This document shows positions 1 to 64,000 of a stretch of 64,000 nt of DNA, piece after piece. The DNA is from Paracyclopina nana. Taxonomy: Eukaryota > Arthropoda > Copepoda > Cyclopoida > Cyclopettidae. Under the pieces are notes generated by a model. That model was not told the DNA's origin and did not search any database. It was given only the letters and a program-made list of their open reading frames with translations. Position numbers and translations under genes: made by a program. The DNA lies in assembly GCA_019096065.1 (NCBI GenBank), contig JAGUCH010000001.1, forward strand, positions 2,604,001-2,668,000, read 5' to 3'. Numbering within the stretch: the first letter of the stretch is position 1; every line of letters starts with the position of its first letter.

Positions 1-2220
1 TGATAATTAAAATAGCCCTCCCAGCTCATCGGTCGTCCCCCTTTTTGGCTGCCAAAATGGCAGAATGAGTTCCGGATGATGATGAAAATAAATTGGGACA
101 AGCAGCCAGCGTATGGATCCAGTTTTTCTCCCCAAGGCCTTCATCATGAAAAACAGGATGCACACACCATTTCATCAGCCTTAAATCAATGATGAGATTG
201 TAAGACAAACGTTCTTGAAATCTGCCCGAGCTGGCGCCAATTTTGCCGAGGCCATTTCCATATCTCGGAGGATGACCAAATAAAGCACAAGACTATTTGC
301 TTAGCAGCATTCCTCGTGGAGCCACATATTGCGCTGAAAACGCTGATGTCTACTATATAATGGAAAACGAGTGGAGCAGAAATAATAGTACGACATTTAA
401 TTCTAATGGGTTACTTTTTGAAATATAGCATGACGACGTCTTTTTACAGCCGTTTTTGCCTAACTAGCGTGAAATTTTCGCCGAAAATGGAGTTCACACG
501 AGATAATGATAGGGTGAAATTGTAAAGGAAGTGTTCGAGTTATCGATAAGAAAATAATTTTCAGACTTGCATACCTAATAAAAAAAGCTTTACGGCTTAT
601 CAATAAAGCTTGGCATTTCTTTGTTCCTTGCTACTGTGTACCATATTAAAAAAGGTTACCAAAAAACGCGCGTGAAATATGGCGACTTCCCTAGCTTCGT
701 AGCGCCTAAAGTTGGCGCAATTTGTCAAAAACTAAAATTGGCAAACTTCTCTGCCTCGGCCTTTGTTGAGCATTTTGCAGTTTTGCCTCTTGTCTTTTTT
801 CCCCATCACGGTCGTTTACTAATTAGGGGGGAGCGTCCCACTGTGCTTTTTATGGCAACAATTGATTTTTGAATGCTGCCTTCTTTTGCTACTGCGAGCA
901 TCCTTAGATGGAACAGATGGACTATGATGATAGCAGCTCGGTCCTAAGTGTTCTGCTAACCAAAAACTACATTAAAGCTATAATAGCAGCTTTTATCAGG
1001 ATAGGTCATCTAGGCAAACAAACAAAAATGCATCAGCAGATGTGCATCATCATTTTTTGCCTCGTAAAGGCCATTAATTTATGTCAACACCTCAGATCTC
1101 ATCTGATTGCCAGAAAAAGCCAAAATTGAAGATCGAGGAGGTCCTTTTGGGGCTCTCGAGAACGGTTTTTTTTCATCCATACAATGCCATAGCAGTAGCT
1201 GTTTTTTGGAGAGACCGCAAATCGCAGTATGACATTTGTGAAAATACTAATGATTAGCAGCAGCAAAGTGAGGAGTGGGGAAAAAAAGGCAAATTGATTG
1301 AGTGAATTCTAGCAGTGCTTTATTTGTGGCCAAGCAATTTGGCCACATATTTGTGGCATCTAGGCCACAAATATCACTTTTCATTGTCACGTAGCAAAAG
1401 TGATTCATCAAGAAAGAAACCAAAAACGCAAAACCCAATACGTTCCGCCTTCTGCGTGATACCACGACAAATTAGTCAGTGAATATTTTTAAGCTGTCAG
1501 CAGCTCTCGCTACAAAGTAATGGTTATGAAGCTTAATCACCACTTGGCTTGGGGAACTGGACAAAGTAGGAAATGAGACAAATTGCCACCTTCGCTACTT
1601 CAATAAATGTGTCCCATTTTCACAGAGTCTACTTATACAGCATGATTAATTTCAAAGCAAGTTACAGCGTATTATGTTGCTCTGTTCTGAAAATGCTGCA
1701 AATACTTCTCGTTGGGGCCCCCGGAATTTATTATAATTAATGGCCGCCATAATCCTTGCAATGATCATAAATGTAACGCACACAGTAGGTGCTTTTTTGG
1801 GACAATTTTGTGCTCTAGCAATTACGATTTCGATCGACATCTGCTCCAATTGGATATACAAACAAAGGGGACGACGACACAAAACATTTACAGCATATGA
1901 CTACGGTAAGCAAACATATACGATAGTCATGCATTTTGACTTTTTTCGACCCATTAAAGATGTTGTGTGACACATGCAACAATGCTACACTGAGGGACTC
2001 GCTCGCTCTCTCCTCGCTACAAAAAGGCGAGGCTAGCAGCCAGCCGTCGGCCCAGTGTGCATTCCAATTCTCAGCAGTTATTGCCAGCAAAAAGTAAGGA
2101 TCGTAAATATTTTATTCTCCTCCAAAAAGCGAGAATGGTGCGCGTAATACTACCAGCAAAAAAGCTGCTGAGTTGATTTTTGGACACAGTACGACACATT
2201 CAGCTTGCCTTGATAATCAA
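1..2220. other. No exon recognised; probably Runx intron
   Basis: This stretch lies downstream of the last Runx exon I can read on the minus strand. Runx proteins end in a VWRPY peptide; I looked for its coding sequence on the minus strand and did not find it, so the final exon probably lies beyond the left edge. Only short, unconvincing open frames are present. Confidence 0.5.
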
Positions 2221-6378
<4,158 letters not shown>

Positions 6379-8591
6379 AACCTCAAAATGTGTGAAACCA
6401 GACTTCCGTGGTCAACCCCGAGGAGCAAAAGTTGTATTGAGACAACCCCCAAAAGCCGCTAGTCCGCGAAAAATTTGGGGTTGGTATTATTATGCTATGA
6501 ACCCACAGCCAGACAACCGCAATGTTGGGCAACCCTACAAACACTGGCTGCCACACCGCCACCAACAACAAGCACACTCGATTCCTCTCGCATTTCGCCG
6601 AACCGAGAGCTGCGCCGCGAACGCCGGGCGCACGAATTTCCCGACTTTGCGGGACTGCCGACGATCAAAGCATCGGACTCTGACGATTTTTTCCCAATCC
6701 AAATGAATGCAGTGCTCTTGTTGGATTAAAAATGCGACTGCTTTATGGCGGCTAAATAATTGGCACTTTCATGCGTTTTTATGGGGCGTCAGTGGTTTTT
6801 GTTTATTTTAATTGATCTCCAGCCCTGCTGCACCGAGTTGGACTCTAAAGTCTGATTTATGAAGCTTTAAAGTTTCATGAGAAAAACCACCAGATGAGCG
6901 CCATTTCCACCCTTATTTAGTTAAAAGCGCACTCTCTTCGTTTTATATTGCTATGCTTCAATTTGTGCAAGCGAGGGAAGATGCTTTTTTCTTCCTGCCT
7001 TTGAGTGCGCGTTTGGCTCGCAAGATAGAGCAGAGGATGCTTTCTAAAATAAAAGTGCCCGTCCTTTATTGGCCAACTGAGAGAAAAAAGGACTCCCCTT
7101 CGAACTTTCCAGCTCGAAAAAAGGTGCTTCAAGCTTCTCGTATAGATTAATAACAATTATGTTAACCTATAATTCAAATACAGGGATTACTTTTGAAGGG
7201 AGCTTATCATTATCGCGCTACTATTATGGTCAGATAATTATCAGTTTTTAGCTGTCACCTTTGAGCATACGCAGAGAGTGAACTGCTTTTAAAAGCAGAA
7301 TAGCGAAAAAACTATTCGGGCCACCTTGCTTCTGAATGGCCATCTTCGGATTTTTGAGCAAGAGTGAAAAAGTGTTTCTAGATCCGATCTCACGACTGTC
7401 ATCGGCTAATTGAGCAAAGCTAAAGCTGACCATTGATTGATGATGAATCAATGATGTCTATCTCTAAATATAGCTAAAAGGCGCCTCATTTTGCTCGTGG
7501 TCTACCTTCAGCATGCCGGTCAGCTTGTTAAGGCACCTGCCGAGCCAGCGGCCCTTCTCATCTGTAAATTATTTTCATGAGTTCTAGTATTATTACTCTG
7601 ATGATACGACCGAAAACTGAAATGGTCATTGTTTTCCACAAATGAGGAGGGCCACTTTAAAATGACCGCACTTAGCGCCGCCATATGCGCAGAAATGCCG
7701 ACGGGAGAAAAAACTGGAGCGAGGAATATGAGACGGGCATATGCATCCGCCCCCAACTACTCGACTTTCCCTTATGAATATGCATATGTGCGGCGGCAAT
7801 AGCGGCCACCTCACTACTATACGTGCGTACGCCAGCTTTTTTCCAAGCCATAAAAGCGGACCAGGTGCCTTTCTCTCTCGCCTCGTCTCTCATTCATCGA
7901 TAATTTTCGTGAAATCACTGGCGGGCAAAAAGATGGACGTTTTGGCTAATTACCGGCCCGGCGCCGAACGCAAATTTCCAGATCATTACCGTTTGCTGTA
8001 TTCATACAAAATTCACGCCAGACGACGACAACCAAATGATGATGAACCAAAAGGGAAAACACAATATCGATTTTTACTTCGGCTCAAATTTCATCAATGT
8101 GGCAATTGGTAATGCAATCTCGGCTCAGGATGAAACCATGCATGAAACTTCTTAACGGCATTAATAATCATGGTTCTCGGCATTCAATTATGTGTTATTA
8201 ATTTAATAATCGAAACCCAAAAAAATCAATTAGAACTTTTGAAATTCAGTTTGAGGCTTGCTGTAATTTTTTGTCAGAGTACGATAAAAAGCAATGCGGA
8301 CCGCTGCTCCATTCCATTGGTGCTATTTTCTCTTTGTAATGATTTCCCCAAAAGCGAAAAAAGCTCGATTTGGGTGGTGCCATCTCACGTTTCGTGCATC
8401 ATCACAAATGACAAATGTGCCTTAGGAGAAGTGGAAGACGACTTAAAGAAATGGGTGTATGAGAGCGCGGTCAACCACAGAAACCAACACTTGTAATATC
8501 TGGCACGCCCTTTGTTCGCCCTATTTTGAATGCGTCGTTCGTGTTTTCAGAATGTATATTTACTAACTCGGAACTTCTTTTTTCAAAAGAG
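6379..8591. other. Intergenic: upstream of Runx, downstream of NDUFB10
   Basis: No gene recognised. Short open frames on both strands have no family resemblance. The 5' UTR and promoter of Runx should lie here because that gene reads leftward from 6378, but I cannot place a TATA box or initiator with confidence. Confidence 0.5.
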
Positions 8592-9277
8592 CTAATCAAG
8601 GGTGTAAGCCCCGGAGGTTGGGAGAGGGCCGTGACGCCGTTCCCAAATCAATCGGTGCTTCTGCTTCATCAACACTTGCTCAGCTGTCAAAGGGTTTCCC
8701 CTCATGTCACCGTATTTGACAAAAAGGCTGGCAGCTGCCTTCTCATAGTCGACCTAAGAAGCAAAACAATCAGCCTCAATCAACTTAATAGCAACTAAGA
8801 TCACCTTCAATTCTCCACACTTGGTATTGGGATCTAATTGTTCTGTTCCATAACCTTCATAGAAAGCACAATCGATTGCCCTCTGTCTGAGAAGGAATAC
8901 CAAGTTTTCCTCGACCAACTTGTCCCTGGCCATTTGCTGGTTTGCCTCAAACCTGCACGAGATCATTGCTTATGTGTTTTATTTCAATTTTAGAGCCAAT
9001 GACTTTACCTGCAAGCAACGTCGTGGAAATAGCATTCATCGATTGTGGGCACTCTGCGGAATCTTCGGTGATACCAGTAATATTCGGGGCCTCTCAATTT
9101 CTCAACGACATTCTCTCGGACCCAAACTGCGGGAGCAACAAGGACAGCATCGTAGAAGCCCAAAATTTTCTTGATAAACGGAGTTCCTTGGTCAGGTGGG
9201 CCGAAAATCTTCTCTTTTGCTGTTAAGGGTTTGGCCCCTTCCTTCGGAGGCCCCCATTTATCGTTGGTTTCTCCCAT
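8592..9277 (-). CDS. NDUFB10: NADH dehydrogenase 1 beta subcomplex subunit 10
   Basis: Accessory subunit (PDSW) of the membrane arm of mitochondrial complex I, facing the intermembrane space. Three exons on the minus strand, 9277-9009, 8952-8805 and 8753-8592, give 192 residues. Both introns (56 and 51 bp) are GT-AG and phases match. Family marks: WVRENVVEKLRG near the N-terminal third, the YYWYHRRFRRVP block, Cys residues after it (ECYFHDVACR), LRQRAIDCAFYEG, and a basic C-terminal region with KQKHRLIWERRHGPLP. There is no cleavable presequence, as usual for this subunit. It is slightly longer than the about 172-residue human protein. It is divergent from CCT6 and shares a 0.8-kb upstream region with it. 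Nothing looks broken. Confidence 0.95.
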
Positions 9278-10070
9278 ACTTCAGCCCACAAAACAAATCA
9301 ACCGAGAAAGTCAGAAAATTCCTCAAGAGTTGTATTTGTTTACAAATGGCGACTGGTGCAAAAGACACGACGGATCAAAAAAAGACTTGGTATTTTCACT
9401 TTTTAGAAATAAAAGCGAAATTGAAAAAAAAGCAAATATAAAATTGCATAGCATCATGTTTTCTTATTTTTTAAGTCATAGAATTCATTTTTTACTATAA
9501 TTCTATTATTAATATGAAGAAAAAGTAAGCAAGTTGTGTGCATTTGTTGCCTTAAAAAAATATGCTCACGCCTACTATTTTTACTGAACATACGAAAAAT
9601 TAAAGTTAGGGCATTTTTTCAGAATTTCATCGAAACATTAAAGCATAAGTTGATATAAAAATTCAATTTCTTCTATTTTCTCGCAACTATATTTTAAAAT
9701 CACAATCATTTTCAAATAATATGTCATTATAAGAGAAAATATTGTAAAAACAGACTTTACGATTAGAGATAGAGTCTATTTCGAACTTTGCTTATTTTAA
9801 CCCAAAAAAGATGAAGTAAATTCAAATATTTACGTTTGAGATAACGCTCCAGCTCTTCACCCGGCGTAGACACCGAAGTAGCTATCAACTGAACTTTTTC
9901 AAACAGAAAACTGCATCGATTTGGCGTTTTTGGGAAGTTTTACAGCTTTCAGCCAGACTTTTCTACTGAAACGCCTAGGAAAGATCCAGAACGACAGTAA
10001 ACAGTGAGATCTGTTCTGAAATCGAAGTCATACACGTGCTTTGAAAGACCAAGTCAATAATCCGTTGAAA
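9278..10070. promoter_or_regulatory. Shared divergent promoter region of NDUFB10 and CCT6
   Basis: The 793 bp separate the start codons of two housekeeping genes on opposite strands. No clear TATA box at a sensible distance is visible on either side. The central part (about 9,400-9,850) is very AT-rich. That both genes use it as a promoter is inferred from layout alone. Confidence 0.45.
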
Positions 10071-12555
10071 ATGTCTGCGATTACCATGCTTAACCCAAAG
10101 GCCGAAGTGGCGAGAGCCGCCCAAGCTTTGGCCGTCAATATTTCGGCCGCCAAGGGAATCCAGGAAGTTCTGAAGACCAACTTGGGCCCTCGCGGAACAA
10201 TGAAGATGCTCGTGTCCGGAGCCGGAGACATCAAGATCACCAAGGACGGCAATGTTTTGCTGCACGAGATGCAAATTCAGCATCCCACTGCTTCTCTCAT
10301 TGCTCGGGCTTCAACTGCTCAAGATGATGTGACTGGTGATGGAACAACTTCGACCGTTTTATTGATTGGAGAATTCCTGAAGCAAGCCGAGATCTACATT
10401 TCCGAAGGACTTCACCCAAGGTGAGTTTACTTTTTCCCAGTGAAATGAGACATTTTATTTTAAGCCTTGACTCTATTTCAGGATTGTCACCGAGGGCTTT
10501 GAAATTGCCAAGAAAATCGCACTTGAGACTCTGGAGGCCCAGAAAATCACCATCACCGATGAGGAGCGCAAGGACATCTTGACCAAGATCAGCTCCACTT
10601 CACTCCACACGAAGGTGCACTCGAAAATTGCCAAGAACTTGACTGACATTTGCGTCGAGTCCGTCCTTGCCATCAAGCCTGAAGAGGCCAACAAGGACAT
10701 CGATCTGCATATGATTGAAATCATGGAGATGCAGCACCGATCTGAAACTGAAACGTCCCTGGTGAAGGGCCTCGTTTTGGACCATGGCGGTCGCCATCCT
10801 GACATGCCCAAGAGGCTGGAAAATTGCTACATCCTCACTTGTAATGTCAGCTTGGAGTACGAGAAGACCGAGGTGAACTCTGGATTTTTCTACAAGTCCG
10901 CCGAGGAGCGTGAAAAGCTGGTCGCTGCCGAGAGGAAGTTCATTGAAGACCGAGTCCAGAAAGTCATCGAGTTCAAGAAAAAGGTCTGCGATGGAACTGA
11001 CAAGTCCTTTGTCATCATCAACCAAAAGGGCATTGATCCTCTGAGCTTGGATGCTTTGGCCAAGGAGGGCATTCTGGCACTCAGGAGAGCCAAGAGGCGT
11101 AACATGGAAAGGATGACTTTGGCTTGTGGAGGCGTTGCCGTCAATACTCTGGATGAGTTGGACGAGTCCAATTTGGGCTATGCTGGCATCGTGTATGAGC
11201 ATGTGCTTGGCGAGAACAAGTTCACGTTTGTGGAGGAGTGCAAACATCCCCGATCTGTGACCATTTTGCTGCGTGGATCCAATAAGCACACGTTGGTCCA
11301 AATGAAGGTAATTTCATCTTTGATCTGCGTTAAATTGCTTTTCGTAATTTCATCTCATTAGGATGCCGTTCGAGATGGACTTCGAGCTGTCAAGAATGCG
11401 TTGGAGGATGGGTGCGTCGTACCTGGTGCTGGATCTTACGAAGTAGCTGTCCACATGGCTCTCAAAAAGGCCTTGGATTCTATGAAGGGCCGTGAGAGGC
11501 TTGGAGTGCAAGCTTATGCTGATGGAATGTTGGTCATTCCCAAAGTTTTGGCCCAAAATTCAGGTGACTAGCTGAACTTATACTAAATAATCCTAGCCTT
11601 ACTGATGCCTTCATTCATTCATGCACAGTTTCATTGTAGTTTAAACAAAGCTAGTATCATATTCTTGCAATTCTTGATACAACTATGCTATTTAAAATTA
11701 CCTATTCTAAGGATATTTAATTGGAAATTCTAGGCCAGAGTCTTGTGCAAAAAATACAACTAGTTTTCAGCCGTGGTTCAAAAACTATGAGCAAATATAG
11801 TTACGATCGCCAATTTTTCTAAAAAAGTGATAAGATGACTAAAAGAAAAACAATTTTTCTCAGTTCTAACATCACTTTCTTCAATGCACTTACGGGCCCT
11901 TACCAAAATTATGATCAATTTTCTCAATCGGCTTGCAAATAATCCGATCTCTTGATCAGGAATCAACCTAAGTCCTTTTGGAAATTGATCATCATTGGAT
12001 TTTTCAATTGATCAAAAAAAGTCAAGCCCATTAAGCCAAAGTAATAGACATTTTAGCCAGATTAAGTACCATAAACAATTCCTAGGCATTATGGCCTGTC
12101 AATGCAATGGGAGGCTTTTCGGAGAAAATAGTCCTATTTTTTACACAATTCTCTGTATTGCATCAATTCGCGTCTTCTTTAGATATAACGTTAATTCATT
12201 AATTAATTAACATTTTATCGTTGATTTGGTTGCCCTTGCCGTTTCTAGGCCCAAAGTAACGGTCGTTTCGATGTCTCAATCATATTCCGGAGTTAATTTG
12301 CATTTTTCTCGTTAATCAGGTTACGATCCTCAGGACGTGATGGTGACTTTGATCTCGGAATCGAATGATACCGGACATGCCGTGGGAGTCGATTGCTCAA
12401 CTGGTGAAGCGATCAATCCCACCGATCATGGAATTTTGGACAATTATCGGGTCAAAAAACAGATGATCCACTCATGCACAGTCATCGCATGCAACCTTTT
12501 GCTCGTCGATGAAATTATGCGAGCTGGTCTCTCTTCCCTCAAAGGAGGGCAGTAA
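10071..12555 (+). CDS. CCT6: T-complex protein 1 subunit zeta (chaperonin CCT6)
   Basis: One of eight subunits of the cytosolic TRiC/CCT chaperonin, which folds actin, tubulin and other proteins with ATP. Exons 10071-10420, 10482-11307, 11362-11563 and 12320-12555 join in phase to 537 residues, close to the usual about 531. Start: [20 protein letters not shown], the family N-terminus. The nucleotide-binding loop GDGTT is at residues 89-93, preceded by [11 protein letters not shown] and ITKDGNVLL. Later family blocks are [14 protein letters not shown] in the apical domain and [15 protein letters not shown] after the third junction. Introns are 61, 54 and 756 bp, all GT-AG. An AATAAA lies at 12633, 78 bp after the stop. 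The ORF appears intact and functional. Confidence 0.98.
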
Positions 12556-12632
12556 GAAGTTTCCTGAGCCATTCTCACACTTTTTTTTACCAACAACGTA
12601 AATTCCGTTTCATTCACCCCAGTCCACTATGG

Positions 12633-12638
12633 AATAAA
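12633..12638 (+). terminator. Poly(A) signal of CCT6
   Basis: AATAAA 78 bp after the CCT6 stop codon, in an AT-rich 3' region. Confidence 0.75.
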
Positions 12639-15600
12639 TGAGCACACAACTTGCACATTTGCAATTCAAAGGAAATATTTTTTTCGCTCCTTTCTGAGAT
12701 TTAATAATGTTGCTCGTTGATAGAAAATTGCCGCGGAAAGGAAAATTGCCGCCATATATTAGCTCACATTGGGCTCTTATTATACGCTACGTAGGTGATT
12801 TCCTCGCATTTCCTGATCTACTTGACACAAGATGAGCCTGGGTGGTATAAGAGAAAGTGACGACAATGTCAATATTCTGCTTGAACTCGCGTCATCATCA
12901 TCAAGCCTACTCATACTAGTTCAAAAATGAGCCAGCACTATTTGGGGAAATTTCACGCTCCATTAATTAAATTTTCAGCAATCAAGCATACAATAATGGA
13001 AGCTTACCGAAGAGTCGGGATAATTAGGAGAACCTTTTTTAGCGCACGTATTTCCTTCTGAGAAGCGCAAATGACAGGGTCTGTTTTGCAAAAGAAGGGG
13101 TGACAACTGCAATGATCACACAATGTAGCTGGCAATTTTCACGCATTAACATTTCCTTTGAGCAGAGGAAATCGTAAAAGTGTGAAGGTCAGCATTAGAG
13201 CAAACTGGGCGATGTTTGGTTCTTCCTGCAATAGATGTTGCAAGCCATCACATTTCGATTCCATTTCGAGTATTGACATTCTTGGCCCCAGTTCTAATAA
13301 TAGAAAAGAGAAAAGGTCAGAATCAATTGGGGCTGATGAAAGTAAGGGAAATTTTCTCCGGATTTTTTCCGAGCTCCGAGATGTGATCTACTGTCACGAC
13401 CTCTGACGCGTTGAATTATTCCTCCGTGGGTGTCATTTTGGCTATCAAGTATGGATTTCTCTATCAGAAACAATGCATATGTGTGGAGCAAGAAGTAAAA
13501 GGCCTCAATAGCAGGCCTGGCTAGCTTACATTACATTTAGTGTGAAAACAATTGCAGCCATATGTGCGTTCTCTTTTCTCGTCTGTCATGCAAATTGCAA
13601 CGGCGAGGAAAAAGAACAATTTTTTAGTGCCCCATAAATAAACATTTTTTTCTTAGCCTTTATGTGTATTTTAGTTGTGCCTGGCGGCCAAAATTAACTC
13701 CTTTTCTCATCTTTGAGTAGTATGCATGGAATTTTGTAGGTGGACCCCCAACAAACAGAAGGTTTTATGATAATTTTGAAATATATCCAGGGTGTTTTCT
13801 CGAGGACCCTACCAACATAAATACACGACTTGGGTGTCCCTGCTGTCATACCGTAAAACTAATCTCATTAGCCTTGGGAGGACTTCACGAGAGCTGGTTT
13901 TTCGCCGCGACAATCCTCGGCACATTCCGGCAAATTCATAAATCCCTCGATAATTGCTCCATAGCACTAGTAAAACAATTTAGGGCTCACTGTCTCCCAG
14001 AAGCCAGGGCGCGCCCTGCCCTGCTAATTTATTGGCAGTGCACTACTACCTTTCTGCAAAGCCTATAGGGGAGAATTATCATAACAGTTATTTAAGGCAT
14101 ATTAAGTTTAATGACGTCTCCAACCACAGCTCAGCTAGGAGAGGGGAATATTTTGACAGTTGCCAGCAGGGGGCTGCTCTCTTGCGCTACTTCCGACAGA
14201 AGCTCAATTTTTTATTTATGCACGTTGAAATCTCCATAAATATTTGGGCAGGGGGTATAGATTTTTTGTGTGTAACGTACACACATTCCACCCACAGCAC
14301 AATCGGAGATTTTTGCCCTAATCAGGCGAGTTTTTGCTTTTGCACTGTGAGGTCTGCGCTGCTGCTGCTCACCCAGAAGGAAAAAGGTATTTTCGATCGG
14401 GCACGGTGGGCGGAAAATGCGACTAAAAAGCGCGAGTTTAAGCCGAGCAGTGGGGGATTATGATTTGGAAGGATTAGGCGATGATTTCTACTCTGTGTGT
14501 GTGTATATTTAGTGCGCAAATCCTTTCCAAAATGATGCCGCGATGACGTTAATTCTTATTTTATTATTGCATTTGGGATACAGCACGACGATGACGGACA
14601 GCATTAGAGGAATTAGCCATCATTAGGTGTGTGTGTGTATGTATCCTTTGTGAATGGCAGGTGTAATTTGGCCGCCCATGTTTTCCTTTAAAAATAGGGT
14701 GGCGAAAGATGCAGCCATGACGGTGAGCTTTTCCTTTGTCCAAGTCTGAGGCCGTAAAAAAGATGAAGAAGAAGCAAACGTGTCATTATTCGTGGAAAAG
14801 CGGCGATGTCATTCGAGTACATGTCCGGAGTTGCATTGTTTTTTAGAAAACAAATAACGAGTGGATAATGAGTGGATATCTCTTCTATCTGGTGAAGCAA
14901 GGGGGAAAATTCAAATTTGGCGTGGCGCCAAGGAGAAGATCTCAATTTGAGGCGATTAGGGAATATCAAAAGGTCACGGATACGAGATCCCTGTGTGCAA
15001 AATCGATTTAGCCAACTTTCAACACGAGACTATTGTTCCTGAAATTGATCCTGACATATTGCACAATAGATTTTGAGCGACTTTTTTATGTCGTCAATCT
15101 TCACCAGCAGCCAGCAAAGGGTGAGCCCCACATAAAGAGGAAGGCCAATAGTTTCGCAATTGGCAGAAACAAAATACGGAGCAAATTGAAAAAAAAAGGT
15201 TCTTGTAGTAGTACTACGATTCGCAATTACAGCTTATAATGATGATGAATGGAAAACTCTCGCAGGTCCATTAATGCATCTTTAATTTGAAAAGATCCCA
15301 TGGTGTTAAATTAAGTGCAGAACATATAAACCAGCCCCCTTTGAACATTTTCACATCTCAGCTTAGATACTGCTATAATGGGATTTTCACGTGCTGATTT
15401 CTTTTTCTCATTGACGACACAATCAAAGAAAGGACTGAAAATCATAGAGCCCAATGAAGTAGTCGTTTTTGTTGGCATTGTTTGTTTTGTCCTCCATATT
15501 TGGCTAACAAGAAGAGAGCTGGCATGCACGGGCTCAATCTGTCATTTTAAATTGGAGCTAATCCCAGATTTAGGTTCTAATTATGCACACAGTAAAGCAG

Positions 15601-16482
15601 AGAGCATGCAGAAATGTGTCCAATATATTAGGGCGTGGAGGCCGGGAAATCATGATTGCCCATAACAGATTTTCCTCTTCTTCACCTCGCAATGATGATC
15701 GTAATAATGGCACTGATGCAATAATAACCTAGATAGAGTATGTGGGGTGCCCCTCAGAAACCCGGGGGGTGCCTTTTGCCAGATACACTAAATCTGAAAT
15801 GAGCTGATCTCCGCCCTAAATAACATTAGATTTATATAGTACTGTGGGCTCTATGTACGCGCTTGGCCCTAAAAGAATTCATTATTATTGCTACGCGTAA
15901 ATCACTGCGCTGTGCATATTATATGGGTGCACATTCAAGGCCAATAAATTGAATATAGGCAGACGTACTATATTGATGTACATTGGACCAGCTTAGCATA
16001 GAAGTATTTGTGCTTGCTCGTCTCGTTCGCCAATTGGCAGAAAAAGCGCGCGAGCTTTTGAACGAAAATTCATCATTATTTGTGCTTCTCGGCACGTTTC
16101 GGCTGTTTTTATGCTCATTTACTTATGCTAATTATGTATACACAGACGGCATGTGTATGTGGTTGAATAAAAACATGGCCTAAGAAAAGCCCATGATGGA
16201 TCCGAGCTCGGATAAGAATCTTTTACAAAAGTGAAACAAATACTGATTGATGTGAGCTTTTGTTGAGGAGCCTCAACTTTCCCGAGAAATATTAGCAAGG
16301 GTTTGATTGAATTTCATCATGAGCTAGCAATCATTTCGATTTTGGTGAAATTGAAGAAACAAAAACCTTCATTGTGGCCAAGATCATGTCAATCATCTCA
16401 CCCAAACGGTTTGACAAGTTAAAAGTTTTTCCAATCCCACGTGGGTGGCTGTTTTAGTAGGTGTTATTAATAACAAGGCAGA
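12639..16482. other. Intergenic, left of the retroelement
   Basis: No gene recognised on either strand. Short GT runs occur near 14,495 and 14,628. Open frames up to about 140 codons (e.g. 14,032-14,463 plus) have no recognisable domain, begin without good context and use mixed codons, so I do not call them. Confidence 0.5.
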
Positions 16483-16486
16483 CATT
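16483..16486. repeat. Target-site duplication, left copy (CATT)
   Basis: CATT directly precedes the 5' LTR, and the same four bases follow the 3' LTR at 45500-45503. A 4-bp duplication is normal for gypsy-type and many retroviral integrases. A 5-bp reading (ACATT) would require LTRs that do not end in CA. Confidence 0.85.
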
Positions 16487-17412
16487 TGATGGGCAATAAG
16501 TACATCATGTCTCTGGTGCACGTTACGACCAGAATAGGACTTGATTGGACCCCTCCAGTGGAACCTGTGGAAACCGTGGAGCCCGTGGAGCCGCCAGAAG
16601 TCCGGAAGGTTGCCCATTCACCGCTACATCACCACCTCAAAATCACAAAACCTCCCTTCTCAAAAAACACCTTTTCATCTCCTCCAACTCTCTGATTGTT
16701 GCTGCTGCTGCTGCTACTACCTATGCGTTGAGCCTTACCTATGGCAATTCACCTGACCTTGAGTGGAGAAGTTGCTAGCCATTGTGTGGAGGAGTTGCTA
16801 GCTGCTACATAGAGAGGACCTGCAGCTGCATGATAACGGAGAGAAGCAGATGGAAGCTGATGGAACTTGCTGCGATGCATCGAGTGGAGAAGAAGGAGAA
16901 GACTCGGGGAGTTCGATGGGGGACTTCAGAGAAACAAGACATGGACCAAGTGCACATGGCCCATTGAGTGAGCTCTGCCCTGCTATTGTCCCACCAAAGT
17001 TCTCCAAAGTGTGCTGAGGCATGAAGAAGATGGCCACAAGAATATTTACTGCAGTACTTATTTCTTTGTATTTGCTGCCATTAATTTGTGTGGTGTTAAA
17101 AGCTGAGTGAATAAGACAACCTTGTTTGACTTTGTTCGACCATAACTTGTATAGAGGTTTCCTGGGCAGTTATGCATCCTCGTCTGAGGCTGTTGAGGCC
17201 GTTGAGGACGTGGGTAGGAGGCCCAATCACAGGTCTACAGCACTGAAGCTTGCCATGTGATGTATCTCGCCAGAGTTGGAGCACCGAGGCTGCGGCTTTG
17301 GGTCCAAGGCGGGTAGACATCCGGCCAGCACCCGGAGGCTGCGAACGGTACCGCGACCATGAAGCCGATGCTAACCATCCTAGGCTTCAGAGGGTGTGAC
17401 CGTCGCACACCA
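16487..17412 (+). repeat. 5' long terminal repeat
   Basis: 926 bp, from TGATGGGC to CACACCA. Side-by-side reading with 44574-45499 found no difference. It contains a short TGC run near 16,697. I see no textbook TATA box or AATAAA; AATAAG near 17,110 is a possible weak poly(A) signal. The internal small open frames are present in both copies and look incidental. Confidence 0.97.
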
Positions 17413-17415
17413 TTT

Positions 17416-17437
17416 TGGAGGCCCCGGAGGGATTGAA
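17416..17437 (+). promoter_or_regulatory. Primer-binding site, probably tRNA-Thr
   Basis: It starts TGGAGGCCCCGG three nt after the LTR. Its complement ends CCGGGGCCTCCA, i.e. CCA preceded by U as discriminator base and a GGGGCC acceptor strand, and continues into a TTCAATCC-like T-arm. The ending GGGGCCTCCA is that of metazoan threonine tRNAs. The match appears to run over 22 nt. The exact isoacceptor is inferred from memory of tRNA ends. Confidence 0.75.
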
Positions 17438-18668
17438 GGCCACTCTCTCTCCTAAAGGTTTGATGACCAAAATACTACGAAGTCCCGGAAAATGTCTTGG
17501 TGTGGATCAAGATTCCTGCTCTGCGGCGCAGGTTGGGCCGCACGCTGATTGCGATCAGGGTGTGTCTACTACAGTACAAAAGCAAAATCCCGAAGGCTGA
17601 CGAGCCGATGGGGGTCACTCCGATGGCATTTGGGCCCATGTGGTGCGTAGGCTTTAGATTCCCTTAGACCCAAATTGCGCATTGATGCCGTTGGCGGGTT
17701 GGAACTGGCGCGCGGGGAGTGCAAGAAGGTACAGGCCGTGACGTACCACCAGCCCGTTGATGATGTCTTCCATTGACCATTGTTATGATGATGGGCCTAC
17801 ACAAAGTAACAATGACACTGTCTTTCCCGGAGGTGAATGCATGCGTGCAGGCTCCGCATGGCATAGCTTGGAGTATGGGTGCCATGGCAGCCGGAAAGCC
17901 AGCCAAGGTGCAGGTTGCGACCTGAGCCTCTGTTGCCTATCCATAATGGGGCGAGTGAGCGCAAGAGTGTTGCGACACTAGTGGGTCTCGTCCGTGGGTT
18001 TGGCCACACAGATGGAAGAAGATGATGTAATCTATGACTTGCGAGTCAATGAACCCCAAATAGGCCACGCGTGGAGCCAGAGTGGGAGCCACAAAGGAAA
18101 ATGCGTGTTTGGGGCCCAAAAAACTGGCTAACCTTGGACAAGTTGCCGAGGGCACAGGGAAGGTTGGCCGGCCCGCAACTCGAGGAGGAGTGGGCAAACT
18201 TTTATTTTTTCATTCACTGAGTCGACACTGGTTGGCGAAGTGGCATACCTTTTTTGCGTAAAAAGTTGATGCACCTTTGTTTCAGAGACTTAGAAGAAAT
18301 TACCATCCATACACCTGTTGGCACCAGTAGTGCCAAATTTTACTCCATCTTTTATATTGTAATAAGTGAGTGTGTGTATTTGTGCGTGCGTTTGTGTGTG
18401 TGTTTTGTCTTGGCCGCTCATAGCCTAGACAAAAAATAAATAAACGAGCTTAGCAACTGCAACCTTTTTCTCTGTGTCACTTGACGCGGCGTAGTAATTA
18501 GGACAAGCTTCCCTGTGCTTTGAACAGCGTATAGCTTTTAATTCGGTATTACCGAATTTAGTACACACAGTAGTGTACTAAGACCAGAATATTGCGTGTG
18601 ACTCCGTTGCACCTCTAAGAGATAAGAAATACTTCGTGTGACTCCGTCACGCTTTTTACAAGATAAGA
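17438..18668 (+). other. Long untranslated leader of the retroelement
   Basis: 1.23 kb between the primer site and the gag start, with no coding-like frame. It should hold packaging and dimerisation signals. The last 130 bp contain two adjacent perfect hairpins and a two-copy repeat that runs up to the gag ATG. A GT-rich run lies near 18,365-18,405. Confidence 0.6.
18540..18580 (+). repeat. Two adjacent perfect hairpins in the leader
   Basis: First: AATTCGGTA (18540-18548), one base, then its exact complement 18550-18558. Second, directly after it: TAGTACAC (18559-18566), a 6-nt loop, and GTGTACTA (18573-18580). As RNA these make two stacked stem-loops 90 nt before the gag ATG. A role in packaging, dimer formation or translation is only a guess. 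Confidence 0.7.
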
Positions 18669-18669
18669 A
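18592..18669 (+). repeat. Two-copy 40-bp repeat ending at the gag start
   Basis: CGTGTGACTCCGT occurs at 18595 and again exactly 40 bp later at 18635. Each is followed by AGATAAGAA (18620 and 18661), the second running into the gag ATG. The spacer between the two blocks differs. Confidence 0.65.
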
Positions 18670-21233
18670 TGGCTAATCAGGATTCTAGGATCACTGGACC
18701 TACTCTGGCTGAGGAAGTTACGAAAGTAAAGGATCGATTGTTGCAACATCTTGGGATTAGTGAGGACACTTTTCAAGGGTACTTATCCCAATGCCACCCA
18801 AATGGGACCAGCAGGACTGTCTTGCAAAGATTTCTGCCACACGTTGCTTACCCTGAAGCACTAGAGTTTGTTACGGTAACCCCAGCACAAATAGCAGCTG
18901 TCTGGGATAGGACTCGGATAGTAATTGTTCCTAGGGAGCCAATTAGACCGTTGGATGATCATATTACGGCAATCATTAGGACTATGCCTCTTAAAGATCC
19001 AGTAGGCCAGGTTGTAAATGTGGTTAAATATATTGATGCACTTGACCCTAATTCATTGACAAGCACGACCTGTGCTTTATTATGCATTTGTTTTGGTCTG
19101 GATGAGTTCCTAACTCGTATTGAGGAAAAGAAAGATCTGCAGCGTATCCAAGAAGTTGATGGAAGCTCCATGACCTACGCAATGTCAGGGACGCATGAAA
19201 TGGTTGCGACATTGATATCCAGGAATTGGCTAAAGATACGGGCATTTGGAGATGGATTTTCCATTGTAGCGAGGCTTTATGGCCTACAAATCGATTATTT
19301 CCTAAATGAGCCGCTTAACCTGAAGCCACAGAAAACTTCAGGCCAGAGTGTACATTTCCCAAACAATGAGACGAGTAATGCTGTTCCAGATATGTCTTCG
19401 ATAGCGAGTCCACCTGGGACTAACCATCATGAGTTCACTACAGGTGTTGATCTGAATGGCCAAAATAAGTCAGTCCTAACCTCGACTAAAATGAATCCTC
19501 GTGATTTGCACAACTTGACTAATTCTGTCACGCTTCCTCCAATGGAAGTTGTACATAGGATGGTACAAAAGATGTTGTCAGGAGGCCATTTGAATATTCA
19601 GGAATTGAACACGGTAAAAGCTTACTACACGAAAATGCATGATGCAAGCACGGCAAATAAAATCATTGCCTCTGCACAAATCACGGCTAAGCACATGGTT
19701 GGGGCAAAAGTAGAGTCTATCTTCAGTAAGAATTTAGAAAGAACCTTAAGCATAGTAGATGCTGCGACGAAGGAAAGAATGGTGCCGGAAACTGACGTCA
19801 TCTACGATGAGTCTGCTCCGATTTCAGAGAGGCTGAAGTTAATTAACACCGACGAGATTAAGGATGTGGAATCAGCCAGACGAGTAATCCTTCAGATGGT
19901 TGACCCAAACTTATCCTCAGGAAAGAAATTGATTGAGATGCAGAAGCTCTTTAGTGTACTTAGCACGAGGGACGAGTTTACTTCTCTCCAAAAGCAGATA
20001 TTGGCAGAGGGCTACTTGAAGACCCCTGAAATAAGTGTGGCCGCTGGAGTATCAGCTGACACTTCTAGGAGCATTTATGATCCGACTACCATGAGAGGTT
20101 ACATCGCTGCACCTACGAATGGCCATGTTAAGTATGCAAGCTCACAGTCAATGAAGGAGATTAGGCACAAATATACTAAAAAGTTTGATTTACATAGTTC
20201 CTCATTAACTGCTGAGAATATAATAAATTTTCTGGACTATATGGCGAACGAGGCTGGCAGACAGCATTGGTCTCATGCAGCTTTGTTAACAGCCATGTGT
20301 GAGGCTTCATCCCAGAATACTAGTGAGTATTTTAAGGGGATGGCTGGAGAAGGAAAAGATGGTATGGAATTGCTATGGCAAGATATCTTTAACTACACGC
20401 AGTTTGTGCGTAAAGAGGATCCATATTTCCTCATTCAGGAGATGATCCGGAAGCCTACTGAGTGCTTCACTGCCACACTTAAGGCAATTCTTCGACTGCG
20501 AATGAAGATACATAGCACAACCATTGGAGATGGCGGAGATGCTCATGCAGTCTCTGAAGCCATCTCTGATGGTTTTGCACTTTTAGGACGTCATTGGCCT
20601 CAGAATTACCAGTCATTAGTAAACAAATACAACGACTATCTGCTGAGAGCGAATATACCTGCTAGGAGTTTGCACGCCTACAATATCATGATGAACTTGA
20701 TTGGCAGTGACCTAGGTACCTATGTGCCAAGGGACCTGGATAGGGCTCATAAAGAGGAGAGGCTGCCAATGGTACCCAATATGCGTGCCAAACCTAGAAT
20801 TGCTATGGTTGAAGCTACTGAAGAAGAGGTGTTAGACAGTGCTAGCACTATGTCGGCAGCCTCTGGCCGTAGTCAACGAAGTGCTAAAATAATAAATGAG
20901 CTACAAAGCGAGTTGGCTCGAGCAAATTTTGAATTGAGTAGGCAAGCTGTTGAAGTAGCTATGATGAAAGCTGAATCACCATCCGAGAAAATAAATAGGC
21001 TGGGAAAAACTTTTAACATAGATACATCTAAGTTGCCTGAAGGAAACCCTCTTCAGACTAATGGGTGCTTGTTCTGCAACCAAATGCATTACGCTACACA
21101 GTGTACGAATTACCCAAACACGAATTTGACCTCAATTAGAAACGATGGCACATTGTGCCCGTTGTGTAAAGGATTGCACCTTGAGTTTAGGGGAGAACAG
21201 TGTTGGAAGACACGACCTGCTCGTAAACAATAA
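18669..21233 (+). CDS. Gag structural polyprotein of the retroelement
   Basis: 854 residues; forms the particle shell and binds genomic RNA. It begins MANQDSRITGPTLAEEV; most of the length is helical and without a motif I recognise. Residues about 735-790 have coiled-coil character (INELQSELARANFELSRQ). The C-terminus carries two zinc knuckles: CLFCNQMHYATQC (about 800-812, CX2CX3HX4C, the spacing seen in BEL/Pao Gags) and CPLCKGLHLEFRGEQC (about 830-845). It is larger than most gypsy Gags. The stop overlaps an ATG (TAATG at 21231) that opens a 25-codon frame to 21310, a possible re-initiation device. The ORF is intact. Identity as Gag rests on position and knuckles. Confidence 0.9.
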   Translation: MANQDSRITGPTLAEEVTKVKDRLLQHLGISEDTFQGYLSQCHPNGTSRTVLQRFLPHVAYPEALEFVTVTPAQIAAVWDRTRIVIVPREPIRPLDDHITAIIRTMPLKDPVGQVVNVVKYIDALDPNSLTSTTCALLCICFGLDEFLTRIEEKKDLQRIQEVDGSSMTYAMSGTHEMVATLISRNWLKIRAFGDGFSIVARLYGLQIDYFLNEPLNLKPQKTSGQSVHFPNNETSNAVPDMSSIASPPGTNHHEFTTGVDLNGQNKSVLTSTKMNPRDLHNLTNSVTLPPMEVVHRMVQKMLSGGHLNIQELNTVKAYYTKMHDASTANKIIASAQITAKHMVGAKVESIFSKNLERTLSIVDAATKERMVPETDVIYDESAPISERLKLINTDEIKDVESARRVILQMVDPNLSSGKKLIEMQKLFSVLSTRDEFTSLQKQILAEGYLKTPEISVAAGVSADTSRSIYDPTTMRGYIAAPTNGHVKYASSQSMKEIRHKYTKKFDLHSSSLTAENIINFLDYMANEAGRQHWSHAALLTAMCEASSQNTSEYFKGMAGEGKDGMELLWQDIFNYTQFVRKEDPYFLIQEMIRKPTECFTATLKAILRLRMKIHSTTIGDGGDAHAVSEAISDGFALLGRHWPQNYQSLVNKYNDYLLRANIPARSLHAYNIMMNLIGSDLGTYVPRDLDRAHKEERLPMVPNMRAKPRIAMVEATEEEVLDSASTMSAASGRSQRSAKIINELQSELARANFELSRQAVEVAMMKAESPSEKINRLGKTFNIDTSKLPEGNPLQTNGCLFCNQMHYATQCTNYPNTNLTSIRNDGTLCPLCKGLHLEFRGEQCWKTRPARKQ

Positions 21234-21374
21234 TGGGACCAAGTACAAAAACTCCCAATAAGAATGATAAAGATAGTTACATCTTGCCTTCATTTATGAG
21301 GAGAATGTAACAAAGAAGTAGGACGAGCTTACTTTGATTATTTAAAGGAGCAATCTGTGAAAAATGCCGAAATT

Positions 21375-23084
21375 ATGACTCGTGGAAGTGAGGACAAAAA
21401 GGCTCTGGTCCTTGCAATAAGGGGTAGAAAAAGTCGGTTTGTCCATCAGCATACTATGACTGTAATTGAGATTAGCATAATACTGTTTGCAATAACAATA
21501 TGTCAATATTGCTTATTTGGTTGGGATTATTGGCCAATTACAGTAATCTGTAGTGGAGCAATAATAGCTTTATGGTACTACTTTGTAAAAGGTAGCACGA
21601 GTGATGAGCAAAAAACTTGTAGTAATGATGGTATCGTTACACATCTGGCCTCGGTAAATGCTAATGAAGCAGAGCCAGTAACACATTTTGAACCTTTACC
21701 GAATCCGGAACTTGAAGATGACATGCTGAGTATATACTCATTAAAGCTACACAATGTTTGTGAAAGGTATTTTATACCAGTGGAGATAACTGGAAAAATA
21801 CGTTTGCATGCTTTATTTGACAGTGGAGCAATGGTGCAGATAATATCACGCACCCTTGTAAAACTGATCGAAGACAAGATTGGTTACACTCTACCTCGAG
21901 TTGAAACTAATTATGTAATTAAGAACTTTAATGGAGAAGAATTCCCAGGGAATGAAGCTGTCTCTATTCAAGTTGCATTTGGAAATCGTGTTTTAATCAG
22001 ACAGGCTGTTTTCCTTGTATCTGATTGTGATACACTATTAATGATAGGAAACTCGTTATTAGTGGACAACAATGTCCGGATGACTAGTAAAGATGGAAAG
22101 CACTTTATGGATTTCCCTGGAAAATCTAAACATAAGAAAATTCCACTCTTACTATCAAAAGAGGCTTTCTACCCAGTGGCAATAAATGAAGGGATCACTC
22201 TGCTCCCTGGAGAAGAAGTGACCACCATGGCTAGTTTACCTCATGATTTACCTGTCATCAGTAATGACATTCAAATAGATTCTGACTCTGACGAAGATGA
22301 CGACCTTGGTCGTACCCATCACCAGAAAAATGTTTATTCCGGATTGGTGGATAAGTACTTAAACTTTATGCCTAGTAACGAGTACCGCGGAGTGACCTCT
22401 GAGGGGGCACTTACTGCTGTCACTCGTAAAGGTACTTTCCCAGTAAATATTGGGAATAATACTGAGGATCCCATCTACTTAAATGCACATGCAGTGATTG
22501 GGCGAGCCAGGATTGTCAAGAAACAGAAATTTAAGAGTACGGTTGCAGCCCATGTGGCTAACATTAGTTTAAAGGCCCTGGAGCATGAAATGGAGTCATG
22601 TTACTGCAATTATTTGGATTCGCACGTAATTGTGCAGTTTACGGATATAAATGGTCTTTCTTTTACTGATATGCATTTTTTCAATGCCTATGAGCCATTA
22701 AGGGGAAGCCACAAGCCCTTGATTAGTAGAAAAGGAAATTACGTATTTATCTCAGCTAACCAAAGTGATGGTTACGAAGAGATAACTGATGTGATAATTA
22801 GCAAATTTATGAAACGAGAAAAATGGGATGAATTACCGTGGGCTGTTATTGCCCCAGGGCATAAACTTTTGTCTGGCGAACAAAAGCGCATTGTAATAAA
22901 GATGAATATGATGGTGGATAAACTTAAAGTAGTATGGCTAAAATATAAGTATATTTGCCCACCATGCATGACCATTGCCTTGTGTCCTATTGAATCCTAC
23001 CTCAATGGGATGGATAGGGTCATAATAACTATGATGATACATGAGTATGAGAATTACCCCTTGCTTATCAAAGAAATGAACTAG
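21375..23084 (+). CDS. Membrane-anchored retroviral-type aspartic protease
   Basis: 569 residues from the ATG at 21375; the frame is open from 21300. It lies in the gag frame but is separated from it by TAA (21231) and TGA (21297). Two hydrophobic segments come first, about residues 30-48 (VIEISIILFAITICQYCLF) and 53-71, with a charged stretch before and after. The protease follows: LFDSGAMVQIISRTLV with the catalytic Asp at about residue 149, and further on a TLLMIGNSLL block like the second conserved motif of the family. The remaining about 300 residues are unrecognised. Membrane helices before the protease are unusual for retroelements. How it is translated after gag (re-initiation, frameshift or separate mRNA) is not evident. 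Confidence 0.82.
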   Translation: MTRGSEDKKALVLAIRGRKSRFVHQHTMTVIEISIILFAITICQYCLFGWDYWPITVICSGAIIALWYYFVKGSTSDEQKTCSNDGIVTHLASVNANEAEPVTHFEPLPNPELEDDMLSIYSLKLHNVCERYFIPVEITGKIRLHALFDSGAMVQIISRTLVKLIEDKIGYTLPRVETNYVIKNFNGEEFPGNEAVSIQVAFGNRVLIRQAVFLVSDCDTLLMIGNSLLVDNNVRMTSKDGKHFMDFPGKSKHKKIPLLLSKEAFYPVAINEGITLLPGEEVTTMASLPHDLPVISNDIQIDSDSDEDDDLGRTHHQKNVYSGLVDKYLNFMPSNEYRGVTSEGALTAVTRKGTFPVNIGNNTEDPIYLNAHAVIGRARIVKKQKFKSTVAAHVANISLKALEHEMESCYCNYLDSHVIVQFTDINGLSFTDMHFFNAYEPLRGSHKPLISRKGNYVFISANQSDGYEEITDVIISKFMKREKWDELPWAVIAPGHKLLSGEQKRIVIKMNMMVDKLKVVWLKYKYICPPCMTIALCPIESYLNGMDRVIITMMIHEYENYPLLIKEMN

Positions 23085-23125
23085 ATAAGTATTTTGAACT
23101 AAATGTTCTTGGAGCTCATGGTATC

Positions 23126-23566
23126 ATGTTTAAGTTGTCCAACAATGTTGAGTTAATATTCCATGTCCCTAGCGAACATGCTGAGAATATTGGCTACTTA
23201 ACCACGCTTATGTACATAATAATTGGTCAATTACGGTACCAAAATGTGGCCGACGACGTGTGGATCAGAACACTTATGGATGGCGATGTGCATGTAGGTG
23301 ACCCACTTTGTATGGCAACCACCGCTGCATTGCTAGTGTTATCTGGGTTACAAATGTACCCTGATGACCTTACCAAAGAGGATATAAAGACAAAATTTGG
23401 TAAATTTATACCATTTGTACTTGAACCACATGGTTGCTCGTGCAAGCCTTGCTTGGCAAAGAACATGGGCATCAAAGTGCCACTTAAGAGCTTCACTACT
23501 ATTTACGAAGGTCCTATTGTGGATACCAGTGTCAGACAAACAGTTCTAAAAGTCCTTCTGAACTAG
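23126..23566 (+). CDS. Small ORF between protease and RT, function unknown
   Basis: 146 residues from ATG 23126. The frame (-1 relative to the protease) is open from 23051 and reads protein-like there, overlapping the end of the protease ORF by about 34 nt. It has a hydrophobic middle (LCMATTAALLVLSGL) and a Cys-rich end (HGCSCKPCLAKNMG). No family recognised. It may be the continuation of the protease protein by -1 frameshift, or a separate product. I see no standard slippery heptamer in the overlap. Confidence 0.55.
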   Translation: MFKLSNNVELIFHVPSEHAENIGYLTTLMYIIIGQLRYQNVADDVWIRTLMDGDVHVGDPLCMATTAALLVLSGLQMYPDDLTKEDIKTKFGKFIPFVLEPHGCSCKPCLAKNMGIKVPLKSFTTIYEGPIVDTSVRQTVLKVLLN

Positions 23567-23763
23567 ACCTCGTATCAGCTAGCCTGGAGCTTTCTAAAGA
23601 TGAGAGAAATAACCAAAAACTATATGATGAGGTTTATAATCTCCTTTTGAAATTTCCAAGTGAATTTGACCCCCTCCGTGTTTTAAATGGAGTAGCAGGT
23701 TATACATTTCCATTGAAACCAGAAAGCGATCCTGAACATGGATCTAGAACACATTCCGGATGA
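23567..23763 (+). other. Coding-like segment in a third frame before RT
   Basis: After the stop at 23564 the protein-like reading continues in the -1 frame, without a Met, to TGA 23761. It overlaps the RT frame, which is open from 23717. Codons look biased like the neighbours. It seems to be the natural linker into RT, so either two ribosomal frameshifts, splicing, or small indels (mutation or assembly error) separate protease from RT. Confidence 0.5.
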
Positions 23764-26700
23764 GGTCAGAGAAGACTTTAGGGACCTCTTAATAGAATAT
23801 AAGACTATATTCTCGGAGGATCCTAGATCATATAGGCTATGGAATGTCGAACCCATGAAGTTCCAGTTAAAGGATGATAAACCATTAGTGCCAAAAGTAT
23901 TTAACATGTCGGAGTATGAAACTACGCAGGTTGACCGTAAAATAGCATTAATGCTGTCATCTGGATTAATTGAAATTGTGGATAAGTCACTTAATAGGTA
24001 CTCGGCTTGCCCTTGTTTCTTGACTTCAAGGCCAAATGATGAAAAGCTGCCTATGAAGCAACGCAAGCCTCGGCTACTAGTTGACTTAACATCTTTTAAT
24101 AAAAATCTGATATTTACGACTTCGAAGCACATAGTGCCACCTATCCCTACCTTGCTAGGGATGTTATCTAATTCGTGTTTAATGTCATCTTTCGATGTAA
24201 CATCCGGATACGATAACTTACCTGTGGACTCTGATAGTGCTGATATGTGCTGCTTTGCAGTAACGTCCCCTCGCAGTATATATAGATCAGTCTTTCTGAA
24301 AAGTAAGTCATGCCTACAAGGGATCGCCATTGCTCCGAGAATGTTCGCAGAGCTCCTCCAACAGGCCCTTAACCCTGAGATATTGCCCTTTACATGTGTA
24401 TATGTAGACGATTTGGTTGTGGCCTGTAAGAACCCTGGCAAGCCTAGGCCTGCTACATTGGATGATTACATACGACATTTAGGTGATCTGAGGAAGTTGT
24501 TTCAAAGCCTCAAGGACTTAAATGCCCTATTACAAATTAAAAAGACACAATTAGGTGTTAAAGAAGCTACAGTCTTAGGGCACCTAATATCTATTGACGA
24601 AAATGGGATTATGACTATGCGAATGCCCGATAAATTCAGGTCTGCATTTGATGATTTCCCTATTCCCACAACCAAGAAACAGCTGCAAAAGTTTATTGGA
24701 ATGACAAACTGGTTAAGCCAGTACTGTCCTAATATGGCTACATACACAGCTCCACTGCTAGATGTATTACAAACAGCGCAAGGGAAAACAGGAAAGTTCA
24801 CCTTCAATGCTTTCCAAGAAAAATGTTTCTATAAAGTAATAGACGAGATTAAAACAGGTATGTCACTGGCATTGCCACGTTTTAAAGAAGGTTATTTAGT
24901 GGTTGATTCTGGGGTAATTAGCACCTCAGCTTTATTAATGGAGGTGAATGAGGATGGTAAAGCTGTGTGTGTTGGTGCACACAGCGCACGCTTTTCTTTA
25001 TCAGTTTGCCTCTCGTACCACTCGTTTCAGCGTGAAGCATTAGGAGTTTTAACAATGATAAACCATTTTAAAAGCATACTATTCGCCTATGAGCGACTAG
25101 TCATAGTTACGGATTGTCTATCAATAGCCAGCGTGCTGGCTAGTTCGTTTACTGGTAAAGATGCTTTCACTCATAGACTAGCAGCTCGTATTTATTCCCT
25201 GCCTGTAGCATGGAAATTGAGAGCTGTACCTCGCACAGAGGTAGAAGTAGTTGATGTATTATTAAATAAGTACCATCAAACGCCAGAAGGTGAAACTGTA
25301 TTTTATGCGCCCTACTCTATTGCGGGGCAGATTACGAAGGATATTTATGCAAATAAATACCCTCTGCCCGATGCAATCAAAGATAAGGTGCTAACGACAC
25401 AGGAATTACTTACACATGTGTATGATACACTTGTGAATTCTGGAACTATGAGTAAGACTCTACTCCAGAAAAGGTTGCATTGCCTAAATGACAAATGGGT
25501 TGACATGATCGGCACGAAGCCGCCATTTGTGCACGACGACACGTCAACCTTACTTCAAGCAAAACATGATGATGATGAAATTCTTGAGGACGAGATACTT
25601 TCTAAATTATCCCATTCATTTCATGGTGAAGCTGATTTTGATTCGCCAGTGAATCATATAGAAAATAACTTAAGAGTAGATACAGTCACTGTTAAACGGC
25701 GAATATCGCCACATTTACCAGGAATTACACGCAACCTACTCATTAAGTTGCAACAAAATTGTGAAGAAACACAAAAGATAATAAATCTAATTATGCTTTC
25801 GCCTCCAGAGAAAGTACCACTAGATGTTGCGGTAAAATATCGTGTCCTTGACGGTGCCCTGTTGGTCATTCGCAAGAATGTAAAGTTACCTTTTAGCGTT
25901 GCGACCAATACGAAAGTATATATGAGTATGCCCAACTGTGTGTACCTGATGGCATGTATTCATTTGCTACATAACCATTTGGGAAGTAAAAAGACTAATA
26001 CTCTTTTTACCCAATCTATGTATTCAACTTACTCAGCCAGAATCAGTCGTATTATTATTGGTGCGTGCATGCATTGTGCTTTATACCGCCAAGCTAATAC
26101 TAGGTTTGTTGGGAAGGGGCGTTTCCGCATCCCGACTCAGCCATGGGAATTGGTAATGATTGATTTGGCCAAGTTCGATGACACTTTAGTCAAAGGGTCT
26201 TCCGCAAAAGACCTGTTAGTATTTGTCGATGTTTATTCTAAGATGATAATTGCTAAACCACTATTGGATGCTAAATATAAGCAGGTAGCGAATGCTATGG
26301 AAGAAGTAATTTCTTTGTTTGGGGTGCCAAAAACATTACTTGCAGATAATGGTGCCCAGCTAACGACTAATAAGGCCCTCCAACGCCTTGTTGATCGTTA
26401 TAAAATTAAGGAGTTATGTCATTACCGAACTTTATCGCCATACAAGCATTCGAACGCTTACGCTGAAAATGCTATACGAATAATAAGGAGTGCATTAGTC
26501 TTAAACTCGAACTCATACAATATGAAGTTATGCGATGTGTTTAAGACTTCTATTTACGCAATAAATAACCGCCCTCTTACTTATTTGGCATATACTGATG
26601 ATAACGGGGTGAAGATCACCCCCACACCTTTCTCATTATTTTTCGATAAAATGCCGTTCTATCACTTAGGACGGGATGTGTTTGAAATACTTAGTGAAAG

Positions 26701-29233
26701 CGAGGACAAAATTCATAAAGCTGAATGGCGTCAACGCATGCGCGAATATGATCTAGAAGAACAGTTCCACTTAGAAAAAATGAAGGCTACTGAAAGGCCT
26801 TCCTTTAAACCTGAGATTGGATCTTTAGTTTTGGTTATAAAACACCCCATAAATAAACAACGGTATAAATTTATGGATGATTTATTTGAAGTCATAGACA
26901 TTGGACAGCATTCAACTGTGACTGTAAAGCCGTATCTTTATGATGGGCTTACTCGTGAAGTAAGCTTAGATCATGTAAAGTTATACCGATTCCACGAACT
27001 ATATAGATTTCTTCCGGAAAAGTTGTCCAACCTCTTGAAACGACCTTACACTCCGGAAGAAATTCTACGTAAAAAAGCAAGGAATGAGGTTATCGAATTT
27101 CTTGAAGGGGCAGCCCCTGAAAGTCATGATTATAGTTTGCGGGGTCATACAAAGGCCTCTAGTATAGTGGCCTCGCAAAGTTCATTGATTTCACAGTCCA
27201 CATCAATGGACACAGAGCCAAGTGCGATTCACCAAACCTATAAGCGCTCTGGTTCTATCCTCATGCAAAAGGCAGCGAGCTTGTTTAAGCCCTCAGATAT
27301 TTTGCGAATACAGGAGGAAAATAAACAACTCGTGCAAAAGCAGTGGGAACAATATGACCGTAAGAAGTTAGAAGAAAAATACCTAGCTGACAATGCTGGT
27401 AATAATATTCTCCACAAAGAAGCAAGTGATTCTTTGTCTGACACTGGCACTGATGATTTTATTGAACAAGCAATTGCACTAAGTGCAAATACAGGGCCCA
27501 ATGAAGCATTTTATGAGGACATGCTGGCCTTGAGCCAACGTGGCCCTCCTACTTTTGCTGAAATGGCCCAACAAGAAAGATTATACCCGAATTTACCAAG
27601 TGTCAAACCTGACCATATTAGTACTCCTGATCGCTCGAACGTCAGTGAAGGGACACTTGCAGGGGTCAGCCCTGTAAAGTGGGCCTTTCGTGGCCAATAC
27701 CGTGATCAACGTGTGCCAGATATACCTGAAAGTCCGGAGAAATATCACACTCCTGACCAAAGTATGTCTGCAACTCCTAATAAGGACAATGATAATATAG
27801 AGGAGATTGTTGAAAAAGCAGCATCTTTCATCGCACCTTCCAAATTTGACACTGACCTAGAATCTTTATCTGCTGGCCTGGAAAGTATGCAATTAGCACT
27901 GCCTACTGATCCATTCGGCGGAAATACACACGATGATGAAAATGAAAGTAGTGATAGTGATGACACAACTACAATTTATTATACTGCTCGTAAAAATCTG
28001 CGGCGTACACCGTTGACAAAAAGCATTAAACAGAATGTTCAAAAAGCAATCGATATTGTACGACGCCAGTTAGAACTCTCACCACGTAAACGGCCTCCCT
28101 CCCCACCAATCGATAATCCTATGGAAGGGCCCAGTGCCCCGAAACCGGAGATTTATGGAGCTGAAGGAGGGGAGCCTCAAGTTCGGTATACTATAATGAA
28201 AAGTCCGGTCAGAAAACCTGATTTGCAACCAAAAAATAGTGAGTTACCAAATGCGGGAGTACCACAAACTGTGCCAAGCACAAACGTACTTGAGCACCCC
28301 TCGGCAAAGGTTACACCTTTGGGTGACCTGGCTATGACTGAAAAGGAGCACCTTACTCATCAAGCTACTCCTGGGGTTGCACACCCCACTGTCAGGCAAA
28401 CTGGCCCAGTAGTTCCACAACCGGGTACTCAGAAGCCACCTGAGGCTGTTGTACGGGCTCCGTATGATCCAGAAAAGTTGTCTCCATTAAGTTTTCTTCC
28501 TCATAACCTAAGAAGAAGAAAAAACGTTAATTATCGCTCCCTGGCAGGGTTTCAAAAGTATAATAAAAAGAACGTACCTGCGGGTCTTCCTGCGATTGCT
28601 CAGCCTGATCCCTCTGAAGCATTGACTCGTTCCGAAGCAGCATTGACAACTGAACAGGATACAAGTCCTTCACAGAATGTTCAACAGCTCCTTGACACGA
28701 ACCTTTTGGTGTCTTCTGACCAGCCGAGTAGTTCGGCAGCCACATCATTCGCCGAACCAAAGGAACCAGAATCCTCGGCCGCTGTCCAACCAACAGTTGA
28801 ACCTGAGATTAGTGAGCCCACTCCAATACGGATCCTTCCCAGACGACAACTGCGGGAGAGAAAAGAAACTGTAGATTACAGAAGGTTAGCGGGCATAAGA
28901 AAGTATGGGAAAGAGAAAAGTAAAGCTGGTAAAGAACAAAAATACTTCCCTAATATTCCACGAATAGCTCCTTTAGATCGGGAGGACAAGGAATTCGCCC
29001 GTGTTAGGTTTACAAATACGAATCAAAGGCCAGACCAAAAAGAGAGAGAGTTACTAGAAGAGGTAGTTCCTAATTGGAAACTGAATAAAAACATGGCTGC
29101 AGTCCCTGATTATATTCAGTTTCTTAAAGCGACTGGCATGGATCACCAAGATGATAGCAACATAAATGAAATGAAGCGGCTGCGTCTCACCTATGATGAC
29201 CTATACAAGCTAGCTTTTAAGAAGTTTAAATAG
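23738..29233 (+). CDS. Pol: reverse transcriptase, RNase H, integrase and long tail
   Basis: 1,831 residues. RT (about 20-345): SFDVTSGYD with catalytic Asp 153, YVDD at 222-225, then LGHLISIDENGI and QLQKFIGMTNWLSQYC, a Ty3/gypsy pattern. RNase H: Asp 390 (VVDSG), Glu 433, Asp 459 and probably Asp 506. Integrase: zinc-finger His 742/747 with C777-x2-C780; catalytic Asp 809 (MIDLA), Asp 870 (ADNGAQ) and Glu 910 (NAYAEN), so D and E are 39 apart where 35 is usual. A basic SH3-like/GPY-type module follows near 1030-1090. From about 1,105 to the end the protein is low-complexity, acidic and proline-rich, with a repeated motif (LRRRKNVNYRSLAGFQKY and LRERKETVDYRRLAGIRKY). All catalytic residues are present. 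The 3' part (from codon 854) is duplicated downstream. Confidence 0.95.
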   Translation: MDLEHIPDEVREDFRDLLIEYKTIFSEDPRSYRLWNVEPMKFQLKDDKPLVPKVFNMSEYETTQVDRKIALMLSSGLIEIVDKSLNRYSACPCFLTSRPNDEKLPMKQRKPRLLVDLTSFNKNLIFTTSKHIVPPIPTLLGMLSNSCLMSSFDVTSGYDNLPVDSDSADMCCFAVTSPRSIYRSVFLKSKSCLQGIAIAPRMFAELLQQALNPEILPFTCVYVDDLVVACKNPGKPRPATLDDYIRHLGDLRKLFQSLKDLNALLQIKKTQLGVKEATVLGHLISIDENGIMTMRMPDKFRSAFDDFPIPTTKKQLQKFIGMTNWLSQYCPNMATYTAPLLDVLQTAQGKTGKFTFNAFQEKCFYKVIDEIKTGMSLALPRFKEGYLVVDSGVISTSALLMEVNEDGKAVCVGAHSARFSLSVCLSYHSFQREALGVLTMINHFKSILFAYERLVIVTDCLSIASVLASSFTGKDAFTHRLAARIYSLPVAWKLRAVPRTEVEVVDVLLNKYHQTPEGETVFYAPYSIAGQITKDIYANKYPLPDAIKDKVLTTQELLTHVYDTLVNSGTMSKTLLQKRLHCLNDKWVDMIGTKPPFVHDDTSTLLQAKHDDDEILEDEILSKLSHSFHGEADFDSPVNHIENNLRVDTVTVKRRISPHLPGITRNLLIKLQQNCEETQKIINLIMLSPPEKVPLDVAVKYRVLDGALLVIRKNVKLPFSVATNTKVYMSMPNCVYLMACIHLLHNHLGSKKTNTLFTQSMYSTYSARISRIIIGACMHCALYRQANTRFVGKGRFRIPTQPWELVMIDLAKFDDTLVKGSSAKDLLVFVDVYSKMIIAKPLLDAKYKQVANAMEEVISLFGVPKTLLADNGAQLTTNKALQRLVDRYKIKELCHYRTLSPYKHSNAYAENAIRIIRSALVLNSNSYNMKLCDVFKTSIYAINNRPLTYLAYTDDNGVKITPTPFSLFFDKMPFYHLGRDVFEILSESEDKIHKAEWRQRMREYDLEEQFHLEKMKATERPSFKPEIGSLVLVIKHPINKQRYKFMDDLFEVIDIGQHSTVTVKPYLYDGLTREVSLDHVKLYRFHELYRFLPEKLSNLLKRPYTPEEILRKKARNEVIEFLEGAAPESHDYSLRGHTKASSIVASQSSLISQSTSMDTEPSAIHQTYKRSGSILMQKAASLFKPSDILRIQEENKQLVQKQWEQYDRKKLEEKYLADNAGNNILHKEASDSLSDTGTDDFIEQAIALSANTGPNEAFYEDMLALSQRGPPTFAEMAQQERLYPNLPSVKPDHISTPDRSNVSEGTLAGVSPVKWAFRGQYRDQRVPDIPESPEKYHTPDQSMSATPNKDNDNIEEIVEKAASFIAPSKFDTDLESLSAGLESMQLALPTDPFGGNTHDDENESSDSDDTTTIYYTARKNLRRTPLTKSIKQNVQKAIDIVRRQLELSPRKRPPSPPIDNPMEGPSAPKPEIYGAEGGEPQVRYTIMKSPVRKPDLQPKNSELPNAGVPQTVPSTNVLEHPSAKVTPLGDLAMTEKEHLTHQATPGVAHPTVRQTGPVVPQPGTQKPPEAVVRAPYDPEKLSPLSFLPHNLRRRKNVNYRSLAGFQKYNKKNVPAGLPAIAQPDPSEALTRSEAALTTEQDTSPSQNVQQLLDTNLLVSSDQPSSSAATSFAEPKEPESSAAVQPTVEPEISEPTPIRILPRRQLRERKETVDYRRLAGIRKYGKEKSKAGKEQKYFPNIPRIAPLDREDKEFARVRFTNTNQRPDQKERELLEEVVPNWKLNKNMAAVPDYIQFLKATGMDHQDDSNINEMKRLRLTYDDLYKLAFKKFK

Positions 29234-29906
29234 AGATTCGTAAGAAAGGACGTGATGACGGTAATCTTAGTGCCCATATTTTATGGGGTCACTACCTTTA
29301 CTTTGTCAGTCCAATATGGGCGCACCGTTTTACCAATCAAGCGCACCCAAAAGTAAGTTAATGCAAAATGTCGATTGCGGACCTGAATTTGGCCGCTTGC
29401 CAAAAAGATCATAGAAATGGACACGAACGGGCAATGTCTCTTCACATGCCCGCCAGTAAGGTACAATATGCATAAAGGTGATAAGTTGCTGAACAGTACA
29501 TTGACAGCAAGAAAACAACTAACGAAACATACTCTCTGCAGTTCGTTAGCGGTTCTAGAAGTATGTATAAAAATGATGGAAGCCACAAGGCACTGGATTT
29601 GGACTTCCTCCAGGGATTGTTCAATCCAACAACAAACCAAACCTCGCTTGCTTTGACAAAATAAATGAAGTTTGCGTAGGTTATTTTTACAATATTGATG
29701 GGACAAATAATTTTGTCCTGTTTCCTGATAAATACCGATGCAAATCAAAATTTGACCGGTACTTACGTGTGCTTGCCCCTTACTACTATAGTAGGAGGCC
29801 AAGCTTACAATAGACGATAGGCCGATTGGCCTGAATAAAGTTAACTATTATATAAGTTATATAAAGTAAAGTACTATAAACACGCCATGCAAGAGGGAAG
29901 TTGCAG
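29234..29906 (+). other. Region after pol with inverted repeat and TATA-like run
   Basis: No gene called. GTGCCCATATT at 29270 pairs imperfectly with AATATGGGCGCAC near 29,312, a potential hairpin just after the pol stop. AAAAGTAAGT near 29,350 resembles a splice donor on the plus strand. TATATAAGT and TATATAAAG at about 29,850-29,870 lie 40-55 bp before the next ATG. The same sequence recurs in unit 2 at 35040-35712. Confidence 0.45.
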
Positions 29907-30773
29907 ATGGGCGTAATGCCCCATCTGAATAGCTATGTGTTGAAAACTATGGTTAAAGCTCCACTGAGCTATGTCCAAATGGAACCGCTATCCACTCCAT
30001 GCCTCGCGTGGGTTGATAGCTACTGGGACATTCGTACCTTAGTACAGCAAAAGTTGGCACTAGGCACTGTGCAAGTGGGACACAATAAACCTCACAATAC
30101 GCATGAGGGCTTGTGTTGGCCGCATTACTATATAAAATCTTGGAACGATATTGAAAACTTCCAGAAGAAATTAGGAAAATGCACAACCTCTGAAATGAGG
30201 ATTGGGCATCGATAAAAAAGGACGATTATAAATCACACATGTTCTGGCATGGAAACGATACCACAGTAGTATATGCCATAAAACAAAAACTCTGTTGCAA
30301 CGACTACTGTGCCTATAATATCAGAGTGTCTCGACCATGACCTGGTTGCATAACGCAGGTCTAGGCGTGACGCCTCCGGACTTTGAGTAAGATGGAACAT
30401 GGAAATCTGTACAAAAATGGGATTCATCTCCCTAAGAAGGGATCTTGAAATACTAAGTACAGCTTTGTGCCTGGGCGAATAATCAGCCCAAACTATGGTC
30501 TTCATGCCTCAACAAAATGTAGGGACCCACTCTCTATTGGAATGGGCCGCTTCTTTGTGGCTACTAAAGACAACAAAAACCCATTTTGCTGGTGAACTCA
30601 TCAGCTTTGGATACAACTGGGGTATCTTGGCGGTGAACAAGTGTTTCCCCATAAAATACCATTTTACATTTCATTTGCCCAACAGTCTATGTGTGACAAA
30701 CGAAATTGTAATTCTAAATGAAAATAAAGTTCAATATGTGCCGCGTTTCTCTTCTTACTATGGCACGATTTAG
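29907..30773 (+). pseudogene. Accessory coding region broken by frame changes, unit 1
   Basis: A 102-codon frame opens at ATG 29907 (ends 30215) and reads like real protein (a Trp/Tyr-rich run around WVDSYWDIRTLVQQ). Near its end the protein-like reading moves to the -1 frame (about 30,190-30,340), then to another frame (about 30,340-30,385), with stops between, then to a frame ending TGA 30595. An overlapping frame runs from ATG 30495 to 30773. The simplest reading is a decayed gene of perhaps 230 codons; several micro-ORFs or a spliced gene are alternatives. No family recognised. It has an identical structure in unit 2. Confidence 0.4.
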
Positions 30774-31144
30774 GTTATTGATATCATGGATGGTGCCCAC
30801 GGGCGCCATCGTTTAAATAACATTGAATAAAATTAGCCTAGCCGATAAGATCTTTTATAGTAAAAGATTCGAAAACATACTTACCTGAATTTTGTGTGAC
30901 TGCTCACTGCAGTTCCCACAAAATGCAGAAAATTGTGGAGGGGGGAGTATATATACGTAGCCGCAGGAAATGCAGCCTGCGCCCCAAAAATTTCACAAAA
31001 TTTGAGCGCCCTCGTGCTCTGAGAAAGTATTGTAAACAAAATTTCTAGAAAAAACTGGATATGGCAAACGACTACACAAAACTATAAACCTGAACACTAG
31101 CACATAAATGTCGCAAAATCTGCTTCATATATTATTATTAGTGC

Positions 31145-31207
31145 TAACCGAAATTAGCTGAAAAGATCGGTGCTGACAACCTCAATCTTTTAAATTAATT
31201 TCGGTTA
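31145..31207 (+). repeat. Two-step hairpin with 12-bp perfect outer stem (unit 1)
   Basis: TAACCGAAATTA (31145) pairs exactly with TAATTTCGGTTA ending at 31207; inside it AAAAGAT pairs with ATCTTTT, leaving a loop of about 17 nt. An 18-nt near-palindrome, CTTGATGC AC GCATCAAG, follows at 31220-31237. The second copy is at 36951-37013. Confidence 0.7.
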
Positions 31208-31229
31208 TGAGCATCCGAACTTGATGCAC

Positions 31230-32330
31230 GCATCAAGACCGAGCTGGAATGCAGAGCTATAATGCTATAATAGCTATGCAAGTCAGTGATAACAGATAAA
31301 ACATAATCTATGAGTCTGTTCAAAATGGCTAGACAAAAAACATTTGAGCAAGATAGACTGAAATGTGAGTTGCATTGCGCAAAGACGCTGAGCCAGCTTT
31401 TGTCGAACAGTTACCCGACTCCAAGGGGGGCAAAAAGTTGTTATGGAACAAAAATCCAGAGACGCTCCCACACTAGAAAAATCCAGTTTGAGCGGCTTCG
31501 CTTGGAGATGTAGAATGGTGGCGCCACCATGCGCCTAACCACGAACTAAAAACGTTTTGCCCAAGGCTAAAACAAACAATGAAGAGTGGAACCGCCGGTG
31601 CACCTACAATTCACCTGGGAAGGTTTTTGAACTTATCTAAACTCAAAAATGGCCATACTTGACTCGAGTGGTGACCCAAATTCCGGGATTTATTAGGCGG
31701 GTACAAGGAATAAAATAAAACGTTGCATAAAAGTCAAGAGAATGAAAATGACTAATGTTATAATGATACCGCTAATGATCGCCAGATGGACTAACAGAAG
31801 AAAAGGTTCAAAGTGCACAAAGATTAGGCATATTGTTAAATAAAAGAAGTGCTGAAATGTGGCTATCTTGCAGTTGCCACATGAATCCCCTCTTTTTTGG
31901 TGGAGAATTCAATTTACGCTAAACACAGCACTAGCAAAACAAGCTAGGTCAGCACACATTGTAGACTGACATGTGAGAAAATGAAAAATACACGTCTTCT
32001 AGCCTGATATGGAAAAGAATATTGTGCCATTGCCTAGTGCTTGAGCTTGCTTTTGCTATGTGCAATGACATACGGCCGGTTTTCCAGTCCTGTAGGGACT
32101 ACGTTTCCTTCGCCGCACTCAAGGCCGAGCCGGAATGCCCAAGGAAAAAAGGATGCCAAATTGGCATTGGTAGCCCATAAGCACCAACGCTTGGCCGGTA
32201 GTAATCGCAGACACTCAAATATGGTGCTGCATCAAGCCCGAGCTGGAATGCAGGGCTATAGTAAACGCTTTTCTTGAACATTGAAGCATCGTTTGCAGTG
32301 TCAAGGCCGTCAAGGTCGAGCTGGAATGCT
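31230..32330 (+). repeat. Dispersed CAAGxCCGAGCTGGAATGC motif, four copies (unit 1)
   Basis: Copies at 31230-31260, 32117-32139, 32229-32259 and 32309-32330. The first and third share nearly 31 nt starting GCATCAAG; the second and fourth share the shorter core (C)GAGCyGGAATGC. The fourth copy is cut by the junction of the two duplication units. Unit 2 repeats the set at 37036, 37923, 38034 and 38114. Function unknown. Confidence 0.7.
31515..31530. repeat. 16-bp perfect palindrome (also at 37321-37336)
   Basis: ATGGTGGCGCCACCAT is a perfect 16-bp palindrome, GC-rich within AT-rich surroundings. It is present unchanged in both duplication units. Confidence 0.7.
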
Positions 32331-35039
32331 ATGGAAGAAGTAATTTCTTTGTTTGGGGTGCCAAAAACATTACTTGCAGATAATGGTGCCCAGCTAACGA
32401 CTAATAAGGCCCTCCAACGCCTTGTTGATCGTTATAAAATTAAGGAGTTATGTCATTACCGAACTTTATCGCCATACAAGCATTCGAACGCTTACGCTGA
32501 AAATGCTATACGAATAATAAGGAGTGCATTAGTCTTAAACTCGAACTCATACAATATGAAGTTATGCGATGTGTTTAAGACTTCTATTTACGCAATAAAT
32601 AACCGCCCTCTTACTTATTTGGCATATACTGATGATAACGGGGTGAAGATCACCCCCACACCTTTCTCATTATTTTTCGATAAAATGCCGTTCTATCACT
32701 TAGGACGGGATGTGTTTGAAATACTTAGTGAAAGCGAGGACAAAATTCATAAAGCTGAATGGCGTCAACGCATGCGCGAATATGATCTAGAAGAACAGTT
32801 CCACTTAGAAAAAATGAAGGCTACTGAAAGGCCTTCCTTTAAACCTGAGATTGGATCTTTAGTTTTGGTTATAAAACACCCCATAAATAAACAACGGTAT
32901 AAATTTATGGATGATTTAGCCCCTGAAAGTCATGATTATAGTTTGCGGGGTCATACAAAGGCCTCTAGTATAGTGGCCTCGCAAAGTTCATTGATTTCAC
33001 AGTCCACATCAATGGACACAGAGCCAAGTGCGATTCACCAAACCTATAAGCGCTCTGGTTCTATCCTCATGCAAAAGGCAGCGAGCTTGTTTAAGCCCTC
33101 AGATATTTTGCGAATACAGGAGGAAAATAAACAACTCGTGCAAAAGCAGTGGGAACAATATGACCGTAAGAAGTTAGAAGAAAAATACCTAGCTGACAAT
33201 GCTGGTAATAATATTCTCCACAAAGAAGCAAGTGATTCTTTGTCTGACACTGGCACTGATGATTTTATTGAACAAGCAATTGCACTAAGTGCAAATACAG
33301 GGCCCAATGAAGCATTTTATGAGGACATGCTGGCCTTGAGCCAACGTGGCCCTCCTACTTTTGCTGAAATGGCCCAACAAGAAAGATTATACCCGAATTT
33401 ACCAAGTGTCAAACCTGACCATATTAGTACTCCTGATCGCTCGAACGTCAGTGAAGGGACACTTGCAGGGGTCAGCCCTGTAAAGTGGGCCTTTCGTGGC
33501 CAATACCGTGATCAACGTGTGCCAGATATACCTGAAAGTCCGGAGAAATATCACACTCCTGACCAAAGTATGTCTGCAACTCCTAATAAGGACAATGATA
33601 ATATAGAGGAGATTGTTGAAAAAGCAGCATCTTTCATCGCACCTTCCAAATTTGACACTGACCTAGAATCTTTATCTGCTGGCCTGGAAAGTATGCAATT
33701 AGCACTGCCTACTGATCCATTCGGCGGAAATACACACGATGATGAAAATGAAAGTAGTGATAGTGATGACACAACTACAATTTATTATACTGCTCGTAAA
33801 AATCTGCGGCGTACACCGTTGACAAAAAGCATTAAACAGAATGTTCAAAAAGCAATCGATATTGTACGACGCCAGTTAGAACTCTCACCACGTAAACGGC
33901 CTCCCTCCCCACCAATCGATAATCCTATGGAAGGGCCCAGTGCCCCGAAACCGGAGATTTATGGAGCTGAAGGAGGGGAGCCTCAAGTTCGGTATACTAT
34001 AATGAAAAGTCCGGTCAGAAAACCTGATTTGCAACCAAAAAATAGTGAGTTACCAAATGCGGGAGTACCACAAACTGTGCCAAGCACAAACGTACTTGAG
34101 CACCCCTCGGCAAAGGTTACACCTTTGGGTGACCTGGCTATGACTGAAAAGGAGCACCTTACTCATCAAGCTACTCCTGGGGTTGCACACCCCACTGTCA
34201 GGCAAACTGGCCCAGTAGTTCCACAACCGGGTACTCAGAAGCCACCTGAGGCTGTTGTACGGGCTCCGTATGATCCAGAAAAGTTGTCTCCATTAAGTTT
34301 TCTTCCTCATAACCTAAGAAGAAGAAAAAACGTTAATTATCGCTCCCTGGCAGGGTTTCAAAAGTATAATAAAAAGAACGTACCTGCGGGTCTTCCTGCG
34401 ATTGCTCAGCCTGATCCCTCTGAAGCATTGACTCGTTCCGAAGCAGCATTGACAACTGAACAGGATACAAGTCCTTCACAGAATGTTCAACAGCTCCTTG
34501 ACACGAACCTTTTGGTGTCTTCTGACCAGCCGAGTAGTTCGGCAGCCACATCATTCGCCGAACCAAAGGAACCAGAATCCTCGGCCGCTGTCCAACCAAC
34601 AGTTGAACCTGAGATTAGTGAGCCCACTCCAATACGGATCCTTCCCAGACGACAACTGCGGGAGAGAAAAGAAACTGTAGATTACAGAAGGTTAGCGGGC
34701 ATAAGAAAGTATGGGAAAGAGAAAAGTAAAGCTGGTAAAGAACAAAAATACTTCCCTAATATTCCACGAATAGCTCCTTTAGATCGGGAGGACAAGGAAT
34801 TCGCCCGTGTTAGGTTTACAAATACGAATCAAAGGCCAGACCAAAAAGAGAGAGAGTTACTAGAAGAGGTAGTTCCTAATTGGAAACTGAATAAAAACAT
34901 GGCTGCAGTCCCTGATTATATTCAGTTTCTTAAAGCGACTGGCATGGATCACCAAGATGATAGCAACATAAATGAAATGAAGCGGCTGCGTCTCACCTAT
35001 GATGACCTATACAAGCTAGCTTTTAAGAAGTTTAAATAG
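32331..35039 (+). CDS. Duplicated 3' part of pol with internal deletion
   Basis: 902 residues from ATG 32331, equal to Pol codons 854-1831 less 76. It keeps integrase Asp 870 and Glu 910 but lacks the zinc finger and first catalytic Asp (809), so it cannot be a working integrase alone. The deletion at 32918/32919 removes exactly 228 nt in frame, covering the basic SH3-like/GPY-type C-terminal module. The disordered tail is complete. No stop has appeared, so either the duplication is young or the tail is made as a separate protein. There is no sign of a promoter immediately ahead of it. Confidence 0.85.
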   Translation: MEEVISLFGVPKTLLADNGAQLTTNKALQRLVDRYKIKELCHYRTLSPYKHSNAYAENAIRIIRSALVLNSNSYNMKLCDVFKTSIYAINNRPLTYLAYTDDNGVKITPTPFSLFFDKMPFYHLGRDVFEILSESEDKIHKAEWRQRMREYDLEEQFHLEKMKATERPSFKPEIGSLVLVIKHPINKQRYKFMDDLAPESHDYSLRGHTKASSIVASQSSLISQSTSMDTEPSAIHQTYKRSGSILMQKAASLFKPSDILRIQEENKQLVQKQWEQYDRKKLEEKYLADNAGNNILHKEASDSLSDTGTDDFIEQAIALSANTGPNEAFYEDMLALSQRGPPTFAEMAQQERLYPNLPSVKPDHISTPDRSNVSEGTLAGVSPVKWAFRGQYRDQRVPDIPESPEKYHTPDQSMSATPNKDNDNIEEIVEKAASFIAPSKFDTDLESLSAGLESMQLALPTDPFGGNTHDDENESSDSDDTTTIYYTARKNLRRTPLTKSIKQNVQKAIDIVRRQLELSPRKRPPSPPIDNPMEGPSAPKPEIYGAEGGEPQVRYTIMKSPVRKPDLQPKNSELPNAGVPQTVPSTNVLEHPSAKVTPLGDLAMTEKEHLTHQATPGVAHPTVRQTGPVVPQPGTQKPPEAVVRAPYDPEKLSPLSFLPHNLRRRKNVNYRSLAGFQKYNKKNVPAGLPAIAQPDPSEALTRSEAALTTEQDTSPSQNVQQLLDTNLLVSSDQPSSSAATSFAEPKEPESSAAVQPTVEPEISEPTPIRILPRRQLRERKETVDYRRLAGIRKYGKEKSKAGKEQKYFPNIPRIAPLDREDKEFARVRFTNTNQRPDQKERELLEEVVPNWKLNKNMAAVPDYIQFLKATGMDHQDDSNINEMKRLRLTYDDLYKLAFKKFK

Positions 35040-35712
35040 AGATTCGTAAGAAAGGACGTGATGACGGTAATCTTAGTGCCCATATTTTATGGGGTCACTA
35101 CCTTTACTTTGTCAGTCCAATATGGGCGCACCGTTTTACCAATCAAGCGCACCCAAAAGTAAGTTAATGCAAAATGTCGATTGCGGACCTGAATTTGGCC
35201 GCTTGCCAAAAAGATCATAGAAATGGACACGAACGGGCAATGTCTCTTCACATGCCCGCCAGTAAGGTACAATATGCATAAAGGTGATAAGTTGCTGAAC
35301 AGTACATTGACAGCAAGAAAACAACTAACGAAACATACTCTCTGCAGTTCGTTAGCGGTTCTAGAAGTATGTATAAAAATGATGGAAGCCACAAGGCACT
35401 GGATTTGGACTTCCTCCAGGGATTGTTCAATCCAACAACAAACCAAACCTCGCTTGCTTTGACAAAATAAATGAAGTTTGCGTAGGTTATTTTTACAATA
35501 TTGATGGGACAAATAATTTTGTCCTGTTTCCTGATAAATACCGATGCAAATCAAAATTTGACCGGTACTTACGTGTGCTTGCCCCTTACTACTATAGTAG
35601 GAGGCCAAGCTTACAATAGACGATAGGCCGATTGGCCTGAATAAAGTTAACTATTATATAAGTTATATAAAGTAAAGTACTATAAACACGCCATGCAAGA
35701 GGGAAGTTGCAG

Positions 35713-36579
35713 ATGGGCGTAATGCCCCATCTGAATAGCTATGTGTTGAAAACTATGGTTAAAGCTCCACTGAGCTATGTCCAAATGGAACCGCTATCCA
35801 CTCCATGCCTCGCGTGGGTTGATAGCTACTGGGACATTCGTACCTTAGTACAGCAAAAGTTGGCACTAGGCACTGTGCAAGTGGGACACAATAAACCTCA
35901 CAATACGCATGAGGGCTTGTGTTGGCCGCATTACTATATAAAATCTTGGAACGATATTGAAAACTTCCAGAAGAAATTAGGAAAATGCACAACCTCTGAA
36001 ATGAGGATTGGGCATCGATAAAAAAGGACGATTATAAATCACACATGTTCTGGCATGGAAACGATACCACAGTAGTATATGCCATAAAACAAAAACTCTG
36101 TTGCAACGACTACTGTGCCTATAATATCAGAGTGTCTCGACCATGACCTGGTTGCATAACGCAGGTCTAGGCGTGACGCCTCCGGACTTTGAGTAAGATG
36201 GAACATGGAAATCTGTACAAAAATGGGATTCATCTCCCTAAGAAGGGATCTTGAAATACTAAGTACAGCTTTGTGCCTGGGCGAATAATCAGCCCAAACT
36301 ATGGTCTTCATGCCTCAACAAAATGTAGGGACCCACTCTCTATTGGAATGGGCCGCTTCTTTGTGGCTACTAAAGACAACAAAAAACCTATATGCTGGTG
36401 AACTCATCAGCTTTGGATACAACTGGGGTATCTTGGCGGTGAACAAGTGTTTCCCCATAAAATACCATTTTACATTTCATTTGCCCAACAGTCTATGTGT
36501 GACAAACGAAATTGTAATTCTAAATGAAAATAAAGTTCAATATGTGCCGCGTTTCTCTTCTTACTATGGCACGATTTAG
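35713..36579 (+). pseudogene. Accessory coding region broken by frame changes, unit 2
   Basis: Second copy of 29907-30773 with the same frame breaks and stops. It differs by four substitutions within seven bases (36386-36392). Because the breaks are shared, they predate the duplication. Confidence 0.4.
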
Positions 36580-36950
36580 GTTATTGATATCATGGATGGT
36601 GCCCACGGGCGCCATCGTTTAAATAACATTGAATAAAATTAGCCTAGCCGATAAGATCTTTTATAGTAAAAGATTCGAAAACATACTTACCTGAATTTTG
36701 TGTGACTGCTCACTGCAGTTCCCACAAAATGCAGAAAATTGTGGAGGGGGGAGTATATATACGTAGCCGCAGGAAATGCAGCCTGCGCCCCAAAAATTTC
36801 ACAAAATTTGAGCGCCCTCGTGCTCTGAGAAAGTATTGTAAACAAAATTTCTAGAAAAAACTGGATATGGCAAACGACTACACAAAACTATAAACCTGAA
36901 CACTAGCACATAAATGTCGCAAAATCTGCTTCATATATTATTATTAGTGC

Positions 36951-37013
36951 TAACCGAAATTAGCTGAAAAGATCGGTGCTGACAACCTCAATCTTTTAAA
37001 TTAATTTCGGTTA
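36951..37013 (+). repeat. Two-step hairpin (unit 2 copy)
   Basis: Identical to 31145-31207. Confidence 0.7.
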
Positions 37014-38128
37014 TGAGCATCCGAACTTGATGCACGCATCAAGACCGAGCTGGAATGCAGAGCTATAATGCTATAATAGCTATGCAAGTCAGTGATAACA
37101 GATAAAACATAATCTATGAGTCTGTTCAAAATGGCTAGACAAAAAACATTTGAGCAAGATAGACTGAAATGTGAGTTGCATTGCGCAAAGACGCTGAGCC
37201 AGCTTTTGTCGAACAGTTACCCGACTCCAAGGGGGGCAAAAAGTTGTTATGGAACAAAAATCCAGAGACGCTCCCACACTAGAAAAATCCAGTTTGAGCG
37301 GCTTCGCTTGGAGATGTAGAATGGTGGCGCCACCATGCGCCTAACCACGAACTAAAAACGTTTTGCCCAAGGCTAAAACAAACAATGAAGAGTGGAACCG
37401 CCGGTGCACCTACAATTCACCTGGGAAGGTTTTTGAACTTATCTAAACTCAAAAATGGCCATACTTGACTCGAGTGGTGACCCAAATTCCGGGATTTATT
37501 AGGCGGGTACAAGGAATAAAATAAAACGTTGCATAAAAGTCAAGAGAATGAAAATGACTAATGTTATAATGATACCGCTAATGATCGCCAGATGGACTAA
37601 CAGAAGAAAAGGTTCAAAGTGCACAAAGATTAGGCATATTGTTAAATAAAAGAAGTGCTGAAATGTGGCTATCTTGCAGTTGCCACATGAATCCCTCTTT
37701 TTTGGTGGAGAATTCAATTTACGCTAAACACAGCACTAGCAAAACAAGCTAGGTCAGCACACATTGTAGACTGACATGTGAGAAAATGAAAAATACACGT
37801 CTTCTAGCCTGATATGGAAAAGAATATTGTGCCATTGCCTAGTGCTTGAGCTTGCTTTTGCTATGTGCAATGACATACGGCCGGTTTTCCAGTCCTGTAG
37901 GGACTACGTTTCCTTCGCCGCACTCAAGGCCGAGCCGGAATGCCCAAGGAAAAAAGGATGCCAAATTGGCATTGGTAGCCCATAAGCACCAACGCTTGGC
38001 CGGTAGTAATCGCAGACACTCAAATATGGTGCTGCATCAAGCCCGAGCTGGAATGCAGGGCTATAGTAAACGCTTTTCTTGAACATTGAAGCATCGTTTG
38101 CAGTGTCAAGGCCGTCAAGGTCGAGCTG

Positions 38129-38416
38129 GAATGCTAGCTTATTTACAGGCCCGAATCTGTGGATTTGGGCCGCTAATGATTCGCTAATGATTAATTATGC
38201 AATTAAAATGCAATTCTTGACACCTGAGATATGGTCTACGGTCCTTTTGGCCATGAAATGTAAAAAATTGGACTCGAAATGTGCTTGGCTATGATAATGA
38301 ACTGCTGAACTTGACTAGAAAGGTGCTGAGCTTCATAAGGCTGAGCTATCTGCTGAGGTAAACGCGAAATGAGTTGCGGTAAACACAGTAGACACAAAAG
38401 TACAATGAACGTGGAC
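38129..38416 (+). other. Short spacer between duplication and antisense genes
   Basis: No coding-like frame. A 10-bp direct repeat (GCTAATGATT, near 38,173 and 38,184) is visible. It lies beyond the poly(A) signal of the neighbouring minus-strand gene. Confidence 0.4.
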
Positions 38417-38422
38417 TTTATT
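38417..38422 (-). terminator. Poly(A) signal of antisense gene 2
   Basis: AATAAA on the minus strand, about 100 bp beyond the last splice acceptor of the antisense gene at 38524-39124. Confidence 0.75.
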
Positions 38423-38523
38423 GTCCCAATGGGAGGCCTCCTGGCTGGTGGGGGCGGGCTGGCCTTGGGCCACGTTGGGGCCAGCCCTGGCCGGTGCGGT
38501 GGCCTACCGGGAACACGACGAGT

Positions 38524-39124
38524 TCTGCAAAAGACAAGATGAATATAGTGAAGCCGTGATGGCTTAAGTGATTAAGTTAGACTTACTAGACGACTCCTTC
38601 GAGGGGGTCCGCCTCCGCCACGCCCAAAAGGCGGAGGACCCACGCAGAAATGCGGGGGAGGTCCTCGGGCTCCGCCCACACGCGGCTGACGAGCCGATAA
38701 AGGCCTCTCGGCCTGGTCCGATGGACCCATACGAGGGCGGGGAGCACCACCACGTAGTACGTGGCTGCCCCTGCCACGTTCAGGGCCACGCCCTAGAGGA
38801 TCTCTTCGGCCTGTAATACGAGAAAAAGTCGAGCTTTGACCAAATAGATAACGAATAATGCACTTACGAAGCCCTGAACGGGGCAGGGAGGGCACGCCTC
38901 CTGATGGCCCAAAGGGGCTGCGGGCGGGGCCGCAGGTGGCTGGGGCCACCCCGCCGCGGACTCGGCCGCGGGGGGCGCCCCTACGGGAGCCTCGGTGGCT
39001 GGCGCCACCGTTGTAGTAGAAGGATTCTGCATTCCCAATGAAAAAGATACAGTTTAACGAAAGGATTCACCGGATTTTAATCGAAATAAAAACTTACGAA
39101 CAAGCCGTGTAGGAAGCCCGCCAT
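38524..39124 (-). CDS. Antisense accessory gene 2: spliced, GC-rich, membrane protein
   Basis: Read on the minus strand. Exon a 39124-39098 (ATG, 9 codons), exon b 39026-38868 (53 codons, Pro/Ala-rich: TTTVAPATEAPVGAPP), then exon c and a non-coding exon d starting at 38524. Introns of 71, 57 and 62 bp all have GTAAGT-type donors and AG acceptors. Exon c has two possible acceptors. At 38811 the exon opens with five codons and an in-frame TAG. At 38793 the AG of that same TAG serves as acceptor, the stop is removed, and about 68 codons follow with a hydrophobic helix (GAATYYVVVLPALVWV). The frame stops where intron 3 begins (TA|A after splicing). Total about 60-130 residues. Exons are near 70% GC, unlike the rest of the element. 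No homologue recognised. Confidence 0.65.
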
Positions 39125-39299
39125 GTTTTGGACTTTTTAGTAAACAAGGCGCGCTACCAGAAAAATCCGGTCTGAAATCGGCCAAATTTCGTGTAAAAAA
39201 GCCTCTTTTTATTACGTGCATCTACGTAAAGTCTGGGAGCGCTGTCAGATGAAGGTAACGGCTTTGCTAATACCTACTACTCCACTTGAATTCGAATTC

Positions 39300-39305
39300 T
39301 TTATT
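39300..39305 (-). terminator. Poly(A) signal of antisense gene 1
   Basis: AATAAA on the minus strand about 325 bp after the stop of the antisense gene at 39629-40680. A 16-bp palindrome, ATATACTCGAGTATAT, lies just upstream at 39335-39350. Confidence 0.55.
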
Positions 39306-39628
39306 ACATATATATAGAATACAAGTACTATAGTATATACTCGAGTATATTGGAAGCTTTGAGATCAGATCAAAATAAAAACAAGACGAGTGCAAGTGCA
39401 AAAGCCGGCTTTAAAAAAGTCTTCAAGGCCTCGAAAAGTCTACGAGGCCTCGAAAAGTCTGCTAGTTCTTGAAAAAGTGGAAAAGTCCGCGAAGACTGCG
39501 GAAAAGTGCGAGTTATCAAGTGAGAAAGTTGCAACGCGATGAAAGTACAAAGTGCGAAAAGTTACAGAAAACGCGCTTAAATACATGCGAACAGAAAGCG
39601 TTCTTCGTCTTTAAGTCTGTGGCGATCC

Positions 39629-40680
39629 TTAGTTGGCATCGCTGTTCACGTCCTGGGAAGCCCTTGACCCGGCGGAATCCTGGTCCTCATCTGCGATTGA
39701 GAGAGGTTCAGCCTCAGTGATCTCGTCCTTGTCCAGAATGGACTCCGCTGCCGAATCCAAGCGTCGGTTATCTCGGGCTCGAGCCCGGCGAGATCGTCTC
39801 TTCAAAGTCCGCGGTCCGCACCCTTCAGTAACAGGTACCTGAAAAGGTGCATGAAAAAGAGTACATGAGCAACCTGTTTACAGTTCATAAATTGATAGGT
39901 CCTTACCCAGCCCTTGGGATTAGGGACGTCATAGATGTGGGCCAGCCCGGACATGATGCTGGGATTCCGGCGTAGTGTTCCATAGGGGTCCATGGCAGCC
40001 ATTGCCATTTGGAGCGAATGGACGTCAGGGTCACGCATAATCGGGGCTGGTGGCATAGCTCGGACCTCTGGGGTACAGCAGTGAAATACCGCTGCATGCT
40101 CTGATGGGGCCTTTGTTGGAAGCATTTGCATGGCTCCACTTGCAGTCGATGACTCCGTACGAATAGCTCGAAACGTGGCCACGAACCTTCGGCACCATCG
40201 TGACGTCCACACGCAGAAGTACACCAACATGCCAAGCAAAATCTGTAAGAAAGAAGGTGGTAAATAAAAGTTTGGCCATAGTTGCAAAACCAGCTATAAG
40301 GTTGAACTTACCAAAGCCATCCCAATGGACGCTCCAAGACCGATCCACCCCATTACACCGTATCGGTGATAATTGAAAACCTCATCGATCCAGTCCCTCT
40401 GAGGGGCAACGGGACGATAACCATTTGGTACCGCTGGCATTAAATCTCGGGGGTCAAACACCTCCACTTCAAAGGGATCGACAGGAGCTGGGTCAAACCC
40501 AGGTCCACCCTCAGCTTCAGAAATGCCACTCTCAGGAATAGCAACATTAGGACCTATTGGGCCCGTGTTTTGAGAATCCACAAGCGCAGGATCCACTGTA
40601 GATGACTGGATTGGAACATCCGTGGGAGCCTCTGCTGAGCTGCCCTCTGGAGTTAGAGAAACCCAGGCTAAAATGACCAT
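39629..40680 (-). CDS. Antisense accessory gene 1: three-exon single-pass membrane protein
   Basis: Minus strand. Exons 40680-40312 (123 codons), 40242-39907 (112 codons) and 39838-39629 (69 codons plus TAA) give 304 residues. Introns of 69 and 68 bp have GTAAGT/GTAAGG donors and pyrimidine-rich CAG acceptors, and all junctions are phase 0. Splicing creates the key feature: the hydrophobic helix at about residues 109-134 is built from the end of exon 1 (GWIGLGASIGMAL) and the start of exon 2 (ILLGMLVYFCVW), and each half continues poorly if unspliced. The N-terminus is weakly signal-like, and the outer part is acidic and Pro/Ser-rich. The inner part begins TSRWCRR and ends in a basic then acidic tail. 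No homologue recognised. A minus-strand TATA box lies about 190 bp upstream. Confidence 0.78.
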
Positions 40681-40847
40681 CGCGAGTTGATTGGGATTGG
40701 AATATCTCTAGAAAAGTGACCAACTTGGACGAAGTCCGATGGGAGAATGATTAACATTAAGTGAAAGCTGAGAGTTGCAACTGCCTGTTGCACCCTCGCT
40801 ACGTTTCACGACCTAGGAAGTCAAAAATGTCCGTGCAACCCGACGAT

Positions 40848-40876
40848 GAGCGTGCGCGCACGCGCCCATCTTATAA
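40848..40876 (-). promoter_or_regulatory. Putative promoter of antisense gene 1
   Basis: On the minus strand TATAAG begins at about 40875 and a TCATC initiator-like site follows some 28-30 bp later near 40,847. TTATAA is palindromic, so it could also work rightward. Confidence 0.4.
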
Positions 40877-41003
40877 GGAAGTGGTATAAGTCTACTTACC
40901 TTGTTCTTTTTTACCCAGACAAAAAATGACCTTGGGTTTTTTTTAAAGGGACAACCCACGCATTTAAATGCCCGAGAGTGTGGGGCATACCTGTAAAGAT
41001 GCG

Positions 41004-41038
41004 TATAAAAAGGGCAGTTTACGGCCCTACAGCAACAG
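41004..41038 (+). promoter_or_regulatory. Internal TATA box and initiator for the 41,046 gene
   Basis: TATAAAAAG at 41004 is followed 33 bp later by ACAGT (A at 41037), the arthropod-type initiator spacing. The next ATG (41046) lies only 9 nt beyond, which decides the start in favour of 41046 over the upstream in-frame ATG at 40968. Confidence 0.6.
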
Positions 41039-41045
41039 TCTGGAA

Positions 41046-42344
41046 ATGAGCGATAGCTTGAATAGCCTCGATAACCTAAGGATGTCTCTGATCACCGAAT
41101 CCATGGAAGGAGAATCTGCATTGGTCTCCATAATGGAGACTGATAAGACTGGAGAGTTCAACGAGCATGAGGTTAGTGAGCTCCTAAAGGATGATGAGCC
41201 AGTTATGGATCGCAACATGCCTGCTGTCAATACTGAGAACCAAGCCCTAAATCAGACGACTAGACACCAGGACCAAGAGGAACCCCTCGAGGTCCCATTG
41301 GAAAGGGTATCCTCCAGTTTGGGGTACCCATTGCCATTTGAGGATTTGATCAGGCCTCCCCACATGGAGGGCCTACAGGCCTATGCGAGGGAGGCGAGCC
41401 GGACCAGAGCTACTATACAGCAGCATTATGATGCAAGCCTGTTGAAGATAGCTACGAAAGAGGTCATGACTGTTGGAAAGGAGGTGCCTTTTGACCTAAC
41501 GATCAGGATAAATGGAGAACCCTATGAACGGACCGAGCCTCGTAGGCCATTGAAGGTGAAAAACTTTGACTGCATTGAATTGATTATCGAGCCAGTGAGT
41601 AAAGGAGGGGAGATTCCCGATTTTCTTGTTATATTTCCGATGCTAGACAATCTACCAGTCTACAACTTGCCTGACAAGATGGAATATGACGAGAATGTCC
41701 ATAAGTTGGCCAATGTCAGGAGTTGGTCTGCCGTCCAGAGCCCAACAGCTGTTGGGTATTATGTGCATGGAATCCGTGGACAGGGTGGAGCTCAACTCCC
41801 TGTAGTAGTCTCCAAACATTATACCAAGCGAGGCTGCATTCAGATCATGCCAACATTGGACTCATCATTTTGGGATCCGCGGATGTTCCATGATTTGACG
41901 TCGCCTTACGTGCAACTGTATGTGGGACCGCCGTCCTGCCTTAACAATGGCGTGGCTCAAGCACCACGAAAATTGGACGTGAAGATCGATATGACCGCAC
42001 TCCTGCCTACCATGGTAGCCCAGTTTGTCGATCGAGCCATTGGGACATATCCGCAATGCGTGAGGTACACAGCCGGGGCCAGGCCCCAAAAACTAGCTGC
42101 GTTTGTGGAGAAGTCTTGGCAACAAAAACCAAGGCGAGGACCTAGACTGTACGCCGATGTAGCGCGCGGGCGCCCTTTTGGCGCAGGAACGAATGGACCA
42201 GACATTTTGCACGCTAAGCGCTCCAAAGTCGATAAGAATAAGGAGCGTGTGAACTATCTCCTCCAGGCTAAAATGGAGGAAATGACCCCCAGCGACATCA
42301 AGGTATTCACTGAGGCGATTAATGGATTTGTCGGGCAGTTCTAA
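41046..42344 (+). CDS. Unknown 432-residue accessory protein
   Basis: Intact frame from ATG 41046; a 26-codon longer form from 40968 is possible if transcription starts upstream. The first about 110 residues are acidic and polar (MSDSLNSLDNLRMSLITES). The middle is rich in short hydrophobic stretches alternating with Pro/Gly turns (FDCIELIIEPVSKGG, IPDFLVIFPMLDNLPVYNL, PYVQLYVGPP), suggesting a beta-rich fold such as a jelly roll or matrix-like domain. The last about 90 residues are basic (QQKPRRGPRLYADVARGR). There is no signal peptide or membrane helix. It precedes the Env-like gene and has its own TATA box, so a structural role such as matrix or second nucleoprotein is conceivable, but I recognise no family. 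Confidence 0.75.
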   Translation: MSDSLNSLDNLRMSLITESMEGESALVSIMETDKTGEFNEHEVSELLKDDEPVMDRNMPAVNTENQALNQTTRHQDQEEPLEVPLERVSSSLGYPLPFEDLIRPPHMEGLQAYAREASRTRATIQQHYDASLLKIATKEVMTVGKEVPFDLTIRINGEPYERTEPRRPLKVKNFDCIELIIEPVSKGGEIPDFLVIFPMLDNLPVYNLPDKMEYDENVHKLANVRSWSAVQSPTAVGYYVHGIRGQGGAQLPVVVSKHYTKRGCIQIMPTLDSSFWDPRMFHDLTSPYVQLYVGPPSCLNNGVAQAPRKLDVKIDMTALLPTMVAQFVDRAIGTYPQCVRYTAGARPQKLAAFVEKSWQQKPRRGPRLYADVARGRPFGAGTNGPDILHAKRSKVDKNKERVNYLLQAKMEEMTPSDIKVFTEAINGFVGQF

Positions 42345-42518
42345 AAAATGAAATTACCCTTCAGAATCGAATTGTACATATTGATAAAATACTTGGTTGT
42401 GGGCCAATACTCTTAACTTTTTACCATACATGTCGACATGCTATGATAATAAAAAACCAATGGAAAAAAGCAAAGAATGTCTAGACATAGTGAGGTGGCA
42501 TGCCCATACTTGTCTGGG

Positions 42519-42554
42519 TTTATAAGGAAAGTTAGCGGTCTTGGGGCCCAAATA
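42519..42554 (+). promoter_or_regulatory. Possible internal promoter of the Env-like gene
   Basis: TTTATAAGG at 42519 and an ATAGTT site about 33 bp after TATA (A at 42554); the ATG follows at 42583. The initiator match is weak. A TTTCTGATCAG acceptor-like site at about 42,556-42,566 offers splicing from the leader as an alternative. Confidence 0.35.
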
Positions 42555-42582
42555 GTTTCTGATCAGAGTTTGTGCTGGTAAG

Positions 42583-44469
42583 ATGTCGTTTGAATTGGCC
42601 TTCATACTCACCCTTTTGGGATCTGGCACTTGGGGCCTGTCCAACTACCCAAATACTCAGTTCGTACTGGATGAGGCACTTTGCCATTCCGGACATGCCC
42701 TAGTTCCAGTTAGAGTGGTCCATCATCCTAGAATGGTGAAAAAGGCTATGGTGTTAGATACGAAGGATTACAGTGGCCTTTTGCAATCAACAATTGGCGT
42801 CCTGAATAATATTGACACCGTGGTAAAAGAAGTTAAGGACAAGGAGGACTTGGTCCATATTGGGAATATGTTGGCAGTTGGAGAAGAGAGTACCCCTAAC
42901 ACCATCGACAAAGCTTGTTCCAAACGTCAAGGGTTTGTACCATTTGCCCCTAAAACTTATGAAGACATGGACGTTTTTCTAGAACTATTACGTTATACGG
43001 CAAAGGAAAGCCCTCTTGCCACTAAGGTAACTTTATGTGTAAAGTTTCGGATCGTCAATGAGGTACCTATGTCCTTGGATGGGAAAACCACATTTCCTCA
43101 AGTGGGGTATGAGAAAAAACCGGATGATGAGATAATTGCAGGTTACCCGTGTATCACGGGGTATTTCACTGTGGGACAAGGGCCGAGGACCATGACGTCA
43201 GTTAAAGCCCATGCACCACACAGTGATGGGAAGGCAACAATATGTGTTCAAAATGACTTTGTCATCACCCATAAGGACTTTGTCAAATCTGAATTGTCTG
43301 GGAGGAAAAGCTTCCTTGAAAAGGCCTACAACGCCGTGATGGCCCTAGCAGAATCAGGTAAATCGACAAAATTCACCGATGGCATGATAGCAAATACCAC
43401 TCCACTGAGAGTACCACCGAAAGTTTCTTTGGCCTTTCGACTACTGAAAGGTTTTAGCAAGGTATTTTTGAAGTCTGGATTATTACCAAATGATCTGCAG
43501 CAAGTATTGTCATATGCTGACACAGTTGTGCAATTTGCCAGAAATTTTGGGCAGGCAGGCACACGGTTCAGCTTACCAACTCTGGCGCATAATAGTGACA
43601 GAAATGCGGCCACCATTACTAATGTTTATGAACCTTTGGCGAACACTGAGCAGAGTGGAGACTTTGTCACTCAGGGAATAGTTGGGTATAAAGAAATGGA
43701 CCCTACCCCTGAGGTCACATATCATATTGTGTCACGAAGCAAAAACGGATTCTTACTGCATGATAGGTATTTGACCCGCCGAAATGATCTAGTGTTTGTG
43801 TCTCGGGAAATACCCATCTATAGTGATTGCTTCGTTCATGACCATAATTTAACCGTGTGTGAAAACAAGGACTTTGACTTGACAGAAGGAGTCCAGCACT
43901 GTGCTAAAGTACTTTTAGGGCTAGCTCTGGGTGACCCTTTTGACGCCTGTGAATTAGAGCCACTTAAAACTAACACGCTCACTGATGTGGGATGTGCTAA
44001 TTATAAAGGGTTCTTAAATTTGGTCTCAAGTGCAATGATAAATAGGACTTGTTTAAATGACTTCAAGAACTCGGTGGTATTGGAACCAGGATCCTATCAG
44101 ATCCTGAGCAATTGTAAGGTTTCCCTTGGAACTCAAAGTACTGGATACGAGGACTCTCCTTGGGAAAGTGATATGGTGAAGTTCTTTACAAAATTCCCTG
44201 AAGATGAACTTGGAGGTTTATTCAATAATTGGGAAATAATCCTGACGGTGAGCCTATTGTCTGCAGCACTGGGATTCACGTGTATGGGCATATTGATTTG
44301 GAAAAGGCGGCGAGTATGCAGCCGATGTTATGATGATGGAGGCTATGTGAGACCTAATACGTCCCGCCCACGGCTTCGCTACAATAGAGGAGATCGCAAG
44401 AAAGATGCTGACCAAAATCAGCGCCTTACTGTGCGAATGAGTGGCCTGGGAGGCGCGACGTTAGTATAA
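42583..44469 (+). CDS. Env-like type I membrane glycoprotein
   Basis: 628 residues in the env position between the accessory genes and the 3' LTR. The N-terminal signal peptide is clear (MSFELAFILTLLGSGTWG). The ectodomain has more than a dozen Cys and a few N-glycosylation sites (e.g. the NRT before a Cys at about residue 486). One transmembrane helix at about 548-573 (IILTVSLLSAALGFTCMGIL) is followed by a KRRR stop-transfer and a 55-residue basic tail. I see no clear furin site or fusion peptide, and no match by eye to errantivirus, baculovirus F or chuvirus glycoproteins. The role as attachment or fusion protein is inferred from position and topology. The ORF is intact. Confidence 0.78.
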   Translation: MSFELAFILTLLGSGTWGLSNYPNTQFVLDEALCHSGHALVPVRVVHHPRMVKKAMVLDTKDYSGLLQSTIGVLNNIDTVVKEVKDKEDLVHIGNMLAVGEESTPNTIDKACSKRQGFVPFAPKTYEDMDVFLELLRYTAKESPLATKVTLCVKFRIVNEVPMSLDGKTTFPQVGYEKKPDDEIIAGYPCITGYFTVGQGPRTMTSVKAHAPHSDGKATICVQNDFVITHKDFVKSELSGRKSFLEKAYNAVMALAESGKSTKFTDGMIANTTPLRVPPKVSLAFRLLKGFSKVFLKSGLLPNDLQQVLSYADTVVQFARNFGQAGTRFSLPTLAHNSDRNAATITNVYEPLANTEQSGDFVTQGIVGYKEMDPTPEVTYHIVSRSKNGFLLHDRYLTRRNDLVFVSREIPIYSDCFVHDHNLTVCENKDFDLTEGVQHCAKVLLGLALGDPFDACELEPLKTNTLTDVGCANYKGFLNLVSSAMINRTCLNDFKNSVVLEPGSYQILSNCKVSLGTQSTGYEDSPWESDMVKFFTKFPEDELGGLFNNWEIILTVSLLSAALGFTCMGILIWKRRRVCSRCYDDGGYVRPNTSRPRLRYNRGDRKKDADQNQRLTVRMSGLGGATLV

Positions 44470-44561
44470 TAACTGTATCAACCTTAATGTGATGTAAGCG
44501 ATCAATGACACCTTTTTTATATTTTTAGAGCTTAAAAACTATTTCAAAAGCTGAAAAAGTT

Positions 44562-44573
44562 AGGGCCGGGGAA
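44562..44573 (+). promoter_or_regulatory. Polypurine-like tract before the 3' LTR
   Basis: AGGGCCGGGGAA abuts the LTR start. It is purine-rich but broken by CC, weaker than a typical plus-strand primer. Confidence 0.5.
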
Positions 44574-45499
44574 TGATGGGCAATAAGTACATCATGTCTC
44601 TGGTGCACGTTACGACCAGAATAGGACTTGATTGGACCCCTCCAGTGGAACCTGTGGAAACCGTGGAGCCCGTGGAGCCGCCAGAAGTCCGGAAGGTTGC
44701 CCATTCACCGCTACATCACCACCTCAAAATCACAAAACCTCCCTTCTCAAAAAACACCTTTTCATCTCCTCCAACTCTCTGATTGTTGCTGCTGCTGCTG
44801 CTACTACCTATGCGTTGAGCCTTACCTATGGCAATTCACCTGACCTTGAGTGGAGAAGTTGCTAGCCATTGTGTGGAGGAGTTGCTAGCTGCTACATAGA
44901 GAGGACCTGCAGCTGCATGATAACGGAGAGAAGCAGATGGAAGCTGATGGAACTTGCTGCGATGCATCGAGTGGAGAAGAAGGAGAAGACTCGGGGAGTT
45001 CGATGGGGGACTTCAGAGAAACAAGACATGGACCAAGTGCACATGGCCCATTGAGTGAGCTCTGCCCTGCTATTGTCCCACCAAAGTTCTCCAAAGTGTG
45101 CTGAGGCATGAAGAAGATGGCCACAAGAATATTTACTGCAGTACTTATTTCTTTGTATTTGCTGCCATTAATTTGTGTGGTGTTAAAAGCTGAGTGAATA
45201 AGACAACCTTGTTTGACTTTGTTCGACCATAACTTGTATAGAGGTTTCCTGGGCAGTTATGCATCCTCGTCTGAGGCTGTTGAGGCCGTTGAGGACGTGG
45301 GTAGGAGGCCCAATCACAGGTCTACAGCACTGAAGCTTGCCATGTGATGTATCTCGCCAGAGTTGGAGCACCGAGGCTGCGGCTTTGGGTCCAAGGCGGG
45401 TAGACATCCGGCCAGCACCCGGAGGCTGCGAACGGTACCGCGACCATGAAGCCGATGCTAACCATCCTAGGCTTCAGAGGGTGTGACCGTCGCACACCA
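44574..45499 (+). repeat. 3' long terminal repeat
   Basis: 926 bp, same sequence and ends as 16487-17412. Confidence 0.97.
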
Positions 45500-45503
45500 C
45501 ATT
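45500..45503. repeat. Target-site duplication, right copy (CATT)
   Basis: CATT directly follows the 3' LTR and matches 16483-16486. Confidence 0.85.
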
Positions 45504-48500
45504 AGCCGATGAAACGTTTTCAATTGTGTGCGAACACCAAAGTACACCCCTGGAGTCACACACCAAGGCAGCATTGATTAAAAGCTGCAAAATAGCATGA
45601 GAAAAACACACATGCTCGTAATTTGGTGGAGGAAACATATAGCAAAAATACTTCACACCAGTTGTCATGAAAAACAAGCCCAATATAATCTGGTCTGACA
45701 TGATTTCACACATTTCTACAAGTTTAATTGCTGGGTGTGGCTTCCCAGCAGCCCTGAAAAAAGGTGATGATAATTCTTGCTTTACTGCTTTTTCGTCGTG
45801 GCCAGATCGGAAAAGTCAAAGAGAAGCGCAACAGCGTCAAAAGCTCTTCCACTTGACTTGACATATGCCAAAGTTTGACGTAATTTCGGTTGAAGGAAGA
45901 AGAAGAAGAAGCTTGTTTTCACGTTTTCCTCGCATGTCACTCCACAAGATGGCTACTTTACCACACGACAAAAAAAGAGGCCACTGAAGCTCTTAATCGT
46001 GTATTGGTTGCATTGGATTTCTTCGAAGCTATTATTTTTAGAATTGGGACCAGGTGTTTCTTGGAAAGTCGACTGCACATTTTGCAATGGCAGCCTCTGC
46101 AAAAAAGAGGCATTGAATTTCTAATGCGCGAGCAGATTTTTGCCATTCCCCAGCCCACGCTTGGCAAACAATGAAATACACTCTTGATGCTCTTGTTGTC
46201 TTCAGCAGCCACAAATTGGCAATTCTAGACCAAGATCTAATTAGCTGATAGCTCAACAATTGCGCGTGGACAATGCAAGGCGGCTCTGATTTCACTGCTT
46301 TTATTCAATTCCACCGCTCAATCTTCTTCGCTTCATAATGAACAAACCATCAATATCCAACCCCCGCGCGTGTTTTTAATACTACATATTTAGAGCAGTA
46401 AGTGGTGCAAAAATTGGTCACGATCTCCAATTTACAAGTTCACAAACCCAGCCCAATTTTGATGCTTGATCATCATCAAGATCATCAAAACAGTCATTCA
46501 AGAGTGTGTCCACGTGGGTGTTTTTGCGTTCATTCGGACCACTCGCTGTTTTCTCGGTCAATTTTCCATTTCACTACCAATGCGCGCGGAGAGGAAAATT
46601 GACAATTGACCTTAATGTTTTTCAAACAGCCCCCCTACTGAATCTATTCCTGAGCTTTGACTTCCAAGCCAATTTAGATTGGGAAACGGCCGAGCAAGGG
46701 TCAAAATGCGTCAGGCTCAACTTTGATCAAAAGATTACACCAGTCTACTTTAACTTGTATATTGTGTGATCTAGCATTGAAAAACAATCGTATTGCTGAT
46801 GCAAACAAATAATACTGTCTAATTAGAAAAAAATCACAGCGTCGGACTTGAAGAAAAGTCCATTTGGCGGGTGTTTTTCTTTGGTGAAATGAAAAATACG
46901 GGGTGTACTGGTGGGACGACAACGCTTGCTGCCAGTTAACCTGTTGCATTTTGCTCAACTCCCTTTTGGGTGAATATCCATCCATCGTGCACAGTGGGAT
47001 GCCCTTTCCAATTGCCTGCTAATTGCTGGAGCTGGACAAAAGCTTTGGGATTGAAAATTGGTTGGCTTCGAAGATTCATGAGCTGAGTTTGAAACAACCA
47101 ATTGACCTATCGACTTTACCCACTTTATTGGCAAATTAACTTTCGCAGGCTTCGCATCTAGCGCGGCCGCCAACAATTTGCATGAGCTGCCATATAGTAA
47201 TATGCATGAGTCACTAAAAATAGCAGCAAAGCATGAGAAGAAACTTTCTCATGCATCCTCAGGACTGCCGTAAAAAATATTGGTAAGAAAATCATGCGAA
47301 ATTTGCGTAGTACGCGATGGCCAAGATGCGCGCGGCAGATTAGTTTTTAGCTATAGGCTTTTTACCATTTTCAGCCTGACATGCATGCTCACCCATGCAC
47401 ATGATGAGCGTGTTCTTCATGTTGGCTCAAGTGCTCTGTAATGTGCAATTGCGTGAAGAAGCCTTTAATATTTAATTAAAATGAGCATCAAGAGCTTCCC
47501 AGGCAAGTGTGTCATTAATTTCAGCTGCTAGCTGGGAAAGACATATCTAGAAACACTTCCAATAATTTTTACGTCGGAATTCAAAAGTGCTTGAAATATG
47601 AGGGCAAATTTCACAGAAAATTGAATTCTCAGGCTACATTTAGCGTTGGGGTGCCTGGTGATAAATGGCTACATTTTCGGCTACCAAGCCAGAATCGCGT
47701 GGCAAGGCCTTGTAAATCATGGCCCATTGGAAGAAACTTGATAGGGCGTGATCAATTTTCTCCATATGATTAGGTGCTGAAAATAACAATTAATACAGAG
47801 CATATAATCTAGTTCACTGGGGCCAAGCTTTTCATTAAAGGTGTTGGTGGCACGCGTACGAAATTGCAACAACAAAGTTTAACCCTAGGGCGAGTCGACT
47901 GACCATTTCGACATTTTTTCAAATAATTGATCTTTTGGACCTGCAATTCCTCGCCACGGACCTGGAAAATTGACCATAGGGACATTTTTCTTCTTTTCCC
48001 TCTTCACACCACCACAAATGCTATATGTATGCATTCTAGTTTAAACGACCCAAAAAGTATTGTAGCATTCTTCTCTCATTATTTCTCCCGTTCATTATGG
48101 ATACATGGTTGGAGTTGGCCATAAACGTTGCCCTCACGATGATCATTGTAGTTGCTACATTTGTAGCTTTTAATGGGCTCCTTTTTCTTTTGAGGGTCAA
48201 AAAATGGAGGGAGGGGAGCAGCAGGGTTGAAAAAACCAATTATTTTACATTTCTTGCAATGAAATGGGAGTTGAAGAAGAAGAAGAACTTTAACGAACCT
48301 CCTCTCTCCACAAAGCGTTCCAATGCATAATTTTCCACGCTGCTGCAACAAATTGTTGCAAAAGTCCCTCGAGGTCACGAAATAACACCAAAAAATTCGG
48401 TTCATTCGTGCCCCACCCCTTCTTTTTTTCTTGAAATGTCACTTTTTGGCGTGGCACAACAAGCACTGGCTAGTAAAATCTCGCTTTGTTTACGTTCGGG

Positions 48501-51500
48501 CGGAGGTGCATGTTTTGGTTTCCCTATTAGGGCCGAAAATTAGCTCTAATTGCCTAATTATCTCCTAAAGATAAATGAAAGCCAAAGTCAGTGTTACATG
48601 GCCCAAAAGTGGGGCTGGAGCTCTTATTTCATTGAACTTTACCAAATTGCAATCTTTTATATCATGACTTGTAGACAATCTGGACGAGTTTACGCTCTCA
48701 TAACTCACAGCTAAGGTTATATAGGGACTTTCTCAGTGGATTACATACACAACAATAACCCAAAGAGCAGCAGCACATGTATCAATCTTAGCCGGGGCTG
48801 GCTCTAATTGTCCATCAAGTTTGAGCCAACTTTCTTCACTCAAGAGCATTATGTTTCCAAACAATGCGCCATTTTTGATAAGGATCTTCTTGAGTCTGTT
48901 AGCTCAAGTTACGACAAGGCAGACGACTATTTGGAAGTAGAGGAGGACCATGGCCAATCGATAAATTCCTTGAGTAATATCCAAAAACCAAGCCTCTAAA
49001 GCCAATATGGATCGGTGCAATTACAAGCCCATTGATTTGACGCGCAGTTGATGAGCAAGGTTGTAATTTTTGTTACTGTGCACTTTTAAGCGTTCTTTAC
49101 CTAAATTCCCTCGCGAGTATATCCTTGTTAATCCCAAATAAGGCAGCTAATTTAAAAAACCCGCGATTTTGTACTATTTTTGGGGGGAGGCGGGCCGCAT
49201 TCCACAATCTATTTTTTGACCACTAGAGCGATACAGAAAATTCTCATTAGCATTGAGTAATTGAGCCATTTACCACCAATTCTCCCGATCATTGAGCCTT
49301 AGGGCTTATCTGATGCAAAGTTTATGGCCACCATATAGAACAAGCATCGACTATTGGTAATATTTGCATATACACAGCAATGAAAATGAACTAAGGGTTG
49401 AACAGGAATTCCATTTTAAATGCAAATGTTTCTTATTGTTTTTCTCCGGAGCTTCTTCACCCAGGGCCGCATTGTCAGACATTTCTACAACATATATATT
49501 TTTTTCATCCTAAACCTTGTTGGCCTCTTGTAATTGTGACGGGTGGCAAGTTTGGTTTTTTGTGGCAAAGTTTTGAGCGCAAGAAAGCCCCACTGTGTTT
49601 CATCTTGTTAAAGCCCAGCCTGCATCATCTCCACTATTATCATTATACCAAACTTGGGCTAATCTAGCTGCAGCACCAACACAAACACTGATTGGGATTC
49701 TCACTGGAAAATCTGCCAAATCTTGCGAGCCAGACTGGCAGATTAGCTAGTCAGTTTTTATCTTATCTGAGTGTATCTGCAAAAAGGGTGGGAAAAGTAA
49801 CGACACCTTTTCTCATTGGGAACATCTGAGCAAGCAAGGGGAGAAAACGGACCTTTTTGGTGCCTCAATTTAAGTTGAAGAGCAAAAGTGAGGCAACCAA
49901 TTTCAGCCAAGTCAATAAGTTGCTGTCCATGCTGCAAGAATTATGTCTTACTGCTTGCCATTGAGTTCTCTGGGCACGTGGCCTCATTTGGGTAGTAAAG
50001 TCGATCATAAAGTTGTTATGGGCTAGCCCATGTGATCACCACAGCCACCCACCTAAAAATATTGGTATGGTTCTTTTGTTGCGAGTGGTGTGTGCAAAAA
50101 AGTTAGCAAACCCTTTTATTACCGATAATCTGGCCATTTGTACTCGCGAGCCACAACAAAGAGCAAACTTTCGACCATTTTGACAGAGAGGAGCAAAATA
50201 ACAATAACAAATTCACCTTCGACCGAATGAAGCCTCGATGTGTTATGGCTGCTACAAATTCGCTGCAAAAAGTTATTGAGGGCGGAATTTATGGGGACAA
50301 GTCTAAAAGGAAACTATCAGTGGCTTTAAAAATGCCATCCATTTTTGGGCCGCTCGATCCTTTGCAAGAATTGATACGAAAAGCTCCGTTTGCAGCCTCT
50401 TCACATTCTGCGGGTTAACCTCTAATGTGGCACAATGGCGTGCAGTTGTAATAATAAGGAAGGTTCTCGGAGCCAGGCGGCAAAAAAGGTGGCCACAGAA
50501 TTTGTCCCTGAACTATTGATCGCAATGTTTCGCCTGTGTAACATTGAATTATAGCAAATGGGCCAATTTGCATTTTGGAAACGAGTCATCTTCAGCCTTT
50601 TCCAGCGTGTGATGCTCAGCTCGTAAAAACAATGAGGTGCGTTTAAAGCTCCGCAACTTCTTGCCCTTTGTGAACATTTTTGCATACTGGACGCATTTAT
50701 CTTGGAGCCATCGAAAATAATGAGGAAGGTGCGAAAACTGCACAAAAAGTGGAATAATGCCTACTATGCATGTTTCATTATGCAGGCTCCCCCTATAATA
50801 ATCAAAACTAAGCATTATGATATTGCGTTAAGTTCACCCTAGGCTCAGTCCATTGTGCGGTACATTTTGAACCATGTTTAACGTGACTATTAGAGCAACC
50901 TTTGACTGTGCGTATTCTTTTGCCACAAAACCATCCCTTTGGCTCGCTATAGAGCTATTGATAATTCTTGTTTTCAAAGAAGAACAAGGTTCTTTTGACC
51001 TTCCTCGCCAAGAATTTGAGGAGATGTGTCTATTTTCTATATGCGCAAAATTGAAGGTATTTTGGGCCAAATTTTTCTGGCTTGAACTGGCCTTCGATTT
51101 GGAGAATGCAAAGTTGTTGGCGAAATCAAAAGTTTTTATGGCATCTGTAGTGCATATTAGCTTGGCCTAGTTTTTTCAAATAGCAGCCACCACACAATGC
51201 GAATAAAAAATCGTAAAACATGAATTTATGCCAATCGTAAAAGAAGAAAGCTTGAGTGTAAAAATGTCTTAAAGGCCCCCTCAGCTTAAATATGCAGCGA
51301 ATGTCTTTATTTCTCTGGGCAATTTTTGTTTTTGCCTCGTAATTCCATCTTTTAGCGAGCGAGCATGCAGAAAAGTAGGCTTTTGATAAGGTGCGATAAT
51401 AAAGTCTTCATGGTTAAGCATGACTAAAATATGGGGCTAATGAGGGTTATCATCATTTTCGTGGTCAAGACTTCATTTATGATAATTGAGGCTCATCTAG

Positions 51501-52314
51501 AAAGTTTAGATTTATGCTCGCGAGACTATCTATCTACTTTTGCATTTTTAATCCGCTCATCGTCTTCAGCCTCCACTTGGTCAGACTATTACAAAGTAAT
51601 TCTTTATGCACGAAAACAAAAGTGAAGCTGCAACTGTAACCAAATCGTCTATTCTTGAGCAGTGTATGAAAAGTGCATTATTTAATGCGTTGCTTTGGAT
51701 TGAAGATGACTCACGTAGCGCAAAAAAAGAGTTAATTAAGTCACCTTTTTTCCACGAGGGCTCTTCAGTACATATGCGAGAAAATCTGTAGAGTGTAATT
51801 AAAAAACGCACGCAAACTGATTAGAAACGCCAGGGCGAACCTTTTATATTTACATAGGACGTATATAGTATCGCTACATGAAGTTTGTGATGCATTTTGG
51901 CCACCCGCGAGAAATGCCTATAAAAATAGTCTGCTTTGGCTGTTGCCATTTTTCCTTTGCAATTTTGCTCTAGGCGTGGTTATATGAGCCCCAAATAATT
52001 TCTCTGGGCATGAAATGAGTTCTACTTGAGGCGAAGCCATATTGTTCTTCTCCAAGATGATGAGCATAAAAAAGCTCACTGCAGATTGGCCTTATTCTTT
52101 TGGACATGTGCAGTCATAAGACACGTTGAACCAGTCCGACGACTAAACCAATTTCATTTTTTCCCAAAGGGGCGGAACCCAATTTTAAATCCGAGAACAA
52201 AAACAAGGGGTGAGCCACGAGTGCATCATCGTGTTTAATCTCGGATTCGAAATTATGGGCTTTAAAAGTCCAGGGCTGTGGCTTATGAAAAACAGACGAT
52301 ATACTTGAAAATCG
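45504..52314. other. Intergenic, between the retroelement and the 3' end of CLCA
   Basis: AT-rich sequence with no recognised gene on either strand. One short frame with a membrane helix (48097-48330) is listed separately. Other frames up to about 108 codons lack a plausible start, domain or codon bias. Confidence 0.5.
48097..48330 (+). CDS. Possible 77-residue single-helix microprotein
   Basis: The ATG opens a short acidic start (MDTWLE), then a hydrophobic helix (LTMIIVVATFVAFNGLLFLL), then a basic tail (RVKKWREGS, later KKKK). This is the layout of small integral membrane proteins. The start context is poor, there is no evident promoter or homologue, and the opposite strand is also open. 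It may be chance. Confidence 0.2.
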   Translation: MDTWLELAINVALTMIIVVATFVAFNGLLFLLRVKKWREGSSRVEKTNYFTFLAMKWELKKKKNFNEPPLSTKRSNA

Positions 52315-52320
52315 TTTATT
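52315..52320 (-). terminator. Poly(A) signal of CLCA-like gene
   Basis: AATAAA on the minus strand, about 165 bp beyond the CLCA stop codon at 52484. Confidence 0.6.
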
Positions 52321-52483
52321 TTGCATTAAGAAATAGAGTAGCAGCATATCACAGATTCGCAAACGTTTTTCCCGTTTCATCTCTCACGGGAAAAAAACCG
52401 AAGAAAAATGATCATATAATAATAATAACGTAGCTACGTTACAATGCACAGCCATGACAAAATAAAAAGTGTTGCATGATGGA

Positions 52484-55400
52484 TTAGACAACAGACTCAG
52501 TTCTGGTTTTCACTCTTGAATTGCTGCTTTTGGGCGGCAAATGCACTACCGGCATTATTTGCTGATGCTGCTGCTGTTGGCTTTTTTCATAATAATTACT
52601 GTTGCTGGAATTGTGCTCCAAACTGTCTTTATCCATATTTGTGGGGTCACGGGTGAACAGTTTCTCGACAACAGACGTGGGGTACTTGCTCACCGCGGCC
52701 TTGCCATTGTTGAAGCTGCTGTAGCCTCTGGAGAACAAGTGGCCGGAGTAGGTGTCAATGATGGCTTTGGCAGTGCTCGTATCAATATGGTACTGCTGCT
52801 GAAGCACATTGGCCCCCGGGGCGTCAAAGCCGTCGGGCGGTGGCAGCAGATCTGGCGCGGGATTCCCAGAGCCGAATTTGCTGCCATTGGCCACACTTTT
52901 GGACCGTCTCAGCTGGCTCAACTTGTGATTTTCGCTGTCGGAATTGGCATCTTCGGTTGAAGTGGTGGGCCTCGAGCTGTTGGAGGCATCATCAGAGCTG
53001 CCACTGGAGGGTAACGCTTGACCGACAACGTCCTTTAAGTTCAAGTTCAAAAAGCTCCCATTTGTCAGCACTTTGTGCCGGTACGGATTGGTCTTGGTCA
53101 GCGTGTGCGTGTTGCTGTTGGTGCCGTTGTTGTTGTTCCTCCGCAACGTGCCATCACCGATGCTCAAGTCATGAGTGCCAGTCGTATTCGGGCTATGCTG
53201 GCCGTCAAGCATGTCGTGGTTCGATCTCAGCGTGTTGTGCATTTCAGACCTGGAAAAACAACCAGCAACAATTTAATATCAGCCTTGTATTTTCGCACAG
53301 GCATTAAAGCGGGCAACTTGTCCACAATGAAGTCACTCTAAAGTTATTTGTCAAAAAAGAAAAAAAAATTGAGCAGAAATCGTGCGGATAGTTTAAAAAG
53401 CATGGCAATTGCACAACTGCAAAATTAAGCTATAAGCGAAGTATAAGTGCGTCGTAAATCCCTCAAAGCTCGTACCTTGGCAAGGAGTCCAACCATGAAG
53501 AAATGCTCTTGCTCGCCCCTTTGCTGGCTGATGAAGATCCGCCATTGCCACCAGCCGGAGTGGACGGCTCGTAAGCCTTGTACGTATCCCGATTCTCGGC
53601 ATCGTAAGCAGTCGTCATCCTCTTGGCCCTCACGCGGAACAGAATGAAAATGATGACAGACACAATTATGAGGAGCAGCCCGCAAATGACCCCAGTGGCA
53701 ATGTAGACGCGCGCATGCTTCGACCAGGGAACTTCGTTGAGAATGTCCACATCTTCGGAGAACAGTGGCACAGCCGCGGAGTTGGTCCGCAAAAGGGTGG
53801 TGGTCGTCGTGGTCGTGGTGGTCGTGGTGGGGGCTTCAAAAATGTAGACCGATAAAATGTTGGAGATTGGGCTGCGATTGCCAGCCTTGTCGATGGCCAC
53901 GAGGGCATAGTAAAAGACTTCGTTGGGCCAGGGCACGCCAACAGTGCAGGTCTGCCTGGATCCGTAATCCAGGGGCTCAGGGGTGAAGGAGTCGTGCACT
54001 AGAATGCCTTTTTCTGTGAAGGTGGCTGCATTCAACGCGTCCCTGCTGGTGTAGCACCGGATCTCGTACTTGGAGGCTGCAGCGAAGGAAAAACAATTGA
54101 AATGTGTGTGTTGCCAGGAGTGATGATCCATCAATGTTTTCTCAGTGGCTGCTGATTTGCATTTACAGTTTGAATATGAAGCAGCAGTTGCTGATGTTTC
54201 GGTGATGGGCCCAATGGGCCGCCACCTCAAAATGATAATATGCAGCTCGGAGCTTACAGCATATGCCAAAAAAAGATTATCAAAGGAATTTTTCAGGGTC
54301 CCCAAAACACAAATAGCAACCACCCTAATTTTGCATATCCCCCCTCAATTTAGACTTGTTGCATGGCCATGGGGAGGAAATGAAAAGGGAATTTTTCCAC
54401 CAGCTCAAGTTTGCTCGGCTAATTTCCGCTGTAATGTACCAGTCTCACCTTTTCCCTGGTCAAAATCGTCGCCTGGTGCAGTCCACTCCAGCTCCACGTA
54501 GAGTGAGTCGTTGACAACGGACGAGACATGGAAGTCAATGACTCTGGAGGGCGGGGCCACATCTGTACGCCCACTGAGACCTTGCTTGACATAGAAAGTT
54601 GGGCCTGCAGCTTGTCTCATGAAAGAGGCGGCTGGCATGGTGTCACCAAAGTTCATCGAGCTGCCACAACAGTCATTGCCAGAGTCATCTGCAAAATACA
54701 TGACAGAAATTATTGATGAGCTTTTTCGTGCATACGGCGAAGGAATGTTCACACATTGTGAGAAAACTGCAAAATAAACAAAATTACCCCAAGGTACTAC
54801 ATATACTAGACTTTGCATTGAGCCATTCAGTTTTTGCTCCTAACGACTCCAACACGAGCCTTCTTCTGTGCAGCTGAACTTCCCCCTTGACCCTTTTTTC
54901 CTCTTTTGAAGCAAGCTCAATAGCAATGCTAGCAGAAGAGGACAAGTGAAGATGAAGACTCGACAGCAAAGTTCATTAATAACCTCTTAACAAAGTCTTT
55001 TGTTCCGAGGTGGCCATACTAGCATAGATAATATATTTATTTTCTCAAGGCTGTTGTTTTGAGAAAGAGCTATTTTAAGTTACCTGAAACGACAGCATGG
55101 ATGCTGCTGTTCAAATCCGCTTCCAGTAGTAAAGTCGCAGACGTTGCTGTCGCGACGGCAAATCTCGGCGTCCTCGCTGATCCTCCGTTGTTATCTGCGC
55201 TGACCTGCACGCTGTAAAAGCCGGGCACCGATGCGAAATCCGTGAAGTAGACAGAGTAAATTCCATCTTGCGCAGTGATGTCGGGATATCCGGCACCATT
55301 GTCTCGCATGCTCAAGACCACGGGAGGATTGCTGCCAGGTCGGAACACGGTGGCCTGAACGTTCGCGCCGATGACCGGCGCGTTTCCCTTGGTTAATCTG

Positions 55401-58400
55401 GCGTAAATAATGGCCGCTCGGTCCTGGTGCGCATCAACAATTTGCGCATCCGTGAAAACCTCCAGGATGAAGGGCTCCGCTTCAGCGTTGTTGCTTTGAC
55501 TGACAACATCAACTGTCATTTTGGTGTTGGACGATAAGCCCGTGTTCGGATACAATTTGGCATGGTACGTCCAAATGCCAGCCTGGGCCATGCCCGGGTG
55601 GCTAAAAACCACCATGCCGTCCTCAAACTGGCTGAACAGATGCTTCTTCCCGCTCGGGTTGGTGACTTCGAAAAACTCCACCTTGTTCTCGTCGTCGACC
55701 GTGAGAGTCACGTGCATCTTGTGCAGAATCTCCTGCTCCATGGTGAAGGTGCCCGCGAACTCGTAGCTCAAATGCTTCGTCTCGTGCACCTTTTGAATGC
55801 GCAAGTTCTCCGAGTGGTGGAGAATGTCCAACAGGACCTCGGACAAGTAGTTGAGGGGAGTCACACCGGACTGCTCGTCGCCCTCCGGAATGGCGTAGGC
55901 CTTCCCGAACCTGGCCAAGTTGAGCAGGTCTGGATGCGCGTTACTCGAGGGGTAAAATACGGGGTACACTTGCAGGGGGATCAGTTGAACGCTGCCCATG
56001 AAGTCTTCGAGGAAAGTGGGCTTCTGCGAGGACCCCGAGACCAAGATGAGCGTGCCGGTCTCAACTTGGCCCATGTAGTTATTGAGGGCCTTGAGAGAGA
56101 CGTTGAGCGCGCAGAACACGCAGCCTAGATCATCATCGATGATGACTTTCCTCGGGATCCGACCGTGAAGACCCTCGCGGTTCAAGTCGGTCACCACGGT
56201 GGGTGGGAGATCGACCTTGGCGTCAGAGCCGAAGGAGATGATGCTCAATTCGCTCCCAGTGGGCAAGTACTGGATGAATCGGTAGAGGGCCCTTCTCAAA
56301 TTGGTCCATCTCCCCTTGGCGTTCATGAAGCTCGACCGCTCGAGCAGCAACACGTATCTGCTGCTCTTGGGAACAATGTATCGGAATTTGGGGCTGGAAA
56401 ACTCCTTGGCTGACACAGGGTAGACCAGGTTTGGAGGCAATGTCGTCGTCGTCGTCGTGGTAGTCGATGTCGAATTTTCAGCCTCTTCGGGGTCCAGCTC
56501 GTTGATTTCCTCGCTGTTGGCATCGTCGTAAATGGACTGCCAAGTGGTTTGGAAGTCCTCGTGGTTGAGCACACTCTCAATTCCGCTCTGCTCGTTGCAG
56601 AGCAGATTTTGCTTGGTGGGAGCCGCCCTATTGTACACTTGGCCGAGAGGACAGAGGACATCGGGTTGCGAGGAGCAGCCTCTCGAGGCCAGTGTGTTGT
56701 TGCCTTCCTGGTAAGTGTCTGGGTACAGGTTGTCGCCGATGAAGCCATTTTCGGGGAATATGCCGTACCGGTATTTGCACCACTCCTTCAGCAAAATGTG
56801 GCCTGCAAAGGAAGACTCGTTAGTTTGATAATGGTAAGCAAGCATTTCAGAAATGTGCCGTATCTGAGGTACTGCGCGCTTTACTTAATGGACGACGGGG
56901 AAACCATCTATAATCGCTTTGTTCTTCAGAGGTGATGTGCAAAAAACCAGCTCGCAGATATCGTCGGATGGCTTGCGTGCAAGAATTTCTTCTCTTTATT
57001 TAATGGTTGATTGAGCTCAAGTCTAGCTCCTTTTTTCAGCCCAAAATTTGAATGTAATCTAGCTGCACACGTACGTTGAGAGGCTTCTGCTGCTGCTGCA
57101 GCCCAAATTGGACTAAGAGGATCGTGGCGGACAATTTTCCACGAGGTGGAGGGTGCAAAAAAGGTGAAATTATTGCCGGAGTAGTGAGTGCAAAAATGGC
57201 TGATTCCAATCTAGGAAAACGCTGCGAATACGCAGACATGAGCAGGCGGAAATTATGTCGCTATCTCATTATTAATAATAAATGTGGTTGCGTGAGCGTG
57301 AATTTTCACTGAAAAGAGCAATTATGCAAAAACTATCATCACGCAGGCTTAATGAGAGGAATGATTGAGATCAATCAGCGGAAAAATCACTGCTGCAATT
57401 TGTCAATGAAATCAAAGAAACTGGGGCGTGATTATTGGGCACGACTGCTGTCACAACTTTTGCTGCAAAGCCAGGGGAAAATTGCGCAAGTGTCATCCTT
57501 TGCCCGTTTGTGCGTAAATCACGCCAGCTATACATTCTGCGACCAAAACCAAAAAGATTTAAGGCCCCTGCTGATATTCTTGCATCACAAAACTCGTGAA
57601 CAAACTCTTGCGCACGTACGTAGTACACTGACTAACTTCAATTGAGTAGATAGTACTTCTTGTGAATAACACGTGTCCCCCCACTCCATTTGGAGCATCC
57701 AAAATACGCATTCAATGCCATCATCATCATCATCCTGAGAAGGATTTGGAGAAAAGAAACTCTTTCCTAAATTGACTTATCAGCGCCACTCTACAATGCA
57801 ATATAGTACCTTCTTTGGCATTAAAGTTCAGACTTCTGCTACAAAGGTCCTGCTGAATAATGCAGCTACCATCGCAACATTTCATCCAGTTACTTTAGGG
57901 TTGTAAGATATATGTCAAAACACATCGCTGTGCACACCGATAGTTATACAGCAAAAATGCTAAGGATTTCCCACTGTGCAAACATGTCAGCCAGGCGAAC
58001 TACTACCACTGCTGTTTTTTTTTTCCAGTATCATAATGAATTCAAAAAAATGTGCGTGCATTCATCTTCTTTTGTATTGAAAAGACTTTTTCTTCGTGAC
58101 CTTGCCCATATAGTACCATCGGTCTATTGTGCTATGGTGCCTTTCTTTGATTCCCATCCATTTTCTAACTGTTTCACTATATAGCCCACCTGTTATTGTT
58201 ACACTTCTTTAATGGCTCTGTTTGCACACACGCGAAAAACACTACAACTACTACTGTGCTGGGAACAGATGAAAGGGCCGCGGCGGCCATGATTATCATC
58301 GTGGGTCTCGTGTACGTATCCAGTTTCAGTTTTCAATTTGGAATAGACTTCACCCATTAAAGAGGGGTGATGCAATTTTCACCCGCTAACTTCAATTAGG

Positions 58401-61400
58401 GAAAATTAACCGATCGTGAAGGCAAAAAGAGCCGATGATGGCTTTTGTTCATCATGATCTGGAATATTGCTAGAAAGTGGTAAAACTCTGCGCTGTTGTG
58501 CAAGATTCGAATTTCGGTCGTTTTGCGGTTTCTTGCGATATGTCGTACGTCGTCGCGGCCAGCGAAATTTCTAATCTTGTCATTCATTTTTTTCATAGGA
58601 CATTACTATTATTATTCATTTCCACCTCATCTGCATTCAATTCAGCAAAAAATCTTATTGAGCCAATTGTAAAATAACATGCGCTGCTGCTGCTCCAAAA
58701 TTCATGCCAGAACATCCTGTCCCATTAAATATATTAATATTACAGATACAATGTGGATAATTAAAGGAGCACAAAAAGTGCCTTCCAGAATATTTCTACC
58801 AGGATAATTGGCAAGTGTTCATTTTGGAAGAAATGGCTCTGGTTGAAGCCCCAATTTTCCAAATTGAAGGATAGCGAAAGGGCGAGAGAGCACTTACCAA
58901 AATAAGCCTAAATGATTCCGTAGCCATTTTAAAATTGAAAAAAGGAGCTCTAAGCGGTCAAATTGAGACAATTTCTTCTCTGTTAAAAGTTCATTCAAAG
59001 TTTTTCATATGTATTCTTCTCTGTGTGTGCTAAGGGTAATTTTGAACTTTCCGTAGCTCAAATTGCCTGCTTGAGACTAAGAAAATTGGCCTGGGGGCAG
59101 CTAATCATCAACTCTTTTGTCTGAGAGGTCAGTCAAGTCTAGCTTTTGAAAAGATTTGTCACTAATCACGCTCCTGTCAGGAAATTTCTCTAGTCAAATT
59201 TGCTGCTGTTACTCCATGTTTTCCCAGAAAAATGGGGCTGGGCTCTCACCGAGTCGGCCTAGGTCTCTCTAACGACTTTATCCATAATCTCACATCATCA
59301 TTTGAATGCTGCCCACATATGTCATTTTGGGAGAAACTATCTTCCCAGCACATTGGGAACGCTACAAGCAGTAAAATGGCATGCGGAATTGACAGGGCCA
59401 TCAAAATTGGTGTGGCTCTAAAATTGACTTCCTGAACGGCGCATTTTGAAGAAGAGCCCTCACAGTGATCATTCATATTGAGGTGGAGCATCTTTCCCTA
59501 GCTTTGCACTTCATTATTATCATCTTTTCAGCCACGATTTCCAAGTTCTTGCTCCTGATAGTCATGACAAAGTGACTTCATCTACGCCCACGTTTTTTGT
59601 TAACCAGATACCGCATACCTGCGACGTCGTCGCTGTTGCTGCCCTTGTTATTCACGGCTCTGACTGCGTGCAGCAGGAAACAGCAAATGTCAGAATTAAT
59701 TCACATTTTCATTGAGAGCATGCTGATGTGCTGCTCCACACGTTCTTTCACTTTCAATTTGGGCAGATGCTTATCACCATAATCAAAGCCGGCTTGATAT
59801 CTTGATATTGCCCTGGTCGGTAAATTGGCAGTTAGTGGAAGTGCACAGGGTGAGCGCAGAAGAAATGCCTCAATCATGGAGAAATGATGAGAAAAGAGGT
59901 CTTGTGTGCTAAATGCTTCATCTCTGAGGCCATTAGCAAAGCATCTTGGAAATTACATATTGACTGCACGCTAACTTACATGATGAGCTCGCTAGAACAT
60001 CGTGAAGCACATGAGCCTCACGAGGATGCAACTCAGTCAGTAGGCCAACGGAGAAGTGGTACAGGGTGGCCATTTTTTTAAAATTACACACTCAGAGTAC
60101 AGCCAAGGAGCTGGCACACTACCACAAGTTGTTTTTGCATTGATTAACGGGAAGTAGGAAATCTTTTCAATTCCTCAGCTCATTGAATTTAAAAGTTCAA
60201 GATCTCTGCGATGTTGTCAGAGGATGTGCTCTTTCTGCCAATCCACCATGACATCGACGCACATAAAACTATCCACTAAACAAGTTCGAGGAATGCTTGT
60301 CGTCGGTAGCCCCTTATTTTTGAGTACACTCTGTAAACCTGCACTAAAAGGGTCTGTGGACACAAATCGCTCACGACCAAAAAAAGGCCAATTGGCATGA
60401 TTGTTTGCTTTTTTCGACTACTGAGCTCCTATTTTCACTATTTGGAGAGAAAACGGACACAATTAAAAAAGTTACACATATTTTGCTCAAGATTGTCCTT
60501 CTAACCGGAACGATCACAAAATTCAAGTCTCAATCTGGAAAATTCAATTATGATGAGCAATTACTTCTCAACTGATGAGAAAGTTGAAGACGTAGATCTC
60601 GGAAATTCCAATTTGCAAAGAATTTCCTGCACTTGAAAATAAATTACTATTAAATAAATTGATGGAGGTCACATCACTGCTCTCGAAAAAGTTTCTACAC
60701 TAATTACTGATCCAATTATTTTTGAGCAACGTTCATCTGAGCTTTAAAGTTCAAAGTGTTTGAGGCTATCACACAGCAATAACACAAGATTCAAAGGCTC
60801 GCAAATGCTTGATTGTAAAATGAATTCAATTGCCAGCCCGGAGGGCCCATTGTTGCAATTACAAATGGTGCGTTTCACAAATTAAATTGAGGAAAATGGG
60901 AGGATGTAAATGTTGCCATAATAAAGAGAGGGCATCTCTTTATTATCGTGAGAAGAACAGTGAAAGGGTTACATTTAAATGTACATGATAATAAAAATGC
61001 CGTAGTTGAACAAATTGCAGATTTTTTTGTTATCTTGAGTGACATTTCCAACTTGCAGCCACGCCTGGTTTACGGTGGAAAATGAAAAAAGTTAATCCTT
61101 GAAGAATGACACAGCATATGTTAGGCAACGAGAAAACAAAGCATGAATTGTCATCCAAGAGTAAAAATAGCGCCAGATAGAGAGATAAAGACGGAACGAA
61201 AAAAACGAGTTAATGGCTTTAATTATACCTCTTGAGAAAAGGCATTTCATCAACTTTTTGCCTAGAGTTAAGTTGGGGGGTACTCACTGGCACTACTAAA
61301 AGTAGTGTGTGTGGCCGCGCGAGATGTCTCCCATAAAAAGGAATGTGGGACATTCTGTTAACAAGCCACCACTTAATGATGCTTCCAAATTCTGGTGAGA

Positions 61401-62315
61401 AAAGTGCCAAAAGCGCATCAAATCGAATTCAAAAAGCTGACAGCTACCTTTCAGAGCAGCAACAGCTTTTGATCTATTCTACATGTACAATTCATTGTCA
61501 GCCCGTCTCAATGACCTTTTCCTTCACAAACACTAACAAGATCTGATATTCTTCCCAGGTCTTCCTTTCAGGCTGAAAAGCTTACGAGACTTGTTTGTTT
61601 AGACGGCCGGTGCAACACCAACAATATTTTCGTTTCAAAAACTCAAGTGTGTTCTTTAAGGGCGTCACCGTCGTCGTCCGAGCCCATTAACTAACGCGAT
61701 TTGACGGGCAAGGCGATGAAATGCTAAGAATCAACTCACATTTTTCCCACTAAAATGGCTTATCAGCGACAGGAATCCAAATTAAAAAGACTACCAAGTC
61801 GCTTCGTTTTTCACTCAACTTTTAGAATTCGTATCAAGATAGATCCTGCTTTAGTTTCTGACTGAGAGAGCGCGCTCAAGTTCAGCTGTTGTTTGTTTAC
61901 ATTTTTTCATTTGGCGGAAAAAACAATTCATCCGCCGTCCGAGTGTTTACATCATTATTTAGTATTTCCTTCTCCTACCTTTTGTGCCGATTTCCCATGA
62001 GGAATCTCCGCCTTTCGTCGCTTGCTTGGCTTCCAGATCGAAAAACTTTTTGGGGACGTGGATGCCATAACCAGGCCGCCCACATCCCTGGGGCTGCTCC
62101 GTCCAAGGCCTAGGCCCAGATTGGCCTCGACCAAGTTTGGCATCGATGAGCAGATCCGGCCTTGTCGGATTTGTCCGTTGCTCCGAAGTCATTTGGCGAC
62201 CCGGCTGGCATTTTGGAACATTCCACGATTTCGGTAAAACGATGTCGAATTCCTTTATCAGCCCCTGACGCTGCGTTAGCGTATGGAGCCCGTAGGAGGT
62301 CTCATTTAGAACGGC
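52484..62315 (-). CDS. CLCA: CLCA-family membrane protein (5' end missing)
   Basis: CLCA proteins are secreted or membrane-bound regulators of calcium-activated chloride channels with an N-terminal metalloprotease-like domain and a VWA domain. Exons on the minus strand: 62315-61979, 56802-55084, 54688-54449, 54076-53476, 53249-52484; junctions are GT-AG and phases agree, total 1,220 codons plus stop. Exon 1 seen: KEFDIVLPKSW and WTEQPQGCGRPGYGIHVP, the family Cys-Gly block. Exon 2 begins with the HEXXH region, here KEWCK, then a Thr-rich linker, a VWA domain (ERSSF in place of the DxSxS metal site) and beta-sandwich domains. Exon 3 carries the WTAPGDDFDQG motif. Exon 4 ends the ectodomain with a Thr run and a transmembrane helix (VYIATGVICGLLLIIVSVII). 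Exon 5 is a long Ser/Asn-rich cytoplasmic tail. The signal-peptide exon was not found. Both catalytic or metal motifs are degenerate. Confidence 0.92.
56803..61978 (-). other. Large CLCA intron (5.2 kb)
   Basis: It joins exon 62315-61979 (ends in phase 1 with AAAAG|GTAGGAG) to exon 56802 (TTTGCAG|GC). I found no further exon or nested gene inside. It is much longer than the other introns in the window. Confidence 0.75.
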
Positions 62316-64000
62316 CTGAAAATTGAGTAGAAAGTTAGCTGGGATGATGGGACAAATGACACTACATATTTTTATACAGCCAGCACGTCTCGCAATAAAT
62401 TACTAGCTCAGGCTATTACTGCTTTATGGGATCCGGATGCGATATGGGCAAATGTGCGGCTTTTTCACAAAATGGACGGCCTGAGAGAAAACTGACTGTA
62501 CTTTTAGCCAGCCCAGAAAATAGGCTCTTTAAAGCCACTACAAGCTACTCTCAAGTGCCACAGCAGGTAAGTCACACTCTATTGGAGGGGCCATTAGCCA
62601 TAAAAAGCTGTAGATGGCTCTCGCATTAAGCTGGTACCATTGCTAATTACCTCGATTAAAAAAGAAATGTAGGCCACCCCAACCCAATTTTCATGGTGGC
62701 TGGGTGCCGGAGAACCCATACCAAGTGCTCGTATAGAGAATGATAATTGGCCAGAACATCATCGACAACAACATCTCAGTTAATTGAAGAACCGCACGGC
62801 AATCGATCTTTATCACATATCGTAGCAGCAGAGAAGCACTACTACTAGCTGAGTCTCAATGAGAAAAAGAAACTCCTTTGAGTGGAAAATCGTGCTTATG
62901 GAGAAGAGAGCATAGTACAACAAGCATGAATCTTATCACACTCCGCGGGTGTCCGAGACAAAAGTGCAACACAGAAAACAGGCCTGATAATAATAAGACA
63001 ACTCCATATGAGATTGGTTAGGTATGTCACAAGCCCCGGGTGGGTCTGGCACCCAACTGCTATCATCACATGCTCGGGTGGGTATTCCAATTTTGACCAG
63101 CCTCCTCATGATCTCGAAGAGCCAGTCGTGCGCCGCACAACGAAATTCATTACCACAATCAAAGCAGCTCAACCTCGTTATGTAGAGCACGTTCATTTAT
63201 CCCACTTCAGGGATCGGGAGCAGTTAATTTGGATGAAACTTGAGTAGCTCGCATCATCAGATGGTGCGCGTTCTTCTTATTCTTTGTTAGCTGATCTAAG
63301 TTGACATCCGGCCTTTTCTTTGTAATGCACACAGCAAATAGAAAGCTGTGTGAACGTTGCACAATGGTTTCTTGCGAATGTTAGGACAATGGGGGGACAC
63401 CCCCATCCAAATCTGTTGGATCTCAAAAAAGGCCTTTTGACTGGTTCATTTCAAACTTGAGGACCCTCCTGGTTGACATCACAGCCACCTTCATAATATC
63501 ACTTCTGGGAGGAGGAGGAGGATGAAGAAGACAATGAAAGTTGAAAGCATCAGAGCGAATTATCGCGTGCACCGAGTATTGCAATCTCAGGTTTCTGCCT
63601 TGTCTAAGAAAACAAGCGGAAAGAAATTGATTCCACATAAGTTCACGCTACAAATTTCCTTTTTATTTTGCACCAGTTCTTTAGACACCCCACTCAATCT
63701 GTGACAAGATTGAAAAAATCCATTTTGTCGGGCCAGTGCTTCAATAATGATCCAGCTACAATGCGCTTTTTGGCGACAAGCAGTGGAGTCAGTTCCGTTG
63801 TCTCACTTTCTAAATGAATTCATGAAGAAGAAGAAGCTTCTTTACTACAAACCATATGTTCTGGACATACGAGGAGAAATTTTAATTAAGCGTTCTTTCA
63901 CTCACTGTGTACGCAGTAGTGCGCTTGCAGCCTGCGCTAAGATCTCATTAAAAAGTTTAGATTCAAAAGGAAGATGACGTGAGAATGTCGTTCCTTCTCG
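62316..64000. other. Upstream of the first visible CLCA exon; no gene recognised
   Basis: The CLCA signal-peptide exon should lie here or beyond the right edge. I could not identify it on the minus strand. A 79-codon plus-strand frame at 63008-63247 looks mildly protein-like but matches nothing I know. Confidence 0.45.

Follow-up and report, generated by a model that had tools for sequence, protein, structure and literature searches.

The 64,000-nt window of the Paracyclopina nana genome analysed here (contig JAGUCH010000001.1, positions 2,604,001 to 2,668,000 of the forward strand) contains an LTR retroelement that, with a probability of about 0.9 judged from its sequence, carries two spliced genes under selection, g1 and g2, in antisense orientation, which would be transcribed from the minus strand and whose introns would be shielded by their orientation. 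Retroelements are expected to lose introns through their passage via RNA. In this element, the sense genomic RNA would carry the introns backwards, so that splicing would leave them in and reverse transcription would keep them, while the integrated DNA would be transcribed from the minus strand by the host polymerase and then spliced to yield g1 and g2. Nature appears to use here a trick of gene therapy vectors, the backward placement of an intron-bearing gene. The antisense placement would give the element independently regulated genes, and the question whether orientation governs intron survival becomes testable.

By its organization, the element is an LTR retroelement with Ty3/gypsy gene order, in line with the setting suggested in the initial annotation. 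The two LTRs are identical over 926/926 bp, have TG...CA ends and are bordered on both sides by CATT, a 4-bp target-site duplication. The order protease, reverse transcriptase (RT), RNase H and integrase is present; the RT match passes its curated cut-off and the other three lie below theirs. All sense ORFs (gag-like, protease, pol, 432-aa and env-like) are open and intronless, and the antisense block formed by g1 and g2 sits between pol and the 432-aa ORF (Table 1). The gag-like ORF has no Pfam match, and a role as env is probable for the 628-aa ORF. LTR pairs in this genome lie 23 kb apart in 13 of 18 cases, without added length such as that of the internal tandem duplication in the window copy, which spans 29 kb.

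Table 1 Features of the retroelement and its antisense block (positions in the window).
Feature	Position	Strand	Remarks
5' LTR	16487..17412	+	926 bp, TG...CA, CATT just before; identical to 3' LTR
gag-like ORF	18642..21233	+	863 aa; CxxC pairs towards C-terminus; role assigned from position
Protease ORF	21300..23084	+	weak Ty3 peptidase A2B match, 18.3 bits (cut-off 21.2)
pol ORF	23717..29233	+	1838 aa; RT above cut-off, RNase H and integrase below
Internal tandem duplication	26290..38136	+	~5.8 kb; 26290-32331 and 32324-38136, 99.9-100% identical; 3' part of pol and spacer
g2 exon 4	38417..38524	-	non-coding (no synonymous excess); ends with AATAAA 38422-38417
g2 intron 3	38525..38586	-	62 nt; donor overlaps stop (TA|G)
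g2 exon 3	38587..38810	-	5 codons, in-frame TAG 38795-38793, 68 codons with hydrophobic stretch
g2 hairpin arms	38885-38868 joined to 38810-38772	-	57 nt, across exon 2-exon 3 junction, UAG near tip
g2 intron 2	38811..38867	-	57 nt, phase 0
g2 exon 2	38868..39026	-	Ala/Pro-rich
g2 intron 1	39027..39097	-	71 nt, phase 0
g2 exon 1	39098..39124	-	ATG at 39124; 9 codons
g1 poly(A) signal AATAAA	39300..39305	-	in 9/9 divergent sequences (window included)
g1 exon 3	39629..39838	-	Arg-rich C-terminus, then stop
g1 intron 2	39839..39906	-	68 nt, phase 0; GT/AG in 20/20 copies; same column in lineage 2
g1 exon 2	39907..40242	-	second half of membrane segment, cytoplasmic-like tail with YDV motif
g1 intron 1	40243..40311	-	69 nt, phase 0, within membrane segment; GT/AG in 20/20 copies and 9/9 divergent sequences
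g1 exon 1	40312..40680	-	ATG at 40680; Pro/Glu-rich N-terminal part and first half of membrane segment
TATA-like box TTATAA	40871..40876	-	upstream of g1; kept in 6/8 sequences reaching there (window included)
432-aa ORF	41046..42344	+	length counted from this ATG; no known family; TATA-like box at 41004
env-like ORF	42583..44469	+	628 aa; hydrophobic N-terminus, C-terminal membrane segment; no known family
3' LTR	44574..45499	+	CATT right after; purine-rich tract immediately 5' of LTR

The gene models of the initial annotation were recovered to the nucleotide, with exon ends at 40312/40242, 39907/39838, 39098/39026 and 38868/38810, the TATA-like promoter element and both poly(A) signals. On the minus strand, g1 encodes 304 aa with two introns, and g2 consists of four exons and three introns, its second stop falling on the junction of exon 3 and intron 3. 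All five introns, described there as 57-71 bp long with consensus splice sites and matching phases, have the form GTAAG...AG; the four inside the coding frame are in phase 0 and the fifth is located at a stop codon. The two genes, which together hold five small introns of the spliceosomal type and are equipped with TATA-like or poly(A) signals of their own, would each form a complete transcription unit in antisense; the TATA-like box lies internal to the element, ~190 nt 5' of the g1 start codon. The g1 product is predicted to span the membrane once and to have a Tyr motif and a basic tail, without a homologue to support a function. An additional intron in the 5'UTR of g1, starting from GTAAGT at 40899, was rejected, as its donor is absent in all seven divergent copies that reach there.

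Comparison with other copies, the check that had been suggested for these models, argues for selection on both frame and splicing. In the 20 near copies read, about half of all near copies, GT and AG are intact for all five introns. Among nine divergent sequences (window included), the essential splice positions are invariant (20/20), compared with 152/307 interior intron positions (Fisher p 1.7e-6). The initial annotation had named substitutions that ignore frame and splice sites as evidence against the genes, and we found the opposite: shared substitutions are synonymous at 41/63 in the proposed frame of g1 versus 9/63 and 7/63 in the shifted frames, and at 45/70 in that of g2 versus 14/70 and 11/71 (compared by Fisher tests). 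The dN/dS values against the window copy are 0.10-0.20 for g1 (the five partners giving a value) and 0.13-0.28 for g2 (nine partners), with other g2 pairs reaching 0.45. Singleton substitutions in g1 look neutral (10/33 synonymous), and the g1 frame is broken in 4/20 near copies, as expected after insertion. Across these alignments, purifying selection has maintained the frames and splice sites of g1 and g2 over successive rounds of replication. Intron 3 of g2 is the one most conserved in its own sequence (46/58 interior columns).

The introns are distributed very unevenly between the strands. The 1.3 kb of antisense coding sequence contains four and has a fifth at its end, whereas the sense ORFs, 13 kb in total, have none (p ~7e-6 for five introns placed randomly over the coding bases, ~7e-5 when only the four in-frame introns are counted), and an intronless block was not found among the 33 loci read across it (20 near and 8 divergent copies, plus three from lineage 2 and two from lineage 3). 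Of the earlier proposal that antisense introns survive reverse transcription, the asymmetry is borne out; that orientation causes it is what we infer.

The block also occurs in two distant lineages, lineage 2 (env 45% identical) and lineage 3 (RT 52%, env 30% identical), and in the latter it again adjoins pol, ORF and env in sense orientation. In nine g1 and ten g2 models, lineage 2 included, the four coding introns agree in alignment column and phase. Lineage 2 g1 is only 21-23% identical (56/267 to 62/264 residues, BLAST E 3.6e-7 to 0.002), and both introns coincide in 12/12 pairwise alignments (three copies, four settings). The lineage 3 gene named g1 from position and layout gave no significant match to g1; intron 1 is found at the same place by eye and the second intron is not recognisable. 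At the acceptor of intron 1 of lineage 3 g2, one of seven copies has AAAG. By these sequence comparisons, the antisense block is old.

This history bears on two alternative explanations for the block as a whole. A host or viral DNA fragment caught by chance and carried along without function for the element would fit the introns, which point to an entry of the block in DNA form, and the lack of a homologue that gives a function; such a passenger is very improbable given the selection seen in shared substitutions, dN/dS values far below 1 and the persistence of the block across three lineages. Even harder to accept is that the minus-strand pattern arose by chance or is the shadow of a sense-strand function such as RNA packaging or cis elements. 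Such a function could explain why part of the intron sequence is itself conserved, most of all in g2 intron 3, but not a synonymous excess specific to one frame, the kept splice sites and phase-0 introns at identical columns.

Searches for homologues gave little. Pfam returned nothing useful for g1, both parts of g2, the 432-aa ORF and the env-like ORF, and up to E = 1 there was no match, hence no bZIP, in g1 or either g2 part. PHROGs gave nothing useful for g1, the second g2 part, the 432-aa ORF and env (a single env match with E 0.079 was disregarded), the PDB sequence search with the 432-aa ORF and env found no useful match, and no relative of these two appeared in IMG/VR. Rfam yielded a single match on 38300-41100, far below the gathering score. 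The predicted structure of the 432-aa ORF (four-row alignment) had a mean pLDDT of 40 and was not used.

Beyond the initial annotation, we noticed that g2 contains an in-frame UAG, that coding selection continues past it and that it appears to be surrounded by a conserved, covarying hairpin. The TAG, the sixth codon of exon 3, is found in 50/51 loci, the only exception being a lineage 3 copy with CAG, and selection is seen both before and after it. The hairpin has stability z values of -6.0, -3.2 and -8.8 (one sequence for each of the three lineages), and 0, 5 and 1 of 1000 synonymous-codon shuffles were as stable. In its core 144/144 cells are paired and three pairs changed on both sides, a number not above that in shuffles (393/500); variable columns amount to 1/57 versus 89/351 in the remaining g2. 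In lineage 2, the five outer pairs of the window hairpin are not conserved as a unit, and with them 167/184 cells are paired. Unspliced RNA of the window can form the outer stem as well (z -3.5 for the window stretch), and g2 is GC-rich, with other hairpins nearly as stable and, in lineage 2, more stable. The g2 part beyond the UAG is predicted with a mean pLDDT of 60 as three helices, the first comprising residues 6-26. We propose a recoding switch at this UAG, by which g2 would give rise to a short protein that stops at the UAG and to a longer one extended by ~68 residues that include a hydrophobic helix. The hairpin may govern the choice, our first guess being A-to-I editing, which would turn the amber codon into UIG and let it be decoded as Trp, after the model of hepatitis delta virus. 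Such a possible switch could be checked with ordinary cDNA.

The three explanations that follow are rivals only with regard to the UAG and leave the spliced genes untouched. Editing by ADAR, which would turn the stop into a switch like the amber/W site of hepatitis delta virus, is a tentative but possible reading. The neighbours of the A in UAG are those that ADAR prefers, the UAG lies near the tip of a long double-stranded RNA in three lineages despite the unlike sequence of lineage 3, and A_deamin domains occur at three places in the host genome. Against this, the A faces another A in lineages 1 and 2 and is part of a terminal A-U pair in lineage 3, not in the A-C mismatch that is the best ADAR context, and the A_deamin domain also belongs to tRNA deaminases. 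The combination of antisense multi-intron genes shielded by orientation with a hairpin, completed by splicing, that directs editing of amber to Trp and the choice between a short and a membrane-anchored protein is somewhat doubtful. Alternative 3' splicing, with the TAG as a second acceptor downstream of the first, so that one isoform would terminate there and the other would lack the stop while keeping the frame, appears rather unlikely. It would explain why the stop is always TAG, never TAA or TGA, with a G right behind it at all 50 loci carrying a stop, and why the AG is retained (CAG) in the lineage 3 copy without a stop. The two candidate acceptors of exon 3 are 18 nt apart in lineages 1 and 2 (CTCTAG|G), where a purine-rich GAAGAG lies between them, and 12 nt apart in lineage 3 (GATTAG|G). 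However, the left arm of the hairpin crosses the exon junction in all three lineages, pointing to a function in the RNA after splicing, and the second acceptor would be hidden within the inner stem. Ribosomal readthrough stimulated by the hairpin is unlikely: the G after the UAG, coding selection on both sides and the conserved RNA structure agree with it, but a classical leaky motif does not follow the UAG, and the hairpin surrounds the stop, whereas known readthrough stimulators are located 3' of it.

The layout resembles the arrangement of HBZ of HTLV-1 and other retroviral antisense genes, spliced minus-strand coding genes in an LTR provirus; here the gene structure in a provirus-like element is deduced from selection. 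HBZ starts in the 3' LTR, has one main intron and encodes a bZIP protein, whereas the present element of 23 kb has what appear to be two internal units with five introns, and g1 and g2 are without Pfam match. The same logic as proposed here is applied in reverse-orientation beta-globin lentiviral vectors, in which an intron-bearing gene is placed antisense so that splicing of the vector RNA spares its introns; the vectors are engineered, whereas the element is natural and kept by selection. Plant LTR elements of the Grande and RIRE2 type and the Terminons of bdelloid rotifers are likewise large retroelements with additional genes, some of them antisense, but a conserved antisense gene pair with several introns, its splice sites tested for selection, is not known among them. 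Terminons have an Athena-type Penelope RT and a telomeric position; the LTR pair and the integrase-like match argue against a Terminon here. Errantivirus-type Ty3/gypsy elements share the LTRs, the PR-RT-RH-IN order, a 3' env-like gene and the short target-site duplication, and differ in that the present element has the antisense gene pair, the added 432-aa sense ORF, a length of 23 kb and an env-like protein without match in the libraries searched. As for the hepatitis delta virus amber/W site, where a UAG lies in double-stranded RNA and its suppression extends a small protein, g2 has an in-frame UAG within conserved, here predicted, double-stranded RNA and coding sequence that carries on past it, so that suppression would extend a small protein as well. 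The g2 hairpin differs in joining two exons, the extension in being a probable membrane segment, and editing is here a proposal.

The five minus-strand introns that the initial annotation had described in an antisense gene block inside the LTR retroelement sit at the annotated positions, with lengths of 69, 68, 71, 57 and 62 nt, and belong to two neighbouring genes, g1 and g2. In the genome that contains the window (a eukaryote, 92 Mb in 10 contigs), a g1 DNA search scored 40 of 56 candidates, and these best 40 all match at 94-100%. Twenty of them, the window's own included, were read as near copies; each of the five introns retains its GT and AG in 20/20. The g1 frame is intact in 16/20, and g2 is open except for one in-frame TAG in 16/20, one of these with a shortened frame. 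The stretch 38000-44700 aligns nearly whole and as a single piece in 18/20, the exceptions being L033, which ends at 43070, and L038, which is broken near 40900. Substitutions among the near copies do not ignore the frame: changes shared by at least two copies are synonymous in 41/63 cases in g1 (shifted frames 9/63 and 7/63) and in 45/70 in g2 exons 1-3 (shifted frames 14/70 and 11/71). Among singletons, which should for the most part postdate insertion, synonymous changes make up 10/33 in g1, which is near neutral, and 7/12 in g2. The sense ORFs behave similarly, with synonymous shared changes in 30/39 cases in the 432-aa ORF and 25/38 in env (L033 left out).

Features of the retroelement and its antisense block, in window coordinates
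Feature	Coordinates	Orientation	Remarks
LTR retroelement	16487-45499		LTRs 926 bp, identical to each other; ends TG..CA; CATT repeat on both flanks
gag-like ORF		sense	863 aa
Protease ORF		sense	weak Ty3 match
pol ORF		sense	RT over cut-off; RNase H and integrase under cut-off
432-aa ORF		sense	without Pfam match
env-like ORF		sense	628 aa, without Pfam match
Internal tandem duplication	26290-38136		~5.8 kb
tRNA-Asn calls (ARAGORN)	28751-28831, 34557-34637	-	inside pol
Spacer after pol	35040-36640 (and ~29233-30800 by duplication)
g1	ATG 40680, stop ending 39629	-	304 aa
g2	start 39124	-	coding frame ends at exon 3/intron 3 junction; exon 4 non-coding
Hairpin at g2 exon 2-exon 3 junction	38885-38772	-
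g2 intron 3	38586-38525	-
Stretch between g1 and 432-aa ORF	40900-41000
TATA-like boxes	41004, 42520	+	directly upstream of 432-aa ORF and env, respectively

The divergent set comprises eight fetched copies with g1 exons 53-76% identical, among the matches listed, and together with the window nine sequences. Across these nine the splice dinucleotides are invariant at 20/20 positions, compared with 152/307 interior intron positions. g1 is open to its stop in 5/8 divergent copies (not in L046, L047 and L048), and g2 is open except for the TAG in 6/8, L043 and L048 being frameshifted. With these broken copies omitted for the respective gene, comparisons with the window copy give dN/dS values of 0.10-0.20 (g1) and 0.13-0.28 (g2), and the remaining listed pairs reach up to 0.33 (g1) and 0.45 (g2). 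Intron 3 of g2 is unusually conserved in the nine sequences, with 46/58 interior columns invariant versus 11/65 in g1 intron 1.

The block recurs in two more distant lineages. Lineage 2 has an env 44-45% identical to that of the window in at least 12 rows (69 of 124 candidates scored). Upstream of env, three lineage 2 stretches carry a sense homologue of the 432-aa ORF (46%) and antisense g1 and g2. In these stretches, the four coding introns occupy the same alignment columns as in the window, all in phase 0. Since lineage 2 g1 is only 21-23% identical to the window's (56/267, 61/264 and 62/264 residues; BLAST E 3.6e-7, 0.002 and 0.001 for alignments of 41-62 residues surrounding the membrane segment), the alignment was redone pairwise under four settings, and both g1 introns shared a column in 12/12 alignments. 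In lineage 2, g2 downstream of the UAG shows 72-76% identity, and seven lineage 3 places match this part at 47-50%. At one of the latter, RT-RNase H (52%), integrase (48%), the 432-aa ORF (25%) and env (30%) are all sense, and the antisense block lies between pol and the 432-aa ORF. Introns 2 and 3 of g2 are present there, and the intron 1 acceptor is AAAG in 1/7 lineage 3 copies. The lineage 3 gene in g1's place has no significant sequence match to g1; by eye, an intron lies inside its membrane segment, as in g1, no counterpart of the second g1 intron was found at the place read, and there seems to be an extra upstream intron.

The 1.3 kb of antisense coding sequence has four introns inside and one at its end; the sense ORFs, 13 kb in total, contain no intron. 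In the genomic RNA, antisense introns would read CT..AC and stay unspliced, so that the cDNA would retain them. From known retroelement biology, we infer that antisense placement preserves the introns through the RNA stage; the intron asymmetry supports this, and nothing here contradicts it.

The in-frame TAG of g2 is codon 6 of exon 3 (codon 4 in lineage 3) and occurs in 20/20 near copies. In a survey with a pattern that specified the letters on either side, which every locus matched, it was present in 50/51 loci read (29/29, 15/15 and 6/7 in lineages 1, 2 and 3), the seventh lineage 3 copy having CAG. Shared changes are synonymous in 12/16 cases before the TAG (shifted frames 2/16 and 0/16) and in 33/54 after it (12/54 and 11/55). 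This coding selection on either side argues that, at least sometimes, the predicted g2 protein extends past the UAG.

A hairpin with the UAG near its tip spans the spliced exon 2-exon 3 junction and is conserved in the three lineages. For one sequence each from lineages 1, 2 and 3, the junction fold has z-scores of -6.0, -3.2 and -8.8, with 0, 5 and 1 of 1000 synonymous-codon shuffles of the same mRNA equally stable. Across eight distinct sequences from lineages 1 and 2, all 23 pairs of the window's structure taken together are formed in 90.8% of 184 cells. Five outer pairs are not maintained as a block in lineage 2; once these are set aside, pairing in the 18-pair core is complete (144/144 cells), three pairs being altered on both sides, compared with 35-51% when the partners are slid. 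The covariation score of the core was reached by 0/500 shuffles, although the changes represent few events and two-sided pairs are no more numerous than in the shuffles (393/500). In the near copies, 1/57 hairpin columns are variable versus 89/351 in the remainder of g2. However, g2 holds other strong GC-rich hairpins, with stronger ones elsewhere in lineage 2, and the outer stem also forms in unspliced window RNA, where the intron is looped out and the UAG surroundings fold differently (z -3.5).

Coding sequence before and after the in-frame stop is compatible with editing of the UAG, with alternative splicing at the TAG and with ribosomal readthrough. We rank editing first, with a probability of about one in three, because the UAG of each of the three lineages is embedded in long double-stranded RNA and because A_deamin domains occur at three host places. 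Alternative splicing, ranked lower, is favoured by the single copy without the stop, which still has the AG; readthrough likewise stands behind editing. Related known systems include HBZ of HTLV-1, antisense ORFs of plant elements, Terminons, reverse-oriented globin vectors and the amber/W site of HDV.

The best 40 of 127 candidates scored by the LTR search yielded 18 LTR pairs, 13 spanning 23.1-23.6 kb end to end and five, the window's included, 29.0-35.8 kb. The window element reaches 29 kb because of the internal duplication, whose copies are 99.9-100% identical and which leaves a second, 5'-truncated 3' part of pol. The tRNA-Asn calls are one sequence doubled by this duplication and probably spurious. 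The spacer after pol looks by eye like decayed coding sequence interrupted by numerous stops and may once have been an env. The TATA-like boxes suggest internal sense promoters as well, and in lineage 2 TATAAAAG stands immediately ahead of the 432-aa ORF homologue in 3/3. The non-coding sequence separating the divergent g1 and 432-aa ORF genes is strongly conserved in the eight sequences reaching there, window included, and is likely a bidirectional promoter.
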